Source: Daucus carota subsp. sativus (Eukaryota > Streptophyta > Magnoliopsida > Apiales > Apiaceae). Taken from it: DNA of 64,000 nucleotides. Positions 1-64,000 of the stretch are shown here, piece by piece. The number at the start of each line of letters is the position of its first letter. Position 1 is the first letter of the stretch. The stretch spans positions 46,560,689 through 46,624,688 of the forward strand of contig NC_030381.2 of assembly GCF_001625215.2 (NCBI RefSeq), written 5' to 3'. The translations under genes were made by a program, and so were the position numbers. The notes below the pieces were generated by a model that worked only from the letters and a program-made list of their open reading frames with translations, made no database searches and had not been told where the DNA came from.

Positions 1-50
1 TTATTATTACTGCAACCAACAAAAATGGTCCATCTTGGTCACTTCGAATA

Positions 51-279
51 CTCCCACCGTTTTGAAATATCGGTAGCTTATTTTTTGACACACATTTTTA
101 AGTCTTTTAACCAGATAGTAAAAATCATTATTTTTAAAATTTTCATTTTCTGAATTATAATATTAATCATATATTTTTATTGAAAAAAAATTTCAAAAAT
201 AATGATTTTAACTATGCAGTCAAAAGACTTAAAAGTGTGTGCCAAAAAGTCAAACGATTTATATTTCAAAACAGACAAG
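51..279. repeat. Stowaway-like foldback MITE, degenerate
   Basis: The two ends are inverted copies of each other. The left starts CTCCCACCGTTTTGAAATA and contains TTTTTTGACACACATTTTTA; the right contains the inverted TGTGTGCCAAAAAGTCAAA and ATTTCAAAACAG. TA dinucleotides flank it at 49-50 and 280-281. About 229 bp, AT-rich, non-coding. The family call rests on the TIR resemblance and TA flanks; the right terminus is eroded. Confidence 0.5.
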
Positions 280-348
280 TAGTCGATTTAGCAAGTCAGA
301 TTAAAAGACCCTTGACATGAGAGATCAACTGAATTCATTTATAAAATG

Positions 349-832
349 AATTAATTATCAAGTTGGTAACCGAAGTAGTGGGCTTAATGTACCAGGTTGG
401 TTACTAAACTCAAAATGGTCAGTAAAATCACCATAAATATCAAACACATTGAAATATGAGTTCAAATAGTAAAAATATTATTTATAAAATTTTACACATT
501 ATTTTTAAATGTTACCACAACCAACTAAAAAGTTATGACTTCTAGTAATTAAAATAATATATTTATATTTTATCAAGTTTATTTATTATTTATATATTAT
601 TATATAGTTATTTTTTTGTTTTAATTAAAAATAAATAATAAATAAACTTGATAAAATCTAAATATATTATCATAAATATTAGAAGTCATAACATTTTACT
701 TGGTTTTGGTAACATTCAAAAATAATGTGTAAAACTTTATAAATAATATTTTTATTGCTTGAACTTATATTTCAAGGTATCCGTTTGATATTTATGACCA
801 CTTCAGTGACCATCTTGATACCGTTTTGAATT
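349..832. repeat. Diverged, right-truncated copy of the long-TIR MULE-type MITE seen intact at 58687-59238
   Basis: The left arm (TTAATTATCAAGTTGG, then AAATATCAAACACATTGAAA) and the right arm (TTTCAAGGTATCCGTTTGAT, then GACCATCTTGATACCGTTTT) are inverted copies, and both match the intact element at 58687-59238. The last 50-60 bp of the right arm are missing. No host duplication can be recognised. The centre is an AT-rich palindrome carrying TTTATTATTTAT-type sequence. Confidence 0.65.
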
Positions 833-2441
833 ATCATGGTGAATCGTTGATTTATATTTGTTGAAATTTATTTTTATTATCAAAAAAAAAATGACCGAGA
901 TTTTTTTTTCTTTTTTTCCTTAAGAATCTCCGACTTCCAACCGCGAGTCGTAAGTTATAACCAAAATGTGAAGATACGAAGGATTTCAGAATAAAAAGGT
1001 AGCATCATACATCAGTTTACCCTTATGTGATAAGAAAAATGTCGAACTTCTGTCAAAGACTCAGAAATTCAGGTCTTACTAAAAAGAACAAATTTAAAGA
1101 AAAAATGGCAAAAGGACTGTAAGAAAAGAAAGAAAGAGAATAGAGTGGGGAACGGAAGCTAAAAACGCGTGTATCATGAATTAACCTTTTTTCCCCCGAC
1201 GCAGTGCAATGTGTTAACTTAATACTGCCGAAATATAAATAAAATTAGATATAAAAGAACTAATATTTCTTTTTGAAGTTTAATTAATTTGGTGGTGGCT
1301 TAAAGATTCTTTTTATTCGAACCGTTAGCCAGCAGTCTGGCACCATGGTTGTTTTTTTCCATGATTGAAGCTGCCTGTTAACACCATAATTCCTTATCTA
1401 CTTTGAATTATCTACATGGGAGTAACTTTTTGTAAATATTTTTACTAAGGCTCCGTGATACTGTATTCATTGAATTTTCAAAGTTACGGAGAGGCTCCAA
1501 AGATTCAACTGAAAGTCTGTGTGGATTCGAATAAAAGAGTTATTGCAAATTCAAAATAGTATTTATTTTAAACCACGGAGAGAGCGTGAGGCCATTCTGC
1601 CAAAATTCACGCCTGTGAGTGATTTAGAAGGTAGTTGTGTGTTCTGTCAAAAAAAAAAGAGAAGGTAGTTGTGTGAACAGCTATCTTCTTCTTGTTGTTT
1701 ACGTATCGTTTAGGGGGTTTTGGCAGCAACCATAAATATAATCATCTTAATAACCGTCAAAGTGCTAAATAATTAGCATAAAACACGACAAGTTAATCCC
1801 CTAGACATGCAGATTAGAGGCTATATTATATATTACTGTTTCTCACATTGACAATGGCTAACATTGAGCAACAAATCACGCCCCGTTAATTTACTAATTT
1901 TCAATTTATTCGTGAGAAAATAGTGTGACTGCTCAATTAAAAATAAAGTTCATGACATCAATTTTGTATTCATAGGTGAGAAGTACGTTCACATCACATA
2001 TACTGGGAGAAAAACATAATTTAGTACTGCTCTGGTGATTGCCACCCACTAAGCTTCACTTTTTGATCACAATAAGAATCTTGATCGCGCTTATTTATGT
2101 GGTCCCGGAACATTTTTAGACAATTTATATTTTATACAAATACATTCCCTCAGTACTACTGTCGCATTCTTTTCTTTTCATCTTAATCCTACTGTCATAT
2201 TCATGTACTTGGTATCTCATTGAAACCATTTTTTTTTGTTAATAAAAAAAATGAGCACAGATTGGATAGCTCGGTTTATCTTCTGTTACCCCGGGACATC
2301 CGGATTTGACTCCGGCTCATCCTGAGAAATTATCAGAACAGATACGAGGATCATATAAACCTGTATTGTCAAAAAAATAAATAAAAAATTATAAACAGTT
2401 TTCAGATAGAGTTAACGATAACGCCGATGTTTATGGTGAGA
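833..2441. other. Intergenic, no gene seen
   Basis: AT-rich DNA with many stops in all frames and no recognisable protein, RNA gene or clean transposon termini. A poly-A/T rich stretch lies at 880-920. No function can be supported. Confidence 0.6.
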
Positions 2442-2444
2442 TAA

Positions 2445-2839
2445 GAGCATCTCCAACGGCGTTGGCTATAATCGTTGGCTAAATTGGACCTGTAAGACAT
2501 TATGTAAAACTTGCTGAACTTGTAAGACATTTTGCTTCAATGGTACTGGCTATATTGGTTGGCTATAATTTAAAAATAGTATGTTATTAATATTTTAAAT
2601 TGTTAAAATAGAATATATCATTTCAATATGGTAATAAATGATGTACAATCTTCCTACAGATTTTCTTACAGACCTGTAGAAGTTCGACAAATTTAGCCAT
2701 CCATAGGATGTTGGCTAAATTTATAGACAACAGCTGAGCATGGTTGGAATTGTGTTTTTGGAGCTGTTAGCTAAATTTTTTTATTTTAAGTATGCCAACT
2801 CACTTTTTAGCTAAGGGTTCTAGATGGTTGGAGATGCTC
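2445..2839. repeat. Tourist-like (PIF/Harbinger) MITE, copy 1
   Basis: 395 bp with perfect termini GAGCATCTCCAAC at the left and GTTGGAGATGCTC at the right. TAA lies immediately outside each end (2442-2444 and 2840-2842), the trinucleotide duplication typical of PIF/Harbinger. Subterminal TTGGCTA motifs recur inverted. No coding capacity. It directly abuts copy 2 through one shared TAA. Confidence 0.88.
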
Positions 2840-2842
2840 TAA

Positions 2843-3237
2843 GAGCATCTCCAACGGCGTTGGCTATAATCGTTGGCTAAATTGGACCTGTAAGATATTA
2901 TGTAAAATTTGCTGAACCTGTAAGACATTTTGCTACAATGGTACTGGCTATATTGGGTGGCTATAATTTAAAAATAGTATGTTATTAATATTTTAAATTG
3001 TTAAAATAGAACATAACAGTTCAATATGGTAATAAATGATGTACAATCTTCCTACAGATTTTCTTACAGACCTGTAGAGGTTCGACAAATTTAGCCATCC
3101 ATAAGAGGTTGGCTAAATTTATTAACAACAGCTTATCATGGTTGGAGTTGAGTTTTTAGAACAGTTGGCTAAATCTTTTTATTTTAAGTATGCCAACTCA
3201 TATTTTAGCCAATGGCTTTAGATGGTTGGAGATGCTC
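2843..3237. repeat. Tourist-like (PIF/Harbinger) MITE, copy 2
   Basis: Also exactly 395 bp, with the same termini as copy 1 and high identity along its whole length. Flanked by TAA at 2840-2842 and 3238-3240. It ends about 280 bp upstream of the BIG GRAIN 1-like start codon, so it sits in that gene's proximal promoter. Confidence 0.88.
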
Positions 3238-3363
3238 TAAGAAATCAAATTTAAACCAATTCAAGTAAACGGTGGGATTAAATTACGTTACACGAAGATG
3301 TAAAATTTGAAAAAGGAAAGGCTAGAATTAAGAAAGAAGACACATGCACGCGCATGTCACGCC

Positions 3364-3370
3364 TTTATAA
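3364..3370 (+). promoter_or_regulatory. Probable TATA box of the BIG GRAIN 1-like gene
   Basis: TTTATAA lies about 155 bp upstream of the ATG and is followed by a CT-rich leader (3380-3500, many TCTC and CTTC runs) typical of plant 5' UTRs. Just upstream, 3342-3358 holds a near-palindromic GCACGCGCATG core with CATGCA (RY-like) sequence. The assignment is by position and composition only. Confidence 0.5.
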
Positions 3371-3521
3371 GTGTCCTCCTCGTCTCTGTCTTTCCATTCA
3401 TCTTCAAGTTTCTTCTCCTTCTTAAGCCGTCTCACTTTGCTCTCATTACACACTTTCTCTCACTACACATTCCCCCCTCTTCTCTCTCTACAATTTCTAA
3501 ACACAAATTTACATAAACACA

Positions 3522-4781
3522 ATGCATAGCTGGGATAAATCTACGAGGCAGAGGAAAAATCAAGCTAACCAATCATTTTCCTCGAGTCTTCTTGATGAGA
3601 TCTACAGGGAGCTCGATGGTGGCGTTGATGAGAGGCGCATGGAAATTATAAAGCAGAATAAAGAAAGGAATGTGAAGAAATTGAGTAGTAGTGGTGGTTT
3701 TGGAGGCAGAGGGAAGGGGAGAAGTAGCGTTGAAAATGAAGAGATGAGTAGTTTGAAAAGAGCTTGTTTGTTGGAGAAATGGATGGAACAGAAGGTGAAT
3801 GAAAAGGCTTTGGCTAGAGGGAGAGGGTCATTGGTGCATGATAATGATCCTTTGTTTTTTAGTTCTAGTTCTTGTTCTTCGGATTCTAGTTTCGGAGGAT
3901 TCTCATCCTCCGAGACAGAATCTTTTGGTGTGGCAAAAATAAAGAGGCCTCCCATTCCCAAACCAATTCGGACTGGTAGTCGAATTGTTGGGAACTCTGT
4001 CGCTCAGAATGAGCGACAAAGTGAGTTCTATTTGTTTGATGATTATCGTAATCATCAAACAAATAAAATAAACGAAGATGGCAGTCGTTTGGTAAAGTCG
4101 AAGGCCCGTGCTCAAAAGATTTACGCAAATTTGAAGAAGATCAAACAACCTATCTCGCCAGGTGGCCGGCTCACGAGTTTTATAAATTCTATCTTTACTA
4201 ATAGTAACCCCAAGAAAAGCAGAGAATCACACCGCAATGCCGGTAACTGTAGTGAAGTGAGTGGTGATTGGAAGTCTAGGTCTGCTCAGACATCTACATG
4301 TTCATCAGCCTCTTCGTTTTCAAGATCATGTTTGAGCAAGAATTCCCCAAATTCGAAGCAGAAACGCAACAATGGGGTCCAAAGATCGGTCAGATTCTAC
4401 CCGGTGAGCGTCATAGTTGATGAAGACAGTCGTCCTTGCGGCCACAAATGCCTTTACGAAGAAGAGGTTGAGAAATTTAAGAATCCAATTCCGTGTAGCC
4501 AGACCAATCTGAAACAGCCAATGCCGCCTGTTGTGGATCACAGGAGCAATGACGTTTCAAGGAATTATGAAAAATCGAAGAAGATTGATTTTGCTGCTTC
4601 AATTAATCAGGAAGAGGATTATGATTTTGAAGATGATTGTGCTAGTGATTTGAGCTCGGACTTATTTGAGCTTGATCATTTAGCATCATTTAAGGATGAT
4701 AGGTTCTGCGAGGATCTTCCGGTTTATGAAACTACTCATTTAGGGCTCAACCGTGCGATAGCAAATGGTTTGATTCGTTAA
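3522..4781 (+). CDS. BIG GRAIN 1-like protein (single exon)
   Basis: Intact 419-aa ORF with no intron. Family hallmarks are visible in order: SFSSSLLDEIYRELD near residues 18-33; a serine-rich block with DNDPLFFSSSS around 107; RPPIPKPIRTG near 142; a basic KIYANLKKIKQPISPGGRL block near 200-219 followed by FINSIF; SVRFYPVSVIVDEDSRPCGH near 290-309; and an acidic DDCASDLSSDLFELDHL stretch followed by a C-terminal LGLNRAIANGLIR. Rice BIG GRAIN 1 is a plasma-membrane-associated positive regulator of auxin response and transport that affects organ and grain size; this function is known for the family and inferred here. The ATG at 3522 is the first in frame after the CT-rich leader. Two Tourist MITEs lie just upstream. 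Confidence 0.9.
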   Translation: MHSWDKSTRQRKNQANQSFSSSLLDEIYRELDGGVDERRMEIIKQNKERNVKKLSSSGGFGGRGKGRSSVENEEMSSLKRACLLEKWMEQKVNEKALARGRGSLVHDNDPLFFSSSSCSSDSSFGGFSSSETESFGVAKIKRPPIPKPIRTGSRIVGNSVAQNERQSEFYLFDDYRNHQTNKINEDGSRLVKSKARAQKIYANLKKIKQPISPGGRLTSFINSIFTNSNPKKSRESHRNAGNCSEVSGDWKSRSAQTSTCSSASSFSRSCLSKNSPNSKQKRNNGVQRSVRFYPVSVIVDEDSRPCGHKCLYEEEVEKFKNPIPCSQTNLKQPMPPVVDHRSNDVSRNYEKSKKIDFAASINQEEDYDFEDDCASDLSSDLFELDHLASFKDDRFCEDLPVYETTHLGLNRAIANGLIR

Positions 4782-5772
4782 GGTTTTTGTTTAGAAATTT
4801 TCTGTTATTTTAGGGGATAAGCTATCAATTGGTATATCTTTTATTGTGGTTATGATTCGGTTTTTAGAAGTGAAATGGTGATATTGTTGCATAACTAGCG
4901 TGATCAACTCAAATTCATTGTGAAATCTAACCCCTTTAAAAGTTAAGAATTTCAAAATTTTCACAACATTGAACTGAGTACATTCAACCACAAGAATGCG
5001 TGTCACTAGATGTCTAGATTGTCTCCGATCCTCGAAAACAACTTACAGTACAAATAAAGATCAAAATTTTGTGAATTCGGATTTTTTTTAACGGACATAA
5101 CCATGCTGGATTTGAAATGGTATGAACTGACTTGTTTTTTGGCACAAAGGAAGAAGAGAATGATAGGGACAAATACCTGAGGTGGGGGGTGATCCCGAGT
5201 AGTGATGAGAGAGTGACAGATTTTGGGTTTTGATGTAACAGAGAGATGGAAAAAGAAAAAGAAGGGGGGGAATGAAATGTGAAATAAAAACGAAGATTCG
5301 AGATCGAAACGAGAAGCAAAATGATAAAGGGAAAGGCAGATTTTCTCCGCCCATGGGAATAGAGAAAGCGCAAGCTTTTGCTTTATTTGTATTTCTTTCA
5401 AGTTCTCTAGAATGCGGAATTTTCACAATGGTGTTTGTGTATGAGTTTTTCTTCGAAATATTGTTAAGATATTTATTTTATGAGATTTTGAAATTCATAT
5501 ATTGGTACTTGAAATTGAAATTTTATAATATAGAATGAGCCAATCTTGTTGAGAGATAAATCATTTCTTACCTTCTGCTTGTGATAAACATTTTTATACT
5601 CTTCAGTTTCGTACTCATTTTTATTTTCATTCTCGATTCTTATTCCCATTTACAATAAACACTCCTATATTTCTAATATTATTTCTAGTGGTGTGTTACA
5701 AGACTTTTAATATGTATAATTATTTAGAAGCGTTCTGTACATGATTAATGAACTTGGTTAACGTGAATCTAA
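4782..5772. other. 3' flank of the BIG GRAIN 1-like gene and a UTR-like CT-rich stretch
   Basis: The 3' UTR should lie in the first few hundred bases. 5080-5420 is strongly GA-rich on + (CT-rich on -), open in several frames, and contains a donor-like CAG|GTATTTG on the minus strand near 5170. It resembles a 5' leader of a minus-strand transcript. The overlapping ORFs (largest 131 codons on -, 88 on +) are low-complexity and match nothing I recognise, so no CDS is called. Confidence 0.4.
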
Positions 5773-6234
5773 GAGGGGCGTATTGGATTGAGATTTTAAA
5801 GCATTTTTTTCATTCATGAAATCCGAGGGTATTCGATTGGGATTGTTAGAAATCCATTAAAATCTTGAGGTATTCAATTGGGATTTCAAATTATGCTACA
5901 AAATCCGGTGGTATTCAATTGAGATTTTAAATTATGTTTTAAAATCCGGTGGTATTCAATTGGGATTGTTTAAAATCCATTAAAATCTGATGGTATTCAA
6001 ATGCTGATGGATTTTTTTTCATTTCATAAAATGATGGATTTTGTGGCATTCTTCGGTGTATTTTAAGTTTTTTGAAATCCCACCAAAATCAATGAGATTT
6101 TGAAGCATTGTACCTAAATCCTATCAACTCTGCGACATTTTATCAAGAATCCGCAAAAAATCAAAATCTCATACATCCATTGAAATCCATAGACTAAAAA
6201 CAATCCATTAAAATCCTAATCGAATACACCCCCG
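5773..6234. repeat. PIF/Harbinger-like MITE with internal repeats
   Basis: Termini GAGGGGCGTATTGGATT and CGAATACACCCCCG are inverted copies, with TAA outside each end (5770-5772, 6235-6237). Within it, the motif GGTATTCAATTGGGATT recurs four or five times at intervals of roughly 55-60 bp, so the left half is built of degenerate tandem copies of the terminal motif. 462 bp, non-coding. Confidence 0.8.
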
Positions 6235-8640
6235 TAAATCTCAAATTCTTGTGTTGAAGTTAAATTAGCTATATTATGATATGGAATAAAAATTGCATTT
6301 TCATTTGATGAGTAAATTATTCATTCCACACACCCTTTGAAAACTTATTTTTATACCTTCATTCCCATACTCCTCGTTCACATTCATGCTTCTCATGTTC
6401 AAATACCTAATAATTTTCCGTCCTCTTTTCATCTATATAATTGAACTTACAAAAATTTCTCCTACAATTTCTATTCTAAGATTTAAAAAAAAAAATGTGC
6501 TCTTTTATCTATATGATTAAATTTCAATTTCAATCTCAATCTCAATTTTATAATAATATGTCATTAGGCGCAGTATGCATATAAAAGTGTTGAAACTTGA
6601 CTAAAGTAGATCCTTTGTAAAATATAATTTCTATTATTGGATGAACCAATTTAGCTCTTAAATTAGTACCGAAATAATTTCACAAGCATCTTTATTTGAT
6701 TGCCCTATCGTTGAAAACTTGGCACAAATGATGATTTTATTAGATAACTAGGGGATGGGCATGCAGAAAACGGTGATATAAAATAAAATATTATGTTGCA
6801 TTTTAAGACTCCCTGTAATGTGAATGTAACATGAACAAATGATTAGACAACAAATAAAATACAGAGGAACATAGGTTTTTTATAACTAGATGGTGGACTT
6901 GTAACTAATTCAATCATTGGTAGTTATACTTAATAGAAAGTTGGTGTAATTTTTAATTTTTTGTGATGCGTAGCGAGGTAGGCGTATAATTATGTGAAAA
7001 ATGATCGAATAATATAAAGTAAAGTAGAAGTCCAATTTCTCATTTATAACAGTCGGGAGAGCATATCAGACCATCCCATCTCTAAGTTAAAAATGTGATT
7101 CATATAAGGAAAAATTAAAATTTATAAAAAATTTGTTTAAAAAAGAGTAGTTACTTTAACATGACCAATTGTTTTTGTGAAAATAATTTTAACCAACAAT
7201 TTGGTACTGGTATTAACTATATGTGTTGCACAAACTTGTGATAAATTCCGTATCATTTATTATTATATTAAAATATATTATATTTATAATATGTAAAAAT
7301 AATAAATTATTATATTTAAAATAGTTGATGATATAGTCAATTTTATCATAGTGTACTATTTTACAAAGTCAAAAAATTTCAGCTAACCACTAAATAATAT
7401 ATATTTGGAATAAGTATTACTAATAGTTGAGCACACACAAAAGTAAAAATGATTTTCTTTCTTTGTATGTAACACATGTTTGCATACTAAATACTTTGGT
7501 AATTAAAATAAGTTGCATGAAAAGGCTCTTTAAAGTTAAAATTGATACCTCTGTCTAAAATTCTTTAGATATAATTTTGTAATTTCCATTGAGCTTACAT
7601 TTGTTAAAAGTGACATTGTTTATAATAAACAATAATATATCATAGTTGGTGAAGAAGAATACAGTATCTGTTTGTAGGTGGGCTTGAAAACGAAGGTAGG
7701 ACGTAACCACCATGCATGGTGTTGACTCCATCCTAATCAACACATTCCTTGTTACTAATCATCTTTGGCGTTTATGCCGAGGACAAAATTTGTGTTAATT
7801 ATCAAATTTCGTAATTTTGATTTTATTTTTATTATAACACTTCATGATAATTTAGTCATTTTTAATTATTTCTGAATGATCCATTCAATGTAAAATATCA
7901 CAATATGATAAAAGAATCAGTTTGAATAAATTAAAAAATATGCAGAGTTGGCATAAAAGAATTGGTTTAATTTTAAACGGATTTTTTAGATAAAACATTG
8001 CAGAGCGTAAAGTATTCATTTAACACATCGGAATCACATGGATTATGAATTATGGCGGGATTTCAAAAAGTATGAAATACATGAGACAATCTCACAAAAT
8101 TAACCATCTTATAAAGTTTTAAAAATCTATGAATATTGAAACACTGTTATATTTTAATGAATTTTAATAATTTCAATTGAATATCATAAAATTTTAAGTA
8201 TGATTCAAAATCTTCGATTCAATATCAGACATCTGGTGAAGCTGAAACATACCCGAAAGATGGTAAAACAGTATGAACAAGGCTGCAGAGGACAGAGTTA
8301 GAGGTGGATGCATGACTTTTGCTTTGTGATGAAAGCAAGACAAACGAATAGAGCATATGAGACACGAGAACGGGACATTGGTGATCCCGAGATCACTCAG
8401 TTTCCATCATACACTTTAGCAGCTTTAACTTTGTTTCTTCAAAGTAGTAAAGCTAAAGAGATCAAGATCCAGATCATCATCATCATCATCCTATATCTAT
8501 AGTATCGCTTTAGTTTCATGTTCTCTGGGTCCAGATATGTTGTGCACATTTGGAATCCTGGCGCTGCAGTCAAGTTATTGCAACAATCTTTATGGATGAA
8601 TGAGTACTTGGAACTAAAGCTGCTTATGCTAATAAACATA
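6235..8640. other. Intergenic AT-rich DNA, no gene seen
   Basis: No ORF longer than 64 codons looks coding, and no RNA gene or clean element ends were found. 8290-8620 is somewhat less AT-rich and contains a short ATC microsatellite (8476-8490), but carries no recognised product. 8632-8640 (ATAAACATA) is the left target duplication of the next element. Confidence 0.55.
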
Positions 8641-9504
8641 CGGGTTGTCTAACCTGTGCCCTCAGGGATACTCTCTTTTTCTGCAACTTGGACTCTCTCT
8701 CTTCTCTTTTTTTTCACCTAACATTAATTATACTTTTTTGATTGTTGTGTTTTATTCTTTAACCATTTAAGTAATGTATTTGACTTTACTGTTTTTACGT
8801 ATTATATTCTAAAAAATAGTATTCTTAAAGTATACACAAGTTATAATATTATTAAATAATAATTATATATTTACTTTTGATTTATTTTTCAAATTTTTTT
8901 TATTTATAATAAAGTATAATTTATTTTAAAAAATGTCAACATAAAATAATTTTTTAATCAAATTTTATATGACAATTTTTAATTAATTTCGTCCCACAAA
9001 TAATAACGAGGCCCCCCTGCATATACATTAATTTTCTAATTAAAATCATCCAATTTGATATTTAATAAAAAAAATTAGTTAGAAGGTTATTTTAATTAGA
9101 AAATTAATGTATATGCAAGGGGGGCTCGTTATTATTTGTGGGATGAAATTAATTAAAAGTTGTCATATAAAATTTGATAAAAAATTAGTTTATGTTGACA
9201 TTTTTTAAAATAATATTACATTTTGTTATAAATATAAAATTTTGAAAGATAAATCAGAAGTGAATATATAGTTAGTATTTAATAAAATTTAATTGTTTAT
9301 AATTTTTAAACAATATTTTTTTGAATATAATTTGTAAAAAGAGTAAAGCATGTGGTTAAAAAAGAAAACACAACAATCAAGAAACATTAATTGATTGTTT
9401 CACTTGAAAAAGGAGAGAGAAAGGTAGTTGTTGACTTGTTGCAGAAAAAGAGAGCAATTATGACAGGTTAACCTGTGCCCTGAGGGCACAGGATAGACAA
9501 CCCG
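8641..9504. mobile_element. 864-bp MULE-type foldback element
   Basis: An almost complete palindrome with arms of about 420 bp. It starts CGGGTTGTCTAACCTGTG and ends with the inverted CACAGGATAGACAACCCG. A perfect 9-bp target duplication, ATAAACATA, flanks it (8632-8640 and 9505-9513), as expected of Mutator-like elements. The arms carry GGCCCCCCTGCATATACA and its inverted partner (GCAAGGGGGGCTC). No transposase, hence non-autonomous. The outer motif CGGGTT.TCTA...TGTGCCC is shared with the three smaller elements at 20695, 28776 and 44684. Confidence 0.87.
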
Positions 9505-9865
9505 ATAAACATATTGCAAGTGTTTTTAAAGCTGACAGAATTTGAAGCTCGAGGACAAGATTGGACACTTTTAGGGGCCATAAGGCCCATGTATCAATCA
9601 AGTTCTCAAAATTTTGAATTTTCGTTGTTAGGGCTTGTTGGACCCTGATATGTAACAGAAAAAGAAAAAGCTTGTTAGGCCCGCTTTGACAGCAGCCCAA
9701 AACAAGTAATTGTATGTTTCTGTTCAAAATTATGGACATGGTCAGATAGGGGCAGATGGAGATGGGCTGGTCCAGATTAAAAATCCTCTAACCAAATAAT
9801 CTGGACGATGAAAAAGCCCCGTCCAGCCAGATTCATTCATTCAATGTTTAACGAGTGGAGTCTTA

Positions 9866-10612
9866 GGGGTCATTTGTTAACTCTGAACGATTATATCTGA
9901 ATGAGTCGAACTTTTGAATCATGAGTTAATCCGGAGTGAATGAATGCCGTTGTTTGTCTTCTTTTTTTTCTAATTTATCTGGAGGACTAACTTATAACAT
10001 GAATTAATATTAAATATATGGTTTTATTAAATAATTGTTACTATTATGTATTATATATTTTTCAAATAATTTTAAAATGTAATATGATTGCTAAAAATTT
10101 AAATCATTTTTATTTTTAAAATTTATATTATAAAATTAACTTTTATTATAATATTGATGGAAAGCTGAAACTTAAATCATATAATGAAATAAACTATTTA
10201 TTCTATCACTCATATACTTGTGTCTGGTGAATTTTATTTATTTTAAAATTTAATATTTTTCAATAATGTAATATATTTTTTAAAATATTTAATTTCAAAA
10301 TACAAATATTAAATATTTTTGATAATTGGGCTCATTAACATATATTTAAAAATAAATATTGTTAAATGTCAAAATCAAAATTATTTGCACAAAGGCTATG
10401 TAGGCCCTTAAAAAAAGGTATTTAAGTAGTACATTTCGTTTTAGGTGTGGTTCAGCCAACTTTTTAAACTCCAGTCGTCTAGTTGAATTTTATGCATCGT
10501 CCATGTATTCTTGTCTCGTCCAGCCACCACTAAACATAAACAAATGATCTGAACCATTATACGCCTCCCGTTCAGTTCCATTATTTTCATCCAGGTGTTA
10601 TCAAATGACCCC
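9866..10612. mobile_element. 747-bp non-autonomous element with TTA duplication (PIF/Harbinger-like)
   Basis: Left end GGGGTCATTTGTTAAC and right end GTTATCAAATGACCCC are inverted copies; TTA flanks both sides (9863-9865, 10613-10615). The interior is AT-rich without coding capacity. The superfamily call follows from the 3-bp TTA duplication; a hAT origin is less likely. Confidence 0.7.
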
Positions 10613-10615
10613 TTA

Positions 10616-11888
10616 CTGTATTACAACACTTATAATATTTTATCTCAAAAATATAAGATAATATTGTTTTTCATGATTTTTTAAATCTAGACTTGGACTG
10701 ATATTATACTGGATTTTGCTTCTGCATTTAAATTAATTACAGGGGCGGGACACTCATTTACTTCATAGTAATTACAATATATTATTTCAAAAATATACTT
10801 AGATTTTGTTTATGCATTTGAATTAATGGTATTGTGACACTCCATATTAATATAATATTATCCGTTTTGGACGGTAACTAATACAACATTTATTTTTGCC
10901 CTCATGCCGAAAGGCTTCTGTTTTTAAAATTTAACTTCAATTTTCTTTTTTCTTTTTTCTTTTTCAGAAAATTTAATTTCAAATTTTAAACCAGAGCAAT
11001 ACAGTGAAACTTCACTTTACTTAACTTGGTGAAAGGCCAAAAACAATTCCGTGTGAATAAAAGGAAGAATAATGCTCTGTTGGAAGTATTACCAACTGTA
11101 GTACAAACTTTTGCACATTTGTATTCACATTAAAAAGTAAAACCCCTGTAGTTGCCCAGGAATCTTAAAAGTAATTTATTACATCAACTGCTTCAAGCAA
11201 AGTGCGTCTTAGAATTATCAGTACCCCACAAGAAATTTCAAAATTCTTTCTAGTTTTTGTACTCTGTTTCTCTGCTCTCATTTTTATATGAAACAGCATT
11301 CTTGCTTATCTTCGTTTGATCTTTCTACAAACAACCACTTAGAGCTTCTAAACCCCATTTGGTTCTTGCCCTTTTGATAAAACTCATTAATACTTCTCAG
11401 AATCTCATTTTCTGGTAAGAATTTACCCTTTTAGCTTGTTGCTTAGTAAATAATTTGTTCAGTGTTGTTTATTTTATCACTGTTTTTGTGGGGTTTGTAT
11501 TTGCACTTGCAAGTTGTACTTATGAAAGTGATTTATGTTGACAACTTAAACTAATGAAATATATCTGACATGTATTAATAATGTGTTTACTGTTTTGTCT
11601 GATTGGTGATTGTGGGTTTAATATTGATGGAAATCTCCAATAGGGTAGGAAGTGAATTAAAAAATTTAAATAGCCGATTTAAGGTGCTAAGAAACTGTCT
11701 ATATATTGCGATTAATTTAATGCTGCTGAAGGTATTTGCCTAGTTGATATTAGATAGTTTAATGGTTTCCCAGAGAGCTGTATCCTCTCGATATTTAGCA
11801 ATTCATGAGCATTTTTCTCTTTGTTTTAGTTGCTTTGTTTGTGATGACAATGGTTGTGCTGTTTCTTTGGAATTTGGATAGGGTTATT
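10616..11888 (+). promoter_or_regulatory. Promoter region and probable 5' UTR intron of the MSL10-like gene
   Basis: A TC-rich leader lies at about 11260-11414 and ends in CTG|GTAAGAATT (donor at 11415). The best acceptor just before the chosen start is TTGGATAG|GGTTATT (exon resumes 11882), which would place a 467-bp intron directly before the ATG at 11889. An upstream in-frame ATG at 11805 would lie inside this intron. Confidence 0.5.
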
Positions 11889-14800
11889 ATGGATGCAAAT
11901 GGTAAGAAAAAAAGTAGTGGAGAAATAAGTATGGCCGAAAGCCGTAAAAGCAGTGACGTTGTTGTGATGGTCTCTGGTGAAGAAAGAGATGTCAAGAGTT
12001 CACCTCGTAGAGTTTCGGATGATTTGCCTATTGGAAATGTGAAATTTGTACCAACAAGTTCTCCTTCCCCTGAAAATGCTAGGTTTAGTCCCAGTCCTAA
12101 TAGGCCCCCCAAAAGCCCCACAAATGAAACCGTAACGCGTCGAAAATCACTTGCCAGATCAGTGTACTCAAAACCGAAGTCTAGGTTTGGAGAACAACCG
12201 GTTTCCATTGATTCTGATGTTTTTGCAGAAAGTAGCTCATTGAAGCTAGAGCATATGAATTCAAGTGGTAATTCACCTATTAAAAATTCATCAAGTGCTT
12301 CCCCCAACAATAAAATGGTTTCAGCTAATAGTTCTTTCAGAGACATAATGATGAGAAATGTGTCTGTAACTACTCCGAGGACGCCGTTGATGGCTTCTGC
12401 GAGAAAAATGGATGAAGATGAAGAAATTTACAGGAAGGTGAGTACTCAAAACAAATTGAAGCACAAAAAGGTCAAAATTAGGGTTTTGATTGAATGGTTA
12501 GTCTTTCTGTTGATTTTGGGGAATTTGATTGCTTGCTTGACCATTGATAAGTTGCACCATACAACGAAATGGGGTTTGGAGACATGGAAATGGTGTCTTC
12601 TTGTAATGGCGATCTTTTCTGGCTTGTTGTTCACCTCTTGGTTTATGCAGTTCGTGGTTTTGTTGATTGAACTGAACTTTCTGTTGAGAAAAAAAGTGTT
12701 ATATTTCGTCCATGGTTTAAAAAGGAGTGCTCGTGTCTGTCTGTGGTTGACCTTGGTTCTTTTAACTTGGCTTTCTTTTTTCAATCATGGCATCGAGGGG
12801 TCAAAAAGTGCAGGAAAGGTGCTCTTCTATATTACTTGGACTCTAGTTTCCCTGCTCATTGGTTCAGTCTTGTGGCTCCTGAAGACTTTGCTTCTTAAAT
12901 TGTTGGCGTCGTCTTTCCATGTTACCACATTTTTTGATAGAATTCAGGAATCAATTTTCCATCAGTATTATCTCCAAGTCCTCTCAGGGCCTCCACTTCT
13001 GGCATCAGCAGAAATGCCCCAAAGAACGAATACTGCTCAATTTAGTCTGCGTAGAACGAAGAAAGATAATCAAGGGACGGAAAAAACTAAAACAGCAGTG
13101 ATTGACATACATAAGCTTCATAAAATGAAGCGGGAAAAAGTTTCTGCATGGACCATGAAGATGTTGGTTGATGTGATATCGAAGAAAGGGCTGTCCACAA
13201 TTTCTGATGACCTAGATGAGAGTGATTTTGATCGAAATGCTGAACAGACTGATAAGGAGATAACCAACGAGATGGAAGCAGTTGCTGCTGCCTATCACAT
13301 CTTTCAGAACGTGGCTCAACCTGATTGCCTGTGGGAATTATGTTTTTACAGCGTTTATTATAAATAGATTTTAAATTATCAGATTCCCTTTCTTTGGTTC
13401 AGTTAATATTTATTTTTTCTGTCAAACGCTTAGGTACATTGATGAGTTAGACCTAAGGAAATTTATAATGGAGGAGGAGGTTGATTATATCTTTCCATTG
13501 ATTGATGTGGCTGAAAAAGGACAAATAGACAAGAAAGCTTTGACAGAATGGGTGGTAAGACTTTATCCTTTGTTACCTATGGCCTAGAGTTTTTAAACGG
13601 GTTTTATATCAAAGTGGTCTTTGTTCTTGTTAATATATCTCACCATAATAAAGTGACAATCCCGAAACTTACAGTAACGGTGCACAATGAATTATATGCC
13701 AATGTTCACATATATGTTAGTTGTGCAGGTGAAAGTTTATAATGATCGGAAAGCTCTGGCTCATGCTTTGAATGATACCAAAACGGCAGTAAAGCAACTG
13801 AACACCCTTCTCACGGCAATCCTAATTGTTTTCATGAGTATTGTGTGGCTACTTTTGGTGGAAATTGCAACAACAAAAGTACTTGTGTTTTTCTCATCAC
13901 AGCTTGTTGCAGCAGCCTTTTTGTTTGGCAATACTTGCAAAACTATTTTTGAAGCAATCATATTTGTATTTGTGATGCATCCATTTGATGTTGGTGATCG
14001 TTGTGTTGTTGATGGTGTTCAGGTAATTATCATCAGCACTTACATTCAACAAATAGTAATTGTTCGGTCGAAGTTATTGACTAATTTCTGTTTGAAATAT
14101 TGCAGATGGTAGTAGAAGAGATGAATATTCTTACAACTGTGTTCTTGAGATTTGATAATGAAAAGATATACTACCCGAATTCGGTTTTGGCTACCAAAGC
14201 CATCAGCAATTTCTACAGGAGCCCAGATATGGGAGACTCGTTAGAGTTTTCCATTGATTTCATGACTCCAGTAGAGAAGATCGGGGATTTAAAAGTGAAG
14301 ATTTTAAAGTATGTATATGGTTCTCTTATCCTATCTGTATCTTAACAAAAAGCTACTTGTACTTGCATAGTCATAACATATCATGCTTGGTAGTATAGAT
14401 ATAAATCAATTGATTATTTCTAAATATTAATGATTTCCTTTCACAAGATTGTTTTCATACTTCATATGCCTTTCTAGTATTTCTAGTTCCCTTGGTTTTC
14501 GGGTTTTAAAAACCAGACAATTGAAATGAGCACAATGCACATTAGACAAGCAGATTGAAGATCCACAGCGTGCCATATTACCATAGTAATATTAGCTTGT
14601 GGGATCCCTTGATGAATATCAGAAAGATTTATGTCAACTGTTCTACATATCTGTTATCATATATGATTTCTCTGCATCTTGGACCAGACGAATGCACTTC
14701 AAGAGATACATGGGTCATTTAGGATTTTAGTAGCAATCATGTTACATGATTTAAGGTTGCTCTAGTAGCATGTAACTGTTCTAGGTGAGTAATCAATTTT

Positions 14801-15239
14801 AAAATGTAAAGCAACAATAAGTCTATCAAATGTAACATAATATAGGCACTTGTACTGTAATTTGATTCTTTGTTAACGCTGCTAAATTATCTGAGTTTCT
14901 AGATATACTAATTCAGTCTGGCACTTGTTTCTTGATCCATTATGTTGATGATTTGCCCCCTCCAATCGTTTTTTTCCCGCATTGGTCAGGTATCTAGAGC
15001 GGACACCTCAATTTTGGCATCCTAACCACAATTTGGTGGTGAAGGAAATTGAAGACGTAAACAAGATAAAGATGGTACTCTTTTTCAATCATACCATGAA
15101 CTTTCAAGATATCGCAGAAAAGAGCAGACGAAGATCAGAATTAGTCATTGAGATGAAGAAGATATTTGATGAGCTGAATATTAGATATAATCTGCTTCCC
15201 CAAGAAATTCGCCTGGTAAAGTCTGAAGTCGCCATATAA
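11889..15239 (+). CDS. MSL10-like mechanosensitive ion channel (MscS family)
   Basis: Five exons: 11889-13330, 13434-13554, 13729-14022, 14106-14308, 14990-15239, giving 769 aa (Arabidopsis MSL10 is about 734). The N terminus is long, acidic and serine-rich with the family motif SLARSVYSKPKSRFG. Four membrane segments fall at about 199-219, 234-263, 286-303 and 312-340. Then come KMKREKVSAWTMK and EMEAVAAAYHIFQNVAQP, two further membrane segments in exon 3 (about 545-600), and the MscS pore and beta domain with FVMHPFDVGDRCVVDGV, EMNILTTVFLRF and YYPNSVLATKAISNF. Family role: plasma-membrane anion-preferring channel opened by membrane tension, also linked to cell-death signalling through its N terminus. 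Start chosen because it follows a plausible acceptor and gives a family-like N terminus; the ATG 28 codons upstream is the alternative. Converges on PEX10. Confidence 0.9.
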
Positions 15240-16790
15240 CTGCATATCCTGATTATTGTCATGTAAGTGATATTTTTTCTTTGTTTGGTTTAATCAGATG
15301 AATTGTCTGCACACATAGAACCCGGTCTATTTCTTCCCCCGTCAGCTCTGTGTAGTCTTGTAAAATTTTAATCCACAGTATAGTTGAAGTTATTGATCAT
15401 TGGTATACACCAAAAGCTAACACTTGTGATTATCATGTTCAAATACATTTCAAACGCAGTCTTAGCTTCATAGTTACTCCAAATTGGTAAAACCTGCCTC
15501 GAAAACTGGTTAGTGTCGCTCTTGGCCAATACTAAACTTGAGGTATCATGTCCCAAGTAAATTTTATTTTGCCAGTGGTTTATGTAATATCAAAACTGTA
15601 ATCCTTTTGCTGGGTAACGTGTTTTAATATTTAGGCAAAATTGAGTTATAGCTTCTAATGGAACTTCCTCATGATGTATTTGGAATTTTGGAATGGCAGG
15701 CGCTACAATGAGGCTGCAAAGGTCCTGTGACTTCAACTTCAAGTATGCTGGGTTTTATTGGCAGATGAAAGGGTTGTAGTTTAAATATCAAGGATAGATT
15801 GCGGAGTTTTGCATCAGAGGGAAGTCCTAACATACATTCCTCAGTCGATACCTTGCTACTTAACATGTAACTATTTAGCATTGATCTACTAGTTTGTCAA
15901 TAGACCATTGTAACATAACTAGTATTTCTTCATACTTCTACTAATACCTATCCAGTACTTTTCCTTTCGCCTGCTGATGTCTGTAACATCTCTGTTTGCA
16001 AACTTACTAGTGCAATCAGCTGTTGTTCAGAGATAATATGCGGAGAATACTAACATGCTATAGCTTCTTCAGCTTCAGTGCTCATTGACATTTACTGCAG
16101 ATTTTATGTTCATTTTCAGGAAATTTATTTGCCAACCATATCACTTTAGAAATATATAAGCTGAACTTGATTAAAATCCCAGGAGAAAAAATAATTTAAA
16201 AGTTTCAAAAACACAAAAGACTCCTTGACACTATAAGGGTGCTGATATATACACACCCTACACCCTATTTTATACCAAATTACCCTTGTTCTTTTATCAT
16301 TTCAGCCAACTATTTTATCAAATTAAAGGGGTAATTTAGTACAAACTAGATGGAAGGGTGTGCATAAATAAATTTAGGGTGTGCATATATCTGCACCCTT
16401 AAAATAATTCAGCTCCGCCACAATTGGAAAATTAAAGCATGATTTGAAGTCTTTGCTGATCTTTGGAAATAATGTGACTTCATTCTTATCATTATAGGCA
16501 AAATATAGTACAACATAAATTCAAAATTCATTTCTGACTTGAATCTATAATGGCACAGTAATCAACATAAATGGCATTCCGACCAGGGTGCATAAAACTG
16601 AACATTCCTTGATAGCGCCTGAAGGAATTCATGCTCGGATTTATTATGATGCTGCTGCTGCTCTTTTTTACCTTAATAGTGCCTGAAGGAATGCATGCTC
16701 GGAATTCATGCCTGAAGGCACCATCTCTTTTGTTAATAAACTAAAGATCCACTCTAGTTATCTTTCTTCAAGTGATAAACTTGTCCAGGA
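15240..16790. other. Convergent intergenic region between the MSL10-like gene and PEX10
   Basis: Contains the 3' UTRs of both genes and one small MITE (16236-16400). 16600-16720 has a short imperfect direct repeat (GCCTGAAGGAAT...CATGCTCGGA). No additional gene seen. Confidence 0.5.
16236..16400. repeat. Small TIR MITE, about 165 bp
   Basis: Left end AAGGGTGCTGATATATACAC and right end GTGCATATATCTGCACCCTT are inverted copies, each followed inward by CACCCTA/TAGGGTG. Duplication length is unclear because TA/TAA flanks overlap the AT-rich host. Confidence 0.65.
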
Positions 16791-19700
16791 CTAAAAATCT
16801 GAATGATATAAACAAACTAAGCTTGAATGAGTCAAAGGGGAACGGCAGAGTGGACATTCTGGCTTCTCATTACACCACTCCATAATGCAGTTCCTACAAA
16901 AGGACAAGTAGATTACAAAGATATCATTCTGAATATGTCAACAAGAAAGAGCACCAAAACTAGAAACTGGTTATAGATACAAGAAAATACCAGCAAAACA
17001 CATGACCGCAAGGTGTGGCTGTTGGGTCTTGGCGATTACTAAGACAGAGTGTGCACTTGCTGACTGAATTAGGTTGAGACTGAAGTAAAGCAAATCAAGA
17101 AATAATCTGGTAAGTGGTAAGTAAAGCACATCAAGAAACAATCTGTTAAATGTTTGATATATAGCTGCTCCTCTGATGAATATGAAAAAAAAAACAAAAA
17201 GAAAAACCTCATATAGGACATGAAAGGGTATATATCTGATACTCCAAAACTTGGGTGGTTAACATAGTCTAATGAAATTGTCACAAAACCATGTATGCCT
17301 GTTAAAGGACTAATGCATTGCTGCCTCGCAACTCTTCACTTCCATTTTCGATTACCCAGGACTTCCGCCAATTGTTTAAGTAGCAAATTCGAACAAGTCA
17401 CAAACAATTGTAGCCTATATATTAAATGAATCAGATAATAACGTTCAATGACTACCAGACATACCTCTGAAGTAGATGCTGTATCAGAGACAAAGATTTT
17501 CTGCTCATAATTACCAGATATTAAATTTCCTTCTTCATTTAATATAGGTAAACCTGTACCTGCAAAAAAGTTTTAACGAGAGGGTAAACAACCTATTCTT
17601 CATTTTAAGAGGGTTTGGAAGAAAAAAAAATACGGCGACCTATTGTCAAAGCTATACGTGAAGACACTTAAATCAGAAACAAGAATTCAAGTATTGTCTT
17701 CCACAAGAAGAAATTTTATTTGTCATGAGAAAGCGACTATAATAAAAAAAAACGAATGCTTATACTTTGTCCAAGTTAATTTGATCACTTTTGAGAGAAT
17801 TATTTACGAATAATATATGTTTTTATATAAAACTATAGGTGACATAATTGTAACTGTTAGAATACATCTTAATCTAGCAATAATATTTGTCCAGCTTTAA
17901 ATTTGAAAGTTCAAATCAGCCATTTTTGGTGGACAGGGAGTATTACTAAAAGAGGCATAGCATATGTATAAACAGCAGTACCAAATCAAACGTAAGAGCA
18001 CAAGTATATGTTTCTACTAGACTGAGTCAGTTTAAAGGTGGACACATAATGTGGGAAAATATAAATTCATGATACACCAAACAGATATCAAAAAGTATAG
18101 ACTAGGTCATTCCAAATTATACTTGTTGTAATTCTGTATTTATTTGTCTCTGCATATATTTTCAAGTTGTTATTACACTTAAGCATCCGATGTTTAATTC
18201 ATTAATCTTCTAAATTAAATATTTACATATACCATTAACACAATTTTTAAACATATTAAATATATTAGAACATCTGCCCTGTAGGTATAACCAGATGGAT
18301 TCATCAGTCAAAATATTTAGCAATAAATAGCCCAAATTTTGTTTAATCATTATAAATGAATTCTTAGAAAATACGACGACATTATCAAATCCCTACAACT
18401 TTGGGACCTGCTGAAGTGTTGTGCGCCCCTGATGAGGTCTGCTGTTGAACGGAATTTGCAATAGAAGATAAATTGCTACGTCTCAATCCTTCAGCAGCAA
18501 GAATACATAACTGAATCAAAAGGAAAACCCCCAATATTTGGTATCTGCACACAATAAAAACCAATTCGCAATTCAAAACAGGAACTAGAGAAATTATGCA
18601 TATCATATAGCCAGATGACCCTAAAGTTATATTGGAGGGAGGGAGAGGGTAGAGCAATAACCAACTTAATAATAGTAAAAGATGTCATTTTAATAGCCAC
18701 TGCAGCTTATCAAACTTGCCAACAAATAAATACCTAGGCCGTTGATTCATTTGTTTCCCGATAAATACATAACGAATCCCTGCTGCACGTTTTGATATGT
18801 GGTAATATAATCCTACGAAGCATAGAAACAAAAAATCAACTCCCCACTCTAATTTTAATTGTATGCACAACCAGCACAATCTAGTATATGACATAGACCT
18901 TCAAAGTAGAAGAACATGAGATTGGTGCGAAGAACCAACTGTAAGAACTCACGCACAAAGGGAAGCATCTGAAAGAAAAAGACACAAATAAATGTCAGCT
19001 AAATAAGCAGTTAAAAATGTTTTGTACCGCAACATCACTGTCAACTGGTACATTTTACAGTATCAAGTTAAAATTAGAACATTGTTCGTGTTCTTAAGAG
19101 CACATTAGGAGTATGAAAAGGTTTAACTTGCTGTATAAGTTTCGGGACAAGATACTCTTTATAGACCTTAAGGCTAGACTGTTTAAATATACAATGCATC
19201 CTATTCATTGGTAGGACACAGCCACCAGCATACCCTTTTTCAACCGTGTGACCATTTTTACCAACTAGATATGCACTTCTAAAATGGGTATCCCAAATCA
19301 TAAAGAGAAAAAATCTTTTTGCAAGAAATAAAAGAAAGCAAATATGGAGCTGCAACGCATTTAAAGAAGATATGCACTTTACATATGTGTTTCGCCTTTG
19401 CAATATTTATTTATTTTTACCTTTTCTACTTGCGATACCCAGATGGTAAATGTGTAACATGTCAGTACTTTTGCCAAAAATTTCAAAATGGGTATTTTGT
19501 TAGTCTTTTTTAAAAAAAAAACGGGTATTTTTGGCCATCACCATGTATAGATATATTACACCTATACAGAAATAAACTACAAACTACTGCACAACCCTAA
19601 ATCATTACTCATATACATACTGATGGCCATCTCTGAACCGCATTCAACCATAATCCTTTAATTTTCTGCCTCAATCTCGAAATAGCTGAAACAGGTGTAG

Positions 19701-21917
19701 AGGAAGGTGAGACATCAATAAGTACAGGCGACTGAATGTTGCTGCTCCCAGCCGCTTCATGACCAAACAATTCATCAGATAGTGAATCGTTTAGGGCAAT
19801 TCCACGAGAAGCAACCCTGGAGCTGTGAACCAGAAAGTTTAAATATAATTCTAAATGTAAACCAAGACAAGTCGAATTACTTTTACAGTTTTACTGGTTA
19901 CGCGCAAACAAACCTGAATCTTTCGGCAATATAAGGCACTGCTGACTGATAGATGATGAAAAGTGCACGCCTGGCTGGTGTTGGAGAAAGCCCAAAAGGC
20001 CCTGCAACCTTGAAGTACAAATACTGTATTAGTCAGGAAAATACAACTTTCCTACTCAAAGTGCCGTAAGACATGAGGACATTTACACCATTTTATATAT
20101 ACCCACTTCATCAAGATGGACAAGATAAGAGTCAAAATATATTGCATATGAGATAATAGACATATAATTAATAATACATATGCAAGTTATATAGGCAATT
20201 TTAAACACAATTAGTGTCAAAGCACTGACATGTCTAGACATGTTGGTAACATAACCAGCTTTTAGCAAATTTCAAGCAGATTTACGTTATAATTTTTACA
20301 AAGTAACAGATCTATGGCCGCATTTTAAACATATCACTAGCACTGGTAATTCAATATGATCAAACAAGATATATTTTAAAAAAGCTTCCATAAAAATTAC
20401 TAGGACATGTCAGGAACTATATCAACAAAGACTTAAGGTCTATTTCTAACTGTCATCCCAAATAACAAGTACAGAACAGATTATGGTTCCAAGCACGCAT
20501 AAAATAACACGTTGATAGAAGTTGAAAACCTGAGTTATGTCACAGTACTCCTCTCCTAGTGTTTGTTGTCCTGCACCTGTTGTTAAGACATAATAAAGCA
20601 TCTGTCCTAATAGTTTTGTCTGGAAAAAAGCAAATAAAAAAAGGTTACAAATTCAACAGCTTATAACCACATAAAGACTTAATATAAATACATAGGGTTT
20701 GTCTAGTGTATGGCTGTATGCCCATGGGCACATGCTAAGCGCGGAATTTTATATGTTTGGGAGATTTTGATTGGTGTGGTGGTTGTATATGCAGGGGGGT
20801 CCACCATTATTAAGATATGAGAGCCAATAAGAATGAGTCAAACTTATAAAATTCCACGCTTAGCATGTACCCATGGGCACACACTAGAAAAACCGAAATA
20901 CATATTATACAAATATGAAACTTCCTCCTTATGCTTTTAAAGAATGCTTTTAACTTAAATTTCAGTCGGATGGTGCAAAATAAATGGAATTTCTGGTAAA
21001 CAAATTCAGCCTCGAACAGATGAATTATAAAAATATATAAGATTTACAAATTTACATATGAGAAAAATGTTCCTGAGATTACCTCAGGTAAGTATCCTTG
21101 CCTGAGGTAATCAAATAAAATGATAGTGTATTGTCATGTATATTCGTAAAGATGGAAACCAATCACACAATATATCAAAGTATATCGTGAATGGTGAGGT
21201 AATCTCACGAAAGTCATTCTCATCACATACAACTTTTATATAAAGCACAGGGCACGCCATGTACACAAATTAAAGAATTATAACAACACTCAAATGGAAC
21301 TCGTTTTTAGCAAACTACTTAGTAGAATACTCCTATTAAACGAAAGGCTCAACTATATGCATCACCGACTAGTGAAAACTAAAAACATAGTAAATTTTCC
21401 AAAGATAACAAATACGAAGTTATAGTTACGATGCAGATTTCAATTACTGAATAAGTTATACATTGTACAACTCACAAACTTTCAAACTAAAAGTCGATAA
21501 AAATTCAAAAAAAAAAAAAAACGATATCAAAGACACAAATTGATTGAAATTGGGAAGGCAGTTCCGCAACCGAACCTCATTTTGATAAGCAACAGCAATT
21601 CTTGTACCTGTAACCAACAACAAACGCATATAATCCCAAAGATAAGAAAAAATAATTAATAAGAAGAGGATAGAATAGAAAGCAGCCCTAAGCAAAGTAA
21701 TAATAAGAAATTGAACAAGTAAAAGACCTAGTAATTGGCGTAACGCATCGCGACAAGCTTCGTAAACGAAAGAGGCGTACTGATCGTCTTTCTCCGCCGC
21801 TCTCATGACCTCCGGTTGTGCAGCCAACGGGAATCGCCGTACACTGCCAGTAGACACGGCGGTGTTGCTAGTTCCGGCCTCATCGGAATTCGGAGAGTCT
21901 CTCACTACAGTTTCCAT
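16791..21917 (-). CDS. PEX10: Peroxin 10, peroxisomal RING E3 ligase
   Basis: Eleven exons on the minus strand: 21917-21728, 21607-21576, 20619-20530, 20008-19914, 19822-19621, 18968-18899, 18812-18734, 18544-18408, 17559-17465, 17079-16991, 16893-16791, giving 393 aa (Arabidopsis 381). Conserved blocks in order: [89 protein letters not shown], then a complete C-terminal C3HC4 RING (C339, C342, C354, H356, C359, C362, C373, C376) ending [12 protein letters not shown]10 works with PEX2 and PEX12 in the peroxisomal membrane to ubiquitinate the PEX5 import receptor for recycling. The ATG at 21917 is the first in frame. Intron 2 carries a 201-bp MITE (20695-20895). Divergent from ndhU; convergent with the MSL10-like gene. 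Confidence 0.95.
20695..20895. repeat. MULE-type MITE with CCATGGG palindromes, inside PEX10 intron 2
   Basis: 201 bp with inverted ends GGGTTTGTCTAGTGT and ACACTAGAAAAACCG. Subterminal CCCATGGGCACA palindromic blocks lie at both ends and a central GCAGGGGGGTCCACC core. A perfect 9-bp duplication, AAATACATA, flanks it (20686-20694, 20896-20904). Same family as 28776-28967 and 44684-44875. Confidence 0.88.
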
Positions 21918-22596
21918 GCTCCCTCTCAACTCTGCAATTTTTGTTTATATTTTTTAATTTAAGAATATTATAGTTGCTTCCTTCGAGTTTCTAACTGATA
22001 GCCAAGGATGTGATGAGCCCAATCAGCTTCTTCGTCTTTAGTTGAACAGGATCTATCTCGATTTTTTATTTTTTCTTTGAAATAAGATCTATCTCGGTTT
22101 TAAATGCTGCTTAAATTATTTCAAGTTCATCTCCTTCGAATTATATTTTTACATATATAAAATTAGAGTTAATACAGTAAACTTTATATAGAACCATAGT
22201 ATATATTATATAAATAATAGTATATATAGGGTCATGTTCCAGAGAGAATCATTAGAGAGAGAACCATAGAACCCTTACCTTACTATATATTATATAAATA
22301 ATAGTACTGTTATTTTGACACGATAATGAGATCCTGTATGCACATAGTGATAAAAAAAATTGAGACAATACATATTTAATATCAATAATTAATATTTTCT
22401 ATTTTATGGTCTCATTTATGCTGTAGCCGTAAAATCATAGCTTGGGAGTAATATGTTAATACTGTTTACTGTGCACTGTAATAATTTGGCTGGTGGACAG
22501 AGAAGTGAGCTGCATTATCCATCTTGAGTTGTAATCTTGTGAACCAAAACACTGAGACTAAACCAACTGTTTACAACACAAAATAAAGCACCAGAA
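21918..22596. promoter_or_regulatory. Shared divergent promoter region of PEX10 (-) and ndhU (+)
   Basis: Only 679 bp separate the two start codons. 22190-22300 contains a direct repeat of a TATATTATATAAATAATAGTA-type block (about 22200 and 22285). No single TATA box can be assigned to either gene with confidence. Confidence 0.45.
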
Positions 22597-23792
22597 ATGG
22601 CAGCCACAGCCGCAGCAGCAACAACTTCAGTCCACGGCCTGCGAGATTTTCAAACTGTTGCAGTGGTGCCCAAGATTGGCTACGTAAATATTCCAAGATT
22701 AGCAAGGAGGTTTTGCATTTGCTCTAGTAGTGAAGCTGATGAGATCGCTACAGCTACAGCTACAGCTACAACAACTACTACTAATGAAACAGATGGAGAG
22801 AGCACGGTTGAAGTTCAGGAGGAACCAGAGTCTTTCATTAGTGCTCTTAATGCTGAGAAAGCTATAAGGGGGATACGTATGAATTTTAATTCTCTCTACT
22901 CATGATGTTTTTATTTGTTTCGGGTTTTGAGTTGCTGTGGTTACAATGTATTGAGTGCTATATTTTTTGTGCAGCTATCTCGGGTTTCGATTACTATGAA
23001 ACACTTGGATTACAAAAAGGCTGTTCCATTGATGAGGTAGTTCAACACTCACCAATGCTGTACACAAATGATTGTCTGATAAAAATAGAACTAAGTTCTA
23101 AGAATTATGAAATCTGATAAGAGGGATGTAAAAATTTGGAAAAATAAGAAAAATGTGTTTCTGCAACCGAACTAACAGGTGACAGCTGCATACAAGAAAA
23201 AGCTTGAAGAAGTGATGAATGAAGGATTAGAAGAAGAGGAATGCAGCAGGAGGGTTGATCTCTTGAAGGTTAGTTGAAATTTTTACAGTCTTTCATATGA
23301 TAATCAGGATATTTTGAGTTTTAAAAAAAGGAAAAGTTTATGATTTTGATTTTTGAACTGACTAGTTGGTAACTGGTATATGATGGGTAGGAGTCACACT
23401 CAATATTGTCATCGGTGCAAGATAGGAGATTGTACGACTGGAGCTTGTCTAGGAACGGAAATCCAGAGACTTATGTCTGGCCTTTTGAGGTTGACAGTAC
23501 TCCGACTTCAACTGAATTACCTCCTCCACAGGTGTGCTTCCATAAAAATTAACCAGAGGATCTCTATTACAGATCTCATATGAAGTTTTCTGTTTATGTG
23601 ACTGTGATATGTAAATTTATACCTTATGGAAGTCTCGCCTTATAACCCGTCTTGAATTGAGGAATGATAGTAACTGATAAGGATTCACTTTGACAGGAAG
23701 AGGAGGATGTTGGGCCAACAACAGCTGTGGGATATTTCCTGCTTGGATGGGTAGTACTTTCCATCACATTGTCAATAGCCCTTAACAGGTAG
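22597..23792 (+). CDS. ndhU: NAD(P)H dehydrogenase-like complex subunit U, chloroplastic
   Basis: Five exons: 22597-22876, 22975-23036, 23179-23268, 23391-23531, 23697-23792, giving 222 aa (Arabidopsis NdhU about 218). An alanine/threonine-rich N terminus looks like a transit peptide and contains an (AT)n dipeptide run. Next is a degenerate J-like domain, GFDYYETLGLQKGCSIDEV then TAAYKKKLEEV, lacking the HPD tripeptide of true DnaJ proteins. SILSSVQDRRLYDWSLSRNG and YVWPFEVD follow, then a C-terminal membrane segment (about residues 196-218) ending IALNR. NdhU belongs to the ferredoxin-binding subcomplex of the thylakoid NDH complex, which drives cyclic electron flow around photosystem I. The DRRLYDW and YVWPFE blocks make the identification firm. 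Convergent with the MYB gene, about 290 bp between stop codons. Confidence 0.92.
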
Positions 23793-24084
23793 ACATAAGC
23801 TCTGTATATCTCATTCTGCTCTGCGATTGTAACATCTTCTTGGTTGTTCAAGTCTGCTGTAAAATTGTAAAGAAAATTGTATCTTCTTCTTCTTTCTGCT
23901 ATTATCTACATCATTGTTAACATCTCAGAAGCAAATGGTAATAATGTTTATACATTACTATGTACATTGCTGTGAACAGTTCAGACTTCAGCTTCATGTC
24001 AATTTGTTGCTAATGTTTGTCAGTACAAATCAAACAATCATATAATTTGTCAATTCAGGCATACAATTTTACAATGAATGCAGA

Positions 24085-25732
24085 TCATACATTAATAGAA
24101 GAATCATTTACAAAGGGCCACTCCTCATCATTAAGAAATGAGAACAAAGAATCTAAGTCTATTATGGCATTGCCTTCAAGAAAGTCATTTGTTGTCCAAT
24201 CTTGATTCATCGCGTCAGAAACACTGAGAGAATGATCAAATCCACCCTCGTTTAAATCATTCTTGCAACCATAATCTTCCATCGCGTTTTCTTCATGGCA
24301 TGATGTCAGTGCCTCCACCTCTGAATTGTCAAGCTTGTGGGCTGTGTTTGTCCAATCCTTTGGAAGTTCTTGAAGATCTTGTAAATTATAGAATGCTGAG
24401 ATATTAGAGGGACTACTTGGAGATGACATTGCGGGGACAACTTTAATGTGTCTCAAGGAGTTAAATCGGACTGCAGATTTTGGTGAAACAGGTTGCTTGG
24501 ATCTCTCAAGCTTTGTCTTGGGATTTTTCACTATAGATTTGCGATCTGAACAGAGTTTTGATGATGCAGAAGATTTTCGAAGCATCCCTTGTGCTTTTTT
24601 ACTAAGAGTACTGTTCCAGTAGTTCTTAATTTCATTGTCTGTTCGACCTGGAAGCCTTCCAGCAATCAATGACCATCTAAAAAACACGAAAACCAGTTAG
24701 AACAGATAAAACCTAACCTTTCCTCTACAAACAATATCAAACCATCTTCTAACTCAACTCTTTATACATTACAGGATCATTTGTGTGCCAACCATAATAT
24801 CCTTAGAGCAATACCGATATCAAAATTAGAGAAATTACGAACCTGTTTCCGAGTAGCTTGTGAAGTCTAATAATAAGGTCCTCTTCATCCTCTGATATGT
24901 TGCCTCTTTTAATGTCTGGACGAAGGTAATTTAGCCATCTAAGTCTGCAGCTCTTACCACATCGCTTCAAACCTGCATATGTTAAAATGTATAAAGATCT
25001 AATCAATCTTTCTTTACTAGATCCAAACTTTTAAGTGAAGTTGGTCAGTTAATAACTCTTTCCACATCTATAGCTCATGAAAGGTGTTAAGTCAAACCCT
25101 CGTACCCTAATATCTATGGGAACACCATTTCGCAAAAAAAAACCCTGGATTTTCGAGCAAGCAAGAGTGTTAAGAATATACCATCTACGATGAATTCTGC
25201 TAAAAATTGGATGGATTTTCAAGTGAGAGTGTTAAGAATCTACCATCTACGGTGTATTTTGCTAAAAACTGGATTTTCGAGTGAGTGTATTCTACTAAAA
25301 AATGGATTTTTAAGTGAGCGAGAGTATTATGTGAGTGTATTCTACTAAAAAATGAATTTTTAAGTGAGCGAGAGTATTAAGAATATACTATATACGGTGT
25401 ATTCTACTAAAAAAATGGATTTTTAAGTGAGCGAGAGTATTAAGAATATACTATTTACGGTGTATTCTACTTCGCACACTTTGAGGGAGAGTTGGTCATT
25501 TAATCATGAACACTTCAGTTGCATATTTCTAAGATGACTTAGATCATACCACAGAGAATCTTAATTCAAAAACAAGCATATGACAAGTGGAGAATTTACC
25601 AGCTCTAGAGGGAAGATTCCTCCAGTTTCCTTCTCCATGTTCTTGAACATAAGCTGTAAGAACTGTATCTTCACTAACAGTCCATGCTCCTCTGTTGAGT
25701 CCTTCCTTGGAGCAGCAAGGCCTCCTCCCCAT
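24085..25732 (-). CDS. R2R3-MYB transcription factor, C1/TT2-like
   Basis: Three exons on the minus strand, 25732-25600, 24972-24843 and 24676-24085, with the standard R2R3-MYB intron positions; 284 aa. It begins [18 protein letters not shown]2 spans about 12-62 and R3 about 65-113. The bHLH-interaction signature [DE]Lx2[RK]x3Lx6Lx3R is complete at residues 76-95 (D76, L77, R80, L84, L91, R95). R3 continues [19 protein letters not shown]. Such MYBs partner with TT8-type bHLH and WD40 proteins to activate flavonoid genes (proanthocyanidin or anthocyanin); this is family inference. The C-terminal half is acidic and divergent, ending DSSINV, and I see no subgroup 6 KPRPR motif. The start at 25732 is the canonical MGRRPCC. 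Intron 1 carries a minisatellite. Confidence 0.9.
25140..25485. repeat. Minisatellite in MYB intron 1
   Basis: About five imperfect copies of a 60-70 bp unit with the recurring pieces GATTTTTAAGTGAGCGAGAG, TATTAAGAATATACTAT, ACGGTGTATTCTACTAAAAA. Left copies are more diverged and right copies nearly identical, suggesting recent expansion at the right side. It lies between exons 1 and 2 and is oriented antisense to the gene. Confidence 0.8.
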
Positions 25733-27205
25733 TTCTCTCTTCCCAGATGGAAACACAAACTAAATGCATGTGCACCATTAATCCTTTTAAAGGGCCTCAA
25801 GATTGAAAATTCAACTCGATAAAATAATGATTCATAATTGACAATTGGCTAGTTGGCTTTTAAGTCTAAATTTAAGTCTAATTGTGATCTAACAAGCAAC
25901 CTTTTTTTCTTTATTAAAGGCCAACTTGAACTTGTTCAGTAGTATCATCTATATTTTATTCACTGCTTGTACAATAATTTGTGTATTGACCAGATTGCAT
26001 TTCTATGATCAAAGGATGCTAGTAATATTTATTATTTTCTTGTGAAGGGCATGCTACAATATTTTATTCACAATGTGCCAATAACTTTCGCCAATCATGT
26101 ACACACCGTACAAAAGATATTACAAGATAAAATAATAATAATAATAATGAAATATTTATTAATAACAGTATATCAGCTTTTGGCTTTTATCTTGAGAGCA
26201 GTCCTAGATGTGTCTAAATAATTACCAAACAATATAACACGTTCTAGTTAAAGAAATGAATATGAATACAGGAAATTCATTATATTTATAAAGCGTAAAT
26301 AATAACAATTTTGATAAATTATTTTAAAAAAGACTTGATATTTTTCCGAAATATCTAGTATTTCTCTTCTGATCATCGTCAATCAGCCATGACTCCTTAA
26401 AGCAGAACTACGTGTAACATTCTCAGCAGGAATTTATAGGTGATGTAATCAGATTATCAAAACTTAAAAGTTTAACATTTTTCAGGATTTTAATTTATTT
26501 TAAAAACATCTAATCAATAATTTACGATGATCCCAAATCAATTCTCTTGACAATTTTATGAATGTGATATTTGTGTAAAGAAAGTCAAAAAGAGAATATT
26601 CTGCCAATATTAACCTCACTTGATCCGAGAATATTCAGCCAAATTATGGCCAAACTAAGTTATTCATGGCCAGCTGCAAAGCCATCATTATTTACTCTTT
26701 CTTCGCAGTCGTAGGTAACCGCTACATTGTAAATTAGCGATAAAAAACAACTGCTACTTCGTTTTTATCTCAATCAAAGCCCAACTCGCACACGCCGCCT
26801 CATTATCATTCGATGCATCACGTATAATTTATGCGTTTGTTTTGCGCCTTGTTTATCAGAGTAATTTATCGTATTCTGGAGAAAATTGGAGCATAAATAT
26901 TGGTAAATGTCACGTTACTTGTGGTAACAAACAAAGTCGTGATAAACAGTAGCTCAATATTTATCAGTAGGGTATAGAAAAAATGTTTGACGCTTATGCA
27001 TAGTATTTTTACACTACCATTTTGTGGTCCTTGTGCTCTCTCACAATTCCTTTAATTATAACATAGAAAATTTTTCAACAATTCAAATAAGTATATATTT
27101 TAACACTTCTTGTTTGAAAAGTTAAAAAATAGAACAAAAATTAAGATAATTTTTATGTCACGGCAAATACAAAAATACTAAAACTGCAACTAAATTGCAA
27201 GTATT
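25733..27205. other. Upstream region of the MYB gene, no other gene seen
   Basis: AT-rich promoter-side DNA of the minus-strand MYB gene. Contains an (ATA)n microsatellite at about 26132-26152. No coding region or clean transposon end recognised. Confidence 0.5.
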
Positions 27206-28168
27206 CTACCGTTCAAAAGTCGCACCAAGTCTTGAAAGTACAAGGCTGAATTGGAGCTGATTTAGTGCTCATTTTCTGCCAAGAAAAAGGAAGTAAGTTA
27301 CGTGTGTATCATCGCCAGGATCTCATCCAGTTCAACGGCCATGTGAGAAAATGTGTGATTTGAAAGAAGAATCATAGAGTACCATCAAGTATAAACCAAA
27401 AGTTTAAGTCGATCCGGCCCAATGAACCAACATAAAAGACCCGACTTATGTAACATAGTGTTACCCCCAGGCCCCAAGTCCTATCAACTGCTTTTAGGTT
27501 TAGGTGAGTATTTGTTGAAAAATAACGATCCCCAAGCCGTTTTTCAATATTTCAAATTTTCAGGAGATCATTATTTTATTAAAAAAAATTGAAAAGATGT
27601 GTGGTTAAAGATCTTGCAAAGGCACTTTTTTTTTTAAGATTATTATTTGTTAGAAGTTAATAACGATTTGAAGCCTTTATTTGTTTATAGAAAAAACTTG
27701 TCAAAGTTCATACAGAGGACTGTTAAATCCAGTATTGTCGTGATTAATCATATACAAAAAAAAAAAACAAAGTTATATAGTGATTCAATTTTCGACGAAG
27801 AAGTAGGCTATTTGAAACCTTTTTAGTAGACATGTAAACAAATTTTATTACCCACGTAAAGATGATCTTATTTCTCAAAAATCAAGTTCTGTCAAACGCT
27901 TTTAATAAGCTGAGATCGCTAACTTCTCTCTCACAACATATACGTCTTCTCCAAACACTTTATTAACTTATTTAATTCTCACTTTTAATCCATTTTTTTA
28001 TTTTAAGCAAGAAATTATTTTTTTTAAGTCTGGAAATCATATTTTTAAGTTTGCTCAAACAACTCTTATGTTGCAAAGACGATTTTATGCCAAAAACTTT
28101 TGAGCAAAATCGTTAATTTGATAATATTATAATAGAAAATTATGATATGTGAAATTAACTCGGAAAAT
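27206..28168. repeat. Tandem duplication, unit A (uninterrupted)
   Basis: A unit of about 960 bp starting CTATTCTACCGTTCAAAAGT and ending GTGAAATTAACTCGGAAAAT. It is repeated head to tail as unit B, including GATCCGGCCCAATG, ACATAAAAGACCCGACTTAT and CAGGCCCCAAGTCCTATCAA. Non-coding. The piece around 27890-27990 resembles, inverted, the MITE-like repeat at 41107-41332. Confidence 0.85.
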
Positions 28169-28775
28169 GGCAACTATTCTACCGTTCAAAAGTCGCACCA
28201 AGTCTTGAAAGTACAAGGCGAATTGGAGCTGATTTAAGTGCTCATTTCCTGCCAAGAAAAAGGAAGTAAGTTACGTGTGTATCATCGCCAGGATCTCATC
28301 CAGTTCAACGGCCATGTGAGAAAATGTGTGATTTGAAAGAAGAATCATATGATTAGGGATGAAAACGGGTCGGGTCTGGTCTGGTCTGGAAAATGAAGAT
28401 CCAGATCTGATTCGTCGGGTTTTTTCGGGTTTCGGTTCGGGTTCGGGTCTAATTCGGGTATTTAAAATATAAAATTAAATAAAAATTGAAAATTATATAT
28501 CTATAAAAAATGCGATGATTGATTTTTTTAAAATTTAGGAACATAAAAAGAGTTATACAAGTTTCGTATAATACAATAAACACGTGAAACATGTTAACTT
28601 AACTGTATACAATCATTCAACTTATCATTTATATTTTATATTTTTATTATATTTAGATTTTTAATGCACAATAATTGAGAAAAATATTGATGAAATGAAT
28701 ATAAATTCTGTATTGGGCATATAAAATTAAGTAAAATGTTAATATTTTGTACCTAACAATTCATAATATTTCAAT

Positions 28776-28967
28776 CGGTCTTTCTAATGTGTGCCCAAGG
28801 GCACACAAGAATCACCAACTTTCATGAAAATGGCTTGTTTTGATTGGTGGAATTGATGTGAATGCAGGGGGGCCATTTCATTTATTATCCATCCACCAAT
28901 CAAAAGCTAGTATTCTCATGAATGTTAGTGACTATTGTGTGCCCTTGGGCACACCATTAAAAATTCG
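28776..28967. repeat. MULE-type MITE (CCAAGGG variant), nested
   Basis: 192 bp. Starts CGGTCTTTCTAATGTGTGCC and ends GGCACACCATTAAAAATTCG. A perfect 9-bp duplication, TATTTCAAT, flanks it (28767-28775, 28968-28976). The internal GCAGGGGGGCCATTTC core matches the copies at 20695 and 44684; here the palindrome is CCCAAGGGC/GCCCTTGGG. Confidence 0.88.
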
Positions 28968-28983
28968 TATTTCAATACATATA

Positions 28984-29218
28984 CTCCCTCTGTCCCATTT
29001 TAACTGATGTTTGACTTTTTAACACATATATTGAGGTGTAAAATGACAATGTCTACGCTTAATAAAAAAATTCAATTCTTATATCAAATAAAAGTTTAGA
29101 TTCTAAACTTTTATTTGATATAAATTTTATAAAGAATAATTATATTTAAATGTGATTTTTTTAATATCTTAAAATACGTGTAAAAAAGTCAAAAGCAGTT
29201 AAAATGGGACGGAGGGAG
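28984..29218. repeat. Stowaway MITE, nested
   Basis: 235 bp with CTCCCTCTGTCCCATTTTAA at the left and the inverted TTAAAATGGGACGGAGGGAG at the right, flanked by TA (28982-28983, 29219-29220). This is the classical Stowaway (Tc1/mariner) structure. It sits 16 bp from the preceding MITE inside the hAT-like insertion. Confidence 0.9.
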
Positions 29219-30272
29219 TACTTCACATTAAACACATAATATACTGTGTGTGTGTATATATATATATAATATTTTGTATCGGGTTTTTATCTGGTTTCGA
29301 GTTCGGATCGGGTTTAAATCAGGTTTCGGGTTTCGGGTCGGGACTCGGTTCGGAACACCTGAGATCCAAATCCAGATCCAAATCCAGATCCAAATTCTTT
29401 CGGGTATAAAAATAGGATCCAGATCCAGATCCAAACAAATCGGGTTCAGATAGATCCAATCGGGTCGAAACGGGTCAGGTAAAACTGTCATCTCTGCGTA
29501 CCATTCATACCATAAGTATAAACCAAAAGATTGAGTCGATCCGGCCCAATGCATCAACATAAAAGACCCGACTTATATAACATAGTGTCACCCCCCAGGC
29601 CCCAAGTCCTATCAACTGTTTTAGGTTTAGGTGAGTATTTGTTGAAAAATAACGATCCCCGAGCCGTTTTTCAATATTTCAAATTTTCAGGAGGTCATTA
29701 TTTTGTATAAAAAATTTGAAAAAATGTGCGGTTTGCAAAGGCTCTTTTTATTAGATTATTATTTGTTAGAAATTAATAATGATTTGAAGCCTTTATTTGT
29801 TTATAGAAAAAACTTGTCAAAGTTCATATAGAGGACTGTTAAATCCAGTATTATCATAATTAATCATATACTCATAAAAATACAAAGTTATACTGTGATT
29901 CAATTTTCGACGAAGAAGTAGGCTATTTGAAACCTTTTTAGTAGACATGTAAACAAATTTTGTCATCCACGTAAAGATAATCTTATTTCTCAAAAATCAA
30001 GTCCCGTCAAGGGCTAACTTTTTTCTCACATTCACAACATATACATCTTTTTCAAACATTTTATTAACTTATTTACTTCTCATTTTTAATCAATTTTTTT
30101 ACTTTAGGCGAACAATCACTTTTTTAAAATTTGGAAATCATATTTTTTAAGTTTGCTCAAACAACGCTTATGTTGCAAAGATGATTTTATGCCAAAAACT
30201 TTTGAGCAAAACTGTTAATTTGATAATATTAAAATAGAAAATTATGATAATGTGAAATTAACTCGGAAAATG

Positions 30273-32673
30273 ATTCACCAACTTAAAATAAGAGGAAAAA
30301 TGTTTTGGTACTCATTATTTACTTTAAGAAATGTTTTGATGCTCACTATTTACTTTTTAACTCATTATTATAGAAATTTTTCTCAGTAATTTCATCCTCT
30401 AATTAACCACATTAACCTGTTCTTATATCAAGGTGCAGCTAGTTTGCCTCCAGTATTATTTTCGAAAATCCCGTATAATTACACATTTCATTCACGGTAA
30501 TTTGAACATCAATAAAGAAGATTTAGAGAGCACTTTCTGAAATTATTACCAGATATTATAAAATATAAAGAATTTAACATTCATTTTTAAGTATTCATTG
30601 GCGTTAATAAACCATTTCTTGTTTCCAAAAATATGATTGTATAAAAAAAATAAATATGTAAAAAACAGTATATAATATATTCTACGTCTTCTTTTATGAA
30701 AAACAAAAAACTGTGGACAAAATTATAAATGAACGGGCACGTGGGGACGGGAAACCTTAAATACAAAAGCAATAAATAGGCACGTGACAGGGAACAATGT
30801 GTTGTTAAACAGCCATTTCATGCAGGAGAAACGCATTGCATGTGACTTCTGCCCACTCTCTCTTTCACTCAAATTAAATCTTAATTAATCCACTTCGATT
30901 CAAATTAGATTGTGAATCAAATAATTTGTTTAATTTACTATAATTATTAAAGATACAAAGAAAGTATAATATTCAACTAAAATGTTTTGAGATATTTAAT
31001 TACTTTATAAGAGCGCATATAAAATAAAAGGGATGGAATAATTATTAAGATATCAAGATTGGTTACTTTTCAAGAAAAACCTAAATTATGGCAATTTAGA
31101 TTTTAGTATTTTGTGACAACAATTTTCAAATAGCACGTTAGAATTTTCTCATACTCAGATAAAGACTGCAATCTTTTTGTGTCTGCGAGGATCCCACCAG
31201 AGTGGCTGCTACTTCTAATAGACCATAAATTAGATCAGAATCATTCTCAAGTCTCAACGAGTCCATAAGAAATGGGATCATTTTTTTCATCGGGTTTGGA
31301 TACGGACCAAAGAGTTTGAACGACCGATCCGACGAAATAACTCAAAAGATAAAAGAAATATCATTAATTTTTTCACGCTAGTTCCAACTTCCAAGTTCTA
31401 AGTTCCATTCGTACAAATAGAAATTCCCTAGATTATACAACCATAATTTATGTTAAAGTATACGAACGTTAATCTCCAGCACCAAGTACATAAAAAGATA
31501 ATCCAACGCAAATTCTAATATGATTCTCTAAATTTATTGGCTAAAATTTATACTTCTATATCGTCAAATTTAAATTTATAAAAAATATAATTCACATTTT
31601 TAACCTGTCATAGTCTTTTTATAATATCAAATATATCAAAATCACTAACTTTAATTTAATAATATTTTTATAAATTTCAGTTATTATAAATATCTAGTTA
31701 AAGTGAATTGGTTAAATCTCTAATAATTCTGGATAAATCCCAACAACCAATTAGTTTTAATCACCAATTTCTACGCATTGTATATATGCTTATAAGTCAC
31801 AAGTAGTCATATAATTTCTTCATACCAACCGTACAAATAAGCGACTTTGAGTTGGCCAAAGAAGTACCCCGTGGCAGTCAAACATGATATATATTATCAA
31901 AATAATTTTTGAATTAATAATATCTAGAAGACTGGTTTTACATATGCAAACAATATTTTTTTTTGCTTGGCCATAAATAAAAAGGTTAAGTATCTAAAAA
32001 CAGTGACAGGAAAATTTCTATCAGGTCATCAAGTTATTGTATATATTATATTAAAATAACATAAGAATAAAAAATAAAAAAGAATTTGTGATAAACATAC
32101 TTCCTCTATCCCATTTAATTGTATATATTTTTTTTTCAATTGCTCGACACGCATTTCAATGCTCTTATAAAATATAGTTCCGTAACTTATTTTTGAGATT
32201 TTCTTTTTCTGAGTAAAAATATAACATCCAAATTTTAATTTAAAAAAAAAAAGAAAATTATAAAAATAAATTACACAACTACATTTTACTGAGAGACGGA
32301 GGGAGTAAGATTTTAACTAGTCATTTTGGAGCAGCCCATCCAAACAAGCCCACCCAAAGATACATATTCTGTCATGTTCTCTCTCTAACTGTTACGTTTT
32401 CTCTCTCCCCAATGCAGATAATGAAAGGAGGAGGACAGTGACTTATGATGAAGTAGGGATCAGAAAAGAGCCCCCTCACCCCAGTATTTAAAACACCAAC
32501 TCAATACTCATTCATACATGTAAATATATATACACTGCCACTGTAATAATGTAATGTGACTTATTCAAAAGCTGCTCCCTCCAGCTACTTACATTACCAT
32601 ACTCTTCTTTGCAGAAAAAAAGAAAAATACCATAACTGTATATATTCCTCTACTTGCATACACATCTTACCAT
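30273..32673. other. Intergenic region upstream of ERECTA
   Basis: No gene recognised. Holds one Stowaway MITE (32100-32305). 30780-30850 and 32320-32480 are less AT-rich and may belong to the ERECTA promoter. The 61-codon minus ORF near 30587 is not supported. Confidence 0.5.
32100..32305. repeat. Stowaway MITE, partly eroded
   Basis: Starts CTTCCTCTATCCCATTTAAT and ends GAGAGACGGAGGGAG, flanked by TA on both sides (32098-32099, 32306-32307). 206 bp. The right TIR is less well conserved. It lies about 370 bp upstream of the ERECTA TATA box. Confidence 0.75.
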
Positions 32674-32996
32674 TATAAATACACCACAGAGAGAGAGGGA
32701 GAGAGAGAGAGATTAAAGAGTACTGAGCTTTCTTGCAGGCCCTTCTTCTGCTACATTGCCAGAACCATCTTTTAACTTTTTCTTCTCATAATTCTCTCTC
32801 TCTCTCTCTCTCCCCCAGAGTACTACTTTCACCATACTCTCTGCAAACCCATAACATTAGATTCCTCATCTCTCTCTTCCAGAGCAAAGAAAGATGGTTT
32901 CAAAATTATATGCATATAGAACAGATATCTAGTTGTGATTCATGAACCCTCAAATGTGCATTAAAGTTGAGTGTTTGCTCTAAAAATCTCATCTTT
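32674..32996 (+). promoter_or_regulatory. ERECTA core promoter and leader
   Basis: TATAAAT at 32674-32680 is followed by a GAGAGA run (32690-32712) and a TCTCTC run (32796-32813), a composition common in plant leaders, ending at the ATG at 32997. A 70-codon upstream ORF starting at 32733 is probably not coding; it ends before the ATG and could only act as a uORF. Confidence 0.6.
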
Positions 32997-35028
32997 ATGT
33001 CAATGGCATCTTTGTTTCAGCTACTATTTGTGCTTCTTACATTTTGTTTGAGCTTCTGCTTGGTGGACTCTAATGATGGTGAGCTTGTGTTTATGTTTAA
33101 AACAAATTTATTACTATTCTAGTACTTTTGCATTAGTTCTTGTTTTTCTATGTCTTGACTTTTTTATCCAACTTATTATATTCCATAAACACCACGTTTA
33201 TTACATTATCTTGTAATGATTTAAGGAACATTGTACTTATTTATGTTGTGTTTTGTGTTGGTTTGAAAAAGGGGCAACATTGTTGGAGATAAAGAAGTCA
33301 TTTAGAGATAAAGATAATGTGTTATATGACTGGACAGATTCACCTTCTTCAGACTACTGTGTTTGGAGGGGAGTCACTTGTGACAATGTCACCTTCAATG
33401 TGGCTGCACTGTATGTTTAACAAATATTGTAAATATAAATTGTGATTTTTTTGGTAATTGTATTTTAATTTTGGTTCTTTGTTTTTTATGTGAAGTAATC
33501 TTTCTAGCTTGAATCTTGGTGGAGAGATTTCAACTTCTATTGGAGATCTTAAAGGCCTACTCTCTATGTACTGTCTATTTCACTCTCTCATGCCATGTTT
33601 TTTTTTGTTTTGCTTAAACATATACTTTTCAATTTCAAACTGTTCTTAAATATGTAGGCTTTATTCATAATATTTACCTTGTGAACAGAGATTTGAAGGG
33701 AAATCTTCTCTCTGGTCAAATACCTGATGAGATTGGGGATTGTGTTGGTTTGAAGAGCTTGTAAGTAGCATCTTTTCTGACTCTCGGAAATTCTTGAACT
33801 GAATATATTGTTAAATGGAAGATCGAACTTTTTTACTGGTTCTATGAATTGTTGTACACTTATTTGATAGTCAACTTAATTAAAACTAAAATGGTTTTTG
33901 TTTTGTAGGGATTTGTCTTTTAATGAATTGAATGGCGATATACCATTTTCTATATCTAAGTTAAAGCAACTAGAAAACCTGTAAGTTTAACCACCAAGCA
34001 TTTCTCTTCCACATTTTGCGACTGAAATTTTTGGTTATTTATTTTTTAAGGTAAGATAATTTTTCAGCATTTTGAAGAACAATCAATTGATTGGACCAAT
34101 CCCCTCAACGCTTTCGCAGATTCCAAACCTTAAAATATTGTAAGTTATCACATGTCCCTTGTATTCTGCTCGAAAGGTGTTATGTTTGAAGTGAACACAT
34201 TCATATGGTTTGTGGCATTTGTGTGTAGAGACCTCGCACAAAATAAGCTTAGTGGGGAAATACCACGACTTCTGTACTGGAATGAAGTTTTACAATATCT
34301 GTAAGTAGATATCAGATAAATTCTTTAACAGATTTGTTATATGCTATTGACTTTTGTTGTTGAATATTTGTTTGTGAATATAATTTAATTGTGAGTGAGT
34401 GCATGCAGAGGTCTGAGAGGCAACAACTTGGGTGGATCACTATCAGCTGATATGTGTCAGCTCACGGGCTTGTGGTATTTGTAAGTAATTTACGGACCCT
34501 TGGTAATTTTATGCTATGTTTGTTGATTCTTTTGCAATGAATATACCCTTTGATACTCTACACGATGATGTCTGCAGTGATGTCAGAAACAACAGTTTGT
34601 CTGGTGCAATTCCTGCCAACATAGGCAATTGTACTGCCTTTCAAGTGTTGTATGTGATATCTCTTCTAATTAACTAGCTATTTAAAATTGCGTTTGATGT
34701 ATTACATATGTAACTTACAGTTATGTATTACTGATCTATTTCAGGGACTTGTCTTACAACAATCTAACAGGAAAAATTCCTTTCAATATCGGGTTCTTGC
34801 AAATAGCTACTTTGTGAGTGCATGCTCCTCAGTTTCATTTTTAATATTGAAGTGGTAGTAATATTGACATGGTGCATTATAGATCTTTGCAAGGAAATCG
34901 ATTATCTGGGGAAATTCCATATGTGATTGGCCTTATGCAGGCACTTGCAGTTCTGTAAGTGTTTTTCCTTGATCAGTCATCCAAATGATACTTCCACCAC
35001 AGGAAAATAGTTATATATTGTATTATAG

Positions 35029-35072
<44 letters not shown>

Positions 35073-38000
35073 ATGTATTTCAAATGCTCAAGATGTGGGA
35101 AATTATTAATGTTGTGTTCCCCCTACTCAGGGATTTAAGCTGCAACAATTTGACAGGATCTATTCCTCCCATTTTAGGAAACTTGACGTACACAGAGAAA
35201 TTGTAAGTACTATCCGGTGTACATTTATAACATATAAAGGTTTTTGTAGGGGTAGTAGTGGGTTCAGATCTTAGTAGCTTCTGCTTTATGAGTTTCCTGT
35301 ACCATTAAAGATGTATGTATCACTATATTTAATGCACGCCACAAGTTCTCCATTAATATCTACAGTTTTAGACACTATCGTAAAGTATGTTATGTTGGTG
35401 TCTGAAAATATCTGAATTTGTATTAGGTATCTGCATGGAAACAAATTGTCTGGTGCTATTCCCCCAGAGCTTGGAAATATGACAAAGCTCCACTATCTGT
35501 ATGAATACTACACATGTTATTCGGCCGTTGTATGTTCACTAGAATTATGCAGCTGAAGTGCTATCGTAGTATACATCACTTATCTGGTTGTAAAGTCATG
35601 TCATAGACGAATTGCACGATTAAATTTCATCAATCTCTCATATGTGCTATATACAATATCCTCTTAAGTGTGTGATGACCTTATTGCAGGGAACTAAATG
35701 ATAATAAGCTCACTGGCCATATTCCACCAGCACTGGGACAGCTCACAAATTTGTTTGACTTGTAATACTTGTTTACTTGATGCTATATTTTGAATTCACT
35801 GTTTGGTTTACTTGCTGATGCTCTGTTTTGCACTGCATGCTTGCAGGAATGTTGCCAATAACAATCTTGATGGGCCTCTACCAGATAATCTCAGCTCTTG
35901 CACTAATCTCAACAGCTTGTTAGTCCCTGTCTATGACATTGGATTTTAACTTTTATACAACGTGTCTAGCGTTTAAGTAACTTTCAAAACTGGTGGCAGG
36001 AACGTCCATGGGAACAAGCTTAGTGGAACAATTCCTCCTTCATTTCAAAGGCTTGAAAGCATGACATACTTGTGAGTTCTGCTAGACACTCGTCGACCTT
36101 GCTTAATGTCCTTTCTACATATTTCTTTGCAGTCAAGGTCAAGTTTTTCCGGTGTACTGATCATGTTGTCGGTTTGTCGCTGTTCATTGTTCTAAATTTT
36201 TCTTCGTTAGAAGCTGGAATTCACAATTAATTTTATCCTATAATATGTAGGAATCTTTCTTCCAACAATCTCAAGGGTCCAATTCCAATTGAACTATCCA
36301 AAATTGGTAATCTGGATACACTGTGAGTATGAAATCCTTTTTTGTTCCACATTTCAGTGAACAAGAACTCCCTAATGTCTACTGTAATGCCCAGACAGTT
36401 ACATATTGACAACTGTAGCTGTTATTTGGATTTAATTTTGATACTTTTGTTTGTTTATTCAACTAGGGATCTCTCTAATAATAGGATAACCGGTGCCATT
36501 CCTTCACCAATCGGTGACCTGGAACATCTTCTAAAATTGTGAGTTAAAACCTTAATTTTAATAGTGTAATGAAAAACCCAAAGCAATTCTTCTTGAATTT
36601 TTAATCAATCCTTATATCTGACTCGCAATGTGCCAGGAATCTAAGCAAAAACTATTTAACCGGTGATATACCTGCAGAGTTTGGTAATTTAAGAAGTGTC
36701 ATGGAGATGTGAGTGCTTTTATTATAATTCTGTTATTTTTAAACAATGTAATTTATTGATTTAGACTTCAACCCTTTTACTTTGCATCATAGAGATCTTT
36801 CACATAACAATCTTTCTGGTCCCATTCCCGACGAACTGGCTCAGCTTCAGAATATCTTCATGCTGTAAGTTCTGCAACTCTTCAATCCTTCACGAGAACA
36901 GTTAATCTGCTTACATTAGTGTGGTTGCCTGCTTGTGAATAGATATGTATTTTCTAGATCCTTATTGAATTTTTGCCTGGCAAACATTTATATCTTACAC
37001 ATATATCCTCTTCCTTATACAAGGACAACTGACAAATTCTTATCTGATCCATTTTTCCATTGTATGAATAACAGGAACGTGGAGAACAACAAGTTATCTG
37101 GGGATGTGTTGTCATTAGCCAATTGTCTCAGTCTTACTAATTTGTGGGTTCACCATCCCCCTAATGTCTTATTACTTGTTTCCAAGTGGGTATGTGATGT
37201 TGCGGTTGAATTAATCTTATATTATATTTGCAGGAATGTTTCCTACAACAACCTAGCCGGGGATATTCCTATTGGTAATAACTTCTCGAGGTTCTCACCA
37301 GAGAGGTTAGATAATCAACTCACTTCACTTTGAGTAAACCTTATGAGTTATGATGACTTTCTTGTGTGCTTTGAAGAGTATTAACTATTCCTATTCACAG
37401 CTTCCTAGGGAATCCAGGTCTTTGCGGCTCTTGGCTGAGGACTCCTTGTCATGCGTCTCAGTCAGCCAGACGAGGTTAGCATGTTTATCATCTGGCAGCA
37501 ATCTCATCTACTAGCTTATTTTGAATAAGAGTACTGCTCTATGAAAATTATTCTCTCCAGTGCTCATCTGCACTATGTGGATATTTTACTAAAGACTGAG
37601 TTCTGAATTTAATAGAAACAGTTATCTGTCTTCATATTTTACCATGTTCTTTGCAAGTAGTGTATTTAGAATGAATTTGACTTTTAAGGATTATGAAAAA
37701 ATTTAATAATTGTCATCAAGAAGTCAGGTTGCAATATTGAAATGTTAACAGTAGTATACATTTCTTATGTGGTGAATGAAAATTATTCAACTCTACTAAG
37801 TACCAAGCATTTGAAAGAAAGTTGTTTTGACTAGGATCTTTAGTATCTTATCATCTTTATTTATTTTTATATTTTCTCAATTTATCCATTTGCTCGCCAT
37901 TAATTTGGTGGAGAGTATTCTGAACTAAAATATTTTAGCAAACATAACGCTACCAGTACATTTACATTGTAGATTCTTTTAATTGTGATATTGTAATTAA

Positions 38001-39900
38001 GTACTGCAAGCATATACGGATGTGTAATTGTAAAGTTAAAATCTACCTCTAATGGCGCGAACTTAGATCTTTGTAAGAATTGGAGCAAATGCTGCAATAT
38101 CTTTACCATTTTCATTTTGGACACAGCAACGATATCTAAAGCAGCTATTTTGGGGATTGCTGTGGGTGCACTGCTGATTCTGTTCATGATCTTAGTAGCA
38201 GCATGCCGGCCACAAAATCAAGCACCTTTCATCAGTGGATCACTTGACAAACCAGGTACAGTTGTTTTGTGATACTATACTTATTTGACCGACAAAATCT
38301 CTGGAACTTTAATAGCTACTAAATGTTTTATGGCTATTGTTCACAGTTAATTACTCAGCTCCAAAACTTGTGATACTTAACATGAACATGGCCCTTCATG
38401 TGTATGAGGATATTATGAGAATGACGGAGAACCTGAGTGAGAAGTGTATAATTGGATATGGTGCATCGAGCACCGTGTACAAATGTGTCCTTAAGAATTG
38501 CAGACCAGTGGCAGTAAAAAAACTGTATACTCATTGTCCACAGTACCTTAAGGAATTCGAGACGGAGCTTGAGACTGTTGGGAGCATCAAGCATCGTAAT
38601 CTAGTCAGCCTCCAAGGATATTCACTGTCTCAATCAGGAAACCTGCTTTTTTATGACTACATGGAAAACGGTAGCCTTTGGGATCTCCTTCATGGTGAGT
38701 GTACAGAGTTTTGCATTCTGCAAAGTTGCATGTTTATCTGATATTGATAGGTGTCTATAAGAAACAAATTAAAATCTTATTTGTTTGCCTAAAAACCACA
38801 AAGCATCAATATGCTTCAGTGTAATAAGGGGGTATTAGGCACCATGTGTAGAAAGGGCTTTGGTTTTATTATGCATAAGCTAGGTTACTTATACGTTCTC
38901 CATCTCTCCTTCGGCTGGACTAGGCGAGTTTCATTCTTTTTATTAATAAAATTTTTAAATCTGTTCTTAAGGCCCTACCAAGAAAAAAAAGCTGGACTGG
39001 GACACCCGTCTTCGAATAGCACTTGGTGCTGCCCAAGGCCTTGCATATCTTCATCATGATTGCAGCCCTCGGATTATTCATAGGGATGTAAAGTCATCGA
39101 ACATACTTCTGGACCAGGATTTAGAGGCTCACCTCACGGACTTTGGTATTGCCAAGAGTTTATGCACAACCAAATCTTACACCTCTACTTATGTTTTGGG
39201 CACCATTGGTTATATAGATCCAGAGTATGCTCGCACTTCGCGTCTTACTGAGAAATCTGACGTTTATAGCTATGGGATTGTGCTACTTGAGTTGCTAACG
39301 GGAAGAAAAGCAGTGGATAATGAATGCAACCTCCATCATCTGGTGAGCATTTTATCTTCAAGTTTATGTAAATTATTTAGCCTTGCATTCAGTTATTCAC
39401 TTTTTTGTTCAAAAATTCATTTATGGATCTGACTTTATTATTTGTCTTTGACTATGAATATTACTTGCATTTTCTATAAAATTTATGTCTAGTTGTAAAC
39501 CCTTAACCCATCATGTGTATATCAGATTTTATCCAAGACGGCAAACAATACAGTAATGGATACTGTTGATCCGGACATAACAACTACATGCAAGGATCTC
39601 AACGACGTTAAAAAAGTGTTCCAGCTCGCCCTTCTCTGCAGCAAAAGGCAACCAACTGATCGGCCAACAATGCATGAAGTGGTCCGCATGCTCAGTAGCA
39701 TCTCAATCGCTGCAGTAGTGCCAACAAAAGAATCCACCCTAGTCCCCTCGCTCACAGATCCATCTGCCAAAGTCCCCTGCTACAAGGATGAGTACGCAAA
39801 TCTCAAGGCCCCTCACTTGGTAAACTGCTCATCCATGAGCACCTCAGATGCTCAGCTGTTCCTAAAATTTGGAGAGGTGATCTCTCAGAACAGTCACTAA
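32997..39900 (+). CDS. ER: LRR receptor-like serine/threonine kinase ERECTA
   Basis: 27 coding exons, 983 aa (Arabidopsis ERECTA is 976 with 27 exons). Exons: 32997-33078, 33272-33410, 33496-33567, 33689-33760, 33909-33980, 34068-34139, 34229-34300, 34409-34480, 34578-34649, 34745-34813, 34883-34954, 35131-35202, 35427-35498, 35690-35761, 35847-35918, 36000-36071, 36251-36322, 36467-36538, 36637-36708, 36793-36864, 37075-37143, 37234-37305, 37401-37474, 38127-38255, 38347-38694, 38972-39342, 39526-39900. Signal peptide about 1-24, paired-Cys cap ([12 protein letters not shown]), about 20 LRRs, membrane helix about 580-600. The kinase has G-loop [10 protein letters not shown] near 655, VAVKK lysine, HRDVKSSN near 772 and DFG near 792. 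The tail [15 protein letters not shown] is ERECTA-type, not ERL1/2. ERECTA perceives EPF/EPFL peptides with TMM and SERKs to control stomatal patterning and inflorescence growth. Confidence 0.96.
35032..35071. repeat. (TG)n microsatellite in ERECTA intron 11
   Basis: About 20 uninterrupted TG units, 60 bp upstream of exon 12. A likely polymorphic marker. The VCVCV-type ORF across it is an artefact. Confidence 0.95.
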
Positions 39901-41106
39901 ACCAAATCTCGCAAGGTAATCAGTATTATTAATGTACCTTGCTTAGGCTCTCAAGATCATCTCAAAAAATACTGTATAAAAAATATGTAAGTAAGTAGAA
40001 CCAATTATTGCAGCCTGCAAGAAATGGACAGATTTAGTATTGAATCTGGATCTGCATGTACTATGGTGCATTATATGTCTGGTGTAGTTTATGAAAAAGC
40101 AAGTAGTAGCTTTGGCACAAGGATATGGGACCTCTGCTCCTGTATCTGGCACTGGCATATGGGGAGGTTTTATGAAGTTGGGTGCACATTTTGAGGTGGG
40201 AGCAAGCACTGAGCTTCTGCTCAGAAATAATGCACTTGTGGAGCCATAACTTGCTCATTATATACAACTCCTCTTCAATCATACTTACCAGTACTGTTTA
40301 TTAGACAGTTCCCCCTTCATTGTTGTGGAAACCATCTCTTGCTTAGAATGTAAATCTTCTTTACTCCCTAGTTTTGGTAATTACATAAAGGTTACTTTTT
40401 ATTTTCGGGGATTATCGTCGACTAGCATTTGGGGAAAAAATTGGGATTTTTTTTTGAGTATCTAGCATTTTCCATGTTTAAATAAGAAAACAAAACATAA
40501 CAAAGCAACGCCCTGATGAGCACAAAAAACATCCGGCTTTACCAGGATTTGTAGGATTTGTAAAACGACATATATTTTGAAACGGAGAAATAGTACCGTT
40601 CTCATTTTAATTTCTTATGAATTTAAAACTTAAATATAATCGATTTCATGATTATTGGATTATGATTTTGGTGGTTAACATATATCAAAAGATTTGTAAT
40701 TTTTACATGAAACCGCGCGGTTATGAACACGTACTCTTCACCAGCACATGATTAATCTCCCGGTGAGGTTACAAATTATTAAGCAGCATGTTCTTTAAAC
40801 TTTAGAGGTTTTCTTCAGAAGATCAACATCTCCGAAGCTTGATATTTCGTTATTTCGTTACCACTATAATTGCAGAGCTGATTTTATTGAGGAGAAAGTG
40901 AATGCAAATTTCTACTTCATTTATAGTTCAAGATTTTCAAATAATAATAATTAGTTTTTGGAAAATCGAAACTAAATTGTTCAATTTGAAAAAACAACAG
41001 ATTACGAATTAGTTCGACATGATTTGATTTTGAACCGAATCTCAAAATTGAACCGACCGAACTCTCTCGTTAGAGAAGTTAGAATCGATTCCTCAGTAGA
41101 ACAATA

Positions 41107-41332
41107 GGGCCATTTGGGTTAGTTTAAAAAAAGTGACTTCTTGCTTATATTAAAGAAGTGGAGTAGAAGCGAGAAATAAATAAGTTAATAAAGTGTTTGG
41201 AAAAGAAGTAGAAGTAGAAGATGTCAGAGAGAAACTAGCATTTTTAGCTTTTTAAAAGTATTTCTACTTATTTACACAAACAGGTCAAGAGAAGCAGAAA
41301 TTGGAAGCAGCTCCTGCTAAACAAACAGACCC
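41107..41332. repeat. MITE-like repeat with imperfect TIRs
   Basis: Left end GGGCCATTTGGGTTAGTTT and right end CTAAACAAACAGACCC are imperfect inverted copies, typical of short hAT or PIF MITEs. The interior is AG-rich (AGTAGAAGTAGAAG). A related sequence appears inverted inside both tandem units at about 27900 and 30010. No duplication identified. Confidence 0.5.
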
Positions 41333-41687
41333 AATGATTTGGCTCCGAATCACTGGTTGGAGTTGACGGCATGACGCTGATGATGCCAATTAACTTAGAT
41401 GAATTAACATAGATGTTGTCCTTCAAGAATAGTGTTGTAAAAAGCGAGATTAATCATATTTTAATTGAATTATTCGGAGACTAATTAAATTGATCGGGAA
41501 TTAATCGGAGATTTTATCAGCTTGGCAAAATATGGAACATGAACTAAACAGGCGATTAAAATCATTGATTTTAGAACAGAGATCAGGAGTCACCCGTGTT
41601 AAATATTCAGGCAATCTACCGTCTTCTTCTTTCACCAAGTATCTGTGAATGAGTATGTTACTCGAATCTTATGCAGAAACTACGAAA

Positions 41688-41747
41688 AATGAACACACGA
41701 ATTCTCTTTTTTTTTTTTTTTTTTTTTCACAATGAACACACGAATTC
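41688..41747. repeat. Poly(T) tract flanked by a 17-bp direct repeat
   Basis: The 17-mer AATGAACACACGAATTC occurs at 41688-41704 and again at 41731-41747, separated only by TC, a long T run and CAC (26 bp). This is the expected footprint of target-primed reverse transcription on the minus strand that left little but the poly(A) tail. Confidence 0.7.
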
Positions 41748-42442
41748 ATATCATGCAAGATATATGAAATCCTAGTATCGATGCAGAGTTTCTTGCCCAA
41801 GTCATTCAGCATTAAGCCACTTGGCCATTGTGGTCCAAACTAGAAGGGCAGCACGTACCACACGCATATTTAGCTTTAAAAATAGCTCCATTGATGTTTA
41901 TTTTGAGCATCTCAGTTTAGTACAAGTTTGGTCCGTCGCTCCGACCCCTTTAAATTCACAGCAAAGGGTGTTAAAACCAGCTCAAATTTGCCGAGGAATC
42001 CAATAAAATAAATTTCGGATCATACATACCCTCTAAGTTGAAACTTGTAAGCTATTGACAAACATGTGCAAGACAAGTCTTTAGATATAATTTCCGGATG
42101 CATCGATAAATAGCAAGTAATGATCCAGCTGATGATTTTCAGATTCATAGTGCATTATTATACGGAAACTCAAAATTGGTTCTAATATAACCACTCCGAA
42201 TACCATCAGCATGTAACTCAATGTCTAAATCTCTGTAGTCCATTTTCATTCAAGCATATTCAAGGACAAAGAAGCTGATCAAGAGAACAGATATAGACAA
42301 ACTGTAAGAGCCTGTAGCCTTAATGTTAAAACCAAAGCTGACGGAAAATTCTCAACTACAAATTATGCAAAGGCAAGATGCATAAACCTCACTTAATATA
42401 CTTTAGCTATACGGACTCCCCTAGTTCCGACGAAGGGAATCA

Positions 42443-44172
42443 TCATAGGGGAGCTGAAGTCTTCAGGGAAGCACATTGTTCCAAATCAGCAAAAGATGTG
42501 CTGCATAAACTGTGAAACTTAGATCGTCTTACTTGTGAGTAATGTGGGGACACACTTGAATACGAAGGAGGGTCTTGATTCTCTACAGTATCACTGTTCT
42601 TAGGACTGTTGGTCATCGCAACAGCCAATGCCAGAGTGCTCTGCCTAGAGTTGCTGAATTTGGATTTCTTAAACACTTTGGCGTTGGTTTTGAGCAGTGA
42701 ACTACAGTGTTTATCAATGACAAGACTTTTTGCCAGCGAATTTTTCCTTCTTCTGTCATACTGCGTTTCAGGCTTGGATATTTCAGTGATGGACGAGCAC
42801 AAGGAAGCATCTGATAATCTGGAGAACGACTTTGACTTCCCTTTGTAAAATCTTGACATTCCCTTTCTGCAACCATTAGAATCAAAATGCATTCATTTAG
42901 CAATAATTTGAAACCCAACATTCTACATAAAGATCAGTACAGACAAAGAAACGAGTAGAATGACCGTAAAAGAAATGCACGATTTCATGCAAAACAATAA
43001 ACCTGATTACCTAATTACCTATTTCCTTTGAACTTTTTCCTTTTCAAGAGCCAAAAACATAAAGAAACGAGTAGAATGACGTGATATCTGTTTTTCACGT
43101 AAAATCAAATAAATCGTGAAAGAAATGCACGATTCATGCAAAACGATAAACCTGATTACCTAATTACCTATTTCCTTTGAACTTTTTCCTTTTCAAGAGC
43201 CAAAAACATAAAGAAACGAGTAGAATGACGTGATATCTTGTTTTTCACGTAAAATCAAATAAATCGTGAAAGAAGTGCACAATTTCATGCAAAACGATAA
43301 ACCTGATTACCTAAATACCTATTTCCTTTGAACTTTTTCCTTTTCAAGAGCCAAAAATACATGTCGGATAATATTAGACCTCATCATCCTACTGACACAG
43401 AGTCTTGTGCACCAGCAAAGATCACAATTATCAGCGGGCAACTTGAAAACCAAATACCACAACTACTATTGGTTTGAATTATTGCACTTAATATACTTAA
43501 AAACGTAATTTATGACTGTTTCATTCAATTAAATCTACATGCTCTTCCTTACAGCAAAACTTCCCAGCAATGGGCAATACAATTTGATACTCGATGTTAA
43601 GCATAAACCTGTCTCAATCTCTGACCAAACCTAAAATCTCAACACACACCTCAGCTTGGGAAATCCAAAAAGATCAATAACAAGATACTCACAATTTAAA
43701 CTCATTATAATCAGAACACATGACAGTCAAAATACTTTTTTTTCCCACAAGCAAAACATCCTAAAGTTAAAACATAAACAGAAACAAAACCATTTCATAA
43801 CTTATCTAAACAAAGTAAAAAAAACAAAACAGGAACATGCATACTTGATCATACACGATACAACCTTAACAAAATCACAAAAAATCGAAACACAAACAGA
43901 AAGAGAACTCACTTTGTGGGAAGAGCCTCCTCCAAAGCTTGCAAAGAATCAAAAGAGCCATGTTCCTCTTTCTTATAACTACTCTGCACCTCCTCCTCAT
44001 CCCCATTCTCATTCTCTTCATCACTGTTCTTCCCAATAGAAGAAGAATCTCTAGAACAAGAACTCAAAAAACACCCATCATTCTTCTTCTCACCATTGAT
44101 CACCATCATATCATCACTTTCAAGAACCCCTTTTTCTTGATGATCCAACATTGACATCACAAACAAGCCCAT
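42443..44172 (-). CDS. OXIDATIVE STRESS 3-like protein
   Basis: Two exons on the minus strand, 44172-43913 and 42866-42443, 227 aa. The acidic, serine-rich exon 1 product (SCSRDSSSIGKNSDEENENG) is followed across the splice by KKGMSRFYKGKSKSFSRLSD (from residue 87) and then ITEISKPETQYDRRRKNSLA. This bipartite signature of a G[ILM]S.F..GKS.SF core plus a KPE..Y..RR tail defines the plant OXS3 family. OXS3 proteins are nuclear, linked to tolerance of heavy metals and oxidative stress through chromatin; function here is inferred. The start is MGLFVMSMLDHQ; a second ATG lies at codon 6. The single 1,046-bp intron contains a tandem repeat. Confidence 0.82.
42944..43358. repeat. Three-copy tandem repeat in the OXS3-like intron
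   Basis: AAAGAAACGAGTAGAATGAC begins each copy at about 42944, 43061 and 43210, and TTTCCTTTGAACTTTTTCC recurs in each. Copies 2 and 3 have a period of about 149 bp; copy 1 is shorter (about 117 bp), lacking a GTGATATC...CACGTAAAATC segment. Near-identity suggests recent duplication. Confidence 0.85.
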
Positions 44173-46955
44173 GAATCAATATATACCAACCCACCCACCA
44201 AACCAAATCAAACCCTCAAAATTATTCCTCAATCAAAGCAAACAAAAACAAGAAAATCTTTTTTTTTTTTTTTTATGATATGGGTCTATCACAAGACACA
44301 ATCTTTGACAAAAAAGATGGGATCTTTGCAAGCATAACAGAGAGCATTCAAAGGAAACATCTTTGTTAATTTTCTTGTTGCTTCAAGTGATTATTATATG
44401 ATGAAAAATGTAGAATTTTATAGCAGGTTATTTATGTGAAATAATAAATAAAGAAAAAGGAGTTACAAATTTACAGTACAAGGACAAATTTAATATTTAA
44501 TGTAATGAAACTAAAACGGTGGGGCTTATCCACTTTCCATCCTTATCCAGGTTTGAGTTGATACATAAAAGCTGGCAAAAGTGAAAATAGATATACAATA
44601 CATGTCATCATATCTCTATCTCCCATCAAGATTTTCTATTTTTGCCCTGATATTGAGTGGGAAGCAAGAAATATTTTTATCTTGGGTCTTTCTGGTGTGT
44701 GCCCATGGGCACACATTAAGCACTAAATTTGATAAATTTGGTGGATTTTGATTGGTGGACTTGATGTATATGCAGGGGGCCATCCTTATTTATGATTAGA
44801 TGACCAATAAAAATGCACCAAACTCATAGGAGTTAGTGCTTATTGTGTGCCCATGGGCACACCATAGAAAAACCGTTTTATCTTATATATTGATTCGAGT
44901 TTTTAGGAATTTATAGCAGTTTTTTTTATTCGATGTCATCTGGTTAACAAAAAATAAAATTATGCGGGATAAAATTATTTAGATTTAATATTTTATGTTA
45001 ATAATCATTATTTAATATAAAGTTTATATCATTTTTCAGAACTGTGTTATTTTTATATGTGCAGTACAATGCCACACTAGAAATGATCCGAGTTTTCTAG
45101 ATATTGTTGTTTTATTTTAGATGAGTGAATTGAATTTTGTAGTACGATATAATTATCGATTTAAAATGTATTCTATCGATAAGATAAGAAAGGATAATGA
45201 TAGAGGCAAGTTCATAAATCAACCGTTAAAGTTACAGGCATATCTTTAATTGATGTTTAAACAGGTAATTTTTGGTACAAATATTACAATTAAGCACATA
45301 ATTTATTTTGTTGAGTCACCTATCCTGTGTCATTATCTTCCGAGGATATGGATGAAAAAAATTTCACTAAAAAAAGAAGAAAAAAAATGCAATCTCAAGT
45401 TAAATTTTATATTTATCCTGATCTAAGTATGGTGTAATCTCGTGTTCCCCCAACCTTTACCAAGATCTTATCTTTCCCTTGAAAACAATTTTATGATACG
45501 GCCAGAGGTTTGGTTTTTTTAATATTTTTTGACACGTTCTTGTATATTTTGATTATAAAATAAAATATATATTAGAGTAAACGGGGATTATATACATTCT
45601 GTAAACTGAACACGTTCACAAAACGAGGATCATGTATATTCTGCCACAAACTCAACATGGTCTGCTCCAAACTGAACATGTTCTGCATGACTAGGCCTAG
45701 GCGCCATGTCTGATTTTTCGGTTAAAGTCCGATATCGGCTATGAATATGAGACAACCAGCTTAGAGTTTTGAAAAATTATTGAGCTCAGTTACGTACCTA
45801 CGTCCTCAAGCCAATCCGAACTAAATGAATTTTTCTGAAATTCGATGCGAATTTTTTTAAAATTATTTTTTATCAACAAAAAATGGTCATAATTGGATAT
45901 ATATGATCAAATGAGGTCAAATTTAACTAAACTCGACTACCTATTAACTATTAAAAATTATCTTTAAAAAAACTATTAAATTAATCGAATTTAACATATT
46001 TTTGATTGAAATTATAATCGATTGAATTTAGTCCAAATTTTTGCAAATTTCAAAATTTTAACAGAATGATAGGAGTATTAAGATAGTAGATAATAGTATA
46101 ATACACCATAGAGTAAGTATCAAGTGATACTTTATTTATGATACTAACTCTGTCATGGTAGATAATACGTCATAGAGCAAGTATCAAGTGATACTCCATT
46201 ATTTATGATACTAGCCTTGTTAGAAAAATCGGTGATTAATCACCGATTAATTCCTGTTATGTAACTTGCCGAACTCATTAAATCTCTGATTAATCATCGA
46301 TCAATCCGAATAATTCCCGATTAATTCTTGTTCCGTGAGTTCACCAATTAAGTTCGATTTCCGCTTTTTACAACATTACATACTAGTAACTAGATTGATA
46401 ATAGAGTATTTGAACATATGACGTGGATATGACATTTCATTAGTACGAAAGAGGAGTAGTATTTAGACAGCTTGTGAAAATGTGTATTTTGGACAAATTA
46501 ACACCCTCAACGGATATTTTGGACATTTTTTCTAATCATAAATTGCATATTACGGAAATAATTGTACAGAATAATAATAATAATAAATAATAAATTTATT
46601 GTAAAATGAAAATTGTGTTGGAGTTTACAAGGCGCAATCATTGGTTATAGGTTGATTGGTTACCGACCTACTGAATAGATACAATGTAAATCGGTGCATG
46701 GTTAAAGATGAAGCTCTCTGATACAGAGTTTTCATGTGTTTTAAGCCAGGGGCGATAGAGTTGACTAAGAAGATTACTCTGAACTTAACATGTAAACAAA
46801 GTACCAATTACAATAACTCATGATACACACTTATGATACAGTTCTCAGCCTAACAGCAAAATATGCATGCTAATCATTATGTTCTTGTTGCTTCTTGACA
46901 CGGGCCTTGATCATGATTAACACACCATTGAACACTAGCTCTATTAGAGTGTGCT
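44173..46955. other. Intergenic region between the OXS3-like and GH9 genes
   Basis: Promoter side of the OXS3-like gene (a long T run at 44259-44274), then one MITE (44684-44875). A short direct repeat of AAGTATCAAGTGATACT with TTATTTATGATACTA lies at about 46110-46210, and the repeat copy described with 41430-41560 is also here. No gene seen. The GH9 3' UTR should end here. Confidence 0.5.
44684..44875. repeat. MULE-type MITE with CCATGGG palindromes
   Basis: 192 bp, the same length as the copy at 28776. Starts GGGTCTTTCTGGTGTGTGCC and ends GGCACACCATAGAAAAACCG. A 9-bp duplication, TTTTATCTT, flanks it (44675-44683, 44876-44884). The GTGCCCATGGGCAC palindrome is present in both arms, with a central GCAGGGGGCCATCC. 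Lies about 510 bp upstream of the OXS3-like start. Confidence 0.9.
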
Positions 46956-50088
<3,133 letters not shown>

Positions 50089-53000
50089 TTAGCACCTCCT
50101 CATCATACTTGCTACATTTCTCCCTATTTCTTCTTTTGTTTGTTCGCAGGCAGGAACATCTCCGATGTACATATCAAAGAAAGCCCCTAACAGTGTGGAA
50201 CCTCATGTTAACATTTACACATATTTCATTAAAGTGTATATTTATACACAAACCTATATACTTCTTATTTTTAAACTAATTCTAAATCAGGATATATCAA
50301 TTTACTGCCCATATCTAAATAATAAAGAATTAAATGCAAACATAAATAAAGAAAAGAGAAATTATTATAAGTAGATCACTCACTGCACAAATCCTTGCTT
50401 TGTACTGCTCCAATTTGATAGCCTTCAACTGAAAAAAATATATCACTGTTAAGTTCTGACAAATGTTGATAAAGAACACTTGATCCTAGTCAATAAATGC
50501 AAATACTATATGAATAGGCCATAACTGGCATGTTATCTAGAAAAAAGTAGAAAGCTGCAACTGATTAGGTTTATTAATAATACATTTGGGTTTTTAGGTC
50601 TATGAAATTCAGGTAGAAGCAAGTATCGATATACATAGATTGAGAGCTGAACCATCAAATCTTACTCTCTGTAATCAAATATCCATCTGCTGTTCTCTTG
50701 AAAAGGATAGTTGTTCCCTGGACATTTTAATGTAACATCAGCCCTTTTGCCAAATAAAAGTATGTACTCGTGATTAAGTACAAAAAGGCTAATAATCGAA
50801 TTATGTACCGCACGTATAGGAATATCTTCAGCAAATAGAGAACCAAATTTTCTCACACAGTCAAAATCACTGGCTGGGTTTGTCTAAAATACAAAGAAAA
50901 AAATTGTCAGGAGTCGTAGATAATGATCCTTCAAGCATATAAATAGATTCCAGAAGCAGATAGTTTACCTTCATCAATCGAGCTCGAAGAGATTTCTCAA
51001 AAGCACTGCAAGAAACATAAGAAATAAATATAACAAATGGGTAATGGAATTCTTCTGAATTGTACCATCCAACTAAAGTAATGCCAACAAATTTTTAGAT
51101 CGGTAATCAAACAAAGAGAACAAGTTACGACTGGAACTAGTCTGCCAGATGATGGCATCACACACCCTTATAAGTTCACACTCCAATTATAATGTTCTAA
51201 GTTTAACTTCTACAGGTAACATCTTGTAATCTTGTTTGATGTTCACCAAAATTTTACAGAAAAGCTAGACATGACAACTCATAGTTGGCAATAAACAAAA
51301 AAGTCATGGAGCAGATGCATTGGATATCGACTGGTTTATAATATAATAAAAACTAGCTCAATCCACCCATGCGGATGAATTGCAGTATTGGTTACATCAC
51401 TCATGAGAGAATGCAAGGCATCATTGAGCATAATGGTTTTGTGACACCTGACATTAGACTCACGGACCATCAACCATGATGGGATGGAATAGTTTTTTTG
51501 ACTTGTCTAGTAAATAGCATAAGAAAGCAAGCTGATTAGTTTCAGTCATAAATATTTTCTTCACATATGCTTTCAAGTCTTAAACATTGTCACTTCTCAA
51601 ATAAAACTTTCGTAAAGGAATTTAAACATACCTTCTAACTGTACTAATTTTAATCCCATTGACGCTAACCACGAGTTTAATCGTCATGCTAATGTCCTCC
51701 CTGAGGCATCCATGCCATAATTGATTCAGGAAACAATAACATAGAATCATGTAAAACACTTAATATGACAAAGGCAATCAAGCCCTCTTCCAAAGGTTTA
51801 TCTATGCTCAGCAATAGTTCACAATAAACAATGAGTGCGCTCAATTTTAAACCTAAAAATAATGGAAAACTGGCGTCATCAAACTACATGGAGACTCAAT
51901 CTGATTTTGCCTTTAACAACTTGTACAAATTTCCTTGTGCCAGGATCTCAAGTAGGCATGTATAATCTTTGAATTCTCAGGTAAATACACCAACTTGTCC
52001 ACCACCACAAAAGAAATTTATTATCGTTGTATCATCTTTGATGGTTAAAATTGACACACTACAAAGACGCTAACAAAAGAAATTCTTTTAATCATGGCCA
52101 ATTTTTAAGGATGTCCAATGTATATGTATGATTCCAAAAGAAATACTAAAATATAACTGCCCCTATGCAGATGTTTTCTTCTTAACCTACGTAATAAAAA
52201 TAAGCAACTTGATAATCACCTTCCTTCTCTGTCTTTAGTCTATTGCAAAGTTAGCAGGCATAATGAATGAAGAAATAACCAAAATGAAATGTAAAGAAGA
52301 CGGCATATCCCACAGAAAAAAATTTTGAGTGATGAAGATATCAAATTAAAAACCTGAGAAGATCCTGATAAAAGGAACGATGTTTATGTAGTTCACTTGC
52401 TGGAATAGAGCAATATTTCCGGCCCAACTTCTCACAAACATCAAAAGGATGTATATCTATTCAACATTCAACGGTCATTAATGAGTAGGGAAAAGGTCTC
52501 CACAATTATATTGAAGAATTACTTGAAATCTATTTACTTACAGAAACCAAATGCATAAAGCTTCAGAGACTTAATTTTTATTATTTTCATTGTTCTGGAT
52601 CCAGTTCCAACAAGCACCTTCAGTGAAAATTAATGATAAATGAAGACATTAACATGTTAGAGAATAAGAAGCTGCCAAATCATAGAAGGCGAAAAACAGT
52701 ATCTTTGCACAAAGAGTCATCATTAAACACTTAAAAGCGGAAAAAATAGCAGCATACTCGATACACAGCATCAAGACACATAATAAGACTATTCACAGGT
52801 GGGAGAAATTCATGAAGGAAAAAAGAAACTACTGATGATCAGTTATGACTTATGAACAAAAAAGGAATTATTTATTAAAAAAAATTCAATCCCCCACAAC
52901 ATGTGAACAAGTTTCAGATGAATTAGTAATAACTAAATATGTATTCTGGCAAGCTGATAATTTAATCTCCTGAACAGGTAAGTAAACCCCAATATATTAT

Positions 53001-54203
53001 GTCAAGTGCCGTCACTGTTACCAATTTATATTATAAAGTAGAAGAAAACTAGAAGACAAGCTTTCCTTCCGTATTGATTTTCAATCTAGTTGAGAACAAA
53101 AAAGCCTTGAATTCTAGTTGCAAATAAAATCTGAAATATATAAATATCAACAGGAAAGGCTGGGATCTATATTCGACGTTAAACTGGATCATGAAGATGG
53201 ATCTAAAACATGTATTGGTTATGGTTAGTGAAGGTTATAAAATCAAACTGAACATTGAAAAATTCAGTATGAAAATAAAATTAACAAGAGAAGCTACAAA
53301 TTAAAGTATCAACCTCTGAAAGCCAATTGGAGTTGGTCTCTCCATCTGAAGTGTTTTCCAATATAGCTGGGAACTCAATGCCAGTAACGGGCTCAACTGC
53401 GTGTCTTGTGTTTAAAGTAGATAAACAGAGATCACATCCACGGTGCTCAAAATCACAGGGACCTTGTTCAACGCATTTCTGCATCAGCACATCATCATTC
53501 TCATGGGGGACACATACCACATTTTGGGATCTGTTATTAACATTATAATAGATTATGTCTCAGGTAATGCTAATACTGCAGCAGAAAGAAAGGAAAACAC
53601 ATTTCTGACAACCCTCAAACAGATTGATCTATTGGTGAGCAACCTTTATCAATAGTATATGATAGTCATTTCACAAGTTCCCCCGGGGAAACCAAGAAGA
53701 AGAAAATTAACTTACTCATTGTTGAATGGCGGTATCAAAGCTGCAGCTAATGAGATCATAGGAAAAGTTTGAAGCTGTTCGGCATGTTTGTGCAGTTGTC
53801 TCACACTGAAATTCGAAATCTTTTCGAAAATCAAGGGTATGCAAGATTCACCCTGTAATCTAAAACTGTGACCAAAACCAGAAAGACTATGGCCAGTAAA
53901 GCGGTTTACTTGCGTACAAGGTCTACATCTTCCTCTGTTCGATACACCATGGTCACCAGGTAGATTAAAATTTATACTAGACCTCGATCCACTGGCAAAC
54001 CATAACAACACTGCGCCAGTAAACTTTGACATACAATTAAAAGCATCCTGTAGAGCCAAACTTCCGGAAACACAAAAGTATCTTGAATTGTCGACAAATG
54101 AACTAATACTGGTAAATAGATTGGGGTTTACAAGGGGTTCCACCGGAAACATATAAGAAGACCAAACATCATGATCCCGGGGAAACAACCAATTATTCCG
54201 CAT
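50089..54203 (-). CDS. Fatty-acid-binding protein 2-like (chalcone isomerase fold)
   Basis: Ten coding exons on the minus strand: 54203-53716, 53530-53314, 52617-52542, 52456-52354, 51700-51632, 51005-50969, 50883-50809, 50717-50666, 50428-50384, 50186-50089, giving 419 aa. It begins MRNNWLFPRDHDVWSSYMF; the first about 235 residues are specific to the FAP2 branch. The CHI fold follows: VLVGTGSRTMKIIKIKSLKL, YAFGFYIHPFDVCEKLG, VSVNGIKISTVRSAFEKSL, DFDCVRKFGSLFAEDIPIRA, GTTILFKRTADGYLI, and the C-terminal AFFDMYIGDVPACEQTKEEI. Members bind fatty acids rather than isomerise chalcones; FAP2 in Arabidopsis is predicted plastidial. It is distinct from bona fide CHI by this long N-terminal extension. 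The ATG at 54203 is the first true ATG in frame. The last coding exons are very small (37-98 nt) but all phases agree. Confidence 0.88.
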
Positions 54204-55038
54204 ATCGATCAAAACGATTCAATCCTACAATCACAAGTTTTCATCATTCCCTCAGCATCAAAAATAAGACATTTAAACTGAAAAAAGAAATGACTACAAA
54301 CATGACAAATCAATCAATCAAATAAATTTCTGTCAACAACATTAGAATAGCACCCATTTAAAAGAAAAGAAAGGCAAAATCAAGAATGTAATACCAACAT
54401 AAAAGCTAAAATCATCACAGAATCAAGAATTAGCTTAAACCCACAAAAAGGTTAAAACTTTATGCACATATGTGTATGCATATAAATTACAGATCCATAT
54501 ATCTCATTATATGTTAGACAAACCCACAAAATCACATTTCTACCAAATGTTGATGTGAAACATACCCAAAAGATCACAAATTACATATACAGCTATCATT
54601 AAGCAAATTCATTGTATTTCATAAGAAAATTGAAGAAATGAAACAAACCTGAAAAAGGGTTGATGAGTAAATATAATATGAATCAAGAAATGTGTGAGCT
54701 TGGTGTTGGCAGAATTAAAAGTACAAGGTTGAGGGGGTTTGAACAAGTTTATGTCAGCGAAAATAAGGAATATGCGATTATACGTATTTCTCAGCTCAAC
54801 AAAACAAAACAAGGATACTCTGGAACCCAAGATTTTAAGATTTTCGCTTTCAACACACACAAAACATGTAGTACTACTGTATCTTTTACCGTGGGGTCCC
54901 GATTATTTTTGCTAGAATAAACTATACAAAAGCGAACCGACTTTCGATTCAATTACCTCTCTAAAATTATCGTTATAGTTCAATTACCTGTCTAATTCGT
55001 ATATAACCTTTGAAATATAGAATTCTCTAGTGAACTTT
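54204..55038 (-). promoter_or_regulatory. Probable 5' UTR intron and promoter side of the FAP2-like gene
   Basis: On the minus strand a donor-like CCTTTTTCAG|GTTTGTTTC at about 54650 and an acceptor-like GATTGTAG|GATTGAATCG at about 54229 suggest a 5' UTR intron of about 420 bp. Upstream promoter sequence would lie beyond about 54700. Supported only by splice-like sequence. Confidence 0.4.
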
Positions 55039-55040
55039 CA

Positions 55041-55073
<33 letters not shown>

Positions 55074-55075
55074 TA
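55039..55075. repeat. (ATA)n microsatellite
   Basis: About eleven ATA/ATT units followed by AT-rich DNA. 55076-55643 contains no recognised gene. Confidence 0.85.
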
Positions 55076-55643
55076 ATTGATGAGAAAAAAATTCATATTT
55101 ATATAATATTTTTATTATAATACGTAAATTTAATTCAATTTTGTATGTTTGGATTTTCTTTACACTTACATAATATTCTATATTATAACATACTCCTTGT
55201 CCCCTATGGTTTGTCTCCGTAAACATAGACTTGACCCGGAGTTTAAAACTCTTATAAATGTAGTTAATATTTTAAATTTCTTTTATAAACAAAATTTAAT
55301 TAAAAATTAATAAAAATTTATATTTATATGAATACATGCGTCATAAAATACTTGTCAAGTAACAGAAAAATCCCGTAAAAAAAGAGAGACAAGGAGAGAG
55401 GTAATATTTAATTCATTTTCTTATATTTTCCTTCTTGGGATATTACTTTATTAAATTTACGTAAAAAGTCATATATATGACGTTATAAGTTTGAAAAAAA
55501 AGTGTGGCCGTGATTCATAAAATTTGTTTCTTTTCTTCTATGCCCTGTTTCTTGTTCCACATTCATTTGCGTTTGGTCTTCTGTGCATGACAACACCTTG
55601 GTTTCTCTCGCTGGGTAGGTCCGTGTTCTACTACAACACTAAA

Positions 55644-57814
55644 CTAGCATAAAAGCCCGTGCGAGGCACGGGACTCTAGTTTTTTTGTGTTTTAAATAAT
55701 ATTCGTGTGTCATCATATTATTTCGAGCATAACTATTACGTCTTATTTTTTAACAGAATATGTAAATATGAAATGTAACATTTGCAATCTAATAGCATTA
55801 ATAGTAATAATATGTATTGTATTTAAAAAAAATTATGGATAAAAACAACATTTGAATTGATTTTTCTATAATCAAAGTCGTTAGGATATAGAGGCCATTA
55901 TCATATTATCTACATGTTCAAAATTATATTCGAAATTAATACTGAAACTTTTAGAATTTAAATATAATATACCTCATTAAAAAGATCTGTAATTTATTAC
56001 TGAAATTTATTAAATTATACCATCAAATATGAAAACTTGTTCTTGATATGTGAATTACGATATCCTCAATCATGATTAGATGAAGATGTGTGGTCCGCGT
56101 TGTTTTATATTTATTTCTCTTTTTTAGCATACGTTTGTGTAACAGTTAAGTGATATATGATGGACAGACCATCTACACATTCTTTTTTATTATATGTTGC
56201 ACACACTTTGTATAAATAATAATTGAAACATATGTAAAAGACCTACCTTACTTTATTATAAAAGCATTAATTGAACTACTAACCTTATAATTGTACCCGA
56301 AAAATTCTGACACGTTTGATGTGGCTTACCCTTTTAATTTTCCAATTATATAATACTTCAATGCCTTATATATTTTTTTTCTTAATTTAAAATATTAGAT
56401 GATTATTACTTTGATACCGCGTGTTATAATATTGTGTTGTTATAAAATATTAATTTTTATCATTAGTTTTCTGAGCTTGTTGACTAAGACTTTTAATATT
56501 TTTCATGTAATCTTTATAAACCAGATCTCAAATAGCAAAAATAGAGTAGATGTTAGTTAGGCACCATGGAGTTCATAAAAATAAGAAATATTTAGTTTAA
56601 TTAGTCGTATAGTTACTTTTTTAGCTTTGTGCAAACTCACATTTTTAAATATTTTGATACTCTTATTTCTTAGGGGTGAGCAATGTAGCATATCATGTTC
56701 AATTGTTAAAGATCAAATCAGGTGTTCGATATTCTGGATTATGGAAAACTATTCTTGTTCAATTCCCGTCTAATCAGATATTAGTTTTCATCTTATCGCG
56801 TCGGATTATCCATTCCAGAATTAATTATATTTTATTAGTTTAATTTGTAAATGAATAATTAATTTAATTATATTTTGAATCATTTTATTTAACTCGTATG
56901 TTATACATTGATGTATGGCATATTAAAATTATAGTTTTAATACTTTAATATATATATAACTTATTTCTCTGTGTTATTTTATTTTAAGCGAATAAAATTT
57001 ATAACTCAATAACACCAAATTTGATGTCTTTGTCACTATTCTTATATCTATAAAAAAAATTTTTGAAAAGATTTGGTTACACGTCGAATTCTGAATTCAT
57101 AAGTTTAAAATAAAAAATATTTTAAACAAAAATATTCTTTCAGTTATCTTATTTCATTTTCTTAAAAATAATGTAATCTCTTTATAAGTCACCTTTTGTA
57201 ATTAAATAAAAAATATGACATAGTCCATGTTGAAAGTTCATCAATTTTACCTTTCAAAGATTCTCACCGAAATCTTAGTTTTTGTGCTTATTTCTCACAT
57301 TCATGGCTTAAATTTCTCTAATATTGTATCGGTACTCGTTTAAAGTATTAAGTTAGATTTGAATTCGTCCAATTTTATTCAAATATGAATTATATCCATT
57401 TTTTGAAGTCTGAAACATGGCTCGAGCCCAATTGTTCAAATTCTTTTTCAAATTTAAATTTATTACGTAAGTAATTAATTTATGGATATTAATCTATCAT
57501 GTAAAAAACATATGAGGTTTACCTAAAATAATAACTTATCTCAAATAGATAAGATATTGAAAAAAAAATATAAATACAACAGTTTTAATGTATGAGTTTA
57601 ATGCTTTTGAATAAAAAAATTAATTGCATGTGTAGCTCAAGTGGTTTCAATGGTGTAATTGTAATCAAGAGGACTTGGGTTCGAGTCCCAATAATAACGT
57701 TTTTTTATATGTATGAGGAGGAGTTAGGTTCGGAGTTAGGCTCAGCTTCGGAGCTAGGTAATTTATTTGCTCAGGAGGGAGGCTTGACACGAACGTGTTG
57801 GGCTACTATATATA
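55644..57814 (-). mobile_element. Helitron-like unit 1 (non-autonomous), 3' end at the left
   Basis: On the minus strand the unit ends in hairpin CCCGTGC-CTC-GCACGGG (55656-55672), then CTTTTATG and CTAG (55647-55644), followed by host T: the Helitron 3' signature (hairpin about 8 nt before CTRR, insertion between A and T). No target duplication is expected. The body is AT-rich with no Rep/helicase. The right (5') end is GTGTTGGGCTACTATATATA and abuts unit 2. A tRNA-like segment lies near its 5' end. It holds the empty site (56220-56229) of the MITE found in unit 3, and lacks about 150 bp present in unit 3 (60046-60199). Confidence 0.68.
57633..57688 (+). other. tRNA-like segment with Pol III A and B boxes (SINE head?), unit 1
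   Basis: Box A-like TAGCTCAAGTGG at 57633-57644 and box B-like GGTTCGAGTCC at 57678-57688 stand 33 bp apart, followed by a T run at about 57699 that could terminate Pol III. It does not fold into a full cloverleaf, so it is a tRNA-derived relic or SINE head rather than a working tRNA gene. Confidence 0.5.
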
Positions 57815-58091
57815 CTAGCATAAAAGCCCGTGCGAGGCACGGGACTCTAGTTTTTGTTGTGTTTTAAATAATATTCGTGTGTCATCATATTATTTCGAGC
57901 ATAACTATTACGTCTTTTTTTTTGAACAGAATATGTAAATATGAAATGTAACATTTGCAATCTAATAGCATTGATATATAGTAATAATATGTACTATATT
58001 TATAAAAAATTATGGATCAAAAACAACATTTGAACTGATTTTTCTATATTCTAATTCGTTAGGATACGAACGTGTTGGGCTACTATATATA
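57815..58091 (-). mobile_element. Helitron-like unit 2, 277-bp internal-deletion derivative
   Basis: Begins with the identical CTAG plus hairpin end, runs about 250 bp nearly identical to the start of unit 3, then jumps from TTCGTTAGGATA straight to CGAACGTGTTGGGCTACT, the 5' end of the unit. Both termini are retained and almost 2 kb of interior lost. Confidence 0.75.
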
Positions 58092-58686
58092 CTAGCATAA
58101 AAGCCCGTGCGAGGCACGGGACTCTAGTTTTTGTTGTGTTTTAAATAATATTCGTGTGTCATCATATTATTTCGAGCATAACTATTACGTCTTTTTTTTT
58201 GAACAGAATATGTAAATATGAAATGTAACATTTGCAATCTAATAGCATTGATATATAGTAATAATATGTACTATATTTATAAAAAATTATGGATCAAAAA
58301 CAACATTTGAACTGATTTTTCTATATTCTAATTCGTTAGGATATAGAAGCCACTACCATATTATCTACATGTTCAAAATTATATTCGAAATTAATCCTGA
58401 AACTTTTAGAATTTAAATATATTATACCTCATTAAAAAGATTTGTAATTTATTGTTAAAAATTATTAAATTATTTCATCCAATATGAAAACTTGTTCTTG
58501 ATATGTGAATTACGATATCCTAAATCATGATTAGATGAAGATGTGTTGTCCGCGTTGTTTTATATTTATTTCTCTTTTTTTTAGCGTACATTTGTGTAAT
58601 AGTTAAGTGATATATGATAGACAGACCATCAACACATTCTTTTATATCATATGTTGCACACACCTTGTATAAATAATAATTGAAAC

Positions 58687-59238
58687 GGGTTAATTATCAA
58701 ATTGGTCACTAAAGTGGGCTCAATGTATCAAGTTGGTCACTAAACTCAAAACGGTATCAAGATGGTCACTGAAGTGGCCATAAATATCAAACAAGTACCT
58801 TGAAATATGAGTTCAAGCACTAAAAATATTATTTATAAAGTTTTACACATCATTTTTCAGTGTTACCACAAACAAGTAAAAGTTTATGACTTCTAATATT
58901 TATGACAAAAAATTTAGATTTTATCAAGTTTATTTATTATTTATTTTTATTATATAGTTATTTCTTTGTTTTAATTAAAAATAAATAATAAATAAACTTG
59001 ATAAAATCTAAATTTTTTGTCATAAATATTAGAAGTCATAATCTTTTACTTGTTTGTGGTAACATTTAAAAATGATGTGTAAAACTTTATAAATAATATT
59101 TTTAGTGCTTGAACTCATATTTCAAGGTACTTGTTTGATATTTATGGCCACTTCAGTGACCATCTTGATACCGTTTTGAGTTCAGTGACCAACTTGATAC
59201 ATTAAGCCCACTTCAGTGACCAATTTGATAATTAACCC
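58687..59238. mobile_element. 552-bp MULE-type long-TIR MITE
   Basis: Starts GGGTTAATTATCAAATTGG and ends CCAATTTGATAATTAACCC; the arms stay inverted for about 250 bp each around an AT-rich centre. A perfect 10-bp duplication, TAATTGAAAC, flanks it (58677-58686, 59239-59248), and the unoccupied target with one copy survives at 56220-56229 in unit 1. The diverged relative is at 349-832. Confidence 0.9.
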
Positions 59239-60813
59239 TAATTGAAACATACTATATTGTATGTAAAAGACCCTACCTTACTTTATTATAAAAGCATCAA
59301 TTGAACTACTAACCTTATAATTGTACCCGAAAAATTTCGGCACGTTTGATGTAGCTTACCCTTTTAATTTTCATATCAATTATATAGTACTTCAATGTCT
59401 TATATATTTTTTTGTTAATTTAAAATATTAGATGATTATTACTTTGATACCGCGTGTTATAATATTGTCTTGTTATAAAATATTAATTTTTTATCATTAG
59501 TTTTCTGAGCTTGTTGATTAAGATTTTTAATGATTTTTCATGTAATTGTTATAAACCAGATCTCAAATAGCAAAAATAGAGTAGATATCAGTTACGCACC
59601 ATGAAGTTCATAAAAATAAGAAATTTTTAGTTTAATTAGTCGTATAGTTACTTTTTAGTTTTGTGCAAACTCACATTTTTAAATATTTTGATACTCTTAT
59701 TTCTTAGGGGTGAATAATGTAGTATATCATGTTCAGTTGTTAAAGATCAAATCAGGTGTTCGATATTCTGGATTATGAAAAACTATTCTTGTTCTATTCC
59801 CGTTTAATCAAATATTAGTTTTCACCTTATCGCGTCGGATTATCCATTTCAGAATTAATTATATTTTATTAGTTTAATTTGTAAATGATTAATTAATTTA
59901 ATTATAGTTTGAATCATTTTATTTAACTCGTATGTTATACATTGATGGATGACATATTAAAATTATAATTTTAAGACTTTAATATATATATATAACTTAT
60001 TTCTCTGTGTTATTTTATTTTAAGCAAGTAAAATTTATAACTCAATTCTTTTTAGTAGGTCTCGTGAACACGTTTTATTATTATTTGGTTGACTTTTGAT
60101 TAACAACATAGAATTTCCCTAAATTCACCTTTGTATCACAAGTTATAATATTTCAAATTCATATATCACCAAAATCACATCATTTAGACATATTTTCTAA
60201 CACCAAATTTGATGTCTTTGTCACTATTCTTATATCTATAAAAAAAATTCAGAAAGATTTGGTTACACGTCGAATTCTGAATTCATAAGTTTAAAATAAA
60301 ATGTAATCTAAATAAAAATATTTTTTCAGTTATCTTATTTCATGTTCTTCAAAATTTGTAATCTCTTTATAAGTCGCCTTTTATAATTAAAAAAAAAATA
60401 TGACATAGTCCATGTTGAAAGTCCATCAATTTTTCCTTTCAAAGACGCTCACCGAAATCTTAGTTTTTGTGCTTATTTCTCACATTCATGAATTAAATTT
60501 CTCTATATTGTATCGGTACTCGTTTAAAGTATTAAGTTAGATTTGAATTCGTCCAATTTTATTCAAATATGAATTATATCCATTTTTTGAAGTCTGAAAC
60601 ATGGCTCGAGCCCAATTGTTCAAATTCTTTCTCAAATTTAAATTTATTACATAAGTAATTAATTTATGGATATTAATCTATCATGTAAAAAACATATGAG
60701 ACTCACCTGAAATAATAACTTAACTCAAATAAATAAATATCGAAAAGAATATAAATACAACAGTTTTAATGTATGAGTTTAATGCTTTTGAATAAAAAGA
60801 TTAATTGCCTGTG

Positions 60814-60869
60814 TAGCTCAAGTGGTTTGAGTGGTGTAATTGTAATGAAGAGAGCTTGGGTTCGAGTCC
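60814..60869 (+). other. tRNA-like segment with Pol III A and B boxes, unit 3
   Basis: The same structure as 57633-57688: TAGCTCAAGTGG (60814-60825) and GGTTCGAGTCC (60859-60869) followed by a T run. The two copies differ by a few bases between the boxes, while the boxes themselves are identical. Confidence 0.5.
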
Positions 60870-61013
60870 CATGAATAACATTTTTTTTATATGTATGAGG
60901 AGGAGTTAGGTTCGGAGTTAGACTCGAGTTCGGAGCTAGGTAATTTATTTGCTCAGGAGGGAGGCTTGACACGAACGTGTTGGGCTATTATATATATAAT
61001 AAGTAGATAAGTA

Positions 61014-61842
61014 GATAAGTAGAAGTAGAAGTAGTCGGAGAAGGAATTACCAAGTCGGTCGTTGCACGGTTGTTGCGTTATATTTGTAATTTTTGATATC
61101 TGTATGATATATTTTCCGTTTTAAAGAAACAACTAAACGATTTGAATATATAAATTTGTTTCCATCTGATTTGTTTTTTTCTGAACAACCGATCATATAT
61201 GCGATTTCATAATAACTTTTAAATCTGAATCAAACTCATAAAAATCATGCCGATTTAATAACTTCGATCATGGTAAACATCAAAATTCAAAACATATCAA
61301 AACAAAACAAACTAACTCTCACAAGAAAGAGAGACTAACAAAACCCAAATAAATTAGAAATTTATTGAATGAAAAATAAAATTTCAAAATAAAAAAAATA
61401 TTAAGGCTTTCCACCTGGTATCATCTTTCCTTCTCTTTTCACTAAAAAGTAGGGGTGATCACCAAACCGCAAAAACCGCCCGCACCGCACCGTGATATGT
61501 GGTTTTTAATTTTTGTGGTGCGGTTGCGGTTCGAAATTTTGTCAAACCGCAAGGTGCGGTGCGGGTTGCGGTTTTAATTTTATAAAATGCGGTTAAAACC
61601 ACACCGCACCGCATTTAATATATTATATAAAAAAATATTTATAAATATTATATTATATGCGTTAATATGCTATATTATAATTTTATTATGCATCCATCTA
61701 AGCAGTTTTATTTTTATATGAAGCCCATCAAATCTGGGCAGCGTTATAAAAACAGAAGTGTCCTACATATGCAGCAGGGAAGCAAGCACCAGTAGTCTGG
61801 TCTGTTCTTGTAAATTACTCGGTGTTTACAAATTTGTCAGAA
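61014..61842. other. Intergenic DNA with one hAT-like terminus
   Basis: 61452-61630 begins TAGGGGTGATCACCAAACCG and is packed with ACCGCACCGC and GTGCGGTTGCGG repeats in both orientations, the subterminal composition of many plant hAT elements. No matching opposite terminus was found, so this is probably a truncated element. No gene. Confidence 0.4.
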
Positions 61843-61871
61843 CTAGCTTTATAGCCCGTGCAAGGCACGGG
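61843..61871 (-). mobile_element. 3' terminus of another Helitron-like element
   Basis: On the minus strand: hairpin CCCGTGC-CTT-GCACGGG (61871-61855), CTATAAAG, then CTAG (61846-61843) followed by T. The same architecture as units 1-3, but with different sequence beyond the hairpin. The element must extend rightward from here; its 5' end was not found and may lie outside the window. Confidence 0.6.
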
Positions 61872-63134
61872 CAAGCTCTAAATTAATATATTATAAATAT
61901 TTATAATGGGTGGGAAAAGTTGGAGTGCTAGAAAGGTCGTAAATAATAAACACCCATGATGAATGTAGAATTTGAAAAGGTCTTGTAAGTATGAATCAAA
62001 AGAGGTCATGGAGTGTCATTCAAAAAGAACGGTATTTTTGTTACTTGATAAAGATCTTAAAACGATAAACAAAAAATAAATAGATACTTCAAAATAGAAT
62101 TTCCAGGATTTACGAGGAATGAGTTGTAGAGATATAAATTACACATGTGCCAATATTTGTATCTCAAAATCAAGTTGGTTAGGTTAGAACAAAGGAAGCC
62201 AAAGTAGATTTAGAAACATGAAGTACGAACACCAACAATATTGCTGCTCCACAGTCTCGCATTAAAATTAAGTGCCAACAAAGCAAGTGAGGAGGGAAAA
62301 CTCAAGCTTCAGAATATATCAAACCAAATACCCACAATGCATCTAAATTATGGGAAAAGATCATGGGACAAAGGGTAAGATGTAAACATCCCTACCTCTA
62401 ACTCTAAAAGGGTAGCACAGTTGTATGTGTAGAGACCACGGTGACTTGAATAAAACAAAATCTGTTAAATAGCACCAAATAGTAAAAACAGTAGCAGCAT
62501 ATAGAATAACTGAACAACTGCGATTATCAACTCAGCTAGAGCTAAGAAGTCCAGAAGTCACTTGTATCAATTGGAAGAGATAAACACCTGACTCCTGAGC
62601 ATATGGATTAACAAAAGATCACTGTTGACTACTGAACTCTCCATACTCCTCAGATGTAGGACTGGGGAGTTACAAACTTGCCCACTTAAATTCCTAACAT
62701 CCCCATGTCAAATCCCGAGTCACAGTCCTCGATATGGGACTGAAGTGTTACATATACTTCTCATCTACTGAATGTACTCTCAAAGATGTTGGAAATCAGT
62801 TAAATAACAACATTGTTCTGACTTCACTTTAGGTGGCGACACGAAATCCATGAATGAACTGAAAATTGAAGTAGCCTCAACTGACAAACTAAAATAAGCT
62901 TAAACATAGAAATTCTTTTCAAAATCCAGCCACCATTTACAGCGGACCTCGATGTCTGTTATAAAACAGCTTGATCATTAATATTTTCTCATAACTCATA
63001 TGTAAACACGTGGTATAATAATGTCAACAGAGCTTTTAAGGTATATTAACAAAGTTGGTCCAGGAGTCTCGGTGCTAACAACACAGCAATTATTCAAGGG
63101 CTAATATGCACAGGACAGGCAACCGAGTTGATCA
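61872..63134. other. Possible Helitron interior, no intact gene
   Basis: No convincing coding region. 62330-62460 read on the minus strand (GGTAGGGATGTTTACATCTT then ACCC) recalls the tail region of tRNA-derived plant SINEs, but this is too degenerate to call. 62640-62760 contains two similar GGACT-centred pieces (GTAGGACTGGGGAGTTACA, ATGGGACTGAAGTGTTACA). Confidence 0.35.
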
Positions 63135-63520
63135 AGTTATATCCAGCTTGTTGTTGAAAGCAAAAATTACTGCTCCAGCATGTTCAGTTGCATTCCTGAC
63201 AATTGGCAATAGAATGATGATGATGAAGCTTACAGATAATCCCCAGGAGGCTGATGCTTCCTGTAAAATTCTTATATCACTCAAATTTATACCAATAGAA
63301 TAGAAAAATTATATGATTTCATTAGATTAATCAAATTCTATTCAGATAATAATGAAGGGAATAAGTAGGCACAATGTTTAATTACCTCAGTAGTGCCAAC
63401 AACATACTCAGATAACACTGATATAACAACAGTCATAACAGCCAGCCAGATAAATCCACTCCAGAATCCTGTAACAGGTGTTTCATCTGAAACTAAATCA
63501 TCTTCTTCTTCATAGACAGC
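63135..63520 (-). pseudogene. Fragment of a CAX-type vacuolar Ca2+/H+ exchanger gene
   Basis: Two exon-like blocks on the minus strand. About 63520-63386 encodes EEEDDLVSDETPVTGFWSGF then IWLAVMTVVISVLSEYVVGT, ending at donor GAG|GTAATT. 63260-63135 after acceptor TTTTACAG encodes [12 protein letters not shown], then [19 protein letters not shown] and NNKLDIT. This is the CAX1/CAX3 region before and around the first conserved repeat. The usual IVGNAAEHAG reads [10 protein letters not shown], and an in-frame stop follows KLDIT where the family continues LGVALGSATQ. The retained intron (63261-63385) shows DNA-level origin, not retroposition. No upstream or downstream CAX exons were seen, so it is a truncated, probably non-functional fragment. 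Confidence 0.8.
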
Positions 63521-63670
63521 ATGACAAAAAAGAAATTCCAAAAACCATCTTAACTATATATATTAAATTCAAATAACACGAGTTGCATCTTCTTCTCCAC
63601 ACATAAAAGTAAAGAAAAATGTACCTATTGGGCTTCAAAAACTTCGTGATGAGTCCACAACTGGGAAAAA

Positions 63671-63780
63671 AGGCCCTGGCTGCATGCAACATCACCAATT
63701 AGAACCTCAGTATCATAGAAAGCCACAAAAGGAGTAATCCTACTACCATGATCATTGGCAAATATTTCGACGTGGTTACC
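63671..63780 (-). pseudogene. HSP70 N-terminal fragment, copy 1
   Basis: The minus strand reads GNHVEIFANDHGSRITPFVA then [16 protein letters not shown], matching the start of the HSP70/BiP nucleotide-binding domain (family: [20 protein letters not shown], then AFTDTERLIGDAAKNQ). Only about 36 residues are present, with no start codon and no following HSP70 sequence. It lies upstream of and in the same orientation as the CAX fragment. Confidence 0.78.
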
Positions 63781-63845
63781 TTACCAAACTCAATACATGA
63801 ATACATGGTTCCCAGATCAATTCAAATTGCAGGTCCTCATTTTCC

Positions 63846-63950
63846 AGCCATAACATCACCAATTAGAACCTCAGTATCATAGAAAGCCACAGAATAAGGA
63901 GTAACCCTCCTACCATGATCATTGGCAATGATTTCGACATGGTTACCTTG
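63846..63950 (-). pseudogene. HSP70 N-terminal fragment, copy 2
   Basis: The minus strand reads [20 protein letters not shown] then [15 protein letters not shown] and a stop. It is a tandem duplicate of 63671-63780; the flanking GCAGGTCCTCATTTTCC also recurs (about 63830 and 63977), giving a duplicated unit of about 150-170 bp. More of the unit may continue past the window end. Confidence 0.75.
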
Positions 63951-64000
63951 CTAAACTCCAATACATGAGCAATTGCAGGTCCTCATTTTCCGGCCATTCC

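Follow-up and report, generated by a model that had tools for sequence, protein, structure and literature searches.

Introduction

Why do pieces of an HSP70 gene and of a cation exchanger (CAX) gene lie side by side, a short distance upstream of what looks like the 3′ end of a Helitron? The question arises at the right-hand end of the stretch of DNA analysed here (the window, 64 kb, 33% G+C). From the sequence we consider it reasonably probable that what we see here is the 3′ part of a decayed, non-autonomous, minus-strand Helitron that carries both pieces. Several points should be addressed in assessing this explanation. Is the terminus genuine? What are the gene pieces, and in what state are they? 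Could they have been joined by another route?

The window has 23 stop-to-stop ORFs of at least 110 amino acids. Ten were scanned and five gave a Pfam family at E≤0.001; these are a Myb domain, two protein kinase pieces and two GH9 glycosidase pieces, representing three intron-split eukaryotic genes. No tRNA or tmRNA was found in the window and no Rfam family in 50000-64000 at the gathering threshold.

The Helitron-type 3′ end

The first-pass annotation placed a Helitron-type 3′ end at 61843, and the scans described below bear this out. It consists of two features.

61842..61846, minus strand: Helitron-type 3′ terminus, CTAG (61846-61843) with the host-side T (61842), from pattern and structural scans
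61854..61872, minus strand: subterminal hairpin with 8-bp arms GCCCGTGC/GCACGGGC and a 3-nt loop, 7 nt from CTAG

Minus-strand sequence 61872-61842 reads GCCCGTGC-CTT-GCACGGGC-TATAAAG-CTAG/T, and the host-side sequence starting at 61842 is TTCTGACAAATTTG. Helitron 3′ ends are recognised by CTRR followed by T, here CTAG/T at 61843, and by a palindrome, here the hairpin placed 11 nt from the terminus with CTAG counted. Plant Helitron ends, as described in PMC2702305 and PMC3288121, have a 16-20 bp hairpin lying 8-12 or 10-12 bp from the end and an A/T target; the size and spacing of the hairpin at 61843 and its CTAG/T agree with these descriptions.

A strict structural scan, requiring perfect 7-bp arms with at least five G/C, a loop of 2-5, a gap of 5-12 and CTRR then T, recovered four sites across the 64 kb, each of them on the minus strand (55644, 57815, 58092 and 61843), and none in 100 dinucleotide shuffles. 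The family pattern of hairpin plus CTAGT with up to three mismatches picked the identical four, again all on the minus strand (as 55643, 57814, 58091 and 61842), and none in 100 shuffles. Since a single tandem array accounts for three of these sites, the four are worth about two independent occurrences; a 17-nt hairpin core pattern likewise occurs, besides 61843, at three further places in the window, all within one array. The four 3′ ends are alike over approximately the last 30 nt. Farther upstream the body of the 61843 element no longer aligns clearly with the elements of the array, so that its extent lacks a confirming relative.

A looser first scan gave 14 rows, namely the four strict sites, an alternative reading of 61843 (61837), four plus-strand readings of the same hairpins and five others. 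The plus-strand reading of the palindromic hairpin (61881) was rejected, having a gap of 3 and CTAA then A where the minus-strand reading has normal spacing and the T. Between 61843 and 64000 the strict scan found no second Helitron end. The exact 61843 3′ end had no match in viral contigs, and a relaxed hairpin-CTAG pattern had three bacterial matches in prokaryote genome contigs, which are taken as chance. Judged by its motifs, the site at 61843 is clearly identifiable as a genuine Helitron 3′ end on the minus strand.

The HSP70 and CAX pieces

The gene pieces are given in the order in which they would be read on the minus strand. Exon borders are placed from protein alignments.

63852..63997, minus strand: copy a of the HSP70 5′ coding piece, from ATG to GATGTT; it contains stops and, against copy b, a gap of 22 nt
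63688..63851, minus strand: copy b of the HSP70 5′ coding piece, likewise from ATG to GATGTT; its first half is frameshifted
63625..63687, minus strand: CAX exon piece 1 (LFSQLWTHHEVFEAQ), with an in-frame TAG at its end, abutting HSP70 copy b in frame
63508..63624, minus strand: CAX intron, GT..AG, 117, 120 or 123 nt depending on the acceptor, borders inferred
63386..63507, minus strand: CAX exon piece 2 (to EYVVGTTE), acceptor possibly 3 or 6 nt further in
63261..63385, minus strand: CAX intron, GT..AG, 125 nt
63132..63260, minus strand: CAX exon piece 3 (EASASW...KLDIT), similarity stopping near 63132-63135

HSP70 is represented by the first ~54 codons of a cytosolic-type protein in two tandem copies (63997-63688), arranged head to tail with copy a at 63997-63852 (146 nt) and copy b at 63851-63688 (164 nt). 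The unmodified reading of 63950-63852 matches HSC70/HSP70 chains with E 1.1e-6, the best chain being aligned over its residues 24-53. A second unmodified reading matches HSP70/HSC70 chains with E 1e-6, the best alignment extending into the CAX part. Pfam places copy b just below the gathering score for HSP70 (E 0.00038, 19.2 bits against 20.6), and the NCBIfam DnaK models match the two copies weakly (best E 0.0011 and 0.016).

Over 142 aligned positions the copies show 11 differences, 8 of them transitions (Jukes-Cantor 0.082), and the alignment is broken by gaps of 22, 3 and 1 nt. At a neutral rate of approximately 0.7-1.3e-8 per site per year, their split would fall roughly 3-6 million years ago. 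A TGA at codon 5 is common to both. Only copy a has a TAG right before QGNHVEII, where solved HSP70 subjects carry W or F, and only copy b has a 1-nt gap. Since the TGA is shared and the further lesions are private to each copy, the piece probably stopped coding first and was then duplicated in tandem.

For CAX, residues 254-369 of the solved vacuolar cation/proton exchanger 1 (9vsa) were used as a tblastn query against the whole window. Three pieces were matched, 63663-63628 (67% identity), 63511-63386 (62%) and 63275-63135 (72%), with a joint E of 3.65e-27; no further CAX piece was found in the window with these residues, all other matches having E 1.5 or worse. Manual joining of the three gives 68 identities over 97 aligned residues (E 1e-36), and the NCBIfam model caca2 then matches at E 5.5e-34, under the full-length cut-off as expected for a fragment. 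Taken singly, the CAX ORFs score weakly in Pfam, one exon reaching E 0.024 and another having no match. Continuation of CAX past 63132 via a frameshift was considered and rejected; the alignment with 9vsa reaches residue 369 with almost no identity after LDI. Because it is cut inside the window on both sides, by HSP70 at 63688 upstream and by loss of similarity after ~63132 downstream, the CAX sequence is, on these alignments, a true internal fragment. The first-pass annotation had named a complete CAX gene just outside the window as one observation that would overturn capture, and this concern is largely removed.

At the junction, 63688/63687, the GATGTT of copy b runs directly and in frame into LFSQLWTHHEVFEAQ, then TAG and GTACAT. 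The CAX part therefore reaches the HSP70 junction at 63687/63688, which corrects the earlier description. That description was right to put both fragments on the minus strand, in sense with the element, but HSP70 is present as two tandem copies and not one; similarly, CAX does keep splice dinucleotides (GT..AG), in two introns where one had been described. The origin of the CAX piece at the DNA level, also proposed then, is sustained by the retained introns. Intron retention does not, however, single out a Helitron as the agent.

The HSP70-CAX pieces carry shared and private stops, one frameshift and an altered glycine, the GNAAEH motif of the solved CAX protein being RNATEH here. This decay argues against present protein function, although RNA could still be made, and in annotation neither HSP70 nor CAX should be called a working gene at this locus.

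Between the terminus and the gene pieces

61873..63131, minus strand: sequence of ~1.26 kb between the hairpin and the CAX piece, without a Pfam family or CAX match

In 61872-63131 no Pfam family was found at E≤1 in any of the six frames, and thus no third gene piece or Rep/helicase; one ORF of the 61873-63131 stretch gave a sub-threshold match to PF18445 (E 0.08). The best tblastn match for CAX in 61872-63131 has E 0.33. Absence of Rep/helicase from this stretch only argues for a non-autonomous element. AT skew was tried as a border signal and set aside; it is positive in all 250-bp steps of 61751-64000, yet 61251-61500 is equally skewed. Just to the left of the Helitron end, at 61471-61613, lies a repeat in which GGTGCGG/CCGCACC is frequent and whose 16-nt inverted arms are 94% complementary.

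How the pieces may have been joined

In the explanation that we favour, a Helitron would have picked up a piece of HSP70 and a piece of CAX as genomic DNA and carried both between its ends. Rolling-circle transposition with capture, either by read-through past an end or by repair-type filler DNA, may have joined them, and a 5′ TC end beyond 64000 would bound them. Helitrons begin with TC next to a host A and insert without duplicating the target site. Any transcript would run from HSP70 to CAX; its CAX introns could be spliced out, yet no long protein could be made from it. In support are the sense orientation of both pieces upstream of the 3′ end, the direct mid-gene HSP70-CAX junction and the GT..AG introns. 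Both pieces are on the correct side of the 61843 3′ end, and the window ends without a 5′ end. Flanking DNA is captured by bypass of the 3′ end in Helraiser, according to PMC4778049, and PMC3288121 argues for stepwise capture of several pieces in maize. If simple read-through had joined the pieces, a bypassed end should remain upstream of them; none is visible up to 64000, which speaks neither for nor against that mechanism.

Some observations count against capture. No 5′ end is recognised up to 64000, the ~1.26 kb between CAX and the hairpin is unassigned, and the body of the 61843 element has no clear counterpart in the array beyond the last ~30 nt. A candidate 5′ end, A/TC, falls exactly at the CAX break, 63132/63131. 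A short Helitron, for example 61843-63131 (~1.29 kb), could thus end at 61843 with the HSP70-CAX chimera a separate pseudogene just outside it, an alternative that we regard as rather unlikely. It suits the 61872-63131 stretch, where no Pfam family is seen, and in maize Helitrons can be 1-2 kb long or shorter; of the elements below 1 kb, 64.7% lack a gene piece (PMC3288121). A/TC is frequent, though: counting those with T, A or C as the next base, 32 are listed for the 2.1 kb of 61872-64000, 63132/63131 among them, and because there are so many these do not discriminate. The one at the break is also unlike the AT-rich start of the array elements. Were a short Helitron inserted in a CAX exon, CAX should resume to the left of 61843. 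In 60997-61842 it was not found: the three minus frames gave no Pfam family, phmmer returned no CAX chain for any of them (for one frame it gave an unrelated transporter, E 0.16), and the best tblastn match to CAX residues 254-369, where the query stops, has E 0.92. These tests are weak for short decayed exons, Pfam having missed one true CAX exon in this window.

That the pieces were joined within a Pack-MULE, a CACTA or other inverted-repeat element, or by filler-DNA break repair, with the Helitron end an independent neighbour, is in our view unlikely. Such elements also carry plant host gene pieces, as noted in PMC1947982 and PMC8903248, and the common orientation of both pieces would be expected about one time in four by chance alone. 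Against this, none of the five inverted-repeat pairs in 61000-64000 encloses both pieces, the widest being 61667-61689 with 63300-63322 (23 nt, 74% complementary); a right-hand repeat could lie past 64000. We consider it very improbable that the pieces stem from a segmental duplication or that the CAX part is the margin of a complete gene. Retained introns would fit the DNA-level copying of a duplication, but the CAX similarity is interrupted at both of its borders in the window, a blastn comparison of 61801-64000 with the whole window (E 1e-3) gives, besides the self match, only the two HSP70 copies and the hairpin ends, and tblastn reveals no other CAX piece there.

Capture by a Helitron therefore remains our preferred explanation, and carries a more speculative corollary. 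Since the HSP70 start codon of copy a lies three bases before the end of the window, a 5′ leader and heat-shock promoter could lie beyond 64000, and the Helitron could then spread a heat-inducible promoter driving an HSP70-CAX fusion transcript; we rate this as a long shot.

Comparison with known elements

Maize helA/helB and their relatives resemble the candidate in having a CTAG/T end with a subterminal hairpin and, on the capture reading, in combining unlinked gene pieces in one element (PMC3288121). That paper gives 82.1% of helA elements as carrying 1 to 5 gene pieces and counts 4,645 captured pieces; the review PMC13317346 quotes a figure of about 2,791 for the maize Helitrons that carry genes and are transcriptionally active. 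Unlike helA/helB, the candidate described here is known from its 3′ end alone and its pieces are much decayed. The GIGANTEA-fragment Helitrons of Lolium perenne, according to PMC2702305, also end in CTAG/T, with a 14-16 bp hairpin, and hold a piece that starts near the ATG of its gene and keeps introns. They differ in that both ends and several copies are described and one gene was captured, where two would be involved here.

Pack-MULE/Pack-TYPE and CACTA elements can likewise carry host exons as DNA. What marks them is a pair of terminal inverted repeats together with a target-site duplication, whereas no inverted-repeat pair surrounds both pieces in the visible 61000-64000.

Even if the interpretation is right, the capture is a further example of a well-known kind, one more case of a plant Helitron taking up and shuffling gene pieces, from which one could read that joining came first, then decay, then the tandem duplication of one piece. 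It matters mainly for correct annotation, captured pieces in maize numbering thousands. A literature search, made without the short name CAX, found no report of Helitron capture combining HSP70 with a cation exchanger.

The neighbouring array and other repeats

On the minus strand, 55644-60996 is a head-to-tail array of Helitron-like elements with two long units of ~2.2 and ~2.9 kb, their aligned blocks 92-94% alike, and a 277-bp short unit between them. The array holds two identical junctions of CTAG with TATATATAGTAGCCC, and the upstream unit starts beside a (CTACTTAT)n repeat. A six-frame Pfam search of 55600-60480 found no Rep/helicase, and one weak, unrelated receptor-domain match (E 0.044). 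Head-to-tail Helitrons are reported from maize and bat (PMC2267711).

Inserted in the upstream unit is a near-palindromic element of ~0.55 kb (58687-59238) with ends GGGTTAATTATCAAATTGGTCAC. It is flanked on both sides by TAATTGAAAC, giving a 9-10 bp target-site duplication, a length that we take to be that of Mutator-like MITEs. A relative occurs at 351-832, 86% alike in one direction and 83% in the other.

Other repeats are scattered over the window. A 398-bp unit is tandemly duplicated at 2442-3242 (93% alike); near it, at 3501-4781, is an ORF of 426 amino acids without a Pfam family at E≤0.001. Duplicated blocks occupy 27192-30272, where 27380-28169 pairs with 29508-30272 (88%) and 27192-27376 with 28165-28349 (97%). 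A short repeat has three copies, at 20715-20895, 28765-28971 and 44670-44879, which are 74-75% alike in the two pairs listed; each copy is largely self-complementary and MITE-like.
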